A stretch of 64,000 bases of DNA, from assembly GCA_020831635.1 (NCBI GenBank), contig JAFIGC010000007.1:1-64000 (forward strand), read 5' to 3'. A model generated the notes under the pieces. That model was given only the letters and a program-made list of their open reading frames with translations, ran no database searches and had not been told where the DNA came from. The position numbers were made by a program, and so were the translations under genes. The DNA is from Verrucomicrobiota bacterium. Its GTDB lineage: Bacteria; Verrucomicrobiota; Kiritimatiellia; SS1-B-03-39; UBA6053. Below are positions 1 through 64,000 of the stretch, one piece after another; the first letter of the stretch is position 1, and the number at the start of each line of letters is the position of its first letter.

Positions 1-794
1 TCGCCGTCCAAGGTCCATACCGCCCCCCCGCGCGCATCGCCGCCATCCGCGCCGGAAAAATGGATCGACCCCGAATTCGCGCCGTTTCCCCCTCTTGCCT
101 CATTGCCGAAAAAAAGACAGTCCTCGAACCGTACCGAGAGCGGGGCATGCACCGCGCCCCCGAGAATCGTTACGCCATCCTCACCGTTGGAAGTTCCGTT
201 CAGACCGCGCGCGATATTGTTGCGGAAGCTGCAATTTCGGACCACCAGCAAACCGTTCCCATTCGCGGCCGCGAGACCCGCCCCTCCTCGCGCCCCCGCT
301 TCCGGTTCCTCGCTGACCGTCGCAGTGCGGTTCCCGTCGCGAATGACGAAGCCGTCGATGATGAGGGTGCCACTGAAGGTCCCCACCGTGACGACGTGAA
401 AAAGGTTGCCGGCGTTCGATCCCTGGTTGCCGATATTGCCGGACAGCACCGTGCGGTTCTCTTCCTCGTGGATGCGCCGTTGCATCGGGTCGTCCATCCC
501 CGGCTCAAAGCCACCCAGCAAAGTGATTCCGTGGTTGATCAAAAAAGTATCTGTACGGTTAGTGCCCGGCGAGGGGAGGTAAGTTCCACGGGCCACCCAC
601 ACCTCATCCCCTGCTTGGGCTCCGGCGAGTGCCAACCGCAGATCGGTCATGGCGTTGGTCCAACTGGTACCGTCTCCACTGCCTGTTGCGGCCGGATCGA
701 CGTGGATGACCTCCGCGAATCCAGTAGAGGGAGTTCCCACGAATACAATTAATGAGAGAACGGTAGTGGAAATGAAAAGGGAGAGAATTTTCAT
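1..794 (-). CDS. Secreted right-handed beta-helix (polymorphic outer membrane protein-like) protein, C-terminus outside window
   Basis: The reading frame starts with ATG at 794 (MKILSLFISTTVLSLIVF...) and stays open to base 1, so the C-terminus is missing. Residues 1 to about 30 form a signal peptide with a hydrophobic core ending near GFAEV. The next part reads VIHVDPAATGSGDGTSW, followed by LRLALAGAQAGDEVWVARGTY, typical of secreted parallel beta-helix or polymorphic outer-membrane-like proteins. Later repeats such as FEDCLFFGNEARGGNGANSG have the FxxNxA..GGA rhythm of that fold. It is probably exported and surface-associated. Whether it ends in a PEP-CTERM signal or another anchor cannot be seen. 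No regulator is adjacent. The family is fairly sure; a specific substrate is unknown. Confidence 0.8.
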   Translation of the reverse strand, partial: MKILSLFISTTVLSLIVFVGTPSTGFAEVIHVDPAATGSGDGTSWTNAMTDLRLALAGAQAGDEVWVARGTYLPSPGTNRTDTFLINHGITLLGGFEPGMDDPMQRRIHEEENRTVLSGNIGNQGSNAGNLFHVVTVGTFSGTLIIDGFVIRDGNRTATVSEEPEAGARGGAGLAAANGNGLLVVRNCSFRNNIARGLNGTSNGEDGVTILGGAVHAPLSVRFEDCLFFGNEARGGNGANSGSIHFSGADGGDARGGAVWTLDG

Positions 795-1136
795 TATGGT
801 GAGAGAGTGGGAGATTCGTATCTCCAAAGTACACCAAATAGACATACTTCAGAAAGATAATACATTTTATCATAGCACTCGATTTTGTCAAATAAGTAAA
901 ATACCTGTTGCAATATTGGCACCCAATCCTTTTCTCATACGGAAACCTGAATCCGTGAGATATTTGCAAAGAAGGCGTGCAAGATCCGTGCAAAATCATG
1001 GAACGAAAGGGATTGTCGGGAACCGAGGCATACCCGTGCGGTCTGTCGAGCGTTCCCGACAATTCCTTGCAGCCCATGAGTAGGTGTCGATGGATTCGGA
1101 ACTGTCGCCGTGGTGGACGGGATTGAGTAGAGTAGA
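795..1136. other. AT-rich intergenic region upstream of the beta-helix gene
   Basis: No gene is supported here. Bases 800-960 are clearly AT-richer than the surroundings, as expected for the promoter region of the minus-strand gene starting at 794. Three TGCAAA/TGCAAG half-sites lie at 965-994, but their spacing (13 and 11 bp) differs from the 21 bp repeat described for the XylR-type pairs. Confidence 0.5.
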
Positions 1137-1789
1137 CTACCGGAGGCGCTGAAAGGAAAAATCGGGGACAGCACGTGGATCCACCCTTTCCTGGATCAGG
1201 AATCTCAATTCCTGATTCGTATCCCGCCACGTCGGCCATGCGTCGAACTGCGCGGGGGAAAGGAACCGGCGCATCCCCTCGTCCAATTCGGCGAGGCAAA
1301 GAGCCTGGTGTTCCGGGAGAAGGAGAAACCCATCCTCAACATACATCCCGAGCCAGTCATGGATATACTGGTTCAGGGCTTTTCTCGCGGCCGTTCGCTG
1401 CCGCGCGTTCAGACCCAGGGCGCGGTTGAGACTGGCCAGCGCGCGGGGTACAACGGTATTTTCATAATACGCACCCACCCGTTCGGCATAATTGCTTGTT
1501 GGCCATCCAGACGCATGCCAGCTCCGACGAGATCTTCCGGTGTGGGAAGGATGATCCGCCCCTCTCCGTCATCGCCTCCAAAAATAAACAGGACATTGGC
1601 ATCTTCGCTGGCAACCACAATGGGCCGTTGTTTCGTGGGCACGTTGGACCACTTGGGGGGAGTTTCCTGATCAACGACCCGGGGGGGGCTCACGCAGCCG
1701 TGGAGTGCAATGACACAAAGCCAAAACCATGTCCGGGCGACCTGCAAGCGACCGTGTACTTTTTCCATGGAAATAGGACTCGAAACCAT
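1137..1789 (-). pseudogene. Lipoprotein gene split by an apparent frameshift
   Basis: Two minus-strand frames overlap. The upstream frame (1409-1789, or from the inner ATG at 1768) has a signal sequence with lipobox ALHGC and then a protein-like stretch with VVASEDANVLFIFGGDDGEG. The downstream frame (1137-1478) begins GAYYENTVVPRALASLNRALG and continues as a charged, protein-like C-terminal half with no start signal of its own, only a GTG. Each frame loses protein character where the other gains it, around 1480-1510. The simplest reading is one lipoprotein of roughly 210 residues with a single-base indel in the DNA or the assembly. Two overlapping genes are less likely. The function is not recognised. 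Confidence 0.55.
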
Positions 1790-1897
1790 AGGTAAACAAT
1801 ATGGCAGGAGGTGGAGTGAAAATCAAGCTGAATCAGTGATAGGAAATCGCTTATCGCGCTATCAGAGCCAGAGGCGGTTTCGGGGTTGAAAAGAGCG

Positions 1898-1958
1898 AAA
1901 GTGGCTGCGGCGTCCCGCCGATGGTTTGACTTCAGAGGCGGGACGCCTCGGCCACTTT
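1898..1958 (-). terminator. Long hairpin downstream of the glucan synthase operon
   Basis: Two 22-nt arms (1898-1919 and 1937-1958) pair except for a 3-nt central mismatch, with the core GGCGTCCCGCC / GGCGGGACGCC and AAAGTGGC / GCCACTTT ends. It lies 12 nt after the stop of the last operon gene. It can act as a transcript terminator or 3' stabiliser. No strong T-run follows, so it could also be a REP-like repeat. Confidence 0.5.
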
Positions 1959-1969
1959 TATCTTGATGC

Positions 1970-3037
1970 TCAAGCCATCAGCCGGAGGCAATCCTGACGG
2001 AGATCCCGCTGACGAAGGCGACGGATGCGTTCCCGCTGGGAGTGAAAAATCTCTTTCCTGAGCTTCTCCCCGGAAACCACGCGGTGAATCAGTTCCGCCA
2101 GCACCCGCGGCGAGGTCTCTTCGAAAAGCACCCCGCTTCCATCCAGTGCTTCCTGCATGCCGCCCTGGGCGCGGGCGAGCACGGGAACGTCATGGACCAT
2201 GGATTCGATCAGTGGCAGGCAGAAGCCCTCGTGCCGGCTGGTCGTCACGAAGATGTCCGCGGTTTGATAACAGGCCGAACGCCCACCATCCGAAACAAAA
2301 CCTTCAAAGCACACGTTGTTCAGTCCGAGTCGGCCGGCCAGCAGGCTCAGCATTGAGAAATAACGGGGACAACTGTGCTCGGATCCGGCCAGAATCAGGC
2401 GGCTGGCCGGTTCCAAGGTGCGGTGATACCAGGCAAAGGCGAGCAAAAGATCCTCCACGCACTTGTTGGGAACGATCCGCCCCAAAAAGAGAATGGTTTT
2501 CAATGGCCCCCGGAATCGCCGCAGCATCCTGGGATCCGGCGCCACTTCGCATTCCTCAAACGAAAACAACAGGGGAATCACGGAAATCGGGGTTTTTCCG
2601 AAACCCGCCATTTTCAATTCCTCCGCGTTATATGCGGAAACCGCGCAGGCCTTGTCCGCCCGCTCCAGAACCGCCGGAAGATTGCGCCGCGCCGCGCGCA
2701 GTCCAACTGCGGTTTCATCGTCGAATCCATCGAAAAATTCCGCCGGGGTGATGTTGTGGTAGCGGACCACTTTCCGGGCCGAAGCGCGGAAATAAAGGTC
2801 GGTGACGGATGAATCCATGGAATAATGATACATCACCATATCCCGGGATTCCGCCGGAAAGTCTTCCGCCGAGCGGCATTCATCGGCCACCGCCGGCGCG
2901 ATGCACTCCGGGGGCGCGTAGATTTCGGACGCAATACCCATACCCCGGCAGAGACGCCGGATCAACCGGGCTTCCTGGGAAATGGCATCCCCATCCGCAA
3001 ATCCCGCCAAAAGTTGATCCATCCGCCTCAGGTTCAT
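1970..3037 (-). CDS. Family 4 (GT-B) glycosyltransferase
   Basis: This 355-residue protein has the layout of a GT4 retaining glycosyltransferase: an N-terminal Rossmann domain, then ILFLGRIVPNKCVEDLLLAF at the start of the C-terminal nucleotide-sugar domain, and the E-x7-E type motif in SRHEGFCLPLIESM followed by DVPVLARAQGG. It should transfer a sugar from a nucleotide donor to a glycan or lipid acceptor in the cytoplasm. Its ATG overlaps the stop of the upstream gene (ATGA at 3034-3037), so it is translationally coupled and belongs to the cyclic glucan synthase operon. It may decorate the glucan or work in another surface glycan; the acceptor cannot be read from sequence. Confidence 0.88.
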   Translation of the reverse strand: MNLRRMDQLLAGFADGDAISQEARLIRRLCRGMGIASEIYAPPECIAPAVADECRSAEDFPAESRDMVMYHYSMDSSVTDLYFRASARKVVRYHNITPAEFFDGFDDETAVGLRAARRNLPAVLERADKACAVSAYNAEELKMAGFGKTPISVIPLLFSFEECEVAPDPRMLRRFRGPLKTILFLGRIVPNKCVEDLLLAFAWYHRTLEPASRLILAGSEHSCPRYFSMLSLLAGRLGLNNVCFEGFVSDGGRSACYQTADIFVTTSRHEGFCLPLIESMVHDVPVLARAQGGMQEALDGSGVLFEETSPRVLAELIHRVVSGEKLRKEIFHSQRERIRRLRQRDLRQDCLRLMA

Positions 3038-3501
3038 TTCGCCACCTTCAACCGAATTTCCTCTGCCACGGGACCCATTCGGTTTTCCAATTCGCGGAGA
3101 CGCCGGTCCAGTTCCCGGCGAGCCTTTTCCTGTGTCTGGTGTTCGAGAACCAATTGATTCATCAGCATCTGGTTGACGGTGTTCTGTTCAAAGGCCATCC
3201 TGCTCAGAAAAGGGAACAGGAGTTTCCACAAGATCCGGCGGATCCAATAAAACAGCCGTCCGGATACGCCCCGCCCGAGGGGAATCGTCCAGAGCGTGGG
3301 GTCCACGCTGTGGCGGGAACGGATCAAAAGCAGATGCCGAACCCGATAGTCGAATTCATCCGGCGCGTCTTTCAGGCAAAGAATCGCCGCTTCTCCTTCG
3401 AGGAGGGAAAGCAGCCCCCCATCCGGATGGCGGGCGGCGGATTGTTCCAGTTCCTTTGCCAGATCTTCGCTTCGGTCGTTTCCCGCTATGATCAGCTTCA
3501 T
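3034..3501 (-). CDS. Conserved-looking hypothetical protein between glucan synthase and glycosyltransferase
   Basis: I do not recognise a family. The 155-residue protein starts MKLIIAGNDRSEDLAKELEQ and has an N-terminal alpha/beta-looking half containing an FDYRVRHLLLIRSR segment. A basic hydrophobic stretch near residues 85-105 (GRLFYWIRRILWKLLFPFLS) could lie on the membrane. The C-terminal helix, about residues 110-150, is strongly charged and probably forms a coiled coil (EKARRELDRRLRELENR). Both ends overlap neighbours by ATGA: its start with the synthase stop at 3498-3501, and its stop with the glycosyltransferase start. Tight coupling on both sides suggests an accessory role in the same glycan pathway. 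That role is inference. Confidence 0.75.
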   Translation of the reverse strand: MKLIIAGNDRSEDLAKELEQSAARHPDGGLLSLLEGEAAILCLKDAPDEFDYRVRHLLLIRSRHSVDPTLWTIPLGRGVSGRLFYWIRRILWKLLFPFLSRMAFEQNTVNQMLMNQLVLEHQTQEKARRELDRRLRELENRMGPVAEEIRLKVAK

Positions 3502-6500
3502 GACTCAATCCCTTTTTCAGTGGTGGATGCTTTAACACGAATTTCACAATGATGCTCCTGACGGTCGTTTTTGAGATGGAGGGGTTCGGGGTCCTGGGCG
3601 GCATTGTCACGGATTAGGGTGATGTGATAGACGGTTTGCAGGTAACGATAGTGGAGTTTGTAGCCGGGCCAGGTTTTGGGGATCAAGGGGCGGAAGTGGA
3701 GGTGCTCGCCTTGTTTGTGGATGCCGAGGAGGGTTTCCACGAGCAGACGGTACATCCAGCCGGCGGAACCGGTGTACCAGGTCCATCCGCCGCGTCCGAT
3801 GTGGGGGGGCTCGCCGTAGATGTCGGCGACGGCGACGTAGGGTTCGACTTTGTAGGTGTCGATGGCTTCGGGACTGCCGCCGTGGTGAATGGGATTGAGG
3901 AGGTTGAAGAGTTCCCAGGCACGTTCGCCGTCGCCGAGTTTGGCGAAGGCCATGGCGGTCCAAATGGCGGCGTGGGTGTATTGTCCGCCGTTTTCACGCA
4001 CGCCGGGGATATACCCCTTGATGTAACCGGGCTCGAGGTCGGAAGTGTCGAAGGGGGGATCGAAGAGCTGAATGAGCCCGTCATCGCGGCGCACGAGGCG
4101 TTGGTCCACGGCTTCCATGGCGGCATTGGAGCGGGCGGGGTCCCCTGCCCCGCTGAGCACGGACCAGCTTTGCGGCAGGGAATCGATCTGACATTCGGGA
4201 CTTTGGGCGGAGCCGAGGGGCACACCGTTGTCGAACCAGGCGCGTTTGTACCAGCCGCCGTCCCAGGCGTTGGCCTCGATGTTTTCGCGGAGTTGGGTGG
4301 CCTGCTCGCGGCAAAGCGTGGCGAAGCGGTCGTCCTGTCGGGTGTCGGCAAGCTCGGCGAATTGGTGGAGCACGTCGAAGAGGAAGAATGCAAGCCACAC
4401 GCTTTCGCCTTTGCCTTCGGGACCGACTTGGTTCATGCCGTCGTTCCAGTCGCCGCAACCGATGAGGGGCAGTCCGTGTTCGCCGAAATTCAGTCCGTTT
4501 TTGATGGCGCGTACGCAGTGCTCGTAGAGGCTGGCGCTCTCTTCGGACCGCTGCGGCTGGTCGTAATAGGCTTCTTCATCATCATTGACGGGACGACCTT
4601 CGAGGAAGGGCACGGTTTCATCGAGGACCCCGCTGTCGCCGACGCACTTGACGTAATGGCAGGTGACGAAGGGGAGCCAGAGATAGTCGTCGGAAAAGTG
4701 CGTGCGCACCCCACGTCCGCTGGGCGGATGCCACCAGTGCTGCACGTCGCCTTCGACGAATTGATGGGCGGCGGCAAGCAGGAGATGGCCGCGAATGAGG
4801 GCGGGTTCGCTGTGCACGAGGGCGAGGCTGTCCTGCAACTGGTCGCGAAAGCCGTAGGCGCCGCCGGATTGATAAAATCCGCTGCGCCCCCACATGCGGC
4901 AGCTCAGGGTTTGATAGAGCAGCCAGCCGTTGGCCATGAGATTGACGGCAGGGTCGGGGGTGTCGAGATTGACAGCGCCGAGCGTGCGGTTCCAGTACTC
5001 CCACACGCCTTCGAGCGCCTTGCGTCCGGCATGGGGCTGACGGTAGCGGCGGATGAGGGTGGTGGCATCGGCTTTGTCGCGTCCCACGCCGAGGCGGAAG
5101 GTGGTTTCGCGGCTTTGGCCGTCGGCGAGCTCGAAAGAAACTTGAATGGCGCCGCAGGGGTCGAGTCCGGCGCCGACGTTGCCGGAGAGGCGGCCGCGCT
5201 TGAGGGCGGCGGGTTGGGCAAGGCTGCCGTTGCGTCCGATGAACTCCTTGCGGTCGGCGGTCAGCGAACAGCGGGTCTCGTCCACATCGAGAAAGGCGAT
5301 GCGCCCCATGAAATCGCTGTTGTAGGTGTTGCGCGCGAAGAGGGCCCCGCTTTGGGGATCGATTTCGGTTTGCACGTGCAGGAGGGTTTTGGCGCGGAGA
5401 TCGCCGAGCACCCATTCCCAGTAGCCGGTGGCGGAAAGGCGACGGGATTGACCGGAGAGATTGCGCAGCTTCAGGGTTGCAAATTTGACCGGGGCATCCA
5501 TGGCCACGTAAATCCACAGTTCGGAGGCGATGCCGTGTTCCTGGTGTTCGAACACGGTGTAGCCAAAGCCGTGGCGAATAACGTAGGGGGTGTTTCCGCG
5601 GGCGGGACCGGGGGTGGGCGACCAGACCTGTCCGCTTTGTTCGTCGCGCAGGTAGAAGGCTTCGCCGGGGGTGTCGCGCACGCTGTCGTTGTTCCAGGGG
5701 GTGATGCGGAACTCGTGGGCGTTTTCGATCCAGGTGTAGCCGCCGCCGCTTTCGGAGACCACGGTACCGAAGCTCCGGTTGGCGATGACGTTGATCCAGG
5801 GCGCGGGCGTGTGCTGGCCGGGCTGGAGGGTGATGACGTATTCGCGTCCGTCGCGGGTAAAGCCTCCGTAGCCGTTGGGAAAGAGCAAGTCGCGTTTGGC
5901 CAGGGGCGGCGTGGAGAAGTTTGCGTTGCCGGTTTCCGGAATCAGCAGGGGGATGGAGGGGGGGACGAGACGGTGGCGTTCGACCTGATGTTGGAAGCTG
6001 CCTTTGTCGTCTTCGAGCACCACGCGGGCCACGGCCTGAAGCAGCACCAGATCCTCCTGCGGAATCTGATCGAGCCGCCGCAGGAAAATGCCTCCGCGCT
6101 GATCGAGCATTTTCGCTTCCACCCCGGAGCTGATGCGCTCGGTGATTTGCTGATGCAGGGACTGATGGTAGACGGAGTGGTCGCCGTTGAGAATGACCAG
6201 TTCCACGGTGAGGCCTTTGGTTCTCCAGTAGGCGTGGGCACGGATGGCCTGCTGGACCAGGTCGATTTTGTTGATGTCGCTGATGCGAAGCAGAATGATG
6301 GGCGAATCGCCGGAGATGCCGTAGCTCCAGAGTCCGGTTTGTCCGCGGCGGTTTTGACTCAGCACGGCGGAGGGCGCGCGGCGGGCGGGGTCGGCATAAA
6401 TCAGGGCGCCGGTGAGGTGTCCGTAGACCTGGGCCTCGGTTTCGGTGATGTTGAGGTGATGCAGGGTCACCTGACTGTGGGTCCAGGCGAGATCAAAGGC

Positions 6501-9500
6501 GCGGTTGCTCATGCGCGGACTTTGGTACTGCTCCACCCGGGAGAGCGCCAATTCGCGGCTTTCGCAGACGCCGAGGACCAGATGTACGGTGCGGCTTTGG
6601 CGGGGCGCCAAGGTGATGACCCGCCGCAGGGAAATCACGGGGTCGAGCACGGACCCAACGGTGTTGGAGAGCGGTCCGGCGTCGCGCAGGGCCCGGGGAT
6701 GGCTGAGCGATCCGCCGCGTCCGACGAAACGGGCGCGGTCGGTTTCGCAACTGACCTCGCCGGCATCGCCGTTGGCTCCGACAAACAGATGCAGCAGCCA
6801 GGGCGGGGTTTCGTCCACGGAACGGGGACGGCGGGTGCAGAGCAGCGAGGCGGTGGCGGGGGTGAACTCGGTTTGCACGAACAGATTGCTGAAGGCGGGA
6901 TGCGAGGCGTCGGCGGCGGCGGGCGCGAGCACGACTTCGCCGTAACTGGTGAGTTCAATTCTCCGGGTTTCCCTGGAATTATTGGTGAGGGTGATGCGGC
7001 GGACTTCGACGTCATCCTCGGGGGAAACGCAGATTTCGGTGTGCACGGCAATCCGGTGATGGAGCTGTTTGAACTCGGCGCGGGCCTGGGAGAAAATCGC
7101 CTCGTGGCTCTGGCCTTCGACGCGGGCGGGCTGATGGGCGGCGGACCACATCTCCCCGGTGTCGACATCGCGGAGATAAACAAAGAGTCCCCAACAATCG
7201 CGGGTGGCGTCTTCGCGCCAGCGGGTGACCGCGAGGTCGCGCCAGCGGCTGGACCCGGCCCCGGCGCTGCTGATGAGCACGTGGTAGCTTCCGTTGGAGA
7301 GCAGGTGCACTTCGGGGGTGACGGGGGTGGGATCGGGCATCACCCGCATGGTGGATTGCTTGTCGGCGCTGAGCAGGTCGGTATCCTCCACCTGAAGGTC
7401 CGAGGCGAAAACACTGGCCGCGGTTTTGGGCACCCGTTCCTGCAGCAGAAATCCGGTGGCTTTGAGCGGGGGACAGTCCATAAAGCGTTTTTGCATGGGC
7501 TGATCGCGCAAAAAACTAAGCAATGCCAGCAGGCTCATGCCCTGGTGATGGGCCATGTAGGAGAAGAGGGTGGCGCTTTTTTCGTTGGGAAGTTGCCGGG
7601 AGGGGGTGTAGTCGATCGCCTCGTAAAATCCGTATTCGCCCTCACGCTCTTCGGCGCGGAGACGCTGGAGGTTTTCGCAGGCCAGGCGCGGGGAAGTCAT
7701 CAAGGCCATGACGGTGGCGTAGGGGGCGATGACCAAGTCTTCGGCGAGGCCGCGTTTGAGTCCGATGCCGGGGGAGCCGAAGGCGCGGTATTGATAGTTG
7801 AAATGAATGTCGGTGCGGTTGTAGCCCGATTCGGAAATGCCCCAGGGCACCTTGCGCAGGTTTCCGTAGTCCACTTGCTGGACCACGGCGGCGCGGCAAC
7901 TGTGGTCGAGCAGGGTTTTTTCGTGGGACGGCATGACCAGATTGGGCATGAGGTATTCGAACATGGAGCCGCTCCAGGACACCAGAATTGGATCTCGGTT
8001 GGAGGACACCAGCAAACGCCCCAGGGTAAACCAGTGCTTCTGCGGAATTTGACCGAGGGCGATGGACACGTAGCTGCCCAGCCGCGCCTCCGAGGCCAGC
8101 AGATCGTAGTAGCCGGTGTCGAAACGGCGTTCGCTGAGGTTGTAGCCGGTGCGGAATAGGTCGCGGGATTTGTCGTAGAGAAAGGTGAAATCCATTTGCG
8201 CGAAGGCATCCGCGCGGTCCGCGAGTTCGTCCAGGGCGGTCAGCAGAGACATGGCGGCGGGCACGCCCCGCGCGCTCTGTTGACGCAGGGTGGGATGGAC
8301 GCTGTCCGCAGGGTCGGGCACCAGGTCCTCTAACTGCCGGAGCTGGGCTTCGGCGGTGTGATGGAGGCGTTGCACCCAAATTTCCTGCTCGGAAGATGCG
8401 GGGATCACGCTTTGGGAAAGTTGTTGGGTGAGTGCCATCACCTCCTCCAAGCGTGCCAGGCCTTCTAGAAAGGAATCCGGCATTCGAGCCAGGGTCTCGG
8501 TCAGGATCCGGTCGAGTTCCTTCAACGATGTCGCGTCCGACGAAAGGGCCATGAGCACGTGCAGGGTGTCGCGCAGTCCCGAGAAAATGCAGTCGGAAAA
8601 CAGGGGCTCATCGGCGAGGCCGCGCAGACCGGAACCGAGGGTGAGCAAATGCCCGGCGAGATTTCCGCTGTCGACACTGGAGAGGTAAATGGGGAGCAGC
8701 GGTTCCAGGCTGCGGGTGTCGTACCAATTGTAGAAGTGACCGTGTTTGCGCGGCATGCGGTCGAAGGTGGCAAAGGTGTTGCGGGTGCGCTCCGCCAATC
8801 CGTCGAGGGTCAGATATCCGAAATCGCGGGCGGCGAGATTGGCCAGCAGCGACAACCCCATGTTGGTGGGAGAGGTGCGGTGGGCGATGCGCGGTCCATG
8901 GGCCTCCTGGAAGTTGTCGGGAGGCAGCCAATTCTCTTCGGCGGTGACAAAGGTTTCAAAAAAGGACCAGGTTTTTCGCGCGCATTCCCCGAGAAAGTCG
9001 ATCTGATTTGGAGAAAGGTTGGGATTTTTGGCGATGATGGGCCGGCTGCATCTCCAGGCGAGCCCGGGGGCGAGTGCCCAAAGCAACAGGATGGGCAGGG
9101 CGGCCGGCAGATTGGCGGGCACCCAAAAGGCGAGGATCACTGCTGTCGAAAGCGCGAGGATGGGCGGGAAGGCCATGGTTCTGAAGTGACGGGGAAGGCT
9201 GTCGCCACTGCGGAGCGCGGCATCGCCGGAGGTTTGCCACTCCAGCAGGTGTTTGTGGGAAACGAATACCCGGTAACAGGTCCGGAAAATGGCGTCGATG
9301 TTCGCCAGGGTTTCGTGGGGCATCATGGCCAGGTTGAAACCGGTCCGCCCGGCGAACCGCAGCCCCCCCTTCCCTTCCGTGCGCAGATGCTGCTTCCAGG
9401 GGATACTGTGGGATTTCCGGAACAGGGAACTCAGGGCGGACAAACATCCGGAAAGTCCGACCAAGAGCAGAGCGACTATACCGCCCAAAAGCCCGCCGTT

Positions 9501-11987
9501 TGGCACGAAGAAAAAGAAAAAGAGAATGAGGGCCAGATTGGCGGTGGGCACGAGGCTGCGGCGAAGGTTGTCCAAGAGCTTCCAGCGGGAGAGACTCGAC
9601 AAGCGGGCGCGCAATTTTCGGGGAATCATCTGCCAGTCGCCGCGAATCCACCGGTGCCGGCGGGCCATGTCCTCGGCGTATCGCGAGGGATCGTCCTCGT
9701 AGACTTCCACGTCGCTCACCAATCCGGAGCGGGCATAACAGCCTTCGAGCAGGTCATGGCTCAGGATGCTGTTGTCGGGAAAACGTCCATGCAGGCTGCG
9801 AACAAAGGCGTCCACTTCGTAAATCCCCTTGCCGATATACGAACCCTGCGCAAAGAGGTCCTGATACAAATCGCTGACCTCGCGGGTGTAGGGATCGATG
9901 CCGGCATCCCCTCCAAAAAGACGCACGTACCACGACCTGCGGGAACCGGGCAGGCTCGCGCTCACGCGGGGTTGCAGAATCGTGTAGCCGTCCACCACCT
10001 GATCGGATTTCGGATCGAAAACCGCCTGATTCAGCGGGTGGGCAATCGTGGCGATGAGGGTGCGGGCCACATCGCGGGGCATGCGGGTGTCGGTATCGAG
10101 GGTGATCACGTACCGAACCGCGGAAAGTATGGCGGTCTCCCCGCGGACTTCGCTGTAGGCGGTTTTGCTTCCCCCGCGTAAAAAGGAATTGAAGGCTTCC
10201 AATTTGCCGCGTTTGCGTTCGTAACCCATCCAGACGCCTTCGGCGGGATTCCAGAGGCGCGGACGGTGAAAAAGAAAGAACTGGGCATTGTAGGCTTCGG
10301 CGTATTTTACGTTCAGGAGGTCCACGCCTTCGGCGGCGGCCCGCACCAGTTCGTCATCGCCGGATTGCGATTCGTCGGGCGCGTCCCGAAAATCGGTAAG
10401 CAAGGCGAAATGAAGAAAGGGATCGGGATTGGAAAGATGGTGCAATTCCAAGGTGTCCAAAAGCGCCTGCACCCCCTCGACTGTGGTCAGCATGGACGGG
10501 ATCACCACCATGCTGCGGCATTCGGAGGTAATGCCCTTGGCAAAATCCAGGCGGGCCAGCGGATGCGGTTTGACCAGCAAGGGGGTCAGCGCATTCACCA
10601 GCGACACCGCAAGTTGACCGCCACAGATCAAAACCAGAACGGCGGAGAAAACCAGGAGTCCCATCGGAAGTCCCCATGCGCCCGCAAACCATATATATCC
10701 CGCGGTCAGGAGAACCGTGAACAAGCTCACCGTGCCCAAATAAACCCGCAGGGGATTCCTGAGGACCGCGGCTTCGAGTCCTCCGAACCCAGGGGCGCGT
10801 GCCCGCAGGGTTTTGCGCAGGTCCGGCAGCCCCCGGTCAATGAGCACGTAGCCCACGTGCGCCCTGCGGTCTTCGGCCCCGTGCGTTCGGGCGTGATCGG
10901 AGGAGATGCGGAGCACTTCGCCGGCGACGTCTCTTTCGGTTTTTTTGCTCTGACGAGCCAGGGTTTCGACGGCATGGCGATAGCGGTCGCGGGTGGAGAA
11001 ATCCATGCGGCGGTAAATCCCGGACGGATCTCCGCGCAGAATTTCCTCCACCGCGCTGAGCGTTTCCACAAACTCTTCCCAATCCATCGTGCTCAGAAAC
11101 CGCAGACTGCCGATGCAATGGCTCACGGTCATTTGATTGGCCGACTGCTGTTGGTTTTCCTGAATGCAAAGCGATTCCACGGAACGGCCCTGTTGGGTGA
11201 GATGCTGCTCCATCCACCCCCGGGCCAGATGCAGCAGGGGATTTTGACGGGCCAGCTGTTCGGTGAATTCCGCCACAAAGGCACAGGTGAGTTGAATGTC
11301 CGCCTTGGCCATTTCCGCCACCACCACCACCAACTGTGACGGGTCCCGCTCCGCCATGGCTTGGAGTCGGTCGATCCATTCGTTCGCGAGGGCTCGGTCT
11401 TCACGTGCGGAGATTAAACGCCGGGCGATTTCTTGCAAGGTTTCAATCAAACTGAGGCGCAGCATAATGGGAATGGCCCACAGTTCGCCCAGCTTCAGGG
11501 TGGTGACGCTTTGATACGCCGCGACAAAGGCACTCAGGGTTTCCGCATCGACTTGGGCATCCTGATGGGACACCAGTTCCGTGACCACGTCATAGACCCG
11601 TGGCAAGCCCTTGGAGCGCCCCTCCAGCAAACAGGGCAGTTCCCGGCTGTATGTTCTGGGCAAATGCTTTCGGGCCAACTGTATTTGCTCTTCAATCAGA
11701 TAGAAATTGTCCAACAGCCATTCCGCGGCCGGCGTCAGATGACGTCCCGTGGGATCCGCCTGCGTGTGTTTCAGGAATCCGCGCAACCGCGCCTCGTTGA
11801 ACCCCAGACGCTCCAGCAACGGATTGGCTTTTTGTTTGGCACCCACCGGATGAAGAGAGGCCAACGATTCCGCATGAAGCATCAACTGCTCGATGCTGAA
11901 CAATTCCGAGGGGACACGAGGATTAGGAGTCCCCGAAACCCCGTCGCGGGGATGAGGCGGGGAGGAGACGTGGAGGAAGGAGTACAT
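3498..11987 (-). CDS. ndvB: Cyclic beta-1,2-glucan synthase (GT84-GH94, NdvB/ChvB-like)
   Basis: This 2829-residue inner-membrane enzyme should build cyclic beta-1,2-glucans from UDP-glucose and regulate ring size by phosphorolysis; such glucans act in the periplasm in osmotic adaptation. Transmembrane segments lie near residues 415-470, 810-850 and 935-975. The GT84 domain contains TLDTDTRMPRDVA (about 631) and RHRWIRGDWQM. A glycoamylase-like domain follows (WSGSMFEYLMPNLVMPSH, about 1340). Two GH94-type sugar-binding modules begin near 1550 and 2040, and the phosphorylase motif GCGDWNDGMNQVG (about 2510) carries the family's acid Asp. The length matches the family. The start is supported by family-like N-terminal sequence (ELFSIEQL, residues 28-35) that precedes the next Met. 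The regulon promoter places its predicted +1 on this ATG, so the transcript may be leaderless. It heads a three-gene operon. Confidence 0.95.
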   Translation of the reverse strand: MYSFLHVSSPPHPRDGVSGTPNPRVPSELFSIEQLMLHAESLASLHPVGAKQKANPLLERLGFNEARLRGFLKHTQADPTGRHLTPAAEWLLDNFYLIEEQIQLARKHLPRTYSRELPCLLEGRSKGLPRVYDVVTELVSHQDAQVDAETLSAFVAAYQSVTTLKLGELWAIPIMLRLSLIETLQEIARRLISAREDRALANEWIDRLQAMAERDPSQLVVVVAEMAKADIQLTCAFVAEFTEQLARQNPLLHLARGWMEQHLTQQGRSVESLCIQENQQQSANQMTVSHCIGSLRFLSTMDWEEFVETLSAVEEILRGDPSGIYRRMDFSTRDRYRHAVETLARQSKKTERDVAGEVLRISSDHARTHGAEDRRAHVGYVLIDRGLPDLRKTLRARAPGFGGLEAAVLRNPLRVYLGTVSLFTVLLTAGYIWFAGAWGLPMGLLVFSAVLVLICGGQLAVSLVNALTPLLVKPHPLARLDFAKGITSECRSMVVIPSMLTTVEGVQALLDTLELHHLSNPDPFLHFALLTDFRDAPDESQSGDDELVRAAAEGVDLLNVKYAEAYNAQFFLFHRPRLWNPAEGVWMGYERKRGKLEAFNSFLRGGSKTAYSEVRGETAILSAVRYVITLDTDTRMPRDVARTLIATIAHPLNQAVFDPKSDQVVDGYTILQPRVSASLPGSRRSWYVRLFGGDAGIDPYTREVSDLYQDLFAQGSYIGKGIYEVDAFVRSLHGRFPDNSILSHDLLEGCYARSGLVSDVEVYEDDPSRYAEDMARRHRWIRGDWQMIPRKLRARLSSLSRWKLLDNLRRSLVPTANLALILFFFFFVPNGGLLGGIVALLLVGLSGCLSALSSLFRKSHSIPWKQHLRTEGKGGLRFAGRTGFNLAMMPHETLANIDAIFRTCYRVFVSHKHLLEWQTSGDAALRSGDSLPRHFRTMAFPPILALSTAVILAFWVPANLPAALPILLLWALAPGLAWRCSRPIIAKNPNLSPNQIDFLGECARKTWSFFETFVTAEENWLPPDNFQEAHGPRIAHRTSPTNMGLSLLANLAARDFGYLTLDGLAERTRNTFATFDRMPRKHGHFYNWYDTRSLEPLLPIYLSSVDSGNLAGHLLTLGSGLRGLADEPLFSDCIFSGLRDTLHVLMALSSDATSLKELDRILTETLARMPDSFLEGLARLEEVMALTQQLSQSVIPASSEQEIWVQRLHHTAEAQLRQLEDLVPDPADSVHPTLRQQSARGVPAAMSLLTALDELADRADAFAQMDFTFLYDKSRDLFRTGYNLSERRFDTGYYDLLASEARLGSYVSIALGQIPQKHWFTLGRLLVSSNRDPILVSWSGSMFEYLMPNLVMPSHEKTLLDHSCRAAVVQQVDYGNLRKVPWGISESGYNRTDIHFNYQYRAFGSPGIGLKRGLAEDLVIAPYATVMALMTSPRLACENLQRLRAEEREGEYGFYEAIDYTPSRQLPNEKSATLFSYMAHHQGMSLLALLSFLRDQPMQKRFMDCPPLKATGFLLQERVPKTAASVFASDLQVEDTDLLSADKQSTMRVMPDPTPVTPEVHLLSNGSYHVLISSAGAGSSRWRDLAVTRWREDATRDCWGLFVYLRDVDTGEMWSAAHQPARVEGQSHEAIFSQARAEFKQLHHRIAVHTEICVSPEDDVEVRRITLTNNSRETRRIELTSYGEVVLAPAAADASHPAFSNLFVQTEFTPATASLLCTRRPRSVDETPPWLLHLFVGANGDAGEVSCETDRARFVGRGGSLSHPRALRDAGPLSNTVGSVLDPVISLRRVITLAPRQSRTVHLVLGVCESRELALSRVEQYQSPRMSNRAFDLAWTHSQVTLHHLNITETEAQVYGHLTGALIYADPARRAPSAVLSQNRRGQTGLWSYGISGDSPIILLRISDINKIDLVQQAIRAHAYWRTKGLTVELVILNGDHSVYHQSLHQQITERISSGVEAKMLDQRGGIFLRRLDQIPQEDLVLLQAVARVVLEDDKGSFQHQVERHRLVPPSIPLLIPETGNANFSTPPLAKRDLLFPNGYGGFTRDGREYVITLQPGQHTPAPWINVIANRSFGTVVSESGGGYTWIENAHEFRITPWNNDSVRDTPGEAFYLRDEQSGQVWSPTPGPARGNTPYVIRHGFGYTVFEHQEHGIASELWIYVAMDAPVKFATLKLRNLSGQSRRLSATGYWEWVLGDLRAKTLLHVQTEIDPQSGALFARNTYNSDFMGRIAFLDVDETRCSLTADRKEFIGRNGSLAQPAALKRGRLSGNVGAGLDPCGAIQVSFELADGQSRETTFRLGVGRDKADATTLIRRYRQPHAGRKALEGVWEYWNRTLGAVNLDTPDPAVNLMANGWLLYQTLSCRMWGRSGFYQSGGAYGFRDQLQDSLALVHSEPALIRGHLLLAAAHQFVEGDVQHWWHPPSGRGVRTHFSDDYLWLPFVTCHYVKCVGDSGVLDETVPFLEGRPVNDDEEAYYDQPQRSEESASLYEHCVRAIKNGLNFGEHGLPLIGCGDWNDGMNQVGPEGKGESVWLAFFLFDVLHQFAELADTRQDDRFATLCREQATQLRENIEANAWDGGWYKRAWFDNGVPLGSAQSPECQIDSLPQSWSVLSGAGDPARSNAAMEAVDQRLVRRDDGLIQLFDPPFDTSDLEPGYIKGYIPGVRENGGQYTHAAIWTAMAFAKLGDGERAWELFNLLNPIHHGGSPEAIDTYKVEPYVAVADIYGEPPHIGRGGWTWYTGSAGWMYRLLVETLLGIHKQGEHLHFRPLIPKTWPGYKLHYRYLQTVYHITLIRDNAAQDPEPLHLKNDRQEHHCEIRVKASTTEKGIES

Positions 11988-11993
11988 GCCGGG

Positions 11994-12037
11994 ATTGTAG
12001 AGGGATACCTCCCGGATGTATATGGGGTCAAACCCTT
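11994..12037 (-). promoter_or_regulatory. Regulon promoter 1 (glucan synthase operon)
   Basis: Operator AAGGGTTTGACCCCAT at 12037-12022, then 22 nt, then the -10-like TACAAT at 11999-11994. The predicted +1 falls on or next to the synthase ATG at 11987. Confidence 0.8.
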
Positions 12038-12102
12038 AGAGGTAGGCTTTGCGGGGCCATTGGGACGGGAGCGCCGGTCTCCGCACCGGCAGGGTAAATG
12101 AA

Positions 12103-12231
12103 TTTTCCCCGAAGGGGATCTTCACCGTAGCCGTGGGTTTCGAGCGCAGCGAGACACCCACGGAACCCAAACCCAACATACCGCGCATCCTGAAAGGATG
12201 CCTCACCCCCACCGTTGCCCCCCCGGCCCGT
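12103..12231. repeat. REP-like repeat, type B copy 1
   Basis: A long composite repeat with the palindrome TTTTCCCCGAAGGGGA, then CACCGTAGCCGTGGG, GCGCAGCGAGACACCCACGG and the hairpin GCATCCTGAAAGGATGC. A near-copy lies at 12984-13114. It ends at the 3' end of the REP-associated transposase gene. Confidence 0.8.
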
Positions 12232-12683
12232 TAATCCCAAATATATCGCTCGTCATAGGGAATTTCATAACGCTTCAAAAAGGAGAGAAGTTCCTCCTGA
12301 AACGTCTTCTTGCGGTGATGCTCTTCCTGATTTCGGATGTACTGTTCCACATCATCCCGTTGGATGGCGCCAAAAGAAAAAAGGGCGTAGCCATCCTGCC
12401 AGTAAAAACGATGGTAGGCATTGCCCTGTTTTTTGATCCATGATGAACTCTCTTTCTTGATGTGGGCAATCAAGTCGATGGATCTGAGCTTTTTTCCCAA
12501 ATCCGCAGCCACATGCACGTGATCCTCCACTCCGCCAACCACCACCCATGGACACCCTGCATCCCGGCATAGGGTTGCCAAATAGGCTTGCATGTTTGGA
12601 CGCACGGACGCATCCATGAAAGGCTCGCGATGTTTTGTCGAAAAAATAATGTGCGCGTAAAGTTGATGAAAGGATTGGGGCAT
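12231..12683 (-). CDS. REP-associated tyrosine transposase (RAYT, IS200/TnpA_REP type)
   Basis: This roughly 150-residue single-stranded-DNA transposase carries the HUH metal-binding motif in GGVEDHVHVAADLG. The C-terminal part, FYWQDGYALFSFG...DDVEQYIRNQEEHHRKKTFQEE, is characteristic of the Y1 transposase family that mobilises REP palindromes. I chose the ATG at 12683 (MPQSFHQLYAHIIFSTKHR) because that is the conserved family start; a longer in-frame start at 12719 adds an atypical hydrophobic tail. The gene lies between REP-like repeats: one type-B copy touching its 3' end and three copies behind it. RAYTs are usually domesticated and act on such repeats rather than moving as a full IS. 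All the residues I looked for are present, so it is probably functional. Confidence 0.92.
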   Translation of the reverse strand: MPQSFHQLYAHIIFSTKHREPFMDASVRPNMQAYLATLCRDAGCPWVVVGGVEDHVHVAADLGKKLRSIDLIAHIKKESSSWIKKQGNAYHRFYWQDGYALFSFGAIQRDDVEQYIRNQEEHHRKKTFQEELLSFLKRYEIPYDERYIWD

Positions 12684-12774
12684 GGATACCATAAAAATGA
12701 ATATTCCTGAAAATTTCAATCTAAAAGTGAAACAGATGTATGTGAAATTTCAGCCAACGACCGCAGCCGCTCCC

Positions 12775-12891
12775 GGCCCCGTTGAACAACCCTTTCAGGG
12801 TTGAATCCCGCTTTCCTGATCCATCCGTGGGCGGCGGGTCGTGGTACGCCCCTTGCCCACGGCTACGGTGAATATCCCCTTCGGGGAAAAA
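12775..12891. repeat. REP-like repeat, type A copy 1
   Basis: A 117-bp repeat, GCCCCGTTGAACAACCCTTT through CCCCTTCGGGGAAAAAG, near-identical to 13115-13231 with only a few substitutions. Its right end is the inverted form of the left end of the type B repeats (CCACGGCTACGGTGAA, then CCCCTTCGGGG). Confidence 0.85.
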
Positions 12892-12983
12892 GCCGCGATT
12901 CAATCGGCCCATACCTTGATGGGCGTTTTCTATGGTGAAGATCCCCTTCAGAAATTGGAGAGGATACCCAATCACTTGCCCGA

Positions 12984-13114
12984 TTTTCCCCGAAGGGGAA
13001 GGGGATCTTCACCGTAGCCGTGGGTTTTGAGCGCAGCGAGACACCCACGGTTCTCGCCCCCTACAACCCGCGCATCCTGAAAGGATGCCTCACCCCGCCA
13101 CCGTTGCCTCCCCT
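12984..13114. repeat. REP-like repeat, type B copy 2
   Basis: Matches 12103-12231: CCCCGAAGGGG, CACCGTAGCCGTGGG, GCGCAGCGAGACACCCACGG and GCATCCTGAAAGGATGC in the same order. The middle differs. It runs straight into type A copy 2. Confidence 0.8.
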
Positions 13115-13231
13115 GGCCCCGTTGAACAACCCTTTCAGGGTTGAATCCCGTTTTCCTGATCCATCCGTGGGCGGCGGGGCGTGGTACGCCCCTTGCCCAC
13201 GGCTACGGTGAAAATCCCCTTCGGGGAAAAA
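13115..13231. repeat. REP-like repeat, type A copy 2
   Basis: The second 117-bp type A copy, directly behind type B copy 2. Because A and B share ends in opposite orientation, the B2-A2 unit can fold into a very large hairpin, like a bacterial interspersed mosaic element. Confidence 0.85.
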
Positions 13232-13260
13232 GGTGCGCGCTCCGTTCATCCATACAGACA

Positions 13261-13704
13261 TCATGGGGCCAACAAGGATATTCCCAGCACACAAGCGGCG
13301 GATTTCATTCTTTGATCCGTGGTGACCAACCGGGTGCAGCCCGCTTCCATGGCCGTGGCAAGGTGAATCCCATCCAGCGTGCGCAAAAAAACAGGCGGTT
13401 CAACTCCGAAACACCTGTCCGCCACTTCACGGGTCTTTTGCAACAAAGCCATCCCAATCGGCACCTGGAATATCAAGCCGCGGTTCAGATCGTCCATGTA
13501 TTCGCTGAAAATCTCTTGTGCCGATTTTTGCCCGGTTTCTGACCGAGTTTGTTTTTGCAAAAGGGCAAAATAGATTTCACTCTGGGTCAATGAAGACGTA
13601 ATCAGAGGCTCTGCACTTTTCCCGATCTGATGCAGGTAACGATCCGAATCCGGTTCCCGGCAGTATAATTTCAACAAGCAACTTGTGTCCCAATACACGG
13701 ACAT
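13261..13704 (-). CDS. PIN-domain toxin ribonuclease (VapC-like)
   Basis: This 147-residue PIN-fold protein begins MSVYWDTSCLLKLYCREPDS, with the first catalytic Asp at residue 6. Further acidic positions fit the four-residue metal site: the Glu in LTQSEIYFALL, the Asp in LRTLDGIHLATAMEAGC, and the Asp in LVTTDQRMKSAA. Toxins of this family cut RNA, often tRNA, and are blocked by the cognate antitoxin. Its ATG shares one base with the antitoxin stop (TGATG at 13704), the usual translationally coupled antitoxin-toxin arrangement. It sits just beyond a REP-like repeat cluster, a common place for mobile accessory genes. The target RNA is unknown. Confidence 0.9.
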   Translation of the reverse strand: MSVYWDTSCLLKLYCREPDSDRYLHQIGKSAEPLITSSLTQSEIYFALLQKQTRSETGQKSAQEIFSEYMDDLNRGLIFQVPIGMALLQKTREVADRCFGVEPPVFLRTLDGIHLATAMEAGCTRLVTTDQRMKSAACVLGISLLAP

Positions 13705-13952
13705 CAGAAACGATCCTCGCGTAAATCATCCAGAATTTCAGAGGAGGAATCAGAACCTTCCGGCATGGCTTCCAGACTTTTTTTTCGGCGCTGGGCCCAC
13801 GTATTGAAGTCAGATTTGACCGGAGTGCCGGATACCGGGACCAGTTGAATGGTCGGCTTGCCTCGAACCGTGATCACCACCTCCTCACCGGCAGTGGCTT
13901 TGGCGATCAACTCACTTAAACGGGCTTTCGATTCACGAACACTTGCAATCAT
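13704..13952 (-). CDS. Phd/YefM-family antitoxin
   Basis: This small protein of about 82 residues starts MIASVRESKARLSELIAKAT and continues GEEVVITVRGKPTIQLVPV, the classic N-terminal DNA-binding half of Phd/YefM antitoxins. The C-terminal part is charged and probably disordered (EILDDLREDRF) and would wrap around the PIN toxin. I chose the ATG at 13952 because the family begins with this segment; a start at 13994 would add 14 unrelated residues. It probably represses its own operon with the toxin. It overlaps the toxin start by one base. Confidence 0.88.
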   Translation of the reverse strand: MIASVRESKARLSELIAKATAGEEVVITVRGKPTIQLVPVSGTPVKSDFNTWAQRRKKSLEAMPEGSDSSSEILDDLREDRF

Positions 13953-14037
13953 GTGACTACAGTAGTCCACCACTTTGAGAAATTCAAGATCCATTCGTGA
14001 TCAATACGGAAATCAAGGGCGTTTTCATGGTGATGAT

Positions 14038-14093
14038 CCCTTTTCCGAGCGTCGGAAGCCATGAAAAAAAAGTTTCCGACGCTCGGAAAGGGG
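14038..14093. repeat. Inverted pair of TTCCGANCGTCGGAA palindromes
   Basis: Two 15-bp palindromes (14043-14057 and 14074-14088) form a larger hairpin of about 20 bp with an A-rich loop. The same unit occurs twice at 32672-32717. Confidence 0.75.
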
Positions 14094-14132
14094 AAAGAAT
14101 TGCGGACAGGACTGTCCTCGCTCCGTTCAACG

Positions 14133-15020
14133 CTACTTCACAGTGCCGGCCTCGACGGAACTTGAATCTGTTTCGTCCTCAAACCCGCAGTCATTACAGA
14201 CGGTGGATACGCCCCCGCCTTCGTTGTCCCAGTCGTCCACCGCCTCTTGATACCTTTCCTTACTGCCTTCTGGCTCCAGGGCCCAGTATCCGTCCCGTTG
14301 ATAATGCGTGTGCAATCCGGATTCGTATTCCCGGGTGAGAAGAATCTCTTCGCTATATTCGGGAGCGTTGCGGATGGCGTCCCGGGTGAGATTGACGACG
14401 ACCGTGGCGCTTTCCCAGCTCACCCGCTCAATCCACTGCGGCGAAATCAAAACCTTCCGACCCGGCAGCCATTTGTGCGTGTCAATGACCAGATAGCGGA
14501 TGCTCCAGTTGGAATCATCCACGATGAAATCCGCCACGCAGCCGATGGCGCCGTCGCCGGCCTCGATTTCATAGCCCCGCACCGTTTCGGCGGAACGCAA
14601 ATGCTGGTCAGCGGGTTCCTCTTCCGGTGCGCAAGGAGACTCACGTTTCAACGATCCGCGGGCAATCATCGGATGCGCGCCCCACATGTAAGGTCCATCC
14701 CAATAAACCGGCCATCCATAGAAATCGTGAAATTCAGTTTCAAATTGTCGCGAGACGGGTTGGTCGCTGTTCAACGCCGGGCTATCCTGGATCTGCCGTT
14801 GGGTTAAATTCACATTCACTTGTTCCTCCGCGGAGTTCAGTCTGAGCCGCGCATGGGGAGAGATCAAGACTTTGCGGCTGGTGAGCCAAGAGCCCGTTTT
14901 GGCCACGAGGTATCTCACGGTCCAGTACTGGTCATCGAAGAGGAGGTCTTTGACACCGCCCAGCTCGCCGTCGAGGCTGTTGAGTTTGAATCCGGCAATC
15001 GATTTGGAGGAAAATAACAT
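14133..15020 (-). CDS. Double PRC-barrel domain protein
   Basis: This protein of about 295 residues carries two PRC-barrel repeats. The first is near residues 5-75 (IAGFKLNSLDGELGGVKDLLFDDQYWTVRYLV...), the second near 145-215 (VRGYEIEAGDGAIGCVADFIVDDSNWSIRYLV...). Each repeat ends in a GRKVLISP- or SRKVLISP-like stretch. The acidic tail ends with a CNDCGFED motif. There is no signal peptide, so it is probably cytoplasmic. Free-standing PRC-barrel proteins are common stress-associated proteins of unclear biochemical role. I chose the ATG at 15020 rather than 15053 because the domain begins there. A regulon promoter lies about 60 nt upstream. Confidence 0.88.
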   Translation of the reverse strand: MLFSSKSIAGFKLNSLDGELGGVKDLLFDDQYWTVRYLVAKTGSWLTSRKVLISPHARLRLNSAEEQVNVNLTQRQIQDSPALNSDQPVSRQFETEFHDFYGWPVYWDGPYMWGAHPMIARGSLKRESPCAPEEEPADQHLRSAETVRGYEIEAGDGAIGCVADFIVDDSNWSIRYLVIDTHKWLPGRKVLISPQWIERVSWESATVVVNLTRDAIRNAPEYSEEILLTREYESGLHTHYQRDGYWALEPEGSKERYQEAVDDWDNEGGGVSTVCNDCGFEDETDSSSVEAGTVK

Positions 15021-15080
15021 GAGATTTCTTTGGGTGGGAAATTTAAGTGACAAGGGGTCGGTTTTTGAGATTGAACTTCC

Positions 15081-15124
15081 TTTTTACCTGAATTCACGAA
15101 AACGCTCAATGGGGTGAAACCCTA
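15081..15124 (-). promoter_or_regulatory. Regulon promoter 2 (PRC-barrel gene)
   Basis: Operator TAGGGTTTCACCCCAT at 15124-15109, 22 nt, then TAAAAA at 15086-15081. The operator is perfect but the hexamer lacks the final T found at the other sites. Confidence 0.7.
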
Positions 15125-15154
15125 AAAAGCCCGATGGCGAACCATCGGGCTTTT
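15124..15154. terminator. Rho-independent terminator, core shared with 26056-26087
   Basis: The hairpin AGCCCGATGG / CCATCGGGCT has a CGAA loop, flanked by A-runs and T-runs so that it can work both ways. It ends the minus-strand unit finishing at 15229 and touches the operator of the next promoter. Confidence 0.88.
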
Positions 15155-15228
15155 CAAGTGTGGACGGATTATCCGTCCTCTATGTTTTGCAGCGACCGGG
15201 AAGGATAAATTTCCCGCCGCTGTCATCT

Positions 15229-15873
15229 TCAAATGACGTCGCGGCGCACCCGGTCGTTCGGATGCGTGGCCAGATTGCGGGGCCGGTCGTCATCCGCATC
15301 ATATACGGTGCCGGGCTCGCGGATTTCGCCGCGCTCCTTCACATCGTGCTGATCTCCACTTGAGGATTCCCCGGCGGTGCAGATATCCTCGGCATCGGAT
15401 TCGGAGAAGATCTTCTTGGCGCGCTTGATTTCATCCGAGCTTTCGGTGTGGACCGAAATCAGGATGTTGCCTTCTTTCAACTTGCTTTCATAGCGCTTGG
15501 CTTCGATCTCGGGGATGCCGAGGCCGATCAAACCGCCGGCGATGCCGCCCACGGTTGCCCCAATGGCCGCGCCACCGAGTGCGGCCATGATGGGGCCTGC
15601 GGCAATAAACGGGCCAATCCCGGGGATGGCCAGTGCGCCAATGCCCGCGATCCAACCCAACGATCCGCCAATGATCCCCCCGGTGCCTGCACCGGTAACG
15701 GCGCCCTCGGGGGCCTTCGTGTTTTTTTCGTGGGCGAATTCTTGATTCGTGTTTTTATCAGCGAACAACACGGAGATGTCGCTGTTTGAGAAGTTCGCGA
15801 GCTTCAGTCGATCAACGATTTGATCGGCCTGAACGCGTGAGGTTGCAATACAGAATACGGATTTATTTGACAT
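15229..15873 (-). CDS. Glycine-zipper stress protein (general stress 17M/YflT-like N-terminus)
   Basis: This 214-residue protein starts MSNKSVFCIATSRVQADQIVDRLKLANF, resembling the short alpha/beta domain of general stress protein 17M (YflT type). Residues from about 60 to 125 are a glycine- and alanine-rich hydrophobic block (GAGTGGIIGGSLGWIAGIGA, then GGAAIGATVGGIAGGLIG) that can insert in a membrane as a glycine zipper. The C-terminal tail is acidic and hydrophilic. The ATG at 15873 is chosen because the domain starts there; the longer frame adds 20 basic residues. It follows the DUF4142/BON gene by about 57 nt and is probably in its operon, ending at the terminator near 15150. Confidence 0.78.
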   Translation of the reverse strand: MSNKSVFCIATSRVQADQIVDRLKLANFSNSDISVLFADKNTNQEFAHEKNTKAPEGAVTGAGTGGIIGGSLGWIAGIGALAIPGIGPFIAAGPIMAALGGAAIGATVGGIAGGLIGLGIPEIEAKRYESKLKEGNILISVHTESSDEIKRAKKIFSESDAEDICTAGESSSGDQHDVKERGEIREPGTVYDADDDRPRNLATHPNDRVRRDVI

Positions 15874-15929
15874 GAGGTTTTCTTTCTTTTTGGTTACTTG
15901 TTTCTTGCAGATTTGTTTGTGAACGCAGT

Positions 15930-16763
15930 TCACTTCACTTCAAGTTGACTGTCCACTTGACTGGGATTCACAACCCGGCCGGCGATCTCATCGATGTGTA
16001 GTTTTTCACTGGCATTATCGACAGGACCGCGCAGGGTGACTTTGCCGTCTTTGGTGATGATCTTCACGTTCTTGCCGTTCGTGGACATGTCGTCGACATC
16101 CAAAATCGCCTTGCGAATGTTCGCGGTGATTTCCGTGTCGCGCTTGCCGGAGCCCTGGTCAAAAGGCGTCAGTTGTTTGTCGTCGCGGTCACGCACATTG
16201 CGCCCGGTGTTGTCTTTATCGGTCGTCCGTTCGATTTCCCGCGTGCGCAGCTCGTTGGCCTTTTCATGATGGGCCCTGAGCATCGGCAACCGTTCCATGG
16301 CGAAGGCCTTGACTTGAGCGTCCTTCGCGTCCTCGGCGGCGTCTTCGTAATTGCCGACCTGTTTTTTGTGGTCGCCCACCATCTGATCGAGGAATTTTCG
16401 GTCGAAGTCTTCACGGTCGGTTTTTTCCAGATTCCGGTATGTGCGGCTCGGATCCGTCTCGATCTCATCGGACAAATCGACGCGTTTTGCGGTGGCCAGG
16501 CGGGCCAGATTCGCACCGGAACGGGTGTGATCCGTCACGATCATCTCGGCATACGCCTTGACATCGGGATGCAGGGCTTTTTGAACGCCGAGTTGTGCGA
16601 GTTTCACTTCTTCCATGTCGTGGGACGCGGCGTTTTTGATGAATTTCTCATCGGCTCTGTTCAAGGTGTTTCTCTCGTTCGCCATGGCGTACGGAGCGGA
16701 CAGCAACATGCCGCACAAGGCGAGCGTGGTGTTTGACATCAGGGTATTGAATTTACTTTTCAT
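15930..16763 (-). CDS. Periplasmic DUF4142 plus BON domain protein
   Basis: This 277-residue exported protein has a signal peptide (residues 1-28, MKSKFNTLMSNTTLALCGML, cleavage near AMANE). A four-helix DUF4142 domain follows at about 30-185 (DEKFIKNAASHDMEEVKLAQLG... and AYAEMIVTDHTRSGANL). The C-terminal BON domain is at about 210-277 (ITANIRKAILDV, then VKIITKDGKVTLRGPVDNASEK). BON domains bind phospholipid and stabilise the envelope under osmotic or stationary-phase stress, as in OsmY. The true start is the ATG at 16763, which gives a perfect signal peptide; the longer frame runs through the promoter. The regulon operator lies upstream and the predicted leader is about 70 nt. Confidence 0.9.
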   Translation of the reverse strand: MKSKFNTLMSNTTLALCGMLLSAPYAMANERNTLNRADEKFIKNAASHDMEEVKLAQLGVQKALHPDVKAYAEMIVTDHTRSGANLARLATAKRVDLSDEIETDPSRTYRNLEKTDREDFDRKFLDQMVGDHKKQVGNYEDAAEDAKDAQVKAFAMERLPMLRAHHEKANELRTREIERTTDKDNTGRNVRDRDDKQLTPFDQGSGKRDTEITANIRKAILDVDDMSTNGKNVKIITKDGKVTLRGPVDNASEKLHIDEIAGRVVNPSQVDSQLEVK

Positions 16764-16838
16764 AATGGTTACAATTCTTTTTCGGTTGGGTTGTATTACT
16801 CTTTCCACGAACAACAGAGTGTTGCCGAGTCTAAAAGT

Positions 16839-16882
16839 ACAATACATGAAGTCCGCTTCATTCGAAATGGGGTGAAATCCTA
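16839..16882 (-). promoter_or_regulatory. Regulon promoter 3 (DUF4142/BON gene)
   Basis: Operator TAGGATTTCACCCCAT at 16882-16867, 22 nt, then TATTGT at 16844-16839. One operator base differs from consensus (GGA for GGG). Confidence 0.8.
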
Positions 16883-16925
16883 AAGCGGATTTCAACCAAA
16901 TAAAAAAGCGAGTATTTTTCCAGGT

Positions 16926-16968
16926 CGGGTTTAACCCTATTGTGAAGTCCAAGGTATTTCTCCATGAT
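16926..16968 (+). promoter_or_regulatory. Regulon promoter 4, plus strand (small membrane protein)
   Basis: Operator CGGGTTTAACCCTAT at 16926-16940, 22 nt, then CATGAT at 16963-16968. It is back-to-back with promoter 3, the operators being 43 bp apart. The hexamer lacks the first T. Confidence 0.65.
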
Positions 16969-17050
16969 GGCATGGTATTCGAAAGAATCACCGCAGGACT
17001 CAAACCTGCGACGAAACCTACAACTCAAACGACAACCGAAAGGTACTCCC

Positions 17051-17272
17051 ATGATGAACAAAAACCAAAAGAAACATAACATGAATACCCAATCCATTCA
17101 CTCCATCTCAAATCGGATGAAGCCAATCAAAGCGCACCGAGCTTCCGAACACAAACCCCCGGAGGACCAACATCCGGGCAAAGCCGGAAAAATCGGCTGG
17201 GCGCTGCTCTGGTTGATGGGCATTCCGATTCCCGTCCTGCTCGTTTTCTTTTTATTGCGCGGTTGCAGTTGA
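17051..17272 (+). CDS. Small single-pass membrane protein
   Basis: This protein of about 73 residues is not recognised. The N-terminal 45 residues are polar and basic. A C-terminal hydrophobic segment, about residues 50-72 (IGWALLWLMGIPIPVLLVFF), ends in LLRGCS. The start at 17051 (ATGATG) follows an AAGG ribosome-binding site about 9 nt upstream. An earlier in-frame ATG lies before the predicted transcription start. It is preceded by a plus-strand copy of the regulon promoter, about 75 nt downstream of the predicted +1, and the surrounding genes are stress-envelope genes. A role as a small stress-induced membrane peptide is inference. Confidence 0.6.
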   Translation: MMNKNQKKHNMNTQSIHSISNRMKPIKAHRASEHKPPEDQHPGKAGKIGWALLWLMGIPIPVLLVFFLLRGCS

Positions 17273-17330
17273 GATCCGTATCACCGTAAAAAGTTAGACT
17301 CCAAAAACCCGATGATTGATAAACCGGGAG

Positions 17331-17520
17331 GAGTGGCATCCCTTTGGGATGCGTGTTCGTGTGGGAATACAAATCCCCGGGGTTTCACCCCGGTCTGACG
17401 AGTGGCATCCCGTTGGGATGCAAATTCCGGAATGAAACACCATTCCCAATCGACCCCAACAGGATGCCACTCGTCAGCCCGTGGGCAAGCATTTGCCGAC
17501 CCCAACGGGGTCACACTCCT
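17331..17520. repeat. Cluster of short palindromic repeats (GCATCCC-GGGATGC type)
   Basis: Four related hairpins: GTGGCATCCCTTTGGGATGC (17333-17352), the same with CGTTG at its centre (17403-17421), an inverted partial copy ending GATGCCACTCGTC (near 17463-17476), and GACCCCAACGGGGTC (near 17498-17512). A CCCCGGGGTTTCACCCCGG palindrome lies between them. No gene is supported from 17273 to 17725. Confidence 0.65.
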
Positions 17521-17725
17521 ACTTGTCGCTGGGTTTGTCGCAAATTTTGACAAGAAATCATTCTTGTAGACACATTTAAACTTGAAATCAAACGATATCA
17601 AAATGTCCTAATATCTAAAATGTGGATATCATGACTGCATAATTTTTCTGTGGTAAATACGCACGGGACAACCACGGGTGGCCTTCAAGCAAAAGGTGAT
17701 GAACCTTCTGCCGCACCGCGGATAT

Positions 17726-18271
17726 TTACGCCGGACTGACATCGGGATGTCCCCCTTTCCAATCAAAACCAACCAGTCGTGCGGGGGAACAGGCAGTCGA
17801 TGTTTCATACATATTCCCGAATTTTCGAACTTCTCTGCCGACAAACAGCAGCTCTGCATCATGTCCGTCGGACTCCTCCCGCTCAGGGTCTTCTTCCGCA
17901 TCCGGAGGCTGCATGACGGGCGGGCGGAGATGAAAGCCAAAGAGGATCAAGATCCTGTTCGATAAGCGCACCCCGGAACGAATCCAAGGCTTCTCCATCA
18001 CGAGCAAATGCCGAAACCCAGGATTATTCAACTCCAACTCCGGAGACACGAACAGTCCGGTATGGTTTTCCATCGGTTGGTAAATCATGAAACGATGATC
18101 GCCTTTCAAGGGTTCAATCCGATGGATATTGATCGATATGCGCGTAGAATCGTCCACATCACGGCTTTCCTCCATTTCCTTGAGAGACAAGAACATAGAG
18201 TAAGTGTGGAGGATCAACGCGACCGCCAGCAACTGCGGCGCAAATCGGATGATGAATTTCAGGGCTTTCAT
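17726..18271 (-). CDS. Membrane-anchored protein of unknown function
   Basis: This 181-residue protein has an N-terminal membrane segment (residues 7-28, IIRFAPQLLAVALILHTYSMFL) and a soluble remainder with an acidic stretch DAEEDPEREESDGHDAE near 125-140. I do not recognise a family. It is probably one-pass and periplasmic. The ATG at 18271 lies 14 nt after the predicted transcription start of a regulon promoter, so the leader is very short. Its C-terminal 60 residues look less protein-like than the rest, so a late frameshift or non-conserved tail is possible. The gene is likely real because of its promoter; the function is unknown. Confidence 0.6.
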   Translation of the reverse strand: MKALKFIIRFAPQLLAVALILHTYSMFLSLKEMEESRDVDDSTRISINIHRIEPLKGDHRFMIYQPMENHTGLFVSPELELNNPGFRHLLVMEKPWIRSGVRLSNRILILFGFHLRPPVMQPPDAEEDPEREESDGHDAELLFVGREVRKFGNMYETSTACSPARLVGFDWKGGHPDVSPA

Positions 18272-18291
18272 TTGATGAATAGAGTGAAGTG

Positions 18292-18334
18292 ACTCTACAA
18301 TAAACCAATTTTATTCCATATGGGGTGAAACCCT
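18292..18334 (-). promoter_or_regulatory. Regulon promoter 5 (membrane-anchored unknown)
   Basis: Perfect operator AGGGTTTCACCCCAT at 18334-18320, 22 nt, then TAGAGT at 18297-18292. Confidence 0.8.
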
Positions 18335-18341
18335 CACGCAT

Positions 18342-18623
18342 TTAGCAGGGGGATTCGGCCCCGGCACCGTCAATGAACAGTCTCTCGATTTGTTGAAACA
18401 CGGTTTGCTCTTCGGGGCCTTCCACGAAAACCAGCAGTTCCGAATCCTTTCCGACATCCAGCATCATGAAGCTGATAATGGAGTCCCCGAAGGCCTCCTG
18501 TTCCGTGTCATTGCGCACCACGCGGATTTTCACGCCACTTTGATCGCTGAGTTGTATAATTTTACTGGCCACTCGAAGATGAAGCCCAGCGGGATGTTTG
18601 AAACAGAGAGACTTTGCGATCAT
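18342..18623 (-). CDS. HPr-like phosphocarrier protein
   Basis: This 93-residue protein has the HPr fold. The phosphorylatable histidine lies in KHPAGLHLRVASKII, matching the GLHARPA site of HPr with the last residues altered. The regulatory-serine helix region reads GDSIISFMMLDVGKDSELLV, followed by FVEGPEEQTVFQQIERLF. HPr passes phosphate from enzyme I to sugar enzyme II proteins or serves in regulatory PTS-Ntr branches. No PTS genes are next to it. It lies about 85 nt behind the DUF883 gene and probably shares its regulon promoter. I chose the ATG at 18623; an upstream ATG at 18674 would add 17 polar residues. A regulatory rather than transport role is inference. Confidence 0.82.
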   Translation of the reverse strand: MIAKSLCFKHPAGLHLRVASKIIQLSDQSGVKIRVVRNDTEQEAFGDSIISFMMLDVGKDSELLVFVEGPEEQTVFQQIERLFIDGAGAESPC

Positions 18624-18707
18624 AATTTTTCCAGAGGTTTTCGGGGAAGCGGAAGTTGCACGTTGACGGTTCACACCGGAAGAACTTCCTTGGACATAAA
18701 CATTCTT

Positions 18708-19064
18708 TTAATCGGCGAATTTCCGATGCAGCGCCACGCCCAGCGTCAGGCCCGCGAACAAGGAACTGCCGATGTAGTACCAGGGAAATTTATGTACGCT
18801 TTTGTCCACGTCCTGCCCCATCTCACGGGCCCTGCGTACACTTTCCTTCTCAAAGTCCGTCACAACATCCACGGCATTGTCCTTGGCTTTATGCAAGGTT
18901 TTCATCAGACTTTTTTCATTTTCCATGAACAGCGTCTTCAAGTGTCCATATTTGTCCGAGAAAATATCCTGCATTTCATCCCGTTTATCCTTGGCGGCTT
19001 CTTCCAAGACTTTCATAGCTGCGTTGATACTTTCGCCGGTGGCTTTGTGTTTGGTGGTCATCAT
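18708..19064 (-). CDS. DUF883 (ElaB/YqjD-type) membrane-anchored protein
   Basis: This protein of about 118 residues has a long amphipathic helical N-terminus (TTKHKATGESINAAMKVLEE... to DVDKSVHKF) and a short C-terminal membrane anchor near 95-113 (PWYYIGSSLFAGLTLGVALH). This is the layout of the stress-induced DUF883 family, inner-membrane proteins that can bind ribosomes in E. coli. A strong AAGGA ribosome-binding site lies just upstream of ATGATG at 19064/19061. The longer frame (start 19118) lies before the predicted transcription start and is rejected. A second DUF883 copy is at 28795-29142. It is the first gene of a two-gene unit with the HPr-like gene. Confidence 0.88.
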   Translation of the reverse strand: MMTTKHKATGESINAAMKVLEEAAKDKRDEMQDIFSDKYGHLKTLFMENEKSLMKTLHKAKDNAVDVVTDFEKESVRRAREMGQDVDKSVHKFPWYYIGSSLFAGLTLGVALHRKFAD

Positions 19065-19113
19065 GTTTCCTTGTATGTATGGTTGCCCGTCGGAAAATCC
19101 CGACAAGAGAGAC

Positions 19114-19156
19114 ACCATACATTTTTCCCGGGGAAATCAATATGGGGTCATTCCCC
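19114..19156 (-). promoter_or_regulatory. Regulon promoter 6 (DUF883-HPr)
   Basis: Operator GGGGAATGACCCCAT at 19156-19142, 22 nt, then TATGGT at 19119-19114. Back-to-back with promoter 7. Confidence 0.75.
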
Positions 19157-19215
19157 ACCCGCCAGTCGGCTGCGGTCCGGGCCTCGAATGATTCGATAAT
19201 TTGGGGTGGTTGATT

Positions 19216-19258
19216 AGGGTTACACCCCATGGCGGGGAACCAACATCGGGGGTAGACT
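19216..19258 (+). promoter_or_regulatory. Regulon promoter 7, plus strand (sulfide detoxification operon)
   Basis: Operator AGGGTTACACCCCAT at 19216-19230, 22 nt, then TAGACT at 19253-19258. The predicted start near 19265 leaves a 30-nt leader before the ATG at 19295. Confidence 0.8.
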
Positions 19259-19294
19259 GAATATTCATTTCCAAAAATTTAACCGGAACGAATA

Positions 19295-20698
19295 ATGTCC
19301 CTCATATTTGAATGTATACACACCGAAGGCATCGCACAATTATCCTATCTGATTGGCGATGATTCCGAAGGTGTGGCCGCGGTGTTTGATCCGCGTGCCG
19401 ACGTGGAGGTTTACCTGGAACTCGCCCGCGCGAAACAGGTGGCCATTACCCATATTTTCGAGACGCACATTCACGCCGACCTCGTCAGCGGGGCCTGCGA
19501 ACTGCACGCGCGGCTCGGGACTGCGAAAATCTTCGTCAGTCATGAAGGCGGGGCGCGCTATGCCTTTGACCACGAACCCATCCATGATGGGGACACCTTC
19601 ACATTGGGTTCTGCCCTGATCACCGCCCGGCACACCCCCGGACACACTCCGGAACACCTCTCTTATCTGGTCGCGGAAAAAAATCATCCCGTAACCCCCT
19701 GGGGGGTGCTCTCCGGGGATTCACTGTTTGTCAATTCGGCCGGGCGACCCGATCTTCTCGGCAGAGATCAGGCGAAAAAGTTGTCGAAACAGCTCTTTCA
19801 CACCCTGCGGGAGTTTTATCTGAAGCTTGACGACGGGGTCGTTCTCTATCCGGGACATGGGGCAGGTTCCCCCTGCGGAGCTGATATTGGAGATCGGCTC
19901 AGCAGTACGATTGGCTATGAACGACGCTTCAACGCGTTTTTGCAGTACGACCAGGAAAAGGACTTCACCGAATTCGTGCTCGCCACCACTCCGACCACCC
20001 CGACCTACTATCCCCGGATGAAGAAGGTGAACGCGAAAGGACCGGAAATCCTCGGCAATCTCCCCGATGTGCGCGGGCTTCCCCCGAAAAAATTCATGAA
20101 GGCCATCAAGCAAAAGGATACGGTGCTGATCGATACCCGTATGATGCAGGGCTTTGGCGGCGGGCATATCGAAAGTGCGCTCAATATCGGCGGCAATCCG
20201 ATGCTCTCGATCTGGGCCGGCTGGCTGTTGGATCCTGAAAAAAAACTGCTGCTGGTCTTGGAATCCGACGATCGGTTGAAGGATATCGTCCGCTATCTTG
20301 TCCGCACGGGGTACATTCGCTTTGCCGGCTATCTGCTCGGGGGAATGACGGCCTGGAACAATGCCGGGCTGCCCTTGGAGTCGGTCGGGCAAATGACCGT
20401 GCAGGAAATAAAATCCGCGGGAAAAAGATTGCAACTGCTCGACGTGCGCTCACCGGAAGAATGGGCGAGTGGTCACATCCCGAATGCCAGACATTGTTTT
20501 TTGGGAGAACTCCGCGGGCACCTCGAAAAACTGAACAAGGTCAAATCGGTGGCGGTGTATTGCAACAGCGGCTATCGCGCGAGCATCGCGGCCAGTATTC
20601 TCCAGAAGACGGGATTCGGTTGTGTCTACAATGTCCCCGGAAGCTGGCAAGCCTGGACCGAAGCAGGATACCCGGTTGAAGGAGCACAGACGAAATGA
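19295..20698 (+). CDS. Persulfide dioxygenase-like MBL protein fused to two rhodanese domains
   Basis: This 467-residue protein combines an ETHE1/Blh-type metallo-beta-lactamase domain (about 1-235) with two rhodanese domains (about 270-360 and 370-465). Iron-site motifs are THIHADLVSG, HTPGHTPEH, GDSLFVNSAGRPDLLG and VLYPGHGAGSPCG. The first rhodanese lacks the catalytic cysteine (LVLESDDRL), while the second keeps it (AVYCNSGYRAS). The protein should oxidise glutathione or protein persulfide to sulfite and shuttle sulfane sulfur, detoxifying sulfide. It overlaps the next gene by ATGA and forms a three-gene operon with two YeeE/YedE sulfur transporters, a partnership known from bacterial sulfide-response operons. 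No BigR-type repressor is adjacent. Confidence 0.92.
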   Translation: MSLIFECIHTEGIAQLSYLIGDDSEGVAAVFDPRADVEVYLELARAKQVAITHIFETHIHADLVSGACELHARLGTAKIFVSHEGGARYAFDHEPIHDGDTFTLGSALITARHTPGHTPEHLSYLVAEKNHPVTPWGVLSGDSLFVNSAGRPDLLGRDQAKKLSKQLFHTLREFYLKLDDGVVLYPGHGAGSPCGADIGDRLSSTIGYERRFNAFLQYDQEKDFTEFVLATTPTTPTYYPRMKKVNAKGPEILGNLPDVRGLPPKKFMKAIKQKDTVLIDTRMMQGFGGGHIESALNIGGNPMLSIWAGWLLDPEKKLLLVLESDDRLKDIVRYLVRTGYIRFAGYLLGGMTAWNNAGLPLESVGQMTVQEIKSAGKRLQLLDVRSPEEWASGHIPNARHCFLGELRGHLEKLNKVKSVAVYCNSGYRASIAASILQKTGFGCVYNVPGSWQAWTEAGYPVEGAQTK

Positions 20699-21297
20699 AG
20701 AAGCGAACCACCTGCATTCGGATCCTGAGCGGCCTGGCCATGTTGCCCCTATCCGTAGCGGTCGCGGCGGAACCGGGACTGAACGCGCTCCAGTATTCCG
20801 GACCCGCCTGGTCACCTTATTTGGTTGGAACGGGAATCGGCGTGCTTTCGTGGTTGACCTTTTATTTTTCGGACAAAGCGATCGGGGCCTCCTCCTTCTA
20901 CGCACACATCGCGGGCTTTGTCGGCAAACGCATCGCTCCCGTCCGCACGAAATCGCTTACCTATTTCAAAGACAATCCGCCGAGCGTGGGCTGGGGTTTC
21001 GTCTTCGTGCCGGCCATCATTGCGGGGGCTGCGATTTCCTCGCTGACGGGTGGTGAATTTACCAATGAATGGTTGCATCCCATGTGGGAGGCCCGCTTCG
21101 GCGACAGCATTGCCCTGCGCGCGGCAGTCGGACTTGGCGGCGGGATGCTGATGGCACTGGGCGCGCGACTGGCGGGAGGATGCACCAGCGGCCACGGCAT
21201 CAGCGGCACCCTGCAACTCAACCCCGGCTCCTGGATCACGTTGATCTGTCTGTTTATCGGCGGTGTCGCAGTGGCGATTCCCCTCTTTGGCCTGTGA
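20695..21297 (+). CDS. YeeE/YedE family sulfur-compound transporter, subunit A
   Basis: This 200-residue inner-membrane protein has an N-terminal hydrophobic segment and about four to five transmembrane helices. The family motif GARLAGGCTSGHGISG (near 160-175) carries the conserved cysteine thought to handle thiosulfate or sulfane sulfur. YeeE/YedE half-size proteins usually come in pairs (PmpA/PmpB), and here the second half follows within 7 nt. It starts inside the stop of the dioxygenase gene (ATGA). It likely moves sulfur compounds across the membrane for, or away from, the persulfide dioxygenase; the direction is not known from sequence. Confidence 0.88.
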   Translation: MKKRTTCIRILSGLAMLPLSVAVAAEPGLNALQYSGPAWSPYLVGTGIGVLSWLTFYFSDKAIGASSFYAHIAGFVGKRIAPVRTKSLTYFKDNPPSVGWGFVFVPAIIAGAAISSLTGGEFTNEWLHPMWEARFGDSIALRAAVGLGGGMLMALGARLAGGCTSGHGISGTLQLNPGSWITLICLFIGGVAVAIPLFGL

Positions 21298-21303
21298 GAA
21301 ATC

Positions 21304-21849
21304 ATGAGTATTCCGAATAAAAACCGCATCCTCATAACCGCAGTGCTCTTCGGACTGATGTTCGGCTTTCTCCTGCAGAAAGGCGGCGTGGGCAAATACA
21401 ACGTACTCATCGGCCAACTGCTGCTTCAAGACTTCACCGTCGCGAAAGTCATGCTCACCGCGATTGTGGTGGGCATGGTCGGCGTCTTTACGCTGCATCA
21501 CTTTGGAAAGGTGAAGCTGCACCTCAAGCCCACACGCATCGGGGCCAACGTCATCGGCGGCCTGGTCTTCGGCGCCGGTTTTGCGTTGCTGGGCTATTGT
21601 CCCGGCACCGTCGCCGCCGCATTGGGACAAGGCAGCTGGGACGCCCTCTTCGGTATGGTCGGATTGGTCGCGGGTTCATGGCTCTTCGCCGAAATGTCCG
21701 GATGGAGCAAACGCACGGTCGAAACCCGGGGGGACCTCGACAAAGTCACCCTGCCCGATCTGCTGCATCTGCCACGACGCACAGTCATCATCAGCGTGGC
21801 CATGTCGCTCATCACCGTCCTGCTGCTGTTGGAACGTTTCACCGTCTGA
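21304..21849 (+). CDS. YeeE/YedE family sulfur-compound transporter, subunit B
   Basis: This 181-residue membrane protein is the second half of the YeeE/YedE pair. Conserved motifs are GGLVFGAGFALLGYCPGT (near 82-100), whose cysteine is the family's second functional site, and the helix LFGMVGLVAGSWLFAEM. The C-terminus has one more membrane segment (VIISVAMSLITVLLLLERF). It lies 6 nt behind subunit A in the same operon. With the first gene it gives a complete persulfide-handling unit under the stress regulon promoter. Confidence 0.88.
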   Translation: MSIPNKNRILITAVLFGLMFGFLLQKGGVGKYNVLIGQLLLQDFTVAKVMLTAIVVGMVGVFTLHHFGKVKLHLKPTRIGANVIGGLVFGAGFALLGYCPGTVAAALGQGSWDALFGMVGLVAGSWLFAEMSGWSKRTVETRGDLDKVTLPDLLHLPRRTVIISVAMSLITVLLLLERFTV

Positions 21850-22099
21850 TCCCGACAAAATTTGGAAGTTCGGCATTGCGGACCCGGAGGAGCGGCAACA
21901 TTGGGATGATTACATGCGGGCTTGCGTATCTACTGGATCGGAGAGACGGCGGATCACTTTACCCACGTCCTTTCCGCCTGTTCCTGGCTTGGCTTCTTGT
22001 CATGGGAGTTCGTAGGGATTACCCCATGCCCCCCTGGCTGTGTGATCCTATACTGGTCGAGCGTGTGAACAAAACCCAATAAGTAATGTGATCTTGTGT
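21850..22099. other. Intergenic region between convergent operons
   Basis: No gene is supported. A weak version of the regulon operator (AGGGATTACCCCAT, 22014-22027, one base short) stands 21 nt before TATACT (22049-22054) on the plus strand. No plus-strand gene follows. A 7-bp inverted repeat, GTGAACA / TGTTCAC, near 22065-22103 may help end the minus-strand operon or belong to a small RNA. Confidence 0.35.
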
Positions 22100-22687
22100 T
22101 CACGGGCTCAACAGGTGTTTTGCCATGATTTGGCAGGCTTCCGCCAGCAGTTCGCTCTGCGCCAGAACATAGGCATGCACGTCCATGCTTTCCAGTGTGC
22201 GTTGACCCTGCCAACGATGCAAAGCCGCGGAAGCCTCCCCCCGCCGGCTTTGACTCCATCGCAGATCAAGCCGAGCCTGGTCCCCCAGCGTACCGCTCAA
22301 CTGGAGCACCTCCACATGCACCTCAAGATCCGCCTTGAGATCGGGATGCATGCGTCCGCGCACCACGTGGGCGTTTGGCAAGAGGGCCGTCAGGTTCCGG
22401 GAAAGCACTTCGGCAACCTGCCTCTCCAAGGATTCCGCCCATCGGTCATATTCGGAACTGTGGATTTGTACCGGTGACGTCTCCGTGATCACCGTCGGCT
22501 GGTGCAGGACGCCCGGCAGGGTGACGGAATTCAGTCGAATGATCCGGGACACCACTTCCCCCTGTGCCTCTACGGTTTCCGATCGCGCGTCCAATCGATA
22601 CAATCGTGAAGACGGCGTTGTCGCACAACCCGCTCCAAACAAACACCCCGTGAAAAAGATGCGGCTCAATACATTGATGTGCTTCAT
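22100..22687 (-). CDS. ABC-type transport auxiliary lipoprotein (PqiC/MlaD-operon type)
   Basis: This 195-residue lipoprotein has a signal peptide with lipobox LFGAGC (Cys near residue 21). A PqiC/DUF330-like periplasmic domain follows, starting YRLDARSE, with IRLNSVTLPGVLHQPTVITE and DRWAESLERQVAEVLSRNL. Members sit in the outer membrane and work with MCE proteins in lipid movement between the two membranes. Its ATG overlaps the MCE gene stop (22684-22687). It is the last gene of a five-gene Mla-like operon. Confidence 0.87.
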   Translation of the reverse strand: MKHINVLSRIFFTGCLFGAGCATTPSSRLYRLDARSETVEAQGEVVSRIIRLNSVTLPGVLHQPTVITETSPVQIHSSEYDRWAESLERQVAEVLSRNLTALLPNAHVVRGRMHPDLKADLEVHVEVLQLSGTLGDQARLDLRWSQSRRGEASAALHRWQGQRTLESMDVHAYVLAQSELLAEACQIMAKHLLSP

Positions 22688-23454
22688 GGTCGGGATCCTT
22701 TTCCCCGGAGCAGTGCTTCCGGATGACGGTTGAGATAATCGATAAACATGCGGAAGCTTCGGGACGATTCGCGAATTTCCTCCAGGGTCTGATCCACTTC
22801 CAGCCCCGCCATCAGTTGTGAAAGGCCGTTCAGGCTCTGATTGAGTTCGTCCAAGGTTTTTTCCAGGGTTCCACTTTCCAAAAACCGGGCAATCTGATTC
22901 ATGCTGCTGTGTACATCCGCGATGATTTCTTCGAACGGCAGATCGTCGATCTGTTGCGTGAAGCTCGCCAGGGTGGTCGGGATCGTGGGAATTTCTTCCA
23001 GTTCGCCTTGGACGCCTTTGTACACCGCTTCGACTTCCGGATGAAAATCGAGACTCACCCGCATTTTTCCGGTGACGAAGGTCATGAATTCCAGGCGCGC
23101 GCGAAGACCCTTTTCCACCAGTCCGGCAATCTGTATGTCCCGGGGGACGGCCCCGCCGCCATCCAGCTCCACGAAACTATTGCGGTAAATGCGAATCTCC
23201 ACGGGTGTGGATAGCTCTTCCATGCGATGATCGTACACTAGCGAAATCTTTTGCACCTCCCCAATCCGCACGCCACGCGATGTGACCGGGGCCCCCACAT
23301 CCAAGCCATTTAGATTGCCCTCAAAATAGAGAACAAACGCCTCGGACGGTTCGAAATACCGCCCGCCTCCCAGCATCAGGAGCCCTGCAAAGGCCAAGGC
23401 AACCGCCCCGACGACGAAAAGTCCCACGAGGGTTGGATTTGCTTTGTGTTTCAT
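22684..23454 (-). CDS. MCE (MlaD-type) periplasmic lipid-binding protein
   Basis: This 256-residue protein has an N-terminal membrane anchor (LVGLFVVGAVALAFAGLLML, about 9-28). One MCE domain follows (FVLYFEGNLNGLDVGAPVTSRGVRIGEVQKI, about 42-130). A helical C-terminal region contains repeated LNQSLNGLSQLMAGLEV-like turns. MCE proteins form hexameric rings that carry phospholipid between inner membrane and periplasm for the MlaFE transporter. Starts and stops overlap both neighbours by four bases, so translation is coupled. Its length is between MlaD and PqiB, with a single MCE domain. Confidence 0.92.
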   Translation of the reverse strand: MKHKANPTLVGLFVVGAVALAFAGLLMLGGGRYFEPSEAFVLYFEGNLNGLDVGAPVTSRGVRIGEVQKISLVYDHRMEELSTPVEIRIYRNSFVELDGGGAVPRDIQIAGLVEKGLRARLEFMTFVTGKMRVSLDFHPEVEAVYKGVQGELEEIPTIPTTLASFTQQIDDLPFEEIIADVHSSMNQIARFLESGTLEKTLDELNQSLNGLSQLMAGLEVDQTLEEIRESSRSFRMFIDYLNRHPEALLRGKGSRP

Positions 23455-24254
23455 ATCGTGATCTCCAGGGGGGGTGTATTGTCGTTGCGCGGGACGCCTC
23501 TTGCCAAAAATTGGCGAATTTTCGGGATGGGTGAATGATCCCTCAAATCAACAGGATGTCCGGTGGCCAGCATGGTTTTCCGTTCCGCGTCCAAAAACAC
23601 GGAATTATTGCCAATCGCAAAGATGCTCGCCAGTTCGTGGGAGACCACCACAATGGTGCTTCCCAGGGCGGCCCGCAACTCCAGGATCAGGTCGTCCAGC
23701 TGCTTGGCCGTAAGGGGGTCCAAGCCCGAGGAGGGCTCATCCAAAAAGAGGATGTCGGGGTCCATGGCAATGGCCCGGGCCAGGCCCGCGCGTTTCCGCA
23801 TCCCGCCGCTGATTTCCGCGGGCATATAGTCCTCAAACCCCGCCAAGCCCACCATGGCCAGTTTGAGCGTCGCCAGTTCCCGCCGCTCTTTGGCGTTCAG
23901 GGTGGTGTACTCTTCCAAAGGCACCATCACATTGTCTGCAAGCGTCAAGGAACTCCACAGGGCGCCATGCTGATACAAAACGCCCACATTGCGAAGCAAC
24001 CGGTTCCGGGAGCGCGGATCCAACTCCCAGAGGTTTGTCCCGCCGTAGCAGATGGAGCCCGAATGGGGGCGATACAATCCGATCATGTGTTTCAGCAAGG
24101 TGCTTTTTCCGCAGCCGCTTCCCCCCATGATCACAAAGATTTCCCCCTGTTGGATCTCGAAGCAGAGATCTTTCTGTATCAGGGTCGTTCCGTACCGCAA
24201 TTCCACATCACGCACGGCCAGTGGCGCGGCGGGGATGGGTGATTCCTTCTTCAC
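23451..24254 (-). CDS. Mla-type ABC transporter ATP-binding protein
   Basis: This 267-residue ATPase has Walker A GGSGCGKSTLL, Q-loop region LYQHGALWSSLTLADNV, signature SGGMRKRAGLARA, Walker B DILFLDEPSSGLD and the switch His in VVSHE. These are MlaF-type features. The GTG at 24254 is chosen because it overlaps the permease stop (GTGA); the longer frame translates antisense-looking arginine-rich sequence. It powers phospholipid movement with the STAS-permease and the MCE protein. The likely direction, retrograde or anterograde, cannot be told. Confidence 0.93.
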   Translation of the reverse strand: MKKESPIPAAPLAVRDVELRYGTTLIQKDLCFEIQQGEIFVIMGGSGCGKSTLLKHMIGLYRPHSGSICYGGTNLWELDPRSRNRLLRNVGVLYQHGALWSSLTLADNVMVPLEEYTTLNAKERRELATLKLAMVGLAGFEDYMPAEISGGMRKRAGLARAIAMDPDILFLDEPSSGLDPLTAKQLDDLILELRAALGSTIVVVSHELASIFAIGNNSVFLDAERKTMLATGHPVDLRDHSPIPKIRQFLARGVPRNDNTPPLEITI

Positions 24255-25426
24255 CCTGTCACCATAAACAGAAGGGTCCAAAGCGCATCTGAAATCACAA
24301 TGGCCACAATGCCGCTCACCACGGCGCCGGTGGCGGCCTCTCCCACTGCGGAGGCGCTGCGACCGCAGTGTAATCCCCGGTAACACCCGCAGAGCGCCAC
24401 GAGAATTCCGTAAGTGCTACCTTTGATAAGCCCTTGAATACAAAACCAGAGCGTCATCAACTCAAAGGTTTGCGAGACATACTGGGTCGGGGAAAGATTC
24501 AAAAACAGAACCCCCACCACGCCTCCGCCGACAATGCCAAACACATTCGCGTAGAGGACCAACAGCGGGGTCATCCACGCCAGCGCCAGCACCCGGGGCA
24601 GCACCAGATACTCCATCGGGGGAATGCCGAGCGTTTCCAGGGCATCGATTTCTTCGTTCACCTGCATGGTTCCCAATTGCGCCGCGAAGGAGGCCCCTGT
24701 TCGGCCCGCGAGAATGATGCCGGTCATGAGCGAACCCATTTCCATCACCATGCCGATGCCCACCAGATTCGCGACAAAAATTTCCGCCCCGAACATACTC
24801 AACTGCACCGCCCCCACAAAAGCCAGAATTGCCCCCACCAAAAAGCTGATGGCCCCCACAACCAACAATGCGTTGGGGCCACACGCCTGAACAGTGACCC
24901 AGAACTCCGATTTCCGGTACCTCGCCTTCCCCACTGCAAAACGGCCCAAGGCGAAGGACACGTTTCCCAAAAACGCCAAGGCCGACGCAAACCCTTCCAG
25001 CGTGTGCAGGCTTCGTTCCCCCTGCCGTGTCAGCCACGAAAAGGACGGTTTTCCCTCATCCCGACCCGCTCCCTCTTGCTGCGGTACGGTCTCCGCCAGT
25101 CGCATCAGCCTCAAGGCGCCCTCCGGCATTTCCGAGAGATCCAGTTCGATCTGCGCCTGCTTCGCCTGTTCACGCCATCGCCCCAACACCACCAACAGCA
25201 AACTGTCCCAAGAGGTGATCGCCTCGTCCACCAGCCGAATCCGGGGCGGTGTGGTCTTGAAAGCCGACAGCAAATCCTCCCGGGGCCTTTCCGCATCGAT
25301 GGTGAAAGCGCCTGACAACCCCAGCACAAGCTCAGCGTCCGTTTCAGAAAGTATCCGGAATCTCGCGGAATTGAGCGAAGAAGGGGGTGAAACGTCCATG
25401 TGGCGTTGGGGTGGGGATCGGCGCAT
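24251..25426 (-). CDS. Mla-type ABC permease with N-terminal STAS domain
   Basis: This protein of about 391 residues fuses a STAS-like domain (about 15-130, ELVLGLSGAFTID..., DSLLLVVLGRWREQAKQ) to an MlaE permease (about 155-390). The permease carries the family core GIILAGRTGASFAAQLGTMQVNEEIDALETLGIPPMEYLVLPR and a C-terminal GCYRGLHCGRSASAVGEAAT motif. In E. coli the STAS protein MlaB is a separate subunit; fusion is common in other phyla. The start at 25426 is 4 nt after the stop of the preceding gene; an alternative ATG at 25399 would also keep the domain. It is part of the five-gene operon under regulon promoter 8. Confidence 0.9.
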   Translation of the reverse strand: MRRSPPQRHMDVSPPSSLNSARFRILSETDAELVLGLSGAFTIDAERPREDLLSAFKTTPPRIRLVDEAITSWDSLLLVVLGRWREQAKQAQIELDLSEMPEGALRLMRLAETVPQQEGAGRDEGKPSFSWLTRQGERSLHTLEGFASALAFLGNVSFALGRFAVGKARYRKSEFWVTVQACGPNALLVVGAISFLVGAILAFVGAVQLSMFGAEIFVANLVGIGMVMEMGSLMTGIILAGRTGASFAAQLGTMQVNEEIDALETLGIPPMEYLVLPRVLALAWMTPLLVLYANVFGIVGGGVVGVLFLNLSPTQYVSQTFELMTLWFCIQGLIKGSTYGILVALCGCYRGLHCGRSASAVGEAATGAVVSGIVAIVISDALWTLLFMVTG

Positions 25427-25430
25427 GCCG

Positions 25431-25976
25431 TCAGATCTTGGTTTTGAAATACAGTTCACCGACGGCCCGGAGGGCGAGGAGTCCGGCCAGGATCAGACCC
25501 ACCGCGAGCCAAGGTTGCGGCGGCCATGTGATCGTCGTCCATATGTGGCGATGAAGGAAGCCGATGAGGATGGCGCCCCACCATCCCACTTGTGAGACAA
25601 AGAGGGAGTATCCAAGGCGGAACATAAAGAGGTCCGATACCTCATCCTCCGATGCGAAAGATTGCAGTCGCCTCTGGTGAAGATGGAGGAGAATACCGTT
25701 GAGACCGATGAGCAGGACAAAAAAGAACTTGAGGATCATCAGCGCGTCCACATGACCCTTCAGCAGCGCGAGCGGGACGCCGGTGAGGATCATGCCAAAC
25801 CAGCCGGCCCACACGAAGTATCCGGTGATGCCGCTCACGTGTACGATTTGCTTGAACCGAATGTGATCCCGCATCCAAAGGAGGCCAAACAAGTCGGTGA
25901 CCAACACCGAGCCGAAGCCCAGGATGAGAAAGCCGAGGTGGAAAAAAAGCAGTACAAAAAAGGGCGTGGTATCCAT
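25431..25976 (-). CDS. Multi-pass membrane protein (CopD/DUF2269-like)
   Basis: This protein of about 181 residues has four to five hydrophobic segments: FFVLLFFHLGFLILGFGSVL; ITGYFVWAGWFGMILTGVPL; ILKFFFVLLIGLNGILLHLH; FVSQVGWWGAILIGFL; and WLAVGLILAGLLALRAVGEL. Conserved-looking histidines sit in the first and third segments, as in CopD or DUF2269-like cytochrome-type membrane proteins. That assignment is tentative. I place the start at 25976 (MDTTPFFVLLFF) because the predicted transcription start (about 25988) lies downstream of the longer start at 25991. It is the first gene of the Mla-like operon, and its link to lipid transport is unknown. Confidence 0.7.
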   Translation of the reverse strand: MDTTPFFVLLFFHLGFLILGFGSVLVTDLFGLLWMRDHIRFKQIVHVSGITGYFVWAGWFGMILTGVPLALLKGHVDALMILKFFFVLLIGLNGILLHLHQRRLQSFASEDEVSDLFMFRLGYSLFVSQVGWWGAILIGFLHRHIWTTITWPPQPWLAVGLILAGLLALRAVGELYFKTKI

Positions 25977-25994
25977 GGTGTGATTTTTCATGAC

Positions 25995-26037
25995 AGTGTA
26001 CTACGGATCCCACACCCCCGCCATGGGGTGAAACCCC
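25995..26037 (-). promoter_or_regulatory. Regulon promoter 8 (Mla-like operon)
   Basis: Operator GGGGTTTCACCCCAT at 26037-26023, 22 nt, then TACACT at 26000-25995. The operator palindrome extends to GGGGT-N3-ACCCC. Confidence 0.82.
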
Positions 26038-26055
26038 ACTGAGGTCACATATGAC

Positions 26056-26087
26056 AAAAAACCCGATGGCGAACCATCGGGTTTTTT
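26056..26087. terminator. Rho-independent terminator, core shared with 15124-15154
   Basis: Hairpin ACCCGATGG / CCATCGGGT with a CGAA loop and flanking A6 and T6 runs. It ends the CsbD unit and lies 18 nt before the next operator. Confidence 0.9.
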
Positions 26088-26170
26088 GCTTGTGATCGCG
26101 GGGCTTTGCCCGTCGGCCACCCGTTGCCCAACAGGGCAACGGAAAAATATCGCAATGGATATTTTCCTGA

Positions 26171-26356
26171 CTAATTCAACCGGGGAGTGGAGCCGCCGAT
26201 GATGCCAAACACTTGCAGCAGCCAGATGCAGAGCACCACAACGACGACGATGTTCAGGATTTTCTTGACGGACGCGGCCATGGGGATGAACGAGTTGATC
26301 GCCCAAAGGATGACCCCGACAATGACCAAGGTTATGATAATATTAATTAAAGGCAT
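26171..26356 (-). CDS. Small two-helix membrane protein (Thivi_2564-like)
   Basis: This 61-residue protein starts MPLINIIITLVIVGVILWAI, followed by NSFIPMAASVKKILNIVVVV and VLCIWLLQVFGII: two membrane helices joined by a short basic loop. It resembles a family of small hydrophobic proteins often found with stress genes. No enzymatic role is known. It lies 49 nt downstream of the CsbD gene and is probably in the same transcript, which ends at the hairpin near 26070. Confidence 0.8.
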   Translation of the reverse strand: MPLINIIITLVIVGVILWAINSFIPMAASVKKILNIVVVVVLCIWLLQVFGIIGGSTPRLN

Positions 26357-26405
26357 GATTTTTTCTCTTTCAGTTTATTTGGAGTTGGGAGGTGAATGTC
26401 GACGA

Positions 26406-26573
26406 CTAGTCGCGCATTTTTTCGGCGACTTTATCGACCGCTTTGTCGGAATCACTTTTCAGCTTGCCGACGGCTTGATCCGTTTTGCCTTTGGCTTTCA
26501 GTTTCTTGTTTCCGGTCAGTGAGCCGAAGGCTTCTTTGATTCTGCCTTTGATCGTATCGGTTTGAATACCCAT
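26406..26573 (-). CDS. CsbD-family general stress protein
   Basis: This 55-residue protein, MGIQTDTIKGRIKEAFGSLT, then GNKKLKAKGKTDQAVGKLKS and DKAVDKVAEKMRD, fits the CsbD family. These are small hydrophilic, highly charged proteins induced by general stress; their molecular function is unknown. A GGAG ribosome-binding site lies about 8 nt before the ATG at 26573; the longer frame to 26627 is rejected for that reason. It follows regulon promoter 9 with a leader of about 58 nt. Confidence 0.92.
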   Translation of the reverse strand: MGIQTDTIKGRIKEAFGSLTGNKKLKAKGKTDQAVGKLKSDSDKAVDKVAEKMRD

Positions 26574-26637
26574 GATTTTTCTCCAAAGAATTGTGTTGTT
26601 TCGTGAATCGCAGGAGAATTCCAGCAATCTTAACGGT

Positions 26638-26680
26638 ACAATACACTTTCTCCCTGCAAACCGAAATGGGGTGATTCCCT
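26638..26680 (-). promoter_or_regulatory. Regulon promoter 9 (CsbD operon)
   Basis: Operator AGGGAATCACCCCAT at 26680-26666, 22 nt, then TATTGT at 26643-26638. The operator overlaps the last two bases of the response regulator gene. Confidence 0.8.
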
Positions 26681-27395
26681 ACCCAGTCCCTTGGTCTTTC
26701 GAGGAATCGACGGAATGGGTCGGTTGGACGCTGCTTTCAATCACCCCGGATTCAATCGCATAACGGGTCAGGCTCGCGGTTTCGTGAATGTCCAGCTTTT
26801 GCATGAGGCGGTCGCGGTGCTTTTCGACCGTCTTGATGCTGATCTCGAGAATTCCGGCGATTTGCTTGTTGGCGGCCCCCTCGGCCACCAACTGGAGCAC
26901 TTCCATTTCACGCGTGGTCAGCTCGACTTTTTTCGTCTTCTTCCGCCCCAGTCGGTCCAGGGAATTCAAATTTTGGCGGGCAATGGTTTTGCTCACCAGG
27001 GGACTGAAAAACGTGTTGCCTTTGTAAACCTCCAGGATCGCCTCGGCAAGATGCTGGGCGGAAGTTTGCTTGATCAGGTAGCCCGAGGCCCCCAATTCCA
27101 TCATCCGCTCCACGTACACATCATCGCTGTGCGCGGAAAGCACGATGACTTTGGTTTCGGGGGAAGCCGCGCGGATCTGCCGGGTCGCCTCCACCCCGTT
27201 GAGTTCCGGCATGGCAATGTCCATGAGGATGACGTCCGGTTTCAATTCCAAGGTCATTTCCAGGGCTTCCCGCCCCGTGGCGGCTTCGCCGATGACCTCG
27301 ATTTTTTCGTTGGCTTCGAGAATTCTGAGCAACCCCTCTCGCACGATGAGATGGTCTTCGGCCAGGATGACGGTTATTTTTTGATCGGAGTTCAT
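26679..27395 (-). CDS. NarL/FixJ-type response regulator, candidate activator of the regulon
   Basis: This 238-residue regulator has a receiver domain (about 5-125) with acidic pocket E13/D14, phosphoacceptor D59 in VILMDIAMPELNG, S87 and K109 (YLIK). A LuxR-type HTH follows at about 159-215 (LTTREMEVLQLVAEGAANKQ, SIKTVEKHRDRLMQKLDIHE). All key residues are present. Its ATG overlaps the stop of the kinase-like gene (ATGA at 27392-27395). Its own 3' end touches regulon promoter 9. LuxR-type regulators often bind inverted repeats near -42, exactly where the regulon operator lies. That it binds there is inference. No copy of the operator is seen upstream of the kinase-regulator pair. Confidence 0.93.
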   Translation of the reverse strand: MNSDQKITVILAEDHLIVREGLLRILEANEKIEVIGEAATGREALEMTLELKPDVILMDIAMPELNGVEATRQIRAASPETKVIVLSAHSDDVYVERMMELGASGYLIKQTSAQHLAEAILEVYKGNTFFSPLVSKTIARQNLNSLDRLGRKKTKKVELTTREMEVLQLVAEGAANKQIAGILEISIKTVEKHRDRLMQKLDIHETASLTRYAIESGVIESSVQPTHSVDSSKDQGTG

Positions 27396-27967
27396 ATCGA
27401 TTCGCTCGCTTTTTTACGCATGGCGTTGGGAATGTCCACGCGGAGGGTTGTGCCTTTGCCGGGAGCGGATTCCAAAGACAGGGTTCCCCCCACCATTTCC
27501 ACACGCTCCCTCATGCCAAGAAGTCCCAAACGTTTGTTTTCATGGCACTTCTTGAGCTTCTTCTCCAAGTGCGTGCGGCGGGAACTTTCCTTGGCCAGCA
27601 AACGGCTGGAGTCCACAAGATCCTTCGCGTGTTTGCCATTGGACAGGGTCAAACGTTCCATGCGCTTGTTGGCGGCTTGGAAGGGTTCGCCGGATTTCTC
27701 AATTTCCAAATTACATTCGGAAAAAAAACGACGCGACCGTTCCACTTGACGTTGTTTCCCGGCCGCGGAACCCTCGGGGTTTTCCTGATCCTGCATGGCC
27801 TCTTCGTGCATCGCGGCCAAATCCAGGGTCTCCATGCCAATATTGACGGCCTGTAGGCCCAAATCTATCGCTGACTGTAAACGCACGGAACCACCATGAT
27901 TGATATATAGCGTGAGTGCCTCTTCGTAGGATACCAGCAGGCTTTGCCTGGTCAGTCGTGCGGTCAT
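27392..27967 (-). CDS. Shortened sensor kinase-like protein lacking the phosphorylation and N-box region
   Basis: This protein of about 191 residues has an RsbU-N-like helical region (about 5-60, LLVSYEEALTLYINHGGSVR) and a coiled coil at about 115-150. It then passes directly to NKRLGLLGMRERVEMVGGTL and SLESAPGKGTTLRVDIP, the very end of a HPK7-type ATPase domain. The H-box (phosphorylated His) and the N-box are missing. Full-length relatives carry roughly 150-200 more residues between the coiled coil and KRLGLLGMRERV, so this looks like a clean in-frame internal deletion. I chose the ATG at 27967. It could be a non-catalytic signalling partner of the response regulator or a decaying gene. 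The frame itself is intact and coupled to the regulator. Confidence 0.8.
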   Translation of the reverse strand: MTARLTRQSLLVSYEEALTLYINHGGSVRLQSAIDLGLQAVNIGMETLDLAAMHEEAMQDQENPEGSAAGKQRQVERSRRFFSECNLEIEKSGEPFQAANKRMERLTLSNGKHAKDLVDSSRLLAKESSRRTHLEKKLKKCHENKRLGLLGMRERVEMVGGTLSLESAPGKGTTLRVDIPNAMRKKASESI

Positions 27968-28103
27968 GTGTTTCCAATGTGTAAAATGTCTCTTAACAAG
28001 GCACACTATGGCACACAATGACCGACACGGCAATCTTTATCGCATGGGCTCCCCGCTTGGCGGGACGCGCAGGCAATGCCGAAAGCCGCCGGTTTCCGGG
28101 TCG

Positions 28104-28244
28104 TCAGACCCGGCCGATCACCCGCACCAGTACCATGACCACCGCGACGACCAAGAGAATGTGGATGAATCCACCCATGGTGTGGCTGCTGACCAGCCCC
28201 AACACCCAAAGAATTAATAAAACAACGGCTAAAGTCCACAACAT
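28104..28244 (-). CDS. Small two-helix membrane protein (lmo0937-like)
   Basis: A 46-residue peptide, MLWTLAVVLLILWVLGLVSS then HTMGGFIHILLVVAVVMVLV, ending RVIGRV: two membrane helices with a central HTMGGFIH loop. This is the pattern of the lmo0937 family found widely near stress genes. An AAGGAG ribosome-binding site lies 9 nt before the ATG at 28244, while the longer frame starts in the untranslated leader. It is the only gene behind regulon promoter 10, with a leader of about 87 nt. Its role is unknown. Confidence 0.82.
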   Translation of the reverse strand: MLWTLAVVLLILWVLGLVSSHTMGGFIHILLVVAVVMVLVRVIGRV

Positions 28245-28337
28245 GGGAATGCTCCTTGGGGATCGACCCCTTTGATGTTTGACGACGCACACGAATTGTG
28301 CGCCTGAATGGAATCGCTGGATAGCGATTCTATACAA

Positions 28338-28380
28338 AGTATAAGGGATTCACCCAAGGGATGCCATGGGGTAAAACCCT
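28338..28380 (-). promoter_or_regulatory. Regulon promoter 10 (lmo0937-like gene)
   Basis: Operator AGGGTTTTACCCCAT at 28380-28366, 22 nt, then a consensus TATACT at 28343-28338. Confidence 0.83.
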
Positions 28381-28387
28381 TATGCGC

Positions 28388-28786
28388 TTATTTCTTCTTC
28401 GAAGCCAAAGCCTCTTCCAGCAAAGCCTGCGCGCCGGAGTTCTTGATCCAGCTTTTGTCACTGGACTCCACCCCGATCACAATGCCCGCGGTCAGCGTGT
28501 AAATCGCACCCAATCCGAGAATCAGGAAGGCCTTCACCTGGAGGGACCACGGCAGAAGCATGAACAACGCGGCGTGCAACAACAAAAGCCCCATGGCCAT
28601 CATGCCCACCATCAGGCTGATGCGGATCATGGAACTCGCGGAGTTGCGGGCCACGATCACGCATTGCAGGTAAATTCTGGCCAGTTCAATCCTCGCCAGT
28701 CTGAATGTCGTACGGCGACAGGTGTCCAGCTTCTCCAGGGCCATGCCGGCCAAGAGTGCTTTCAAAAATTGGGTGAGTAGAGACAT
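28388..28786 (-). CDS. Two-helix membrane protein (holin-X/YqjE-like)
   Basis: This 132-residue protein has an N-terminal helical cytoplasmic region of about 50 residues and two adjacent membrane helices at about 53-75 (MIRISLMVGMMAMGLLLLHA) and 84-108 (VKAFLILGLGAIYTLTAGIV). A short C-terminal helix ends ALLEEALASKKK. It resembles YqjE, which pairs with DUF883 proteins in proteobacterial YqjD-YqjE operons, and here too a DUF883 gene lies 8 nt upstream. It is the last gene of the operon from promoter 11. A membrane scaffold or permeability role is a guess. Confidence 0.78.
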   Translation of the reverse strand: MSLLTQFLKALLAGMALEKLDTCRRTTFRLARIELARIYLQCVIVARNSASSMIRISLMVGMMAMGLLLLHAALFMLLPWSLQVKAFLILGLGAIYTLTAGIVIGVESSDKSWIKNSGAQALLEEALASKKK

Positions 28787-28794
28787 GATCTGTT

Positions 28795-29142
28795 TTAACC
28801 GTCGGATTTTCGGCGCAGCGAGAGGCCCAGCACGATGCCAACCAGCAACGAGCCGCCAATATAACGCCAGGGAAATTGATGCACATTCTTGTCCACATCG
28901 TGGCCAAGTTCGGAAGCCTTGCGGACGCCTTCGTCCTTCAAATCCGTCGCCGCGTCCACCACGCTGTCTTTGGCCTGGTGCAGGTTTTCCTTCAGGCTGT
29001 GTTCATTCAACAGGCTGCGCAGGTTTTTGTAGTTGCCGGTGAGGATGGATTGCACTTCCTCTTTTTTGTCCCGGGCGGCTTCTTCCAAGACTTTGATGGC
29101 GGCGGGAATGCTGGTCGTCGGGTCTTCTTTTTTTGCGGTCAT
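28795..29142 (-). CDS. DUF883 (ElaB/YqjD-type) membrane-anchored protein, second copy
   Basis: This 115-residue paralogue of the protein at 18708-19064 shares AAIKVLEEAARDKKEEVQSI, DVDKNVHQFPWRYIGGSLLV and GIVLGLSLRRKS. The first 90 residues are a charged amphipathic helix and the last 20 form a glycine-zipper membrane anchor. It starts 2 nt after the stop of the TPR lipoprotein gene and precedes the YqjE-like gene by 8 nt, so it belongs to the promoter 11 operon. Two DUF883 copies under the same operator type suggest a dosage or partner difference. Confidence 0.9.
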   Translation of the reverse strand: MTAKKEDPTTSIPAAIKVLEEAARDKKEEVQSILTGNYKNLRSLLNEHSLKENLHQAKDSVVDAATDLKDEGVRKASELGHDVDKNVHQFPWRYIGGSLLVGIVLGLSLRRKSDG

Positions 29143-29144
29143 GA

Positions 29145-29618
29145 TTATTGTCTTTCGTTTAGGTGTTTTTCCTGAATCACGCGAAGCGTGTCTTCAAAGG
29201 GTTCGCGGGGCCGGGGATCCAAAGAAAGCGCGTGTCGGATCAACGCTTCCGCTTCCTGCAAAGCCCCCTTTTGCATGGCCAGCAGGTGCGCGAGGTTGTT
29301 CAGCGCGGCCAGGTTGTCCGGATTTTCTTTCAGCGCGGCGCGATAGTGCCGCTCCGCTTTTTGAAATTCTTCCATGCTCACATACACATTGCCCTGGTAG
29401 GCCAAAGCGTTGCTTTTCATGGACCCGCGTTCGGCGCGTTGGTATTCGCGCAGGGCCAAGTCCAGCTTCCCTTCCTGCTCATAGGTGACGCCGAGATTCA
29501 GGCGCTCCACCGGAGTCAGCGGATCGCGTCCCCGCCGGATCTCCTGGAGAGAGGCGCAGCCCCCGGAGAGAAAAACGAGCAGGAGGAGCGCGGTTGCGAT
29601 GTTCGTAAAGGATTTCAT
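29145..29618 (-). CDS. TPR-repeat lipoprotein (PA2778-like tail without the peptidase)
   Basis: This 157-residue lipoprotein has a signal peptide and lipobox LSGGC (Cys about 21), then about three tetratricopeptide repeats at 40-140 (LGVTYEQEGKLDLALREYQR, ALAYQGNVYVSMEEFQKAER and NPDNLAALNNLAHLLAMQKG). In Pseudomonas a PA2779-type gene is followed by PA2778, a cysteine peptidase carrying a TPR region. Here the partner is only the TPR part with its own lipobox. It probably acts as a protein-binding scaffold on a membrane. It lies 16 nt behind the PA2779-like gene. Confidence 0.85.
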   Translation of the reverse strand: MKSFTNIATALLLLVFLSGGCASLQEIRRGRDPLTPVERLNLGVTYEQEGKLDLALREYQRAERGSMKSNALAYQGNVYVSMEEFQKAERHYRAALKENPDNLAALNNLAHLLAMQKGALQEAEALIRHALSLDPRPREPFEDTLRVIQEKHLNERQ

Positions 29619-29634
29619 GCGTGTTTCACCGGGG

Positions 29635-30048
29635 TCAACCGTTCGATTGATTGTTTGAGTGACCGTTGATTCTGGGAATAAACATGGTCAACAGAACTCC
29701 GGCCATGACCAGAATCATGACCCCAAACGCGCCGCCCGCCATGAGGGTCTCCGAATGGGACGCGAGCTGATGCAATTCCTCGTCGCTGGCAAAAGCGATA
29801 CGCGCTTCGATTTCTTCGGTTGTGAACCCGAGTTCGGCCAGACGATGCCGGACGACTTTCGTTTCCAGCATCTGTTGAACGTCGGCGAGATCCGCCGCCC
29901 GTGTGTCTGCGGTGGAAATCACAGCGGACGGAATCATGCCCGCCGCCGCCATCGGCACCATGCCGTGCAAGCCGAAGCAAAGCGTCAGACAAGCGGCAAC
30001 CGAACGGATGCGAAGGGAAAAAGGATGGGAAGTTGTGTATCGTTTCAT
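29635..30048 (-). CDS. PA2779-family exported membrane protein
   Basis: This protein of about 137 residues has a signal peptide (residues 1-36, ending near MAAAGMIPS) and a short helical domain at about 45-95 (VQQMLETKVVRHRLAELGFT, then IEARIAFASDEELHQLASHS). A C-terminal membrane helix at about 103-125 (GAFGVMILVMAGVLLTMFIP) completes it. The EEIEARIAFASDEELHQLA region is the family signature. The start at 30048 is chosen because it gives a normal signal peptide and lies after the predicted +1 (about 30104); the frame from 30120 does not. It heads a four-gene operon with the TPR lipoprotein, DUF883 and YqjE-like genes. Confidence 0.86.
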   Translation of the reverse strand: MKRYTTSHPFSLRIRSVAACLTLCFGLHGMVPMAAAGMIPSAVISTADTRAADLADVQQMLETKVVRHRLAELGFTTEEIEARIAFASDEELHQLASHSETLMAGGAFGVMILVMAGVLLTMFIPRINGHSNNQSNG

Positions 30049-30110
30049 AAAAAGGCCTGGTGTGTGAAAGTTTTGGGATGGGATCAGGGTATGTTGATCC
30101 ATCGGCAAGA

Positions 30111-30153
30111 AGCGTATCACAGATCGCGCATTCTACCTATGGGGTGAAACCCT
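30111..30153 (-). promoter_or_regulatory. Regulon promoter 11 (PA2779-TPR-DUF883-YqjE operon)
   Basis: Perfect operator AGGGTTTCACCCCAT at 30153-30139, 22 nt, then TACGCT at 30116-30111. Confidence 0.82.
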
Positions 30154-30158
30154 ACGGA

Positions 30159-30300
30159 ATGTGGAGTGCGGAATGCGGAGTGCGGAATGCGGAGTGCGGA
30201 GTGCGAAACGGAGAACGGACTTTCCAGTCCGTTGAGGATGACGGCCTCCCCACCCTACTCTGAATCCTACTCTTAATCTTAATCCTACTCTTCATCCCAA
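30159..30300. repeat. Tandem 7-mer repeat, 65-bp repeat core and 6-mer tandem repeat (copy 1)
   Basis: A GCGGAGT/GCGGAAT 7-bp tandem (to about 30205) is followed by a 65-bp core at 30208-30272 identical to 32424-32488. The core contains the hairpin ACGGACT-TTCC-AGTCCGT. TAATCC/TACTCT 6-bp tandem units follow. The two copies bracket the first regulator/PEP-CTERM pair. Confidence 0.85.
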
Positions 30301-30376
30301 TCAAAAGCCATCCCCATGGTTCATCCATAGGACAAACGCATTTTCAGATCCTCTTCCATTGGAAGATTCCAACCGA

Positions 30377-31201
30377 TTATTTGCGTCGGAAGAAAAGCAG
30401 GGAAGCCAAGGCAATGCCCACCAAGGCCAGGGTCCCGGGTTCGGGGATGACGGCGAAATCATGGTAGTCGATGGTTAACAACTCATTCTGGACACTGGAA
30501 CCCATCCGTGCCCCCATGCCAAAATGCGTTCCGCTGTAGTCCCCGGAATCTACTGTGATATTTGAGAGGGTCTGCGAGTTATTGTTGGCGTCCGATACCA
30601 GAAGGTCCATGATGAGATTTGGCCCGTCGTAGGTTCCGTTGAGCTGCATGGAAATCACGGTCCCCGTCAGATCATCATTGATCCCAATGCCGGGAAATGC
30701 GGCGCTGGCCCCGGAAACGCGGGTCCCGTTCAAACCCGTTCTCAATGCGATTTCGTAGGCATTTGTATTTGTATTTTTCAAAAATTCGGCGGTGATGCCG
30801 GTTGCATTTACATTGGATTCCGATGCGCCATCCGCCAAGGCGATCAATGAAAACCGTGAAAATTCATTGATATTGTCACCATCGGTTATCGTAAAGGTGA
30901 GATTGGCTTGAAAGTTGTTTTGATTCGCCACGCCCCCGAGATCGGAAAAGGAAACAACGTTTGCATAACTCCCGAAAGTGGTCGAGATCATGCTGATTCG
31001 AGCCGAGTCGGACTCCGATGTCCAGGTGTTGACCTGTGCAAAAGGCGATGCGGCGTCTTCGATATCGTGTTTCCCGGTATCGGTCCCAAAATCCCATGAT
31101 GAAGGTACGGTGGCGGCGTGAAGGCCGGACGACAGGACGAAGAGCATGGCGATGCAAAGGCGGACGCTTGTGAAGTTGTGGCAGGGCAGGCGATGATTCA
31201 T
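30377..31201 (-). CDS. PEP-CTERM sorted extracellular protein 1
   Basis: This protein of about 274 residues has a signal peptide (to about residue 30, LCIAMLFVLSSGLHAAT) and a beta-rich secreted domain beginning VPSSWDFGTDTGKHDIEDAA. It ends in the exosortase signal VIPEPGTLALVGIALASLLF followed by FRRK: PEP motif, membrane helix, basic tail. Exosortase should cut it for export into the surface polysaccharide matrix. The ATG at 31201 has a GGAG ribosome-binding site 8 nt upstream. Its gene is divergent from an AraC-type regulator at 31383, and the 181-nt spacer holds three TTTCC-GC repeats. The ligand or structure role is unknown; the domain resembles lectin-like sheets. Confidence 0.9.
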   Translation of the reverse strand: MNHRLPCHNFTSVRLCIAMLFVLSSGLHAATVPSSWDFGTDTGKHDIEDAASPFAQVNTWTSESDSARISMISTTFGSYANVVSFSDLGGVANQNNFQANLTFTITDGDNINEFSRFSLIALADGASESNVNATGITAEFLKNTNTNAYEIALRTGLNGTRVSGASAAFPGIGINDDLTGTVISMQLNGTYDGPNLIMDLLVSDANNNSQTLSNITVDSGDYSGTHFGMGARMGSSVQNELLTIDYHDFAVIPEPGTLALVGIALASLLFFRRK

Positions 31202-31242
31202 GGGGGTATCTCCGGTTGGTGGATTGGATATGCGGTATTTCA

Positions 31243-31338
31243 TTTCCGCCTGAATCATACGCCCTTTCATATTGTTTCCGCAAGCATTCACAATCCACAG
31301 TTTACAGTAAATACTTCACCTTTTCCCGCATGAATCCA
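31243..31338. promoter_or_regulatory. Putative operator repeats of regulator/PEP-CTERM pair 1
   Basis: Three related boxes: TTTCCGCCTGAATCA (31243-31257), TTTCCGCAAGCATTCA (31275-31290) and TTTCCCGCATGAATCCA (31322-31338), all on the plus strand between the divergent starts. Binding by the adjacent AraC protein is inference. Confidence 0.5.
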
Positions 31339-31382
31339 TATTAAGGCTTTACTTCGGGCAATGCAGGTGAAAAACCGAGGGT

Positions 31383-32267
31383 ATGAAACAAAACAATCCC
31401 CATGCGCTTTTACGCCAAACCGATTGGGCATCCATGAGCCTGAGTTTGCAATGGGCCTACGAAGGCGATGTCCACCCCGAGGGGAAGGGACTTTGCGGGA
31501 ACGCAAACCTCGCGGCTTGGCTGATCTTGGCGGGGGAAGCTGAGGTCAAATTGATTCAGGGCAAAGCCGGGCAGTGCCGGGCGGGAGAATGGTTGTTTCT
31601 TCCCGCGGGGGTTCGAATGCAGACGTTTGCAAAGCACACGCAAATCCTTTCGGTCTGCTGGCGGGCCAAATGGCCGGATGGTCGCAACTTTTTTGACAGG
31701 GGACTTCCCTTGCAGCTTAAGGCGGATGCCGAACCGGAGTTGGAAAGCTCCGCCCGGGAATTAATGACTTTTCAAAATGAACACCTCAAGCTCACCTCGA
31801 AAACCTTTCCCTTGTCCCGGGGCCTCAGCCCGATTTCGGCACTCACGTATTTACAGGGGGAAAGCCTCTTGGTCCACTGGATGATCCACGTCACCAGAGC
31901 CTTGGCCGACGCCGGGGTTCATCCCCAGGCACATGAAACGCCGGATGAACGCGTGCTATTGGCCTTGGAATTGTTGGAGACCCTCCCGCTGGCCAATAAA
32001 CCCGGCATATCCTATGTCGCATGGGAATCGGGACTGAGCGTCAGCCAGTTGGAGCGGCTTTTCGCGCAGCATGTCGGCCACTCTCCGAGGACACATTTGC
32101 AAAGGCGCAAAATTTCAGAGGCCCGCGCCTTGCTGGCGAACGAGGAGTTCACCCTCAAGGAAATTGCCTATCGCCTGGGGTTTTCCTCCCAAAACGTCTT
32201 TTACAATTGGTTTCATAAACATCACGGAATCGGCCCAAAAGCCTATCGAGTGAAGTATGGGAAGTGA
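31383..32267 (+). CDS. AraC-family regulator with cupin-like sensor, paired with PEP-CTERM protein 1
   Basis: This 294-residue regulator has an N-terminal cupin-like half (about 1-130, with AGEWLFLPAGVRMQTFAKHT) and a C-terminal AraC/XylS double HTH at about 200-290. The first HTH is GISYVAWESGLSVSQLERLFAQHVG; the second carries the hallmark FTLKEIAYRLGFSSQNVFYN. It lacks the periplasmic-binding-like domain of the three XylR-type regulators further on. It is transcribed away from the PEP-CTERM gene and probably controls it, with a small carbohydrate or related molecule as likely signal. Confidence 0.92.
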   Translation: MKQNNPHALLRQTDWASMSLSLQWAYEGDVHPEGKGLCGNANLAAWLILAGEAEVKLIQGKAGQCRAGEWLFLPAGVRMQTFAKHTQILSVCWRAKWPDGRNFFDRGLPLQLKADAEPELESSARELMTFQNEHLKLTSKTFPLSRGLSPISALTYLQGESLLVHWMIHVTRALADAGVHPQAHETPDERVLLALELLETLPLANKPGISYVAWESGLSVSQLERLFAQHVGHSPRTHLQRRKISEARALLANEEFTLKEIAYRLGFSSQNVFYNWFHKHHGIGPKAYRVKYGK

Positions 32268-32580
32268 CGAATGCGGAGTGCGGAGTGCGGAGTATTTTCC
32301 GACCCGCGCCTTCCAAGAAATGCCTCTACAACACCCCAAGCCCGGACGCGAAGCGTCTTTGGACTGCGGTAGCGCAGTGAGGAACGAACGGAGCTGCCGC
32401 TTTTCGGGGCCTGGGGCAACCTAACGGAGAACGGACTTTCCAGTCCGTTGAGGATGACGGCCTCCCCACCCTACTCTGAATCCTACTCCTAATCCTACTC
32501 TTAATCTTAATCTTAATCCTAATCCTACTCGTAATCCTACTCGTAACCCTACCCTTAATCCTCATCCAAAAAAATCGCCT
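32268..32580. repeat. Tandem repeats with 65-bp core (copy 2)
   Basis: GCGGAGT 7-mers near 32275-32292, then a hairpin-rich stretch, then the 65-bp core at 32424-32488, identical to 30208-30272. A long run of TAATCC / TACTCG / TAATCT 6-mers continues to about 32565. No gene is supported from 32268 to 32779. Confidence 0.85.
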
Positions 32581-32671
32581 TGCGGGTTCAGAGCATCCGC
32601 AGGCCGTGTCCCGGCATCCGCAGGTCCTTTTACATTTGTTAGGATGAACGTTTTTTGCCGATTGAAGTCTT

Positions 32672-32717
32672 TTCCGAGCGTCGGAAGACTTTTTCCAAAG
32701 GCTTCCGAACGTCGGAA
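32672..32717. repeat. Pair of TTCCGANCGTCGGAA palindromes
   Basis: TTCCGAGCGTCGGAA at 32672-32686 and TTCCGAACGTCGGAA at 32703-32717, the same unit as at 14043-14088. They lie just downstream of PEP-CTERM gene 2. Confidence 0.7.
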
Positions 32718-32779
32718 AACAAAAAATCAAGCTGACGGGAGCGTGAAATGCCAAAGCGTGTCCAAAGCCCGACAGGCTG

Positions 32780-33607
32780 TTAGGACCGCATGCGCTTCCG
32801 AAACGTGCACAAACCAAGGAGTCCGAATCCCAGCACCAGGAGAAGGGTCGAGGGTTCGGGAATGGTGGTGACCGTGACCGTATTCAGGAAGCCGCGGCCT
32901 TCACTTGCGACGTCCGAAACAGTGAAAATCGTCAAATATGGGTTGTCCTCCGTGAGGGTCACCGCGAATCTGGCATAGTTTCCGCCCTCGGACCATGTAT
33001 CGTAAACCGTGTTCGCGACCGAGGTGAAGTCCAGACCCTCGATATCCAAGGTCCCCACATCCGTGGTGGCGAACGCCCCGATATTCATGCGCACTCGATT
33101 CGCAACGTTAAACACATCGGAATCAATATTCGTATTGATGCCCACGATATTCACAAAGTAGGTATCCAGTGGCAGACCGCCGATCTTCAGGCCAATCACA
33201 TTTTGCTGGCCAGTGGACCCGCTGAAAAGGCCGTCCGTCCCAACGGAGTCCCCGTCAAAAACGCTTCCTTCAACATAATCGGCCATTCCCAAGGCATTGG
33301 ATGTACTGGGCTGGTTGTCGAAATTGATGATGTCATTACCAGGGGAGACCCCCAAATTGATGGAGACATCGGTGGCTTGCGTCCCGTCACCCCAGACCAA
33401 ATCGCTGGAATCTGCGGTACCGAGAATGTTCCAAGCACTGAGCGAACTTCCGGTCACGGCATGGAAGGGGCTGTTGGTGAGGTTGGCTCCCGTCGGAGGC
33501 GTGGGCCCGAAGTCCAGAAGCAGGGTATCCGCTTGTACAAAGGAAACCATCAAGGCGAGGACGGCACAAAGGGTGGCAGGGCGTTTGGTTTGCAGCTTTG
33601 TTTTCAT
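32780..33607 (-). CDS. PEP-CTERM sorted extracellular protein 2
   Basis: This protein of about 275 residues has a signal peptide (KTKLQTKRPATLCAVLALMV, cleavage near VQADT). A beta-rich domain follows, beginning LLLDFGPTPPTGANLTNSPF, and the C-terminal sorting signal is TIPEPSTLLLVLGFGLLGLC with the basic tail FRKRMRS. The PEP motif has Ser after PEP, within family variation. The domain resembles the secreted sheets of many PEP-CTERM proteins; no enzyme motif was seen. The start at 33607 gives a normal signal peptide; the longer frame begins 13 codons earlier. It is divergent from an AraC-type regulator at 33743. Confidence 0.9.
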   Translation of the reverse strand: MKTKLQTKRPATLCAVLALMVSFVQADTLLLDFGPTPPTGANLTNSPFHAVTGSSLSAWNILGTADSSDLVWGDGTQATDVSINLGVSPGNDIINFDNQPSTSNALGMADYVEGSVFDGDSVGTDGLFSGSTGQQNVIGLKIGGLPLDTYFVNIVGINTNIDSDVFNVANRVRMNIGAFATTDVGTLDIEGLDFTSVANTVYDTWSEGGNYARFAVTLTEDNPYLTIFTVSDVASEGRGFLNTVTVTTIPEPSTLLLVLGFGLLGLCTFRKRMRS

Positions 33608-33705
33608 AGGTTTGTCTCGTGATTTGTGTGACACATTCCCAGGCATGGGTAAATTTTCATAAGATATGATTCACATGAAGCCGTTCATTCCACAAGGAAA
33701 AATAC

Positions 33706-33744
33706 TTGCATTAATTATGCAAAAAGTTACGAAATCAGCGCAAT
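33706..33744. promoter_or_regulatory. Putative operator of regulator/PEP-CTERM pair 2
   Basis: An inverted repeat TTGCAT-N5-ATGCAA (33706-33722) overlaps a direct repeat TGCAAA (33718-33723) / CGCAAT (33739-33744), 21 bp start to start. The second half-site covers the regulator start codon, which would suit autorepression. Confidence 0.55.
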
Positions 33745-34600
33745 GAAAGAAAAGATTGCCAGATTTGATGACTGGGACCGGGCGGAAATCCATCTGGTGT
33801 TTTGTTATCAAGGGGAAATCCCCGATATCGGCCTCGGTGAAACGGTGGCCCGTTTTAATTCGGCCTGGCTGGTTCGGTCCGGCTGGGCGGAAGTCACCTG
33901 CGGAAATCAGGACAAAGTCAAGGGAGAGGTTGGCGACTGGTTGTTTCTGCCGACGGGCCGGCGGCTTCAACGATTCAGCACGGATGCGGAGATTTTATCC
34001 ATTGCCTTCGTGGCCGGTTCTTTTTTGCAGGGCGTGATTTTTGAGAAAAACCTTCCCGCGGTTCTTCCATCCACACGGTTCCCTCCACTTGAAACCCGGG
34101 CGGTCCGGCTTTTGAAACAGACCACGGGGGGGCGGAAAAATGAACGGTTCAATTGTTGGGGCACCGAGATGGATATGAGGGAGTATCTCCGATTGAAACT
34201 GATTTTCTTCCGATGGCTCGAATCCTATGTCGCGGCCGCAAAGTTGATGAACTCAGAGGCGATGATCCTGCCCTCCGAGGATCCGCTGGTGGAGGAAGCG
34301 GTCCGCATGTTGCGTTCCCTCGCGCACCGGGAAGAATTGAAAATCCGGGACATGGCAGAGAGACTGGGAATCAGTGAGAGTCAGTTGAACCGGCGGTTCA
34401 CCCGTGCCACCGGCACCTCACTGCACCGATACTATAACAGGCTCCGTCTGGAAGCGGCCCTAAACCTGTTACGGTATGACAAGGGCAGTTTGAAAGAGAT
34501 CGCCTACGAGATGGGATTCAAGCATCCCTCCAACTTCACCAACTGGTTTAAAGCAAACGCGAAGGTCTCCCCGCGGACGTATCGGATGAAGTTTCAATGA
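33743..34600 (+). CDS. AraC-family regulator with cupin-like sensor, paired with PEP-CTERM protein 2
   Basis: This 285-residue protein is built like the regulator at 31383-32267: an N-terminal cupin-like half (VGDWLFLPTGRRLQRFSTDA) and a C-terminal double HTH (IRDMAERLGISESQLNRRFT and GSLKEIAYEMGFKHPSNFTN). The two N-terminal halves share the GDWLFLP / GEWLFLP motif, so they are paralogues. It is divergent from PEP-CTERM gene 2. The putative second operator half-site overlaps its own ATG. Confidence 0.92.
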   Translation: MKEKIARFDDWDRAEIHLVFCYQGEIPDIGLGETVARFNSAWLVRSGWAEVTCGNQDKVKGEVGDWLFLPTGRRLQRFSTDAEILSIAFVAGSFLQGVIFEKNLPAVLPSTRFPPLETRAVRLLKQTTGGRKNERFNCWGTEMDMREYLRLKLIFFRWLESYVAAAKLMNSEAMILPSEDPLVEEAVRMLRSLAHREELKIRDMAERLGISESQLNRRFTRATGTSLHRYYNRLRLEAALNLLRYDKGSLKEIAYEMGFKHPSNFTNWFKANAKVSPRTYRMKFQ

Positions 34601-34610
34601 TTTAAAAAAA

Positions 34611-34656
34611 ACAGCCGTTGCATCCATCACGACGAGCGTGGGAACACAACGGCTGT
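34611..34656 (-). terminator. Terminator hairpin of collagen-like gene 1
   Basis: A 10-bp stem, ACAGCCGTTG / CAACGGCTGT, with a 26-nt loop, followed on the minus strand by a run of eight Ts. The same element, nearly base for base, lies at 36126-36171. Confidence 0.82.
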
Positions 34657-34717
34657 CAGACCTTGAGGTGTCATTTCTCAGAGAGAGAGAGAGGAGACGA
34701 CACCGATAGGTCGGGGA

Positions 34718-36016
34718 TTACCTGTTGGTGCGAATCATGATGGCGAGTTCGCCTTCACGTTCAACCCGGGTATTCCGGAAAGCGCCCTTGCGGATGCTTG
34801 ACGCGGGAACACCGGCATCAATCAGGTTTTGGCTCACAGCCTGAATGCGCTGATCCACCATTTCCTGATTGTGGGTTTCGTTGCCATTGGGATTCACGGA
34901 AGCGTCAATGCCCACGGCCAAACTAGGATTGGCTTTCAGGTATTCGGCGACTTCAGCCAGTGTGGCATTTTCCCGGGTACTGAGGTCCTGGCGGTGGTGA
35001 TCGAATCGCACTTCGCGATACAAGACCCATCCGTCCACAACACCAGTCGCACCTTCAGCGCCGGTGGCGCCTACAGTGCCTCGAGCTCCGACTTCACCGG
35101 CATCGCCCACTGCGCCGGCAGGGCCGACGGAGGTGCTGCCCGTGTCACCCGCACGTCCGGAAACGCCGCGTTCACCGGTTTCACCGGCACGTCCCACGGC
35201 TCCGGCTGCGCCGGCTCCCGTGTCACCGCGTTCTCCGGCGGCACCTGTAACACCACGACCACCGGCAGTACCGGCGTAACCGGCGGGACCGGTCGGACCG
35301 ACCAAGGTCTCGCCTTGCACACCGGTTTCACCGGCGATACCGCGCGCTCCGGAAGCTCCGGCGGGACCGTCGGGACCACTCGGACCCACAAGCCCTTCAC
35401 CCCGTGCACCCGTTTCGCCAACGGTGCCCTTGTCACCGGCGGCACCAACGGGACCCGCGGGACCCGCGGCTCCGGCTACACTGGCGCCTTCGGCACCGGT
35501 TTCGCCGACTTCGCCTTTCTCACCGGCGGCTCCGGCAGCACCGGTTTCACCGGCGCGGCCTGCGACGACTCTGCCGTCCGCGCCTTTCGCGCCGATTTCG
35601 CCTTGAGCCCCGGTGGCGCCCGAAGGACCTTTTTTGCCTTCGGGACCGGCAATTCCAGCACCAGCGGCGCCAGTCGCGCCGACTTCACCTTGAACGCCAG
35701 ACGGCCCGGCGGATCCCTGTGCGCCGGCGGGGCCGACAATGCCGGTTCCTGTTTTGCCGGTTGCGCCGACTTCGCCTTGCGTGCCCGCAGGTCCTGCGGG
35801 ACCGGTGGCGCCGCGGGGGCCCATGAGACTGTCTTGGGTCCCTTGCTCCTGGCGAAGCTGGGGAGCTTCCGAGGGGGCGGTAACGTTGCCGTATCTGGGT
35901 TGGGTGCTGCTGCACCCCGCCGTAAAGACGGAGAGGACGCCGATACCGGCGACCGAGGCCATGAAACCAATGTTCCTTGCCTTTATTTCATTCTGTTTAC
36001 TTTTTTGCTTCTTCAT
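34718..36016 (-). CDS. Collagen-like repeat lipoprotein with OmpA-like C-terminal domain, copy 1
   Basis: This 432-residue protein has a lipoprotein signal with lipobox FTAGC (Cys about 35). About 250 residues of collagen-type G-x-y repeats follow (from LMGPRGATGPAGPAG, about 65-325). The C-terminal domain has OmpA/peptidoglycan-binding-like features: VRFDHHRQDLSTRENATLAE, YLKANPSLAVGIDASVNPN, and Q-x-V-S-Q-N-L-I-D-A-G-V-P. It should be anchored in the outer membrane, perhaps tied to the cell wall, with the collagen-like stalk as spacer or surface fibre. The frame is intact, and a regulon promoter precedes it. A second, damaged copy lies directly upstream. Confidence 0.88.
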   Translation of the reverse strand: MKKQKSKQNEIKARNIGFMASVAGIGVLSVFTAGCSSTQPRYGNVTAPSEAPQLRQEQGTQDSLMGPRGATGPAGPAGTQGEVGATGKTGTGIVGPAGAQGSAGPSGVQGEVGATGAAGAGIAGPEGKKGPSGATGAQGEIGAKGADGRVVAGRAGETGAAGAAGEKGEVGETGAEGASVAGAAGPAGPVGAAGDKGTVGETGARGEGLVGPSGPDGPAGASGARGIAGETGVQGETLVGPTGPAGYAGTAGGRGVTGAAGERGDTGAGAAGAVGRAGETGERGVSGRAGDTGSTSVGPAGAVGDAGEVGARGTVGATGAEGATGVVDGWVLYREVRFDHHRQDLSTRENATLAEVAEYLKANPSLAVGIDASVNPNGNETHNQEMVDQRIQAVSQNLIDAGVPASSIRKGAFRNTRVEREGELAIMIRTNR

Positions 36017-36073
36017 AATTTTCCTTTAGAGGAGTTTGGGTTTGTGAATGGATCTATTGAACCTTCACCTGAG

Positions 36074-36116
36074 AGTATAGAGGATGCGTGCCCTTTCATC
36101 CATGGGGTCTAACCCT
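36074..36116 (-). promoter_or_regulatory. Regulon promoter 12 (collagen-like gene 1)
   Basis: Operator AGGGTTAGACCCCAT at 36116-36102, 22 nt, then a consensus TATACT at 36079-36074. Confidence 0.83.
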
Positions 36117-36125
36117 GCTTAAAAA

Positions 36126-36171
36126 AACAGCCGTTGTATCCATCACGACGAGCGTGGGAACACAACGGCTG
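36126..36171 (-). terminator. Terminator hairpin of collagen-like gene 2
   Basis: The same stem, ACAGCCGTTG / CAACGGCTGT, as at 34611-34656, with A7 on the plus strand giving a T-run on the minus strand. A second hairpin, AGGTGTCGTTTCTT / AAGAAACGACACCT, lies at 36182-36219. Confidence 0.82.
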
Positions 36172-36231
36172 TCAGACCGGGAGGTGTCGTTTCTTGAAGA
36201 GAGAAAAGAAACGACACCTGTAGGTCGAGGA

Positions 36232-37699
36232 TTATCTGTTGGTACGAATCATGATGGCGAGTTCGCCATTCCGTTCGGCCCGGGTATTCCGGAAAGCGCC
36301 CGTGCGTATACTTGCAGCGGGCACGCCGGCATCCATCAGGTTTTGGCTCACCGCCTGAATGCGCTGATCCACCAGTTCCTGATTATGGGTTTCGTTTCCG
36401 TTGGGATTCACGGAAGCGTCAATGCCCACCGCCAAACTGGGGTTGGCTTTCAGGTATTCGGCGACTTCAGCCAATTTGGCGTTTTCGGAGTCCTGGAGGT
36501 CTTGGCGATGGTGATCGAACCGCACTTCGCGATACAAGACCCATCCGTCCACAACCCCGGCCACGCCTTCGGCACCGGTGGAGCCCACAGCGCCCCGCTC
36601 TCCGGCTTCACCGGCATCACCCACTGCACCGGCAGGACCGACGGTGGTGCCGCCCGTGTCGCCCGTGCGTCCGGCAACCCCGCGTTCACCGGTTTCACCG
36701 GCGCGACCCACGGCACCGGCGGCGCCGGCTCCCGTGACCCCGCGTTCTCCGGTTGTACCCGCAACACCACGGTCACCGGCAGTACCGGCGTAGCCCGCGG
36801 GTCCGGTCGGGCCTACCAGGGTTTCGCCTTGCACGCCGGTCTCGCCGGCAACGCCGCGCGCTCCGGCAGCCCCGGCAGGTCCGTCGGGACCACTCGGCCC
36901 CACAAGCCCCTCACCCCGGGCGCCCGTTTCTCCAATGGCGCCCTGGCCACCGGCGGCACCAACGGGGCCAGCGGGACCCGCGGCGCCGATGACACTTTCG
37001 CCCTCCGCACCGGTTTCGCCAACCGCGCCTTGTGTGCCGGCGGGACCGGCGGCGCCGGGTGGCCCCGCCCGGCCCACGACGCCACAACCCGCCGCCCCGG
37101 TCGCGCCCGGGTGGCCCCGGGGGCCGGTTGCCCCCCCCCGGCCCAGCGGGCCCCGGGGCCCGGAGCAAACTTACCCCCCCCCCCCCGGTTCCGCCAACCG
37201 CGCCTGGGGGCCCGGGGGGACGGGGGGCGCCGGTTGCACCGGCACGGCCTACGACGACTCTACCGTCCGCACCTTTCGCGCCGGTTTCGCCCTGGGTACC
37301 TGTAGCGCCCAACGGGCCTTGTTTTCCTTCGGGCCCGGCAATTCCCGCACCTGCGGCACCGGTCGCGCCGACCTCGCCTTGCACGCCCGTCGGTCCGGCG
37401 GACCCCTGAGCGCCGGCTGGGCCGACAATGCCGTCTCCCTGACGACCGGTGGCACCGACTTCACCTTGTGCGCCCGCGGGTCCCGCGGGACCGGTAGCCC
37501 CACGGGGGCCCATGAGACTGTCATACGTTTGTTGTTCCTGCGAGACGACGGGAGCAGCTGCGGCCACATGGCCGGTTCGGGCTTTGGTTCCACAGCATCC
37601 GGACGTCAAAAGCGTGAGCGCGCCAATGCCGGCGACGGAGGCCATGAAAGCAAAGCGTTTTGCGTTGGTTTCATTCTGTTGAGATGTGTAATTCTTCAT
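36232..37699 (-). pseudogene. Collagen-like OmpA lipoprotein, copy 2, frame broken in a G/C-homopolymer stretch
   Basis: The N-terminal part (start at 37699, inner Met of MIMKNYTSQQNETN) has lipobox LTSGC, and the collagen repeat runs as in copy 1 up to GAKGADGRVVVGRAGATGA. Around 37080-37220 the DNA turns into runs of G and C (for example 14 Cs near 37173-37186), and the frame loses collagen periodicity. The C-terminal frame (36232-37077) resumes GPPGAAGPAGTQGAVGETGA and ends in the same OmpA-like domain as copy 1. Promoter and terminator match copy 1. The break is probably a sequencing or assembly error in a repetitive region, though a true frameshift is possible. If corrected, the protein would be about 490 residues. 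Confidence 0.75.
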
Positions 37700-37755
37700 A
37701 ATCATTCCTTCGAGGAGTGTTGGTATTCCGATTCATGGATTGAATCTTTACACAT

Positions 37756-37798
37756 AGCATAGAGGATTGGCCAAATTTCAGCCATAGGGTCTAACCCT
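37756..37798 (-). promoter_or_regulatory. Regulon promoter 13 (collagen-like gene 2)
   Basis: Operator AGGGTTAGACCCTAT at 37798-37784, 22 nt, then TATGCT at 37761-37756. Very close to promoter 12, as expected for a tandem duplication. Confidence 0.8.
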
Positions 37799-37802
37799 GC
37801 CG

Positions 37803-37885
37803 CCCAATCCCAATCCCAATCCTAATCCCAATCCCAATCCTAATCCTAATCGTAATCGTAATCCCAATCCCAATCCCAATCCACG
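37803..37885. repeat. 6-bp tandem repeat (CCAATC/CTAATC)
   Basis: About 13 tandem hexamers of CCAATC, CTAATC and CGTAAT type. They are the same kind as at 30270-30300 and 32480-32565 but without the 65-bp core. Between 37900 and 38058 only low-complexity text is seen. Confidence 0.8.
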
Positions 37886-38058
37886 CCCCGGTTTTATCCG
37901 ATGGACAAACCCATTCGCTCGAGCCGGTTCGAGAATCGTTTTATATAAGAATTTTGAACAGGAGGACGCAGAGGGAAATGGCGGTGGAGTTGCCTTTGCT
38001 CTCTTTGCTTGCTTCTGTTTCAATCCATTGTGTTTTTTGAACAGAAGGTCGCACACGC

Positions 38059-39843
38059 CTACCGCCGGCGGCGGAACAACGCCAGAGATCCGAGGGCAAC
38101 AATCATCAGAATCAGGGTGCCCGGTTCAGGGATCACGGTGAGGTCCACATACCCCGAAGTGGTGTCCACGGTGTTCAACGACAGCGTATACCCGTTCACA
38201 GTGTCGTTGGCCAGCGTCAGCTCTCCGATGCGGGTACCCGTCCACTCCACGAGGCGATAGGTGCCCAAGGTCAGACCGAGATCCTCAATGAAAACCTGGC
38301 CGTCGGAAAAGTCGGCATCGCCATCAATCGTCAGCAGGGTGCGATTGTCAAACCCGCTGCCCTGATCCGAATAGGTGCCAAGGCCGAATTCCAAGGTTCC
38401 CGGCGTGTTCAGGTTTCCGTTGACCGTGAAGGACTTCTCTTCCTGGAGCGCCAACGTCCCCTGCACGGTGTGCAGACTGTCGGAGAGGTTGGTGGGACCG
38501 GTTTGAATCACACCGTTGCCGGCCATGACGACGCGGGCATTGCCGCCGATCGTCTGCAGCCAACCGTCAGCACCAGCCCGCATGTCGACGATGCCGTTGC
38601 CGGTGGCGATCCAGGTGCCGCCGGTGAGAGTGTTGTCGTCCCGCTCGACCAAGGGCGTGTTGTCGATAAAAAATCTACCCGAGCGCACTTCCAGGGTGCC
38701 GGTGTTGCTAAAGGTGCCGGAGGCATTTTCCACCCGGGCGGTGCCCGTGCCTTCGCTTTTGATGAAATGTCCTTCATTGATGAAAGCACTGCCGCTGGTG
38801 CGCATGGTCAGGAAATTGTTCGTCCCGGTATTTCCGGTGGCCGCGTATTCCATGGTGCCTGTGTTGCGGACGGTGGCTGCACTTCTGAAATCAAAGCGAT
38901 TGGTGGTGCCATGGATATAGGTTCCGGCATTGTTGAATTCCCCACTACCATTGACGAATGTATCTCCGCTTACGGTGCGGTGCATCAAGCCATCGTTGGT
39001 CACCAAGTTTCCCCCGGTTTCTATATGGCCGGTGACCTGCAAACCTTCCCCAGTTACGTTGAAAGTCACATCGTTGGTGGCCGTGGCTCCCGCCCAGCGG
39101 AGCTGTCCGCCGCCGCTCACATGACCGCTGAATTCGTCCTGTATGCGATCTCCCAGGGCCACCCAGGTTCCGGCGGCCAGGTTGAAAGTCCCTCCGGTGC
39201 TCTTGGCGATCACATCGACACGGAAATTCCCATTGATGGTTTCCACCGTCCCTCCGTCGTTCAACCACAAACCGTTGTTTTCCCAGCGGGTGACGCCATT
39301 CTGGGCGCGGAAGGTTCCCGATGCGGTGTTTTCAAACACCGCGTTGTTCCGAACTGTAAAGTGCCGGTTGCTTGCTGTACCCGCATGATCCCCGATAAAG
39401 GTGCCACTGTTGCGAATGGTGAGATTGTCGTAGTCAATGCGGCCGCCGTCCGATTCATGACGATAGGTCCCCGCGTTGAGAAAAACGCCGCTGCCCCCCA
39501 TACCGCGGTCTCCTCCGCTGAAGGTAAAGGTTCCCCCGGCATTGTGGGTCAACGTCTGATCGGTGCTGATGTTGATGTCCCCGGTCGTCCAGAAACTTGC
39601 CGTCGGAGCGCCTCCGGGTCCATCACTGCCGCCGAATTCGTGGTCGGCGGTTACGCCGGTCGCATGCTGGATCGTCACCGCGTCGTTTTCTCCGGGCACC
39701 CCCACCGGATCCCATCGGGTCGAATCTCCCCAGCCGCCCGAACCATCCGTAACATAAGTCGTCTGGGCATAAACCGAACTGACCATCAGTAAAATTACCG
39801 ACGAAACCAAAAGCAGGGGGCGAATATTGAATGTCTGTTTCAT
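38059..39843 (-). CDS. PEP-CTERM sorted autotransporter-like beta-strand protein 3
   Basis: This protein of about 594 residues has a signal peptide (about 1-28, ending near VYAQT). A long beta-solenoid-like repeat region follows, with repeating N-T-G-T / N-x-G-x-F motifs such as SGTFIGDHAGTASNRHFTVR and ASGTFSNTGTLEVRSGRFFI. The sorting signal is VIPEPGTLILMIVALGSLAL with basic tail FRRRR. It should be exported and held in the extracellular matrix. The start at 39843 is preferred over 39870. The gene is divergent from a XylR-type regulator. Confidence 0.9.
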   Translation of the reverse strand: MKQTFNIRPLLLVSSVILLMVSSVYAQTTYVTDGSGGWGDSTRWDPVGVPGENDAVTIQHATGVTADHEFGGSDGPGGAPTASFWTTGDINISTDQTLTHNAGGTFTFSGGDRGMGGSGVFLNAGTYRHESDGGRIDYDNLTIRNSGTFIGDHAGTASNRHFTVRNNAVFENTASGTFRAQNGVTRWENNGLWLNDGGTVETINGNFRVDVIAKSTGGTFNLAAGTWVALGDRIQDEFSGHVSGGGQLRWAGATATNDVTFNVTGEGLQVTGHIETGGNLVTNDGLMHRTVSGDTFVNGSGEFNNAGTYIHGTTNRFDFRSAATVRNTGTMEYAATGNTGTNNFLTMRTSGSAFINEGHFIKSEGTGTARVENASGTFSNTGTLEVRSGRFFIDNTPLVERDDNTLTGGTWIATGNGIVDMRAGADGWLQTIGGNARVVMAGNGVIQTGPTNLSDSLHTVQGTLALQEEKSFTVNGNLNTPGTLEFGLGTYSDQGSGFDNRTLLTIDGDADFSDGQVFIEDLGLTLGTYRLVEWTGTRIGELTLANDTVNGYTLSLNTVDTTSGYVDLTVIPEPGTLILMIVALGSLALFRRRR

Positions 39844-39940
39844 GGGGATGTCCTTCTTTTTACAATGCAATGGTTTGAATCAACGATCACAACTGATTTA
39901 CAGTATGACGGAAGAGACAAAAACCCACAACCCAATTTAG

Positions 39941-39967
39941 CGCAAAGGTTTTGTAATTTATCGCAAA
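39941..39967. promoter_or_regulatory. Putative operator of XylR-type pair 3
   Basis: Direct repeat CGCAAA (39941-39946) and CGCAAA (39962-39967), 15 nt between them and 21 bp start to start. The same geometry is present at pairs 4 and 5. Confidence 0.62.
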
Positions 39968-39987
39968 TGATTGTAAGAACTGTTCTC

Positions 39988-41157
39988 ATGCCCGCTTTAA
40001 AACGCATTGCCCTGGTGATGGGCCATTTCCCCTACAATCACAATATCCGCGTGGGGTTGCGAAAATATACCCTTCCCGACAAACCTTGGATCCTGGAGTG
40101 GTTTGGTCCGGGTCTGGATGCCGTTGAACGCCTGAAACACGAGGGGGCCGACGGGGTGATCACCCATATTCAGAGCGCGGAAATGGGCCATGCGCTCCGG
40201 GAATTGGACCTGCCGGTGGTGAATGTGGGCAGCCAGTACCCCGGGGTCTTTCCGGATCAGCTTGTGGACCATTCCGGCGTGGGCCGCATGGCGGCGGCGT
40301 ATTTCGCGGATCGCGGCTTCCGCCGGGTCGCGTTCATCGGTCACCCGAACATGCGGTACTCCAACCTTCGCATGGAGGCCTTTATGGAGGTGGCCTCCCA
40401 AAGGGGCCTGGACATGACTCTGGGGGAAATCCCCGCCCCGTTGTCCTCGGGGGAAGGTTGGGAAACCCCGGGGAAAGTGATGGATCTTCTGGAGGATTGG
40501 TTGGACAGCATCCCTTCTCCCGTGGCCGTTTTTTGCTGCAACGACAATCTGGCCCGCACCTTGATGGACGTCTGTCGCGTCGCGGGACGCCGGATCCCCC
40601 GGGAGGTGGCCATTCTGGGGGTGGACAACGACGATCCCCATGGGCTTCTTTCCTCCGTGGCCCTCTCCAGCGTGGACATCGGGGCGGAGCGCATCGGTTT
40701 CGCGGCCGGAAAAGTCTTGGAGACCCTCATGAAGACCCGCGGAAAAGGAAAAAGCGCCCCCGCGGAATCCCTGTCGCAGTTCCATCCGCCCCTTGGGGTC
40801 GTGACCCGCGCCTCCACCGAAGTCGCGCATGTGCGAGACCCCCGGCTGGCGGCGGCCCTGGAATATCTGCGCCAAAACGCCGGAAAACCGGTGAATATCG
40901 GGGATTTGCCGAAAATCGCCGGCGTATCCCGCAGAGGACTGGAGGGCCTCTTCAAAGAAGAAACCGGATACACGCCCCTGCAATATCTTCACCGCCTCCG
41001 GGTGGACACCGCGAAAAAAGTGCTACTTGAAACGGATTTCCCCATGTCCTGGGTGGCCGAGCGCTGCGGATTCAAAGACGCGGAACAGCTCAGCCGCCTC
41101 TTCCACAAACACGCCGGAATTCCCCCCAGCGAATTCCGCCGGGCCTCCAGAGTTTAG
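39988..41157 (+). CDS. XylR-type (LacI-like sensor plus AraC HTH) regulator, paired with PEP-CTERM protein 3
   Basis: This protein of about 389 residues has a type-I periplasmic-binding-like sensor domain (about 1-270, with RVAFIGHPNMRYSNLRMEAF and VAILGVDNDDPHGLLSSVAL). A C-terminal AraC HTH follows (about 285-385, IAGVSRRGLEGLFKEETGYT and VAERCGFKDAEQLSRLFHKH). This is the XylR/LacI-AraC hybrid layout and lacks an N-terminal LacI HTH. Such proteins sense sugars. I chose the start at 39988 (MPALKRIALVMG), because the operator repeat covers the ATG at 39967; that longer start cannot be excluded. It is divergent from PEP-CTERM gene 3. Confidence 0.92.
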   Translation: MPALKRIALVMGHFPYNHNIRVGLRKYTLPDKPWILEWFGPGLDAVERLKHEGADGVITHIQSAEMGHALRELDLPVVNVGSQYPGVFPDQLVDHSGVGRMAAAYFADRGFRRVAFIGHPNMRYSNLRMEAFMEVASQRGLDMTLGEIPAPLSSGEGWETPGKVMDLLEDWLDSIPSPVAVFCCNDNLARTLMDVCRVAGRRIPREVAILGVDNDDPHGLLSSVALSSVDIGAERIGFAAGKVLETLMKTRGKGKSAPAESLSQFHPPLGVVTRASTEVAHVRDPRLAAALEYLRQNAGKPVNIGDLPKIAGVSRRGLEGLFKEETGYTPLQYLHRLRVDTAKKVLLETDFPMSWVAERCGFKDAEQLSRLFHKHAGIPPSEFRRASRV

Positions 41158-41570
41158 GGCCTGCCGATCTACTGCAACGATATGGCTTGTAACCACTTAA
41201 GGACGCTAAAGGAACGCTTAACTTGATTTTTTTAAGCGTGCATTCAGCGTATTTTAGCGGTTTCAACATCTCTGCAATGAATCGATCTACAGGCCCTTTA
41301 GGATTCTTTAGAAGGAAGATCGTTGCCTTTGCTCCCTTTGCGTGCTTCTGTGTTTTTGAACAGAAGGCCGCGAAGAAAGCGAAGCACTGCAGTGGCTTTG
41401 CTCTGTTCTCTCCTGTTCCCAACCCCTCTTCGGGCGATTTTTCTGATTCCTTTTACAGACTCGTCGATGCTAATCTGCACGAATATTAACCAAAAATGTT
41501 TTTTTATTAGCGTAAGATAAGCGAAGATAAGCGGTTCCCCCATGCATTTTTGAATCAATCGACAGGCCCT
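41158..41570. other. Intergenic region without a supported gene
   Basis: Convergent space between two XylR-type regulators. It holds simple repeats and a purine-rich stretch (GAACAGAAGGCCGCGAAG-like, near 41360) related to short stretches near 37955, 38040 and 46070. The similar repeated texts look like remnants of one dispersed element. No hairpin terminator with a T-run was found. Confidence 0.4.
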
Positions 41571-42725
41571 TTAGGGTCTGCGGGTCTTGCGGCGATATTC
41601 TGAGGGGGTGAGTCGGGTGTGGCGTTTGAACATGACGCACATGTGGGATGCGGAGGGCCAGCCGCATTCGGCGGCGATGTCGGGCGTGTACATATCGGTG
41701 AGTTCCAACAACTCCCGGGCCCGGGCCACCCGCACCCGGGTGATGTGCTCGCCCAAGGTGAAGCCGAAGGCGGTTTTGTAGCGGGTTTCCAAACTGCGGC
41801 GGGACATGTGGGAAAGCCGCACGATCTCCTCAAAACGGATTTCGTCACAGGCGTGCTCGCGGATGAAGGCGTACACCCGGCTCAGATTGGGGTCTTGGGT
41901 GGCCAGGGTGTCGGTGGAGGCGCGCGCCACCACCCGCACTGGCTGGATCCGGTTGTCCGCCGGCGGAACTTTTTCGCCTCGCAACAGGGCATGCAACAGC
42001 TCGGCGCCGCTGTGGCCGATGCGCTCGGTGCCGGGATCGACACTGGAGAGGGCGGGATGGCAGATGCGACACAGCAGGGCCTCGTTGTCGACCCCCAACA
42101 CCGCCAGATCCTCGGGCACCCGGATGTCGGCGGCCAGCGCGGCGTGAACGAATTCAAGGCCGATTCCGTCTCTGGCTGCGAACAGAGCCGCCGGACGAGG
42201 ATCGTCTTGGAACATCTGCTTCAAAATTTTGGCGGGTGGCGTGTCCGTGGGCAGCACTTCGATTTCGCATCCGACCCGTTTTGCGGCGGCTTGATACCCC
42301 TGCAGCCTCGCCAGGGAAAAAGGCCATTGATGGAACCCGGCGAAAAGGAAGCGGTGAAATCCTCGTTTGTGGAGGTGGTCGAATCCCAGGACGCCCACGG
42401 CGGGATTGTCGGCCCGCACACGATGCAGGGCGTCGGCGCCGGGCTGGCGGAGGTCCGCCGCCACAAACACCACCGGCTTTCCCCAGGAAACCAACGCATC
42501 GATGGTGGCGGGATTTCGGCTTTCGCACAGAATCGCATCCGGTGAAAATTCGGACAGCAGCCGATCCAGACCGGGCTCATCACTATTGGGTTCATGCCGC
42601 AACTGCCAACTCGGCTGTTGGTCCGCATAGCCCAAAAACCCCTCAAGGATCCAGCGTCCATATCCCACCGGGTGCATGCCCAGCAGGCCGATTCGGGGAG
42701 CTGAATTTCGTCGGGAAAGGCTCAT
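41571..42725 (-). CDS. XylR-type (LacI-like sensor plus AraC HTH) regulator, paired with PEP-CTERM protein 4
   Basis: This 384-residue regulator has a sensor domain starting RIGLLGMHPVGYGRWILEGF, with FRFLFAG-like and DLAVLGVDNEALLCRICHPA motifs (about 10-265). A C-terminal AraC HTH lies at about 280-380 (IVRLSHMSRRSLETRYKTAF, DIAAECGWPSASHMCVMFKR). A sugar ligand is likely. It is divergent from PEP-CTERM gene 4 and its peptidase partner. The direct repeat operator at 42769-42795 lies 44 nt before its start. Confidence 0.92.
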   Translation of the reverse strand: MSLSRRNSAPRIGLLGMHPVGYGRWILEGFLGYADQQPSWQLRHEPNSDEPGLDRLLSEFSPDAILCESRNPATIDALVSWGKPVVFVAADLRQPGADALHRVRADNPAVGVLGFDHLHKRGFHRFLFAGFHQWPFSLARLQGYQAAAKRVGCEIEVLPTDTPPAKILKQMFQDDPRPAALFAARDGIGLEFVHAALAADIRVPEDLAVLGVDNEALLCRICHPALSSVDPGTERIGHSGAELLHALLRGEKVPPADNRIQPVRVVARASTDTLATQDPNLSRVYAFIREHACDEIRFEEIVRLSHMSRRSLETRYKTAFGFTLGEHITRVRVARARELLELTDMYTPDIAAECGWPSASHMCVMFKRHTRLTPSEYRRKTRRP

Positions 42726-42768
42726 GAGCCTGAATCAACCAGAAGATTCCCTCTCAGTCAACCTGCAT

Positions 42769-42795
42769 TTTGCGTTTTAACAAAATATGTTTGCG
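42769..42795. promoter_or_regulatory. Putative operator of XylR-type pair 4
   Basis: TTTGCG at 42769-42774 and 42790-42795, that is CGCAAA on the minus strand, 15 nt between them and 21 bp start to start. Confidence 0.62.
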
Positions 42796-42900
42796 CTTAA
42801 ACGGATGCATGCCGCCGTCGCTTTTGATACAATGCCAAAATCGAACGAACTCTTTCATGCCTGTTGCATCGTTCATGAATCCCAAAAACGGAGAAAAAAA

Positions 42901-43704
42901 ATGAAAAAACGACTCTTCACCACCACCCTGCTTCTAGGCTTCTGCCTGTCCGCGTCTGCGGATATCATTGTCCAGTACACCTTTGACAACAACCTGAATG
43001 CCACCACCCTTGGCCCCAACATTCAATCCGCCAGCACCTTCGGGGGAAATACTGATGTAGCCCCCACTCATTCCGGATTAGCGGGAATCAACGTGGACGG
43101 CTCCACCTACACGAACTCAGCACCCTTGAACGACGTCGAGAACACGGGCGGGGACGCTGGCCGTGTTTTTGCGCGCACGTTTTCTTCTACTGCCGGCGGC
43201 GATTTTCAATTCTACTATGACTTTTCGCTGACGGTGGAAGACGGGTATTTTCTGAATCTGGATAATGTAACCTTTGATCTGGGATTCCGTGAATTGTCAG
43301 CCAGCGCCATGAAAGTCGAATACAGCACCAGCAGTGATTTCAGCACGGGGGTTGTACAGATCGGAGCCGGTGCGGGTTACAACGCTGAACCTCAGGATTT
43401 TCTGGGCTATGGTACGGATGGAACGTTGGGTGTGACCCAAGCCTCAGGATTCACCAATATCAGTTGGAACCGATACACGAACACGGATAATCTTGCAGGA
43501 AACGAGTCCCTGACCGGGGATGTGTTTTTCAGAATTTGGCTTCGGGGGGGGGAATCCACTAGTGACGGGCGACTAGAAAATGTCTTTTTGGATAACATCA
43601 CCGTGAATGGCGTCACGGTCATCCCCGAACCGGGCACGCTCACCCTAATGATTCTGGGAATGGCCGGGGCGGGCCTCGCGTCTTTCCGGAAGAAACGGGT
43701 CTAA
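42901..43704 (+). CDS. PEP-CTERM sorted extracellular protein 4
   Basis: This protein of about 267 residues has a signal peptide (KKRLFTTTLLLGFCLSASAD). A lectin-like beta-rich domain follows (IIVQYTFDNNLNATTLGPNI ... GDFQFYYDFSLTVEDGYFLN), and the sorting signal is VIPEPGTLTLMILGMAGAGL with basic tail FRKKRV. The start at 42901 follows a GGAG ribosome-binding site by 7 nt; the longer frame from 42787 runs through the operator. It is the first gene of a two-gene operon with the secreted carboxypeptidase-like gene, four bases behind, and is divergent from the regulator at 41571. Confidence 0.92.
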   Translation: MKKRLFTTTLLLGFCLSASADIIVQYTFDNNLNATTLGPNIQSASTFGGNTDVAPTHSGLAGINVDGSTYTNSAPLNDVENTGGDAGRVFARTFSSTAGGDFQFYYDFSLTVEDGYFLNLDNVTFDLGFRELSASAMKVEYSTSSDFSTGVVQIGAGAGYNAEPQDFLGYGTDGTLGVTQASGFTNISWNRYTNTDNLAGNESLTGDVFFRIWLRGGESTSDGRLENVFLDNITVNGVTVIPEPGTLTLMILGMAGAGLASFRKKRV

Positions 43705-43708
43705 TGCA

Positions 43709-46054
43709 ATGAACAAAATCTTTTTATGGATCGGGGCGCTTGCGCCCCTTTCTTTTTTATTTGGAGGAGAACTGATGGTGGATGGAGATTTCGACAACGG
43801 GCGCATTGAAGTGGTGTCCATCGATCAGGAAAACCGGATCATCAGCACCCGGGTGCCGGACGACAACCACACCCAGGACAGCCGCATGCGCTTCTGGCAC
43901 CTGCGGATCACCGGGATGACGCCGGGCGAGCGGGTCACCCTCCGTCACGCCGCCTCGGTCAGCATGCACTACGTGTACAGCTATGACGGCGAGATCTGGC
44001 ACCGGTTTCCCACCCAAGGCGTCAACGAGATCTCCTTTCGCTTCGTACAGCCGACCGTCTATATCGCCCCCAACATTCCCTACCCCTACGGGCGCAGTCT
44101 GGACCTGGCGGCGGAGCTGGCCCCGAATCCACATGTCACCGTGAGCGATTTGGCCACCAGCGAGCAGGGACGGGCGGTGAAGCTGTTTCGCATCACCGAC
44201 GCCTCGGTCCCCGATGACGGCAAACGGGTGGTCTGGATTCAGGGACGGCAGCACGCCTTCGAAAGCCCCTCCAGCTTCATCCCCGAGGGCTTGGCCCGCT
44301 GGATGGCCTCCGACGACCCCGCCGCCGCCGAATTCCGTCAACTGGCCATCGCCTACGTGGTCCCCGTCATGGACGTGGACAACGTGTTTCACGGCATGAG
44401 TGGCAAGGACATGCCCAACGATTTCAACCGGGTTTGGAACCAGGATCCTCCCCACTGGAACGCGGTGGCCGCCGCCAAAACCCTGCTCAATCAACTGCAC
44501 GCCGACGACAACCTGCTCGCCTTCATCGACAGCCACAACCCCTACTACACCCAGGCCCCGCACTGGCATGTGGCTGGAACCGCGGCCAACTGGAACGCGT
44601 TTACCGCCGCATACCTGCAGGGCGTGCAGGAAGCCGGGGCCGCCAACCACGACGCCGCCGTGGCCCAAACCAATGTCGGCACCACCCCCTCGAATCTCGG
44701 GGTCGCCAAAAATTACGCCATCGTTCACTGGAACAATGACGACGACTTCTTCGCGCACACCATGGAAAGCGCCCACCACCGGGACAATCAGGGCCGCTTC
44801 ATGCTCAAAGAGGGATACCTGCAATGGGGCGAGGCCTTGGGACGCGCCTTTTACAAGCTGCTGGGAGGGGAGGAACTCCCGGAAAACATCCCGCCGCGCG
44901 CGGCGTTGGCCCGGGTCGGTACGAACGGCTTTACCGCCGCCGGATCAACCGATCCCGACGGTGAGATCGTCGCTTATCACTGGGATTTTGGCGACGGAAC
45001 CACGGTCACGACTCCCGAACCGGAGGTGGCCCATGATTATGACGCGGACGGCGATTACCACGCCAGTCTGCGGGTGGAAGACAACGACGGCGCCCTCAGT
45101 CCCCGGGTATCCGTGCATGTGCCCGTGGGCGAAATCCAGTCGCCTTTCGTCTGGAGTGCCGAGGCCCAGCAAGGCGGGAGTTCCTGGGCGCATTCAGGCT
45201 GGGAGCCCGGCACCTTCCGCTTGTTGCTGAAGGGCGCGCATGTCACCGGTCATGCGTCGAAAATTTCCCTGACCTTCCGGGGCCGCAGCTCGGGCAGCTA
45301 CACCTTGCGGGGCGTCAGCATCGCCAAAAGGGACGGGGAAAGCCTCAATATCATCAAGGACACTTGGACGGAACTGACCTTCGGCGGCACTTGGGCTGAC
45401 GGGGTGACCCTGCCCGCCGGCGACTGGGCCGCGAGCGACACCGTCGAATTTGACCTTCGCCCGGGCGAGGACCTGTTCCTCACCTTCCGGGCCGACCATT
45501 CCACCCTCTATCTGAATCCCAATCATCCCGAGACCAGCGCTTGGTTTGTGCCCAATGCCGACCATTCCACCCTAAAGCAGTGGGAGGGCCTGAGCATTCC
45601 CGAAACCCGGGGGTTTCTGTATGCGGTGTCCGAAATTCAGGTCAAGGAGCGGCCCACCGACGACGCGGACGGCAACGGCCTGCCCGACGCCTGGGAGCGG
45701 CATTGGTTTGAGGAAAGCGGACAGGACCCCGACGCACCCGCCGGGGATTCCGGCATGACCGTGAAAGACATGTTCATTCTTGGAGGCGATCCCATCGGCG
45801 GAGCGCCGCTGAAACTGACGCTGTCACCTCCGGAAAGCCTCCGATTCCCCACAAAATCCGCGGAAGCGCCCTGGTATGGTGGCCGCGAACGGACCTACCA
45901 AATCGAACGGGCGGAATCCTTGCAAAATACAGAAGAAGACGCTTGGATGGCGTTCGGCGACCCGATCACCGGCACCGACGGGGAAGTGGTGTTGCCCCCG
46001 CCCGAAGATCCCGGATTCTATCGACTGCGGGTGAATTTGCGAGAGATGCATTAG
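43709..46054 (+). CDS. Secreted M14-type zinc carboxypeptidase-like protein with PKD and C-terminal modules
   Basis: This 781-residue exported protein has a signal peptide (IFLWIGALAPLSFLFGGEL). An N-terminal beta domain is at about 25-140. An M14 peptidase domain follows: zinc ligands HAFE (His182, Glu185) and FIDSH (His276), and a catalytic Glu candidate in HTMES (Glu353). A PKD-like domain lies at about 390-475 (FDFGDGTTV-like AYHWDFGDGTTVTTPEPEVA). The C-terminal part has a DDADGNGLPDAWERHWF segment and a module ending YRLRVNLREMH. All zinc-site positions are present. It likely trims peptides outside the cell. It lacks a PEP-CTERM tail and follows PEP-CTERM gene 4 by 4 nt. Its C-terminal pattern resembles that of the giant protein at 54876. 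Confidence 0.87.
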   Translation: MNKIFLWIGALAPLSFLFGGELMVDGDFDNGRIEVVSIDQENRIISTRVPDDNHTQDSRMRFWHLRITGMTPGERVTLRHAASVSMHYVYSYDGEIWHRFPTQGVNEISFRFVQPTVYIAPNIPYPYGRSLDLAAELAPNPHVTVSDLATSEQGRAVKLFRITDASVPDDGKRVVWIQGRQHAFESPSSFIPEGLARWMASDDPAAAEFRQLAIAYVVPVMDVDNVFHGMSGKDMPNDFNRVWNQDPPHWNAVAAAKTLLNQLHADDNLLAFIDSHNPYYTQAPHWHVAGTAANWNAFTAAYLQGVQEAGAANHDAAVAQTNVGTTPSNLGVAKNYAIVHWNNDDDFFAHTMESAHHRDNQGRFMLKEGYLQWGEALGRAFYKLLGGEELPENIPPRAALARVGTNGFTAAGSTDPDGEIVAYHWDFGDGTTVTTPEPEVAHDYDADGDYHASLRVEDNDGALSPRVSVHVPVGEIQSPFVWSAEAQQGGSSWAHSGWEPGTFRLLLKGAHVTGHASKISLTFRGRSSGSYTLRGVSIAKRDGESLNIIKDTWTELTFGGTWADGVTLPAGDWAASDTVEFDLRPGEDLFLTFRADHSTLYLNPNHPETSAWFVPNADHSTLKQWEGLSIPETRGFLYAVSEIQVKERPTDDADGNGLPDAWERHWFEESGQDPDAPAGDSGMTVKDMFILGGDPIGGAPLKLTLSPPESLRFPTKSAEAPWYGGRERTYQIERAESLQNTEEDAWMAFGDPITGTDGEVVLPPPEDPGFYRLRVNLREMH

Positions 46055-46282
46055 CCAATGTTCTGCGCCCTCTGCGTCCTCCTGTTCAAAAATACGGCGG
46101 ATTGGAACGGAGGTCTGGGAATTCATTCCCTCCGATCCTCAACTCAACGGGACGAGCCAGACCCAAAAACCATCCGTGCCCCTCCGTGCCCATCTGTGCC
46201 CATCCGTGGTTGCTTTTTCAAGAGGTCAGGTTCTGTAAGAAAACATTACTCACTTTCCAAGGTTCTGCCCACAACCCCGGCA
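46055..46282. other. Intergenic region between convergent genes
   Basis: No gene is supported. The stretch at 46059-46100 (TCTGCGCCCTCTGCGTCCTC-like, then CTGTTCAAAAATA) is similar to the inverse of bases near 37950-37985. A run of CCGTGCCC/CATCTGTGCCC repeats lies at 46170-46205. Confidence 0.4.
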
Positions 46283-48313
46283 TCAGTGGCCGCTTCCGTA
46301 TTCCCCGCACAGGCCTTCGAGAATCGCGGCGGTGGCCCAGGGATGGTAGGCAAACCAAAGGGTGGAACGCGCTCCACCGACCAGGCGGATGTCCAAGACA
46401 TAGCGTTCCGACTGGCAAAAATACTCCGGGGACCAGCCTTTTTTTCCGAAAAAGAATTCGCCGTCTTTCCGGTTGTAGGTTTGCAGCCCCCAATCCCGCA
46501 TGTCGTGCAGGCGGGTAAGCAGATACGGGTCGTCGGTTTGCCGCCATAAATAGGCGATCTCATCCAGAACACTGTTGGCCATGCAGTGAACCACGGCGTT
46601 GCAGACCGAGGTGATGCATCCGCCACAGGTGGACCACCCGTGCGCGGCATTCAGAGGCTCGCCCCGGACGGCCACGTTGTGGCAGTAAATGAAACTGAAC
46701 AGGTAATCCAAACCCGAACGCAAACGGGAGAGGCGCGCGGCGGAAGGGTCCAACTCATGCAGAATTCGGGCGAGCCGCAGATACGCGAGGATGCCTTCCG
46801 CGTCGGGGGCGTCGGCCACATCCAGCGGGGTTTGCACACACGCCATGCGCCTCACCCCGTTTTCAAAGTAGAATGCTTCCGCCCGTTTGCAGGCGGGAAG
46901 CCAACGGGCGCTGCCGCTCACTTTTGCGTGCGCGGCCATGGCAGCCGCCACCCAGCAACCGGCAAATCCGCTGTACCCCAATCCGCGGCCATCCTCGCCG
47001 CGCCAAAAGCGGGGAAAGCCTCCATCGGACGCTTGGGTGGAACCCACCCGCTCGAGCACGCCCTCCACCCATTCAAGCCAGTCGGTGTGCAAAACGCCTT
47101 CCACCTGTTTTTCCCAGGCATAGGCCTTGAGCACATAAAAGAGGGCTTGGCCAACCAGATACGCGGGATGTTCGACCCCGAGTCCTTCTTCCTTCAGCCA
47201 TGCCGACCACCAGCCCTCATTGGTCCAGCGCCCGTCGATCTTGCAGGCGAAAGGGATTCCGGTTTGGGGATTGATTGCGTTCGCGAGAATATCCTCAAAA
47301 ACGGCCAAGGCCGTGTCGCGAAATTCCGGGCGACCCAGTCGATGGGCCGCCTGCAACAAAGGGAACGCGATCACCGTCCCGTTGGTCCAACTGATCCCGC
47401 CCTCATAAAAGCGGCGGTAGCGTTCTCCTTCCGGATTCCCGGGAATATATTCAAGCGCACCCCCTTCCGCTTTGTCCGCTTCTCCCGTTGCGGGCTCCAT
47501 GGCCACCAGGGCAAAAGTTTTGCGCTCCGGGTCATACGCATCCGCAAGCATGGCCTCGGCGATGTCCGCCACGGCATCGGCGCATTCCGCCCCGCGACGG
47601 GGAGGTTCGTGAAAGCGGTTGTACACCGCCTCCAGAATTTTGCCCAGGGCAAGGGCATCCGCGGAAGGAAAGGCGAAGGCCCAAAAAAGAATCTCCACCT
47701 CCTCGCCGGGCGCCAAGGTGAGGCATTCGACGGGAGCCTCCGCGCCGAGCTCGTAGTCAAAGGGGCTTCGGTAGATCCCGGGCTCTTGCACGTGTCCCAA
47801 GGTGAAGCCCACGGCGGCGCAGGGCGCAACCCCGCAGAAAAACCCGTTGAAGCGGGTCCGGCCCGGAAGCATGGGGGCCACGGTAAGACCGAGAAAAAAT
47901 CCGTCCACATGCATCGCCGCAAGCGGATGGGTCAGCTGGTCCGCACGGGCATGCCACAACGGCGCGTAAGGCGGAGCAACCGGACCGGGACGCAGTCGGG
48001 GAAAGTGTTTTCGCATTGTTTGGGGAACGGGCTGATCGCCCCGATTGCTTCCCATCAAAAACCCCGGCAGAAAAAACCGCGCCTCCGGAACCTGATTTTC
48101 CCGAGAGTGTTTTAGGGCGACACGCGGCACGCCTGTCCAAGGACGGCTCCCCGGATTGTGGACCTGCAGCCGGAAACAGGCGGGATCCCCGGGATGACCT
48201 TTGCCCGTTCCGGACACAAGACGAAAGGAAACCTCTCCGGGTTCCCCCCGGGCACAGCTCACCTGCAGGGGATTGCCATACAGCGACGTTTCGTATAGGG
48301 GCGTGTCTGTCAT
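46283..48313 (-). CDS. Predicted six-hairpin (alpha/alpha barrel) glycosidase-like protein
   Basis: This protein of about 676 residues has no signal peptide and no family I can name. The N-terminal third (about 1-230) is a beta-rich domain. The rest has repeated helical pairs with W-x-N-E-G-W-W-x-A and G-G-F-P-R-F-W-R-G type turns, as in six-hairpin glycoside hydrolases and epimerases (FLRNT-free examples RRFYEGGISWTNGTVIAF, NGWSTCGGC-like HGWSTCGGCITSVCNAVVHC). Acid residues fit a glycosidase but I cannot assign the catalytic pair. The start at 48313 is chosen because the longer frame (48733) covers regulator sequence. It lies 88 nt behind the XylR-type regulator and is probably in its operon. 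Confidence 0.65.
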   Translation of the reverse strand: MTDTPLYETSLYGNPLQVSCARGEPGEVSFRLVSGTGKGHPGDPACFRLQVHNPGSRPWTGVPRVALKHSRENQVPEARFFLPGFLMGSNRGDQPVPQTMRKHFPRLRPGPVAPPYAPLWHARADQLTHPLAAMHVDGFFLGLTVAPMLPGRTRFNGFFCGVAPCAAVGFTLGHVQEPGIYRSPFDYELGAEAPVECLTLAPGEEVEILFWAFAFPSADALALGKILEAVYNRFHEPPRRGAECADAVADIAEAMLADAYDPERKTFALVAMEPATGEADKAEGGALEYIPGNPEGERYRRFYEGGISWTNGTVIAFPLLQAAHRLGRPEFRDTALAVFEDILANAINPQTGIPFACKIDGRWTNEGWWSAWLKEEGLGVEHPAYLVGQALFYVLKAYAWEKQVEGVLHTDWLEWVEGVLERVGSTQASDGGFPRFWRGEDGRGLGYSGFAGCWVAAAMAAHAKVSGSARWLPACKRAEAFYFENGVRRMACVQTPLDVADAPDAEGILAYLRLARILHELDPSAARLSRLRSGLDYLFSFIYCHNVAVRGEPLNAAHGWSTCGGCITSVCNAVVHCMANSVLDEIAYLWRQTDDPYLLTRLHDMRDWGLQTYNRKDGEFFFGKKGWSPEYFCQSERYVLDIRLVGGARSTLWFAYHPWATAAILEGLCGEYGSGH

Positions 48314-48401
48314 GCCTGCAACAATGGAGCGGAAAATTCCATCTGACAAGCATGGAGCTTTCCATGGCCGGAGAAAAGCATAAAACAGGAAATTCCTTCC
48401 A

Positions 48402-49550
48402 TTATCTCCGGGTTTTTCTCCGATATTCGGTGGGGGTTTGTTTGAGGATGTCCTTGAACACCCGGGCCATGCGCTGCGGGGATTGAAACCCGGATTCCGC
48501 CGAGATTTCCTCCATGCCCATGTTGGTGTTGACGAGCAACTCGCAGACCTTTTCCACCCGGGTGCGTTTGATTTCCCACAAAGGTGTATGGCCCAAATAC
48601 TGACGGAAACTTCTTTCCAGCAAACACCGGGAAAGCGGGACCTGCCGGACCACATCCTCCACGGAAATCCGCCCGGCATGGTTCTCGCGGATCCAGCGCA
48701 CCGCTTGGGCCACGCAGGGGTCGGGCACGGCAATCACATCCGTGGACTGGCGTTGCACCACTCCGTGCGGAAAAATCTCTTCCCGATAAGTGCCGGGAAT
48801 CGATTCCCCTTGCATCATTCGTTCCAACAGTCGCGCGGCGGCATGGCCAATCCCCCGCCCGTTGGGGTCGATGCTGGAAAGAGGCGGATGACCCAGAAAG
48901 CACACGCGCTCACGGTTGTTGCAGCCCAGCACCGCCACATCGCCCGGAACCTCCCATCCACTTTCCCGGGCCACATTGCTCACCAGCTGGGCGAGTTCGT
49001 CATCCTCGGTGAAAATTGCGATCGGCTTGGGCAAGCTTCGCATCCAGGCCCGTGTCCTTTCAATCACTTTTTCGTTCTCGGAACGCGTGTCCATAAAAGG
49101 ACGCGCGTCAAACAAACGATCTTTGCGGAAGTCCGGTTCCGCAAAGAGCCGGTCGCGGAACCCGGAGAAGCGTTCCCTTGAAAACGAAAAATTCCGGCCC
49201 AAAAACCCGAACCAATACACGCCCAGTGACAACAAGTGCTCCGCGGCCATGGTTCCCAGTGCCCGGTTGTCCAAGGTCACCGTGGGCAGGCTTCCCTGGA
49301 GTCGGGTCGAGACGTTGACCACCGGAACGCCGAGGGCCTGCAATTCTTGCACGATATCAGGCTCATAGGCATATACCAGAAAGCCGTCCGCACCCGAGCC
49401 CCGGAGCTGTTCCCCCCAGTTTGTCGGGAAATCGTGGCTCCGAACGATCCACGGAGCCCCCTCCGACAAAAAGTGGCCAATCCCCTTGAATAATTCAGGG
49501 GCCATCAAGGCGTTTCCAAACACCACGGAAACTTTTCGGAGCGCGGTCAT
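48402..49550 (-). CDS. XylR-type (LacI-like sensor plus AraC HTH) regulator, paired with PEP-CTERM protein 5
   Basis: This protein of about 382 residues has a type-I periplasmic-binding-like sensor (about 5-270, FGFLGRNFSFSRERFSGFRD, DVAVLGCNNRERVCFLGHPP) and a C-terminal AraC HTH (about 285-380, VVRQVPLSRCLLERSFRQYL, GMEEISAESGFQSPQRMARV). The start at 49550 (MTALRKVSVVFG) is preferred over 49556. It is divergent from PEP-CTERM gene 5 and followed by the glycosidase-like gene, which suggests a sugar-linked module. Confidence 0.92.
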   Translation of the reverse strand: MTALRKVSVVFGNALMAPELFKGIGHFLSEGAPWIVRSHDFPTNWGEQLRGSGADGFLVYAYEPDIVQELQALGVPVVNVSTRLQGSLPTVTLDNRALGTMAAEHLLSLGVYWFGFLGRNFSFSRERFSGFRDRLFAEPDFRKDRLFDARPFMDTRSENEKVIERTRAWMRSLPKPIAIFTEDDELAQLVSNVARESGWEVPGDVAVLGCNNRERVCFLGHPPLSSIDPNGRGIGHAAARLLERMMQGESIPGTYREEIFPHGVVQRQSTDVIAVPDPCVAQAVRWIRENHAGRISVEDVVRQVPLSRCLLERSFRQYLGHTPLWEIKRTRVEKVCELLVNTNMGMEEISAESGFQSPQRMARVFKDILKQTPTEYRRKTRR

Positions 49551-49576
49551 GATCAAGGTTTACCCTGAACGATGTA

Positions 49577-49603
49577 TGCAAAGCAACACAAACTTTATGC
49601 AAA
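49577..49603. promoter_or_regulatory. Putative operator of XylR-type pair 5
   Basis: TGCAAA at 49577-49582 and 49598-49603, 15 nt between them, 21 bp start to start, on the plus strand. Confidence 0.62.
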
Positions 49604-49677
49604 TGCCTATTTTCGGACCGCAAGGTTTCGAGTAAAGTCTTTTCATAAACCCAAAACCCGAACATGAAGGAAAAGAC

Positions 49678-51156
49678 ATGACCACCGCACCCGATTCACT
49701 CCGCGCCATTCCGGCACTCCTCCTCAAATGCCTGATTCCCTGTATGCTTTGTTCTGCCACTGCACTTGCCCAGGTTTGGGTTGGCGGTGGCGCCACCAAC
49801 GGATGGGAGGCAAACGACAACTGGGACGCGACCCCGGACTTTGATGGAACCGATGATATCACCATCGGAAACTTCAGCACCGCCCTGAACGCTGACCGTT
49901 TTATCAACAGTCTCACCGGAGGCGGAGGCGGAAATAGTTGGATCAATGCGGGAGTCAGTGGCAGTACGCTGACCATCAAATCCGGAAATGTCACCCAGTC
50001 CGGGTCGGGACGTATCAATGCTCAGGTGGTCTTGGGCGACCCCAATGTAACCAGCGGGGATTTTACGGCGAACTTTTCCGGACCTAGCGCTGGTGCTCTC
50101 CAGTTCGGCAGTGGTGCGGCGGGTGCTGCAGGTCCAGGTCTTTCACGGGCTGACCCGGGGCAGAGCTGGACTGTGGTGACCAGCGGCAATGTCAACATGC
50201 GTGGCGGGGTGTGGGATGTGGACCATGTACAAATCACCTCCGGTCGTCTGCGGATGGAAAACTCCGCAGAATTTGCCGGTGGGGTCAATACGACGATGCA
50301 AATCGACAGCGGGGCCGAGTTATCCTGGGGCAATCCAAACCAGCCGATTACGGTCGCCGCCCTGACTGGCGGGGGTGAAGTCGTCTCCCGTCAATCAGGA
50401 GAATGGACCTTTCGGGTCAATGCCGGCGAAGATCACACTTTCGAGGGGCGGATCACTCAGCAGGAGAGTGCCCGACGTACGGCCCTTACGCTGGATGGTT
50501 CCGCGACATGGACCCTGACGGGCAACGACCACGACTATACGGGCATTACCAACATCGATGGGGGAACCTTGCGCATGAATGGCATCGTTCTGGAGGGAAC
50601 CGACGCTGATGTTACGGACAAAAGCTGGCACGTGAACGACGGGGGCGGATTGGGCGGGATCGGCGAAATCCGCCGGGACGTCTTCGTAAACGAAGGGGGA
50701 ACCCTCCGTCCCGGCAACAGCACCGGCGTGCTCACCCTGGGCGACAGTTCCGTTGGCAGCGGCTTGTCGGTCAACCTGACCCTGGAAGACGGCTTTCTAT
50801 ATGAATGGGAATATGACAACGGAATGGCGGACCGCGATTTGGTTCATGTCATCGGAAACCTTGTCCTGGATGGCGACCACTTCACCTCCGGCGCCGGCGC
50901 CTCTGTAATCACCCTGATGAACCTCGGCACCGGCAGCCTGCAAATCGGTGACATCCTGTTTTCCACCACCGAAGGCATCCTGGACGGAGCCACCCCAGTG
51001 ACCAGCGGGACCCTGAACTGGGACGTCCAAGACGGGTCGGGTTTCTTTGCCGCCGTGGACGGAAACAACATCGTGTTGGTTCCCGAGCCCGGAACGCTTG
51101 CCTTGCTCGTCATCGCCTTGGGCGCCTCTTTTATCGCAAGTCGTCGCCGCAAATGA
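49678..51156 (+). CDS. PEP-CTERM sorted autotransporter-like beta-strand protein 5
   Basis: This 492-residue protein has a signal peptide (ending near ALAQVW). It begins with WVGGGATNGWEANDNWDATP, the entry of many autotransporter-associated repeat proteins. Passenger-type repeats include GNDHDYTGITNIDGGTLRMN and FVNEGGTLRPGNSTGVLTLG. The sorting signal is VPEPGTLALLVIALGASFIA with tail SRRRK. It should be anchored outside the cell. It is divergent from the XylR-type regulator at 48402. Confidence 0.92.
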   Translation: MTTAPDSLRAIPALLLKCLIPCMLCSATALAQVWVGGGATNGWEANDNWDATPDFDGTDDITIGNFSTALNADRFINSLTGGGGGNSWINAGVSGSTLTIKSGNVTQSGSGRINAQVVLGDPNVTSGDFTANFSGPSAGALQFGSGAAGAAGPGLSRADPGQSWTVVTSGNVNMRGGVWDVDHVQITSGRLRMENSAEFAGGVNTTMQIDSGAELSWGNPNQPITVAALTGGGEVVSRQSGEWTFRVNAGEDHTFEGRITQQESARRTALTLDGSATWTLTGNDHDYTGITNIDGGTLRMNGIVLEGTDADVTDKSWHVNDGGGLGGIGEIRRDVFVNEGGTLRPGNSTGVLTLGDSSVGSGLSVNLTLEDGFLYEWEYDNGMADRDLVHVIGNLVLDGDHFTSGAGASVITLMNLGTGSLQIGDILFSTTEGILDGATPVTSGTLNWDVQDGSGFFAAVDGNNIVLVPEPGTLALLVIALGASFIASRRRK

Positions 51157-51298
51157 AGCGGCATCTTGGGGGTTGAGTTGCCAGTTGCTGGTTGAGGGTT
51201 AAATGTTACAGGCAGGAAAATACCTTTTGCCATAAGCGAAGCGTAAGAAGAGAAAACGTGTGGTTGCACTCGCCGGGAAATTGGACTAGGATCGGGGA

Positions 51299-52189
51299 AT
51301 GCCCAATGAAGCCCTAACCCGTGCGTGGTCCGTCCGCCGATCAAACCGCCCCATGACCTTGCAGGATGTGTTGCGGGAGCAATTGAGCTTGTCGGGACGA
51401 CAGGCAAAGGCTTTGTTGGATCAGCGCAACGTGTTTGTGAATGGCAGCCGGGTGTGGATGGCCCGCCATGAGGTCAAAGCCGGAGATCAAATTGAAGTCC
51501 ACGGCATTCCCTCGGATTCGAAGCGTCAACCGCCCAAGGACATTGAAATCCTTTTTCGCGACGCTTGGCTCATCGCGGTGAACAAACCCCCGGGGCTGGT
51601 GTCGGACCGGGAAAAGGACAGCGTCGAAGCCCGTCTCCGCATCCAATGCAATTTGCCCGATCTGCGGGCCCTGCATCGTCTGGACCGCGATACCAGCGGC
51701 GTGTTGCTGTTTACCGTGACCGCAAACGCTCGCGCCCCCTACCTCGAACTGTTCCGCAATACAGCGCTGGAGAAAACTTATCACGCCCTGGTTCGCGGCA
51801 CGCCCCCGGCGCCGCGCTTTGTTGTCGACACCCGTTTGGACGGCAAAGAGGCGCTCACCAAGGTTTTCCGCCTCCAACAACAGGGCGGATACTGCCTCCT
51901 GTCCTGTGAAATTCCCACCGGACGCACCCACCAGATCCGCCGCCATTTGCTGCAACATGGTCTGGTGATCGTCGGGGAACGCCAATACGCCCAGAAAGGC
52001 CCCGCCCCCGCCTTGGAAAGATCGATTCCCCGGCAAATGCTGCACGCCCAACGCCTCGCGCTTCCCTGCCCCCATCTCGGGGTCCCCATTGAACTTTTTG
52101 CCGCCCCCCCCTCTGATTTTCAGGAGGCGCTCAAAATTTTCCAGATGCGGGCGCCCAAATCATGTCCCGGGACATGGACTTTGCAATAA
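51299..52189 (+). CDS. RluA-family pseudouridine synthase
   Basis: This 296-residue enzyme has an N-terminal S4 RNA-binding-like region (about 15-70, TLQDVLREQLSLSGRQAKAL and QIEVHG). The RluA catalytic domain contains HRLDRDTSGVLLF with the active Asp at about 124 and IPTGRTHQIRRHL near 210. It isomerises uridine to pseudouridine in ribosomal or transfer RNA; the exact target is not clear from motifs alone. It has no operon partner nearby. Normal length and motifs suggest it is functional. Confidence 0.93.
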   Translation: MPNEALTRAWSVRRSNRPMTLQDVLREQLSLSGRQAKALLDQRNVFVNGSRVWMARHEVKAGDQIEVHGIPSDSKRQPPKDIEILFRDAWLIAVNKPPGLVSDREKDSVEARLRIQCNLPDLRALHRLDRDTSGVLLFTVTANARAPYLELFRNTALEKTYHALVRGTPPAPRFVVDTRLDGKEALTKVFRLQQQGGYCLLSCEIPTGRTHQIRRHLLQHGLVIVGERQYAQKGPAPALERSIPRQMLHAQRLALPCPHLGVPIELFAAPPSDFQEALKIFQMRAPKSCPGTWTLQ

Positions 52190-52250
52190 TTTGCGGTTCA
52201 GTCGCTTTGTTCTGGTAAAATTTTACCGAAAAGGGTAACAAACAGCAGGC

Positions 52251-53105
52251 ATGCGAAAAATTTTGTTTCCATTTCTTCTTCTGTTTCTGGCCATTTCCAT
52301 GGTCAAACCCGACGGAGTGCCAGTGGCGCACCTTGCCCCCACCACCTTGGAATCCGGCGAACAAGTTTTTCGATTGCGCAATACTCGCATTGAAGTCACG
52401 GTGGCTCCCGCATCCGATGGCATCGTCTCCCTTCGACACGTGGACGGCAGCAACGTATTGTCCGGTCCGGTGACGGTGTTGCCATATCCTTTGGAAATCA
52501 TGGAGCAGGCCCTCCCCATGGTCGAAGGCAACATCGTCCCCCGCTGGCAGGCCCGGGGGTGGGTGACCTCGGAAAATTGGCAGGTGGTGATGTTGACCCA
52601 GACCTTCGGCCCTCCCGTGAACATGCGCGTCAACCAAGTGATCACCCTGCCCGCGGAACGTCGGGAGGTCCACTGGCAAACCCGGATGACCTCTCTTTCG
52701 CCCTCCGAATTTCCCGCGACGCCTGCCCTGACTTGGCCCACGCCCCTCCAACCCCAGCACCAATGGCGAACGGCAGGGGAAGACGATGAAACCGTTTGTA
52801 CCCACTGGGCAGAAGTGGACCCCTCTTCCGATCCCATTTCCACCCAACGCCTGGCCTCCCTGGGTCCGGGGGGCCTTTTTCAAAAGTGGGAAAGTCGCTG
52901 GACCATCGAAGATGGCCCCGAACTGGACTCCATTCTCAACCTCAAGGATTTGCAAGATACCCCCAATCCAGACCAACGTTACCAATGGAATACGGAGATG
53001 CCCGATCAACTCCCCCAGCAAGGCTGGACGTTGGTTCACGACTTGAAATGGCTCATTCGTCACGCCGTCGAAATCGATGATATTTGTCACGTCCTCACCC
53101 CATAA
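52251..53105 (+). CDS. Secreted protein of unknown function, possibly mutarotase-like
   Basis: This 284-residue protein has a signal peptide (KILFPFLLLFLAISMV). A beta-rich body follows (FRLRNTRIEVTVAPASDGIV, SLRHVDGSNVLSG), reminiscent of galactose mutarotase-like sheets. No catalytic residues could be confirmed. Start and signal peptide are convincing. It lies 62 nt behind the RluA-type gene and may be separately transcribed. A carbohydrate-related role is a guess. Confidence 0.7.
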   Translation: MRKILFPFLLLFLAISMVKPDGVPVAHLAPTTLESGEQVFRLRNTRIEVTVAPASDGIVSLRHVDGSNVLSGPVTVLPYPLEIMEQALPMVEGNIVPRWQARGWVTSENWQVVMLTQTFGPPVNMRVNQVITLPAERREVHWQTRMTSLSPSEFPATPALTWPTPLQPQHQWRTAGEDDETVCTHWAEVDPSSDPISTQRLASLGPGGLFQKWESRWTIEDGPELDSILNLKDLQDTPNPDQRYQWNTEMPDQLPQQGWTLVHDLKWLIRHAVEIDDICHVLTP

Positions 53106-53176
53106 AGCACATTACGTAACTTTTTTAATGTTTTAATCTCGACAAGGGGTGTTTTTTCATTTATTCAAGGATTATT

Positions 53177-53581
53177 ATGAAAATAATCCATGACAAACTA
53201 CCGAAAAAAAACCTGCGAGGGTGTCTTGGTCGCACTCCGGCTCAAGGTTTTACCATCGTCGAATTGATGATTGTGGTCATGATTATTGGCCTTTTGGCAA
53301 CCGTCGCCTACCCCTTCTACGGAAGGGCCAGAACCACGACCCAAATTAACCAGTGTCAAGGCCACCAAAGAGTCCTCTTGGGTGCTTTGGAACTGTACAT
53401 GTTTGAAGCTGAGGCTGGCGAAGCCGTGACGCTGAATGACATCCTTCCCTTTGTCAAGGGTGAAACCATGCCGAAATGTCCGGCGCAAGGGACCTACTCC
53501 CTGAATTCGGAAAACGAGGGCATCCAAGGCGGCATCGCGTGCTCCATTGCCTCCCACAACGCCGAATTCAACGCCGACTGA
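53177..53581 (+). CDS. Type II secretion/type IV pilus-type pseudopilin
   Basis: This 134-residue protein carries the prepilin signature GFTIVELMIVVMIIGLLATV with the cleavage Gly just before Phe (residues 24-25), the conserved Glu at +5 and a hydrophobic N-terminal helix. The body contains a KCPAQGTYSLN segment near residue 100, as in verrucomicrobial and planctomycetal pseudopilins. After cleavage and N-methylation it would join a pseudopilus or act as a surface protein. No secretion machinery genes are adjacent. The leader peptide of 24 residues is longer than usual. Confidence 0.88.
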   Translation: MKIIHDKLPKKNLRGCLGRTPAQGFTIVELMIVVMIIGLLATVAYPFYGRARTTTQINQCQGHQRVLLGALELYMFEAEAGEAVTLNDILPFVKGETMPKCPAQGTYSLNSENEGIQGGIACSIASHNAEFNAD

Positions 53582-53592
53582 TCCAAGGTCCC

Positions 53593-54762
53593 CTATCCCT
53601 TGCGAGAAGCGGCTTGACGTTTGTTTTTCGGAGTGGTTTGAGGCGTCTCAGCCGTCTTGGGTAGGTATTTTTCCCGGGCCAAACGCCAGAACACCACCAA
53701 AAAAGCGGTCAAGGGAACCGCAACCACCAAACCGAAAATCCCCCCAATGGCCCGTCCCCAGAAAAACATGGCGAAAATCACGGCCATGGGATGCAAGCCG
53801 GTTTTGTTGCCAATGATTTTCGGGGTCAGATAATAGCTTTCCACCACTTGTGTGACCGCCAACACGCCCAAAACAGCCAGCACCAAGCCCCAACCGCCGC
53901 CGGGTTGCATGAATGCCAGGGGAAGGGTCACCGTCAGCCCCAACAGATTCCCCAAGTACGGAACCAGATTGGAAAGCCCGAAAATGATCCCCAGCACAAA
54001 GCCGTTGGTCAAGCCGAACACGGTGAATCCCACCGCCATCATCACCCCTTGGATCAGTGCCACCGAAAACTGCCCCCGGAAATAGGTCACCACGATTTCC
54101 ACGAACTGGCGGACCAGAAACAACAGATCTTTGCGGGTTTCCTCTTTGAGGAAGGGAAAAAATTGGCCGAAATTCTCAACGTGAAACGGCGGGGCCACCA
54201 TGAAAAAGAACAGGTATACGGGCATTACCAACCAGCCCAAGAAACTGCCGAAGGCCCCCAGAAACCCGAAAAATCCTTGGGCGCCGGTCATGGCCACGCG
54301 GAGGAACGCTTGCTGATGCTCGCCCCAAGCCTCCTGCAAAGCCTCCCCGCCCTCCGCATCCATCCACTTCGCCAATGCGGGCAGGTAAGTGTCGATGAAA
54401 TGCCAGAGTGATTCCAAAAGCCCGGGCAGGGCGGCGATGAATTGATTGAATTGCTGCACCAACATCAATCCGAAAAAATGGGAGAGCAACACCACGGGGG
54501 TCAACACGCAGACAAACACGGTCAACACCGAAAGGGAAGCGGGGAGGTGGCTGTGGGCCCGCACCCAGTGCGCGAAGGGACGCAACAGCAAACTCAAAAT
54601 CCCGGCCGTCACCAGCGGCAAGAGCACCGAGGAAAAGGCGCTCATGAAACGGATGATCACCTGGAAAGTGAGCAGAACCAACCCTGCGAGAATCAAGCAA
54701 GCCAGCCCCGTCAATGCGGTGGCAATGATTTTATGTTGTCGTTCTGAAAAGGGAATGCTCAT
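53593..54762 (-). CDS. AI-2E family (PerM-like) membrane transporter
   Basis: This protein of about 389 residues has seven to eight membrane segments. The family regions include VTAGILSLLLRPFAHWV, LIQGVMMAVGFTVFGLTNGF, LGIIFGLSNLVPYLGNLLGL and FFWGRAIGGIFGLVVAVPLT near the C-terminus. AI-2E proteins include autoinducer exporters and Na+/H+ antiporter-like members, so the substrate cannot be told. The start at 54762 (MSIPFSERQHKII) is preferred over 54798, since the family begins shortly before the first helix. The stop is 12 nt from the convergent pseudopilin gene. Confidence 0.9.
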   Translation of the reverse strand: MSIPFSERQHKIIATALTGLACLILAGLVLLTFQVIIRFMSAFSSVLLPLVTAGILSLLLRPFAHWVRAHSHLPASLSVLTVFVCVLTPVVLLSHFFGLMLVQQFNQFIAALPGLLESLWHFIDTYLPALAKWMDAEGGEALQEAWGEHQQAFLRVAMTGAQGFFGFLGAFGSFLGWLVMPVYLFFFMVAPPFHVENFGQFFPFLKEETRKDLLFLVRQFVEIVVTYFRGQFSVALIQGVMMAVGFTVFGLTNGFVLGIIFGLSNLVPYLGNLLGLTVTLPLAFMQPGGGWGLVLAVLGVLAVTQVVESYYLTPKIIGNKTGLHPMAVIFAMFFWGRAIGGIFGLVVAVPLTAFLVVFWRLAREKYLPKTAETPQTTPKNKRQAASRKG

Positions 54763-54875
54763 GAGGGCAGTGGCGTGGTTCGCAATAATTGAAGGCAAAG
54801 GGATTGCCCCCCATGCTGGCGGGTATTCCTAGAAGGTACAAGTTTATTCACCCGGAAATTTTAACGCGGCAACAT

Positions 54876-57800
54876 TTACGGGATCCAGACGCGAATGCGG
54901 TAGGCCCGCATGGTCCCCGGGGTGGGATCCTCAAAGGAGATGGCCTCGCCTTGTCCATCTTGCGGCTCTCCCAGATCGGTCCAGCCATCGGGTTGGGTTA
55001 AATCAACGGAGAACTGCAACTGATACCGGCGGCCGGAGACCGTGGGAACGGAAAGGCGCACACCCTCAACCAAGTTTTCCATTGCCCCAAGCTCAAAGAC
55101 CGCATTTTCGTCCAAGGGATCAAAACCCCACACGTAAACGGTGTAAAGACTGACCGGAAATCCGGCCCGGATCAATTGACGGTCCTCCTCCACACTGCCA
55201 AAATATTCAATTTCCCAAAGATCCGGCACGCCGTTGCCATGGGTGTCGTGGTCCTCCGGGAGCACCGTAAGTTCGGCGAATGCGGAGTCCACCGAACCTC
55301 CCGCGTTACTGACCACCACATGGTAGGTGTCCGCATCCGCCTCCGTCACCGGATCAAACACCAGACTGTCTCCCACGGCCCCTTCAATGGGCCCATCCGC
55401 ATCATGCCACTGGAAGGACAGGTCCTCACCCGTCGCTTCCACGCTCAAAACCGCACCTTGGGTGGCATACACGGTTTGACTTTGCGGCTGGGTGGTGATG
55501 GCCGGGGTTTCAAGGACTGCCGCCTCCACGTTCACGGAAAGCAGGTCGAAGGTCGCGACGGCTCCGTCATCGGCCACGAGGCGCAACGTGTGGAGCCCGG
55601 CGGTGTCGAAAATGACGTTGGTCTGCAAGGCCGATGCCTCCGTGAACTGCGCCGCGCCGGGACCGTTTTCCAAGGCCCATTCCGTGACCAGCTCGCCCGG
55701 GACGGCGGGCGCGCCGTCGTCGGAGGCGGCACCGTTCAAGGAAGCGGGTTCGCCGACAACCGAGCCGCTGAGGGTTCCGGCATCGACAAACGGCCCCAGG
55801 TTGGCTGCGCCGCCGGTCATCGCGGTCACGACAAAGTTGTCGAAGCCTTGGCGGGATTCATTATTGGTGGTTCGAATGGTTTCCGTGGCAAAACCGACGT
55901 ACTGAATGTCATCAAAAACCACCGGACCGAAGGTGGTGGTGGCGGGCATGGCCAGCGAACGAGCCGAGGCGAGATTACTGGAAAGCGCCTCGGGATTGAA
56001 TGCCGCCCAATGGGCCGAGCCGGGGTTGGTGAGGGTAAAGGCGCCGTTTGTTGTGACAGCCGCTTCGGAGTAGTACCAGATTCCGTTGTTTTGGATGACA
56101 AACCGCAAGCCTGCGCCGGATTGGTTGTTTGTGAAGGCATGGATATGCACCGACATCAAGGCCTCCGGATCCTTCAAGCTGAAATCCCCCTCAATCAAGA
56201 AATCTTCCCGGTGCCAAGCGTAGAGCTGATATTGCTCAAGTCCGTTTCCACGCCAGTCCGATCCGGTACCGTAACTGTTGGTGGGCCCGATACGGCGGTT
56301 TCCGGTATTGGCATCCTGGTCCATTTGAAGTTGCTCCCCGACCCAGTAGAATCTCCGGGTGCTCAAATCCGCGCCTTCCAGATCGATCATGCCGGAGAGA
56401 AAGGGAGAGAAAACCGTGGCGACCCGGGCATCGTTCGCGCCGGGTTCCCCCAATCCGAGATCGACGCTGTTTTGGCTGAACGAAACGGGAATCACATCGC
56501 TCATGGGCGTGGCGTCCGTCTCGCTGGTGGCCCGGCGGAGCATGTTGTGGTCCGTTCCCCAGGCCACCACCTGCACGATTTGCGGTGCGCCGGGAATGGC
56601 GCCGACTTCGACCATGATATCGCGGGTGCTTGTGCTCAGTCCGTCTTCGGCGGTAAGACGGAGGACATAGTGGCCGTCCTCCGGAAAGAAAGCACCGGTG
56701 ACGGCCTCATCGGGGCGGGTGAAGGTGACCCCAATCTGGCCTTCGATTTGTGACCACTGAAGATCGACAGCGGACACGGCGGGATCCAATTCCACCGATG
56801 CGAGGATCCAGAGCCCGACACCGGAAGGAATCGCGGCCACCCCGTCCAGCGGACGGATGACGTGAATCACCGGGGCGGCGGGAGCGTCTGGGGTAGTGGC
56901 GGAGGCGACATTGGAGGGACTGCTCTCCAGACCACCACGAAGGGAGAGGACCCGGTAGTGCCAAGTGCTGCCGCCAGTGAGTTCAGTGTCGCTGTGGCTG
57001 GTAGCCGTAACCGTGGTCAATGGAGTCCAGTGGGTGCCGTCGGCGGAGCGCTCGATGCGGAATTCTTCCGTCGGATCCGACGGATCGGTCTGATCCGTCC
57101 AACTCAAATCAATCCGGTCAAAGGCCACGGCGGTGGCGGTAAGCCCGGTGGGGGCGGGTGGCGGAGGGTCGCTGAGGTTCAGTTCCGCGATATCGCTCTC
57201 AATTCCTTCGCCAACCCCATTGGATACATACACGGTATAGATTCCGGCATCGTTCTGGGAAACATTGTTGATCGTATACATGCTGTCTGCGGCACCCGGG
57301 ATGTCCACCCCGTTTTTGCGCCACTGGTAGGCGGGCGCGGGATTGCCGGTGGCGGTGACAGAGAAGGTTGCGGTCTGTCCCTCAACCACGGTGACGGACT
57401 GCGGCTGCGAGGTGATCACCGGCGCGGATGGTTCGCCACCTCCCAGCGATTCAAACGCGAGGAACTGATCCGTTTGCGCCATGTTTTTCCACTCCGCCCA
57501 GATCCAGTTTTCACTTCGGGGCACGTCGGAAACCCGCAATTCATCGAGAATGCCATTGAAGTAGTTGTTATTGTTATAGTTCCCGATTTGCAGCGGCACC
57601 GCCGTGGCCGAAGTGGACAGCGAACGTGAATACGCGCTTCCCTCGACTTCAATGCCGTTCCGGTACACCCGGGCGTTTCCGCCATCATACACCATGGTCA
57701 AATAAACCCATTCGTCCTGGGCTGAGATGGTGATGTCGTTGTCTCCGGACCAAAACTGCATGCGCCACTGATTGTCTGAGTTCAAGGTACGAAGGCTCCA

Positions 57801-60800
57801 CATCTGTCCGTTGCTGTTTGCACCCACCTGGAAGGGAGCCCCGTTGTTAAAGGCGCGTGTATAGGCCCACACGGAGGTGGTTCTGGGTTTGGATCCGTCG
57901 ATGTTCAGTGCCGTGGCGGTGGCGTTTGTGCGGATATGCTCGGCGTTGGACCCCGAGAAATCGTATGCGAGGCCCACAATGCCCGGCACAAAGGTGGTCG
58001 CGGATGCGTTTTCAAGCGTGCCGTCGAAACCATGACTTGTCGCATCCGGCACCGTGGTGCCGCTGGCGTGGAAATGATACACGGCCCGGAAATTTTCGTT
58101 CCAAGCACTGCCATCGGTGGTGTAAGCGGGCAGGGTCTCCGTATCGGCATCGCCGATGACCATGGTGATCGCGGCGGCGGCATGCAGGGCCGGCACCCGG
58201 ACCCAGACCAGCGACTCCCCTTCAGGATTCCAAAGCTGTACGCTGAAGGACAGTTCGTTTTCCGCCTCGTCATAAAAGCGCAAATCGCCTCCGGTTTCGG
58301 GGAAGACCATGTTAGCGTAGAAAAAATCGGGAATATTCGCCTCACTGATTCGAACCAAAAGCGGAAAATCGGACAGAGTCTCGGCGCGGTCATATCCGGG
58401 GAAGGTGATCTCGAAGGTTTGTCCGTCGGGCTCCTGCCGGGTGGTAAAGCTGTCGGTGACCGTTTGGTCCTGGCCATGAATGTTCGTGGCTTGAAAACGG
58501 TAGAAATAAGTGGTTTCCGCGGTCAAGCCTTCCAACAGGGTGCTGACCGGTCCATAGCCGATCCCGCCAAGATCCACCTGATGCTGCCAACTGCCCGGTG
58601 CCTCTCCCCCATCGACAGTGCCGTACCAAAGCGTACCCGTGGTGTCCTCCGAACCCGCCAACAGAAACGCGTTGAGGGTCGCCCGCATATGCGTGACGGT
58701 TCCCTGATCCTCGAGCACAATCCGCGGAGGAACATCCACATCGTCATCGACAATGGTGACCCCCATCATATTCAACCCCAGGTTCGCGATACCCGATACC
58801 CCGCCGATATGCACGCTGAAGGGACGGTCCCCCTGGCTCAAATCGTCGTCATAAATCGTGACATCAAAGGTTTTGGGTCCGGTTTCGCCGTCGGCCCAGT
58901 GCAGCGTGCCGCTTGTCTCGGCGTAATCCACCCCGGCCACCGCATTGAGTCCAATGTCGAGATTTCCGTCTTGGGTGACATAATTCACCGACACCGCGCC
59001 GGTATCGTTGAGGGTGCGGTTCACGGTCACCGTCAGGGTTCCGGCATTCTCCATCACCGTGGTGGTTTCATCAGACAGCGCCACAACCGCCCGGGGGCGG
59101 ACCAAGAGGGAGAGTTCCCGGCTGGAAGTCGAAGCCCCGTCATAGGCGTTGAAGGTTAAATTCAGGGTGCCGTCTCCGCCATGCGGCGGCGTACCGGACA
59201 AGGTGCCGGTGCCATCGCCATGATCCGCAAAGGAGAGCCATGCCGGACGTCCGGTCACAGTCAGGGTCAGGGACAATCCCGCATCGCTCATCGCTTCCAC
59301 ACCCGCGGTATAACTTTCGCCCACATCCGCGGCGGGCAGGCTTTCCGTCAGTATCACAGGCGGATCAAAGGTACCCAGATCGAAGGTCGCATCGTATGTG
59401 GCCGCCAGCGGGGTCCCCTCCTGATTCAGAACCCCCGTCCCCAATGTCAGTGTATAAAGCCCGTCTTCAGACACGGACGGAAAATCGATTCGCAACCGAT
59501 TGTCCGCCACCCAGGCAAAGCCTGTCGCGCCCACATCGCCGTCGGGGCCGCTGAACGACACGATATCTCCCAGCGAAAAGCTGCCGGTGTCCATGGGCTG
59601 ATCGAAGTCGATCCACAGGGAAGTCGGCGAAACAATCACCGCCCCCTCCGGAAAATGTCCCGCCACATACGGGGCCGGCGCTGGAGAAAGCAAGACTTCA
59701 AAGTCGCCGGTCATCAGGAAGTCATCGATGTTCCAGCCATAGGAATTCCCGCTTTCGGTTTGCAGGCGGAAGCGAATCCGCACGTCGCTTTGATTGTTTG
59801 CGGCAGAGGGCAAAACATAGCTGAGCGGACCCTGCCAGTTCGATTGAGCATGGGACCCCTCGGTGTGAGACCAGAGATTTTGCCAAGTGCCTTGATTCAC
59901 CGAATACTCCAGAAAAGCGCGGTCTTGATACCGCCCCTGAGGTTGCCCGCTGGTCACGGCGGCCAGTCCGAGCCAGCGATGAAAACTGACGGTGACGTTT
60001 TCCGCGTTCAGCGTGGAAAAGGAGGGCGAAACCGCGGAAATATTGAGGCCTGACACATAGTTCCCATTCAGATAGGTTCCGAGGACATTGGGTGAGGAAA
60101 CTGCGGTATTCGGCCCATTGGGACCCTGATTGGGTTGGCCGACCGCCCAGCCTCCCTCAAGACTGAAAGAATGTCCGCTGTCAAAGTTGGTTTGCAGGAT
60201 GGTTTGCACACCGCCCGCCTGTCCCTCCGCCACCCGGAAGGAAAACCCGAAGCCGTCCTCCCCTTCGCCCGGAACCGCATTGTCATTCTGATCCATGGCA
60301 AACCCCCGCAGGTCCAAAATGCCGGGACCCAGGTCCAGTCGGTAGTATCCTTCTTCGTTGAGCGGAGAGAAATGAAAGGTCAGCACGGTGTCACTTTCGC
60401 TCCAGCTCACGCCGGAGAGGCTGCCGGAGAGATCCGTCCCCCCCGGACCGAGAAAGCGGGACACGTCTTGAACCAGGGAGAAACTTTCCGGATCCATGGA
60501 GCGGTTGAAGGTCACGGAAACGGCGTCCAGACCCGGATCGGCCACGCCGGTGGGATCGACAAAGGTATCGACAACCCGGGGATAAAGCGGATCGATAGTG
60601 AAAGGATCAGAGAGGGAAATCTCCTCGCCACCATTGAGAGTCAGGCGAATCTGGTAGTCGCTGCCCCGCGCCAAACCATTGGGGGTCCATGCAAACACCC
60701 GGTTTTCGTTGGGAATGCCTTCGGCAATGACTTCGACCGGCACTCCGCCTTTGAGCAGTTCGATATCCACTGGGGACTGCCAGGTGCCGCCAACCCACTC

Positions 60801-62543
60801 CAAGGAAAACGTCTCGTCAATTTCCACTTCCTGACCCGAAACGGGATGGGTGACTGCCAGGGAGGCCCGGGTGCGAAGGTTGGACCGCTCCTCCGCCCGA
60901 GCAATGAGGGTATGGGCCGCGCGGGCTCCCAGGTTTGAATTGCTACCGTCAAAGCCCGCCCCCAGCCCACCCTCCAATCCTCCGTCCACATAACGGCTGT
61001 CCGTGGTGCCGTCGCCGCTGGCATCGTAGCCGTTTACGGCCCCGACCTTCACATTCAGAGTGGGGTGGGTCACCTCGGGATTGCCGAACCAGGGCACCCG
61101 CTGCCAATTCCAGTCGTAAGATTGGATGGTGCGCCGCCGCGTGCTTCCGCTCCGAAACCGCCAGCCAAAGTTGTGGGCGTTTTTGCTGGTGTCGGGACTC
61201 CAGGTACTGTCCCCCCAAGAATGGGCCAGGCCCCAGTTATGCCCCACCTCGTGTGCAAAGGTGATCGTGGTGGAAGTCATGTAGGTGCGGGCGGTGACGG
61301 AAGATACCCCTGGATAGAAAGCCCGTCCGGCATCACCCCCATCGGCATCATTGACAATAAACGCCTGCTTGTCCGCCCCCAGGGCGTTGCGCAAGTCCTT
61401 GACCACTGAAAAGGTTTCATGAGTGGGACTGTTCAAGGCATTGACTTCATCATTTAAAGAACTTCCCGTGCCCGGTTCCGCATAATCCGGGTCCTCGATC
61501 ATCCCCAGCAACACCACTTCCGCATTGTCCACCAGACTGTTGGCAAAGGCCAGGTTCATCCGGTCAACCGAGGCAATAATGCGGCTTTCGATCCCGGCGG
61601 TACCTCCATCGCTCTGTCGGGACTTGATGCTGTAGCCCACCACGATATCCACCAAATGCTGTGCCGTCCCCTCGCCGGCACTGTGACCGTCCTCCTCTCC
61701 GTCCAACACCTCCCCCCCGGCCTCCTCCGCCCCGGCAAAGATTTCCGCCCCGAAGATGACCCCGCCACAGTCCCCATGCAGAAAGGAGGCTTCGTTCAGT
61801 TCCTTGATGGCCACATGGCCATCCTCCATCACCTGAAACTGAAAATTCCGCGCCCCGCCGCTTTCGGGGTCAAAACGGGTCATGGACCCGCTGACCGCCC
61901 CTTCGTTGTACACCAAAATCACATCGTTGTCATGATCCCCGGGAATCTTCCCCATGAAGGTAAAGGTATGCCGGCCGCGATGCACGATTTCATAAACGTC
62001 CACATCCACTTCTTCCTCCACGGAAAGCGGCAGCACAAGCCGACTGGTGATCCCTCCCGCCAATTCATGAAAGAGGCGGTGGGAAATCGGAGCTTCAATC
62101 GCGTCGAGCGTGTATGCATCCCAAGCAAACGGCGAGGTTTTGCGTGCGGGGCGAACGGAAGCAAACACCCGTACCGGCTCCCCTTCGCCCGGCTCCAAAC
62201 GGGTGCGTGTCGGCGTGTCCAATACCCGGCGACCATACCGCCCACGCGGAATCACCGGGGCCGGATCGTCCGGATTTTCCGAAAAGACGGTGGCAGGTCG
62301 GGGATCTTTCATATCCTCGGGTAGGATACGCGAATCGGGTTCCACCTGCGGGTTGGCTTCAGCCTCCGTCACGGTATCCACGTCCGCGAGCCTCTCAGGG
62401 GCTTCCGTCTGCCCCGCATCACCGTCCGTGAATGTTTCCCCCTCTTGCGGAGCAGGCAGGAGCAACAGAAGGACAAGTGTCAGCAGCCCAATCAGGGCGA
62501 TTTGTCGACGAGTGCGCTTGGTCAATGGCTTCATGGGCTTCAT
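54876..62543 (-). CDS. Giant secreted multidomain metallopeptidase-like protein
   Basis: This 2555-residue protein has an N-terminal signal/anchor helix (QIALIGLLTLVLLLLLPAP). A reprolysin-like zinc peptidase domain at about 290-500 carries HEVGHNWGLAH (431-441). The stalk follows: an immune-inhibitor-A-like region at about 790-950, an Ig-like domain at 1065-1150, a Calx-beta domain at 1150-1265, a DUF2341/LamG region at about 1375-1700, Ig at 1700-1775, fibronectin-III at 1790-1885, and further Ig at about 2345-2420. The C-terminus has DTHGNGVPDLWEIEYFG and ends YRIRVWIP, similar to the C-terminus of the M14-like protein. It is likely a surface or secreted protease or adhesin acting on large polymers. 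No PEP-CTERM signal. Confidence 0.88.
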   Translation of the reverse strand: MKPMKPLTKRTRRQIALIGLLTLVLLLLLPAPQEGETFTDGDAGQTEAPERLADVDTVTEAEANPQVEPDSRILPEDMKDPRPATVFSENPDDPAPVIPRGRYGRRVLDTPTRTRLEPGEGEPVRVFASVRPARKTSPFAWDAYTLDAIEAPISHRLFHELAGGITSRLVLPLSVEEEVDVDVYEIVHRGRHTFTFMGKIPGDHDNDVILVYNEGAVSGSMTRFDPESGGARNFQFQVMEDGHVAIKELNEASFLHGDCGGVIFGAEIFAGAEEAGGEVLDGEEDGHSAGEGTAQHLVDIVVGYSIKSRQSDGGTAGIESRIIASVDRMNLAFANSLVDNAEVVLLGMIEDPDYAEPGTGSSLNDEVNALNSPTHETFSVVKDLRNALGADKQAFIVNDADGGDAGRAFYPGVSSVTARTYMTSTTITFAHEVGHNWGLAHSWGDSTWSPDTSKNAHNFGWRFRSGSTRRRTIQSYDWNWQRVPWFGNPEVTHPTLNVKVGAVNGYDASGDGTTDSRYVDGGLEGGLGAGFDGSNSNLGARAAHTLIARAEERSNLRTRASLAVTHPVSGQEVEIDETFSLEWVGGTWQSPVDIELLKGGVPVEVIAEGIPNENRVFAWTPNGLARGSDYQIRLTLNGGEEISLSDPFTIDPLYPRVVDTFVDPTGVADPGLDAVSVTFNRSMDPESFSLVQDVSRFLGPGGTDLSGSLSGVSWSESDTVLTFHFSPLNEEGYYRLDLGPGILDLRGFAMDQNDNAVPGEGEDGFGFSFRVAEGQAGGVQTILQTNFDSGHSFSLEGGWAVGQPNQGPNGPNTAVSSPNVLGTYLNGNYVSGLNISAVSPSFSTLNAENVTVSFHRWLGLAAVTSGQPQGRYQDRAFLEYSVNQGTWQNLWSHTEGSHAQSNWQGPLSYVLPSAANNQSDVRIRFRLQTESGNSYGWNIDDFLMTGDFEVLLSPAPAPYVAGHFPEGAVIVSPTSLWIDFDQPMDTGSFSLGDIVSFSGPDGDVGATGFAWVADNRLRIDFPSVSEDGLYTLTLGTGVLNQEGTPLAATYDATFDLGTFDPPVILTESLPAADVGESYTAGVEAMSDAGLSLTLTVTGRPAWLSFADHGDGTGTLSGTPPHGGDGTLNLTFNAYDGASTSSRELSLLVRPRAVVALSDETTTVMENAGTLTVTVNRTLNDTGAVSVNYVTQDGNLDIGLNAVAGVDYAETSGTLHWADGETGPKTFDVTIYDDDLSQGDRPFSVHIGGVSGIANLGLNMMGVTIVDDDVDVPPRIVLEDQGTVTHMRATLNAFLLAGSEDTTGTLWYGTVDGGEAPGSWQHQVDLGGIGYGPVSTLLEGLTAETTYFYRFQATNIHGQDQTVTDSFTTRQEPDGQTFEITFPGYDRAETLSDFPLLVRISEANIPDFFYANMVFPETGGDLRFYDEAENELSFSVQLWNPEGESLVWVRVPALHAAAAITMVIGDADTETLPAYTTDGSAWNENFRAVYHFHASGTTVPDATSHGFDGTLENASATTFVPGIVGLAYDFSGSNAEHIRTNATATALNIDGSKPRTTSVWAYTRAFNNGAPFQVGANSNGQMWSLRTLNSDNQWRMQFWSGDNDITISAQDEWVYLTMVYDGGNARVYRNGIEVEGSAYSRSLSTSATAVPLQIGNYNNNNYFNGILDELRVSDVPRSENWIWAEWKNMAQTDQFLAFESLGGGEPSAPVITSQPQSVTVVEGQTATFSVTATGNPAPAYQWRKNGVDIPGAADSMYTINNVSQNDAGIYTVYVSNGVGEGIESDIAELNLSDPPPPAPTGLTATAVAFDRIDLSWTDQTDPSDPTEEFRIERSADGTHWTPLTTVTATSHSDTELTGGSTWHYRVLSLRGGLESSPSNVASATTPDAPAAPVIHVIRPLDGVAAIPSGVGLWILASVELDPAVSAVDLQWSQIEGQIGVTFTRPDEAVTGAFFPEDGHYVLRLTAEDGLSTSTRDIMVEVGAIPGAPQIVQVVAWGTDHNMLRRATSETDATPMSDVIPVSFSQNSVDLGLGEPGANDARVATVFSPFLSGMIDLEGADLSTRRFYWVGEQLQMDQDANTGNRRIGPTNSYGTGSDWRGNGLEQYQLYAWHREDFLIEGDFSLKDPEALMSVHIHAFTNNQSGAGLRFVIQNNGIWYYSEAAVTTNGAFTLTNPGSAHWAAFNPEALSSNLASARSLAMPATTTFGPVVFDDIQYVGFATETIRTTNNESRQGFDNFVVTAMTGGAANLGPFVDAGTLSGSVVGEPASLNGAASDDGAPAVPGELVTEWALENGPGAAQFTEASALQTNVIFDTAGLHTLRLVADDGAVATFDLLSVNVEAAVLETPAITTQPQSQTVYATQGAVLSVEATGEDLSFQWHDADGPIEGAVGDSLVFDPVTEADADTYHVVVSNAGGSVDSAFAELTVLPEDHDTHGNGVPDLWEIEYFGSVEEDRQLIRAGFPVSLYTVYVWGFDPLDENAVFELGAMENLVEGVRLSVPTVSGRRYQLQFSVDLTQPDGWTDLGEPQDGQGEAISFEDPTPGTMRAYRIRVWIP

Positions 62544-62697
62544 GGGTAGAGTGATGATGACAATTAGACGTCATGATAAGCTACACCCGATGAAGGATCA
62601 GGTTAAGAAAACGTTTGGGCACTCACTGGATTATTTACACAAAACGCCTTCAAATAAAGAGGAATGCGGCTATGGCATTTTTTGTTTTACGGTAAAC

Positions 62698-64000
62698 TCA
62701 TTTCCACACCCATCCGCCGAGAAGCGCGAGGAGCAGGAGGGCGAACCAGAGGGGGGTGAGGAGTTCGGCGTGGCTGTGTCGCTCGAGCTGGTCGATGACC
62801 ACGCGGCCGGGCAAGGGCCGGCTGTCGGCGCGGGTGAGGTCGGTGGCGGCGGTGTCGGTGAATTGTATGGCGGCGTCCAACAGGGTTTCGTCCCCGCGAA
62901 GGATTTCGAGAAAGCCGGGGGTTTCGGGGGCGTACAGGGGGGCGCCGGGCCGATGGGTGAATTCGCGGGGTTCGCCTTGGAGGGGACGGTGCCGAATCAG
63001 GAAATCGCCCTCCCCCGGGGGAACCGCGAGCGAAATGCGTTCCCGGGCATCGTAGGGGCGGGCTTCGTATTGGAGTTGGGCCTCCCGCGCGCGTTCGAGA
63101 AAACGGTGAAGGGTCAGCACCACGGCGGGCAAGCGTTCGGCATTGCCGCGTTCGGGTCGGAAGAGCAGAATCAACTGCCGACGTCCGGCTCCTTCCCGGA
63201 GAACCACCAGGGGAGTGTCGCCGCTCCAAACCAAAACCCGGTCGCCGGGGCGCTGTGCAAATCCGGGATGGGGAAACCCGAGGAAGGGACTCCAGGACAA
63301 GTCGCGGACGAGGGGATGATCTTCGGAAATGACGGTGCCCGGATCCCCGCGCGTTTCCCCGGCGTAAAAGAAAATGCCGCTGTGGTCGGCGTCCGGTTCG
63401 TCCCCGGAAAAGGCCTGCCAAACCAGTCCGGGGGTTTGATCGGGTTGGGCGCGACGCACGTGGGGGGCGATGCCCATCACCCGTTCGGGCCATTCCCGTT
63501 GGGTTTCGGAAAGTCCGTCCAAGGAATAGGTCAGGATTTTGGGACGGGGCACCACAAAGGGAATGGCATCATCGATGTCCAGCAAATCGGGATCGAGGCG
63601 CAGGACGCCGCGACGGCTCCCGGCGGGCAATTCCCCCCGCAGGGTGACCACGGTTCCCGGTGGCAGGGTGACGGGCGCGGGGGCGCGGGGCGGTTGGTCA
63701 TCGACTTGTACCTGCACTTGACGGGTGATTTCCGTTTCGCCGCGTTGCAGCAGGGAGGCCACCCAATCATGACCACCCCTGGCATTGGGTTCGATGCGCA
63801 GTCCGGTAAATCCGGCGTTGTCGGCGGGCTTGCCAATTCCCAGGGACTCGGCCCCGGCGGGCGGGGCTTCCACGGGATGCGCGGTCACCCACAAGACCAG
63901 CCCGTCGGGACCGGCCAACTCGCGGGCGCGGGCCAGGGCGGGGGCGGGATCGTGCAGACCCAAAAGGGGACGGTGCGCGTCGAGGGCGGCAAGAGCGGCG
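62698..64000 (-). CDS. BatA/VWA-like membrane protein, N-terminus outside window
   Basis: The frame stays open past base 64000; the first in-window start-like codon at 63963 is not the true start. The visible 430 residues contain LGLHDPAPALARARELAGPD, which looks like the end of a VWA domain, and a long beta-rich middle (PPGTVVTLRGELPAGSRRGV, DDAIPFVVPRPKILTYSLDG). A C-terminal membrane helix is at LLTPLWFALLLLALLGGWVW. The layout resembles BatA/aerotolerance-type proteins with a C-terminal anchor. A MoxR-like ATPase and other Bat genes would be expected upstream, outside the window. The family assignment is tentative. Confidence 0.68.
   Translation of the reverse strand, partial: AALAALDAHRPLLGLHDPAPALARARELAGPDGLVLWVTAHPVEAPPAGAESLGIGKPADNAGFTGLRIEPNARGGHDWVASLLQRGETEITRQVQVQVDDQPPRAPAPVTLPPGTVVTLRGELPAGSRRGVLRLDPDLLDIDDAIPFVVPRPKILTYSLDGLSETQREWPERVMGIAPHVRRAQPDQTPGLVWQAFSGDEPDADHSGIFFYAGETRGDPGTVISEDHPLVRDLSWSPFLGFPHPGFAQRPGDRVLVWSGDTPLVVLREGAGRRQLILLFRPERGNAERLPAVVLTLHRFLERAREAQLQYEARPYDARERISLAVPPGEGDFLIRHRPLQGEPREFTHRPGAPLYAPETPGFLEILRGDETLLDAAIQFTDTAATDLTRADSRPLPGRVVIDQLERHSHAELLTPLWFALLLLALLGGWVWK

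Follow-up and report, generated by a model that had tools for sequence, protein, structure and literature searches.

Three divergent gene pairs in the 64-kb stretch of DNA analysed here (the window) consist of a XylR-type regulator, R1, R2 or R3, and a gene for a PEP-CTERM protein, and the spacer of each pair contains an exact direct repeat of the form YGCAAA-N15-YGCAAA. These regulators are likely to be locus-dedicated activators of PEP-CTERM surface-protein genes that work with AraC-type class II geometry and probably repress their own genes. Each repeat would be the operator for the regulator encoded alongside it, and the three pairs would be examples of a genome-wide scheme that combines a neighbouring regulator with a locus-specific word around a YGC core. 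For one PEP-CTERM lineage outside Proteobacteria, this provides a candidate regulator class together with its site and promoter register.

The three repeats are real, as the preliminary description had stated for all three XylR-type pairs. The exact pattern matches three times in the window, each time between a XylR-type regulator and its divergent PEP-CTERM gene, and nowhere else in these 64 kb, for which 0.04 matches are expected; none of 100 shuffled versions reached three. When the spacers were shuffled individually, the probability of a repeat was 0.00015, 0.00013 and 0.00005. A chance origin would be favoured by the AT content of the spacers (58–62%) and by the occurrence of the bare repeat pattern within genes as well, genome-wide. 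However, the excess is specific to the spacing and holds under composition controls, and the spacing spectrum described below contradicts chance, leaving accidental repeats in AT-rich spacers virtually out of the question. A genome scan for the repeat, suggested in the same description, returned 29 matches, as opposed to 12 for the reversed control pattern. The similar site ascribed to the second cupin-type pair is present at 33718/33739 with one mismatch but is weak: a window is expected to hold about two such sites, the two copies do not match in their flanks, and the half-site scan misses it.

Features of the window that are relevant to the proposed regulation. For operators, the strand is that of the YGCAAA repeat
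Feature	Position	Strand	Remarks
Operator 1 (candidate)	39941..39967	+	CGCAAA-N15-CGCAAA; on the PEP-CTERM strand TTTGCGATAAAT / TTTGCGCTAAAT, 21 bp apart
Putative -10 of PEP-CTERM gene 1	39902..39907	-	CATACT; 36 bp from proximal-core G; consensus match only
R1	39988..41157	+	XylR-type regulator (LacI-like sensor, AraC-type HTH), 389 aa
PEP-CTERM protein gene 1	38059..39843	-	594 aa
Operator 2 (candidate)	42769..42795	-	CGCAAA-N15-CGCAAA; on the PEP-CTERM strand TTTGCGTTTTAA / TTTGCGCTTAAA
Putative -10 of PEP-CTERM gene 2	42828..42833	+	TACAAT; 35 bp from proximal-core G; consensus match only
R2	41571..42725	-	XylR-type regulator, 384 aa
PEP-CTERM protein gene 2	42901..43704	+	267 aa from chosen start
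M14 carboxypeptidase-like/PKD protein gene	43709-46054	+	Begins 4 bp past PEP-CTERM gene 2
Operator 3 (candidate)	49577..49603	+	TATGCAAA / TATGCAAA, 21 bp apart on the PEP-CTERM strand
Putative -10 of PEP-CTERM gene 3	49633..49638	+	TAAAGT; 34 bp from proximal-core G; consensus match only
R3	48402..49550	-	XylR-type regulator, 382 aa
PEP-CTERM protein gene 3	49678..51156	+	PATR repeat, 492 aa
One-mismatch repeat	33718..33744		Between AraC-type regulator (33743-34600, +) and PEP-CTERM gene (32780-33608, -)

The preliminary description also held that the direction of the repeat is not constant. The YGCAAA strands do differ, but the change of direction may in part be a reverse-complement coincidence, because the words read towards the PEP-CTERM gene (TTTGCG in pairs 1 and 2, TATGCAAA in pair 3) all have TGC in the same place. 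TTTGCG and CGCAAA place the GC core alike, since GC is self-complementary. R1 and R2 may bind in the reverse sense or may read TGC forward, and the sequences are compatible with either. The M14 carboxypeptidase-like gene behind PEP-CTERM gene 2 is probably in one operon with it and hence under the same control.

R1, R2 and R3 all match PF13377 (Peripla_BP_3) and PF12833 (HTH_18) above the cut-off; in each, a single chain carries a periplasmic-binding-protein-like sensor ahead of an AraC-type double HTH. Residues 44–385 of R1, the only one of the three compared in this way, align with Escherichia coli XylR (4fe4) over nearly the full length (E 2.9e-39). The target genes match PF07589 (PEP-CTERM) above the cut-off. 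The whole genome (6.0 Mb in 308 contigs) encodes 62 Peripla_BP_3, 68 HTH_18 and 107 PEP-CTERM matches, as well as two matches to PF09721, the exosortases. The PEP-CTERM upstream set used below comprised 100 regions, compared with the 107 family matches, and start codons were picked by a simple signal-peptide score. More than half of the non-redundant XylR-type regulators of this genome (25 of 46) are divergent from a PEP-CTERM gene, for which the binomial probability is below 1e-22 if PEP-CTERM genes make up 2–4% of all genes, a rough estimate. The same arrangement was found for 27 of 81 sampled regulators of relatives, every one within the same order, and for none of 14 taken from elsewhere in the class, of which four had a neighbour cut or missing and could not be judged; the relatives' regulators were sampled by similarity to R1, and this distribution is indicative only.

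The spacing of the half-sites was analysed by counting how many sequences hold an exact direct repeat of 6 bases at each spacing d. Upstream of the XylR-type regulators of this genome, 11–12 of 46 sequences had such a repeat at d=21 and 0–4 at every other spacing, and upstream of the relatives' regulators the count at d=21 was 12 of 81 against a mean of about 2; in both sets, 21 bp is the sole peak. Upstream of the genome's own PEP-CTERM genes, 22 of 100 regions had a repeat at 21 bp; the other spacings averaged about 3.5 and never exceeded 10. A spacing of 22 bp is used by a minority of operators. The suggestion that an AraC-type domain dimer binds, on one face of the DNA, half-sites separated by 21 bp (two helical turns) gains support from this peak and from E. 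coli araBAD, where the same computation places AraC sites I1 and I2 21 bp apart. Among unselected PEP-CTERM genes of relatives, genome G007 gave a modest signal (6 of 29 at 21 bp, mean 1.1 at other spacings) and genome G005 no clear 21-bp signal. In genome G035, a member of the same class in which no R1 homologue was found, exact 6-mers had no 21-bp peak but an unrelated peak at 22 bp, and this genome is not a clean control. Several PEP-CTERM upstream regions of G035 (L346, L352 and L332) have AGGGTTTGGGG or its complement directly repeated at 22 bp, which may be the site of another regulator or a dispersed repeat. No repeat was detectable in 12 of 27 PEP-CTERM genes divergent from XylR-type regulators, and about 20 PEP-CTERM genes have a repeat with no regulator found nearby, a count made at a looser threshold that admits chance matches and includes stretches stopping near the gene.

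Half-site words vary by locus and include TTTGCG, TATGCAAA, TTCGCAATA, ATCACATTTT, TTTGACAA, TGAAACATTTTC, ACGCGAT and others. YGC is present in many of them as the common core, of which YGCAAA is merely one version. A universal YGCAAA operator was rejected on account of this variation between loci, and the shared operator of the preliminary description is not supported. If R1, R2, R3 and other regulators recognised the same YGCAAA repeat, their loci would form a single cross-regulated regulon, for which one can point to the occurrence of one 6-mer, identically spaced, in three adjacent spacers, and to its presence in front of further PEP-CTERM genes for which no neighbouring regulator was found, such as L011/L223 (contig C159) and L224 (contig C258). 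We consider this unlikely, because the extended half-sites are unlike one another (TTTGCG.TAAAT, TTTGCGYTTWAA, TATGCAAA), R1–R3 share only 27–30% identity, unrelated words are found at many other loci, and one YGCAAA is changed in a relative of R2. Similarity of words and similarity of HTH domains showed no significant correlation (p=0.10) in an underpowered set of 13 cases. In contig C118, neighbouring PEP-CTERM genes carry the common word ATCACATTTT, as expected if a single local regulator reads it.

Two further sets of loci have extended words in common. In contig C81, consecutive PEP-CTERM genes (L003 and L004) each lie behind an identical 27-bp operator, CGCAAACGGAAAGAAAAAAGACGCAAA, and the pair sits downstream of the closest R1 paralog (37% identity); as in C118, this would fit a single local regulator reading both. 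The long half-site TTGTCGCAAAA recurs at PEP-CTERM genes of contigs C243 (L221) and C258 (L224), and no regulator was found alongside them. In contig C153, the gene of a XylR-type regulator (L097) is itself preceded by GCGACAAA repeats spaced by 22 bp (reverse complement TTTGTCGC); the C153 regulator may control the C243 and C258 genes in trans.

Phylogenetic footprinting of the spacers, another check suggested earlier, upheld the half-sites in some pairs but not the exact YGCAAA of pair 2. Both half-sites are kept in the aligned spacers of L063/L119, whose regulators are 74% identical, and of L071/L151 (68%), in the latter with the spacing shifted by one base. Likewise, L080 and L164 both keep ACGCGAT ahead of their PEP-CTERM genes. 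Operator 2 of the window is partly conserved in genome G008. In the relative of R2 with 59% identity, TAAGC..AAACAT and AAACGCA are kept, but the first YGCAAA is changed and the second altered; thus, the 6-mer is not the strictly conserved unit. No close relative suitable for footprinting was found for R1 (best match 37%, a paralog) or for R3. A collection scan with alignment A2 yielded one useful relative, a Verrucomicrobia MAG; alignment A1 was too diverse for such a scan.

The operators are also in register with predicted promoters. On the PEP-CTERM strand, 17 of 25 operators of this genome have a -10-like hexamer 34–36 bp after the G of the proximal YGC, compared with a mean of 4.7 and a maximum of 11 of 25 in 3000 trials in which the downstream DNA was shuffled. 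The 34–36 bp interval was set after the own-genome profile had been seen, and both E. coli AraC and the relatives agree with it. In the relatives, a separate set, the register was found in 6 of 10 operators (p=0.003), and in these six (L119, L153, L159, L161, L164 and L193) the best-placed hexamer lies at 34–35 bp. Computed likewise, the distance from the core G of AraC I2 to the -10 of E. coli araBAD is 35 bp. The position of the repeats, described at first as varying relative to the starts, does vary with respect to the start codons but is nearly constant with respect to the PEP-CTERM -10 elements (36, 35 and 34 bp for operators 1, 2 and 3).

These distances suggest how the sites might work. 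A regulator dimer, with its LacI-like sensor and AraC-type DNA-binding domain, would bind the two direct half-sites on the same face of the helix. The proximal half-site would abut or overlap the -35 on the PEP-CTERM side, with the YGC core placed ahead of the -10 as in AraC I2, and the bound, probably ligand-loaded regulator would activate the PEP-CTERM gene through class II contact with RNA polymerase. Activation is predicted because the register matches that of an AraC-type activator adjoining the -35, and the LacI-like sensor suggests a sugar ligand. The same site probably represses the regulator gene, since it lies about 20–45 bp ahead of that gene's start codon. The preliminary description had allowed for one gene being activated and the other repressed; the geometry points to the PEP-CTERM gene as the activated and the regulator gene as the repressed one.

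A LacI-like sensor, and a site that adjoins the promoter and could block RNA polymerase, would also suit repressors of the PEP-CTERM genes that are released upon ligand binding in the manner of LacI. We regard this as improbable, because the site is upstream of the -10 and the predicted start, not over them, in the register of the AraC activator, and the DNA-binding domain is of the AraC type, not the LacI type. Much less probable still is control of these genes by the known sigma-54/PrsR system, with repeats unrelated to it. The genome does encode PrsR-like response regulators, and one match shares a contig with an exosortase, but even the best score, 442.5 bits, falls short of the PrsR cut-off (502.6 bits). 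Moreover, the DNA motif linked to PrsR was confined to Proteobacteria in the paper that first established it (PMC1569441), and the sites precede -10-like, not -24/-12, elements in a scan for -10-like hexamers.

The architecture itself is already known from AraC and from Bacteroides HTCS (PMC3878776), but a pairing of XylR-type regulators with PEP-CTERM genes was not described anywhere in the literature searched, which excluded subscription papers and preprints. The AraC/araBAD system of E. coli has the same half-site spacing, a corresponding register (21 and 35 bp) and a divergent regulator gene. It differs in that the AraC sensor has a cupin arm instead of a LacI-like domain, and in its words; the target here is an exported PEP-CTERM gene, and no evidence of a DNA loop was seen. 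E. coli XylR resembles R1 in domain layout and in its full-length similarity, and the xylA-xylF spacer also has 21-bp direct repeats (TTATTTCACA/ATAATTCACA); however, XylR governs the catabolism of xylose and has words other than YGCAAA, and its gene is not divergent from the target. HTCS of Bacteroides with AraC-type domains have direct-repeat motifs averaging 21 bp and many paralogs, each beside its own targets (PMC3878776), but they are membrane-spanning two-component sensors of polysaccharide-use loci, whereas the regulators here are one-component, soluble and linked to PEP-CTERM genes. The PrsK/PrsR sigma-54 PEP-CTERM box of Proteobacteria is likewise a cis-regulatory element ahead of many PEP-CTERM genes (PMC1569441), and RpoN dependence has been shown for one PEP-CTERM gene (PMC9850573). 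In that system one regulator serves many genes through sigma-54 promoters, in contrast to the several regulators, locus-specific words and -10-like elements seen here. The YSIRK-targeted surface antigen regulators (TIGR04094) similarly pair an AraC-type regulator with the gene of a sorted surface protein, but this family was built from a different protein group, and R1–R3 score 31–52 bits against its cut-off of 200, in the DNA-binding part only.

The 2006 paper that defined PEP-CTERM sorting noted that more regulators and DNA motifs awaited discovery, since the sigma-54 box is missing from many PEP-CTERM genes both within and beyond Proteobacteria (PMC1569441). The present data suggest that many PEP-CTERM surface proteins owe their activation to a sensor encoded next to them, which would help explain control outside Proteobacteria, and they provide a rule for predicting targets of XylR-type regulators (YGC, 21 bp, 34–36 bp to the -10). 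Tentatively, and with slightly more doubt than confidence, we propose that in one Verrucomicrobiota order the PEP-CTERM surface proteome is largely run by dozens of dedicated one-component sensors. There would be roughly one sensor for every protein or small cluster, with a separate operator word built around the common YGC core, so that a given surface protein would be displayed when its particular small molecule is sensed.

Several other genes of the window deserve mention. Two similar neighbours on the minus strand (34718-36016 and 36232-37705) encode proteins with collagen-like repeats and an OmpA-like domain at the C-terminus. The second gene has an interruption or shift around a G/C-rich run at about 37100-37200, where the assembly may be faulty. 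Right downstream of R3 and on the same (minus) strand is a large gene (46283-48313) with no Pfam match, whose product could be an enzyme partner of R3. The minus strand also encodes a 2555-aa protein (54876-62543) with reprolysin-like, Calx-beta, laminin-G-like, Ig-like and fibronectin type III domains, and a 2829-aa protein (3498-11987) with GH94 and glucoamylase-like domains arranged as in cyclic beta-glucan synthases.
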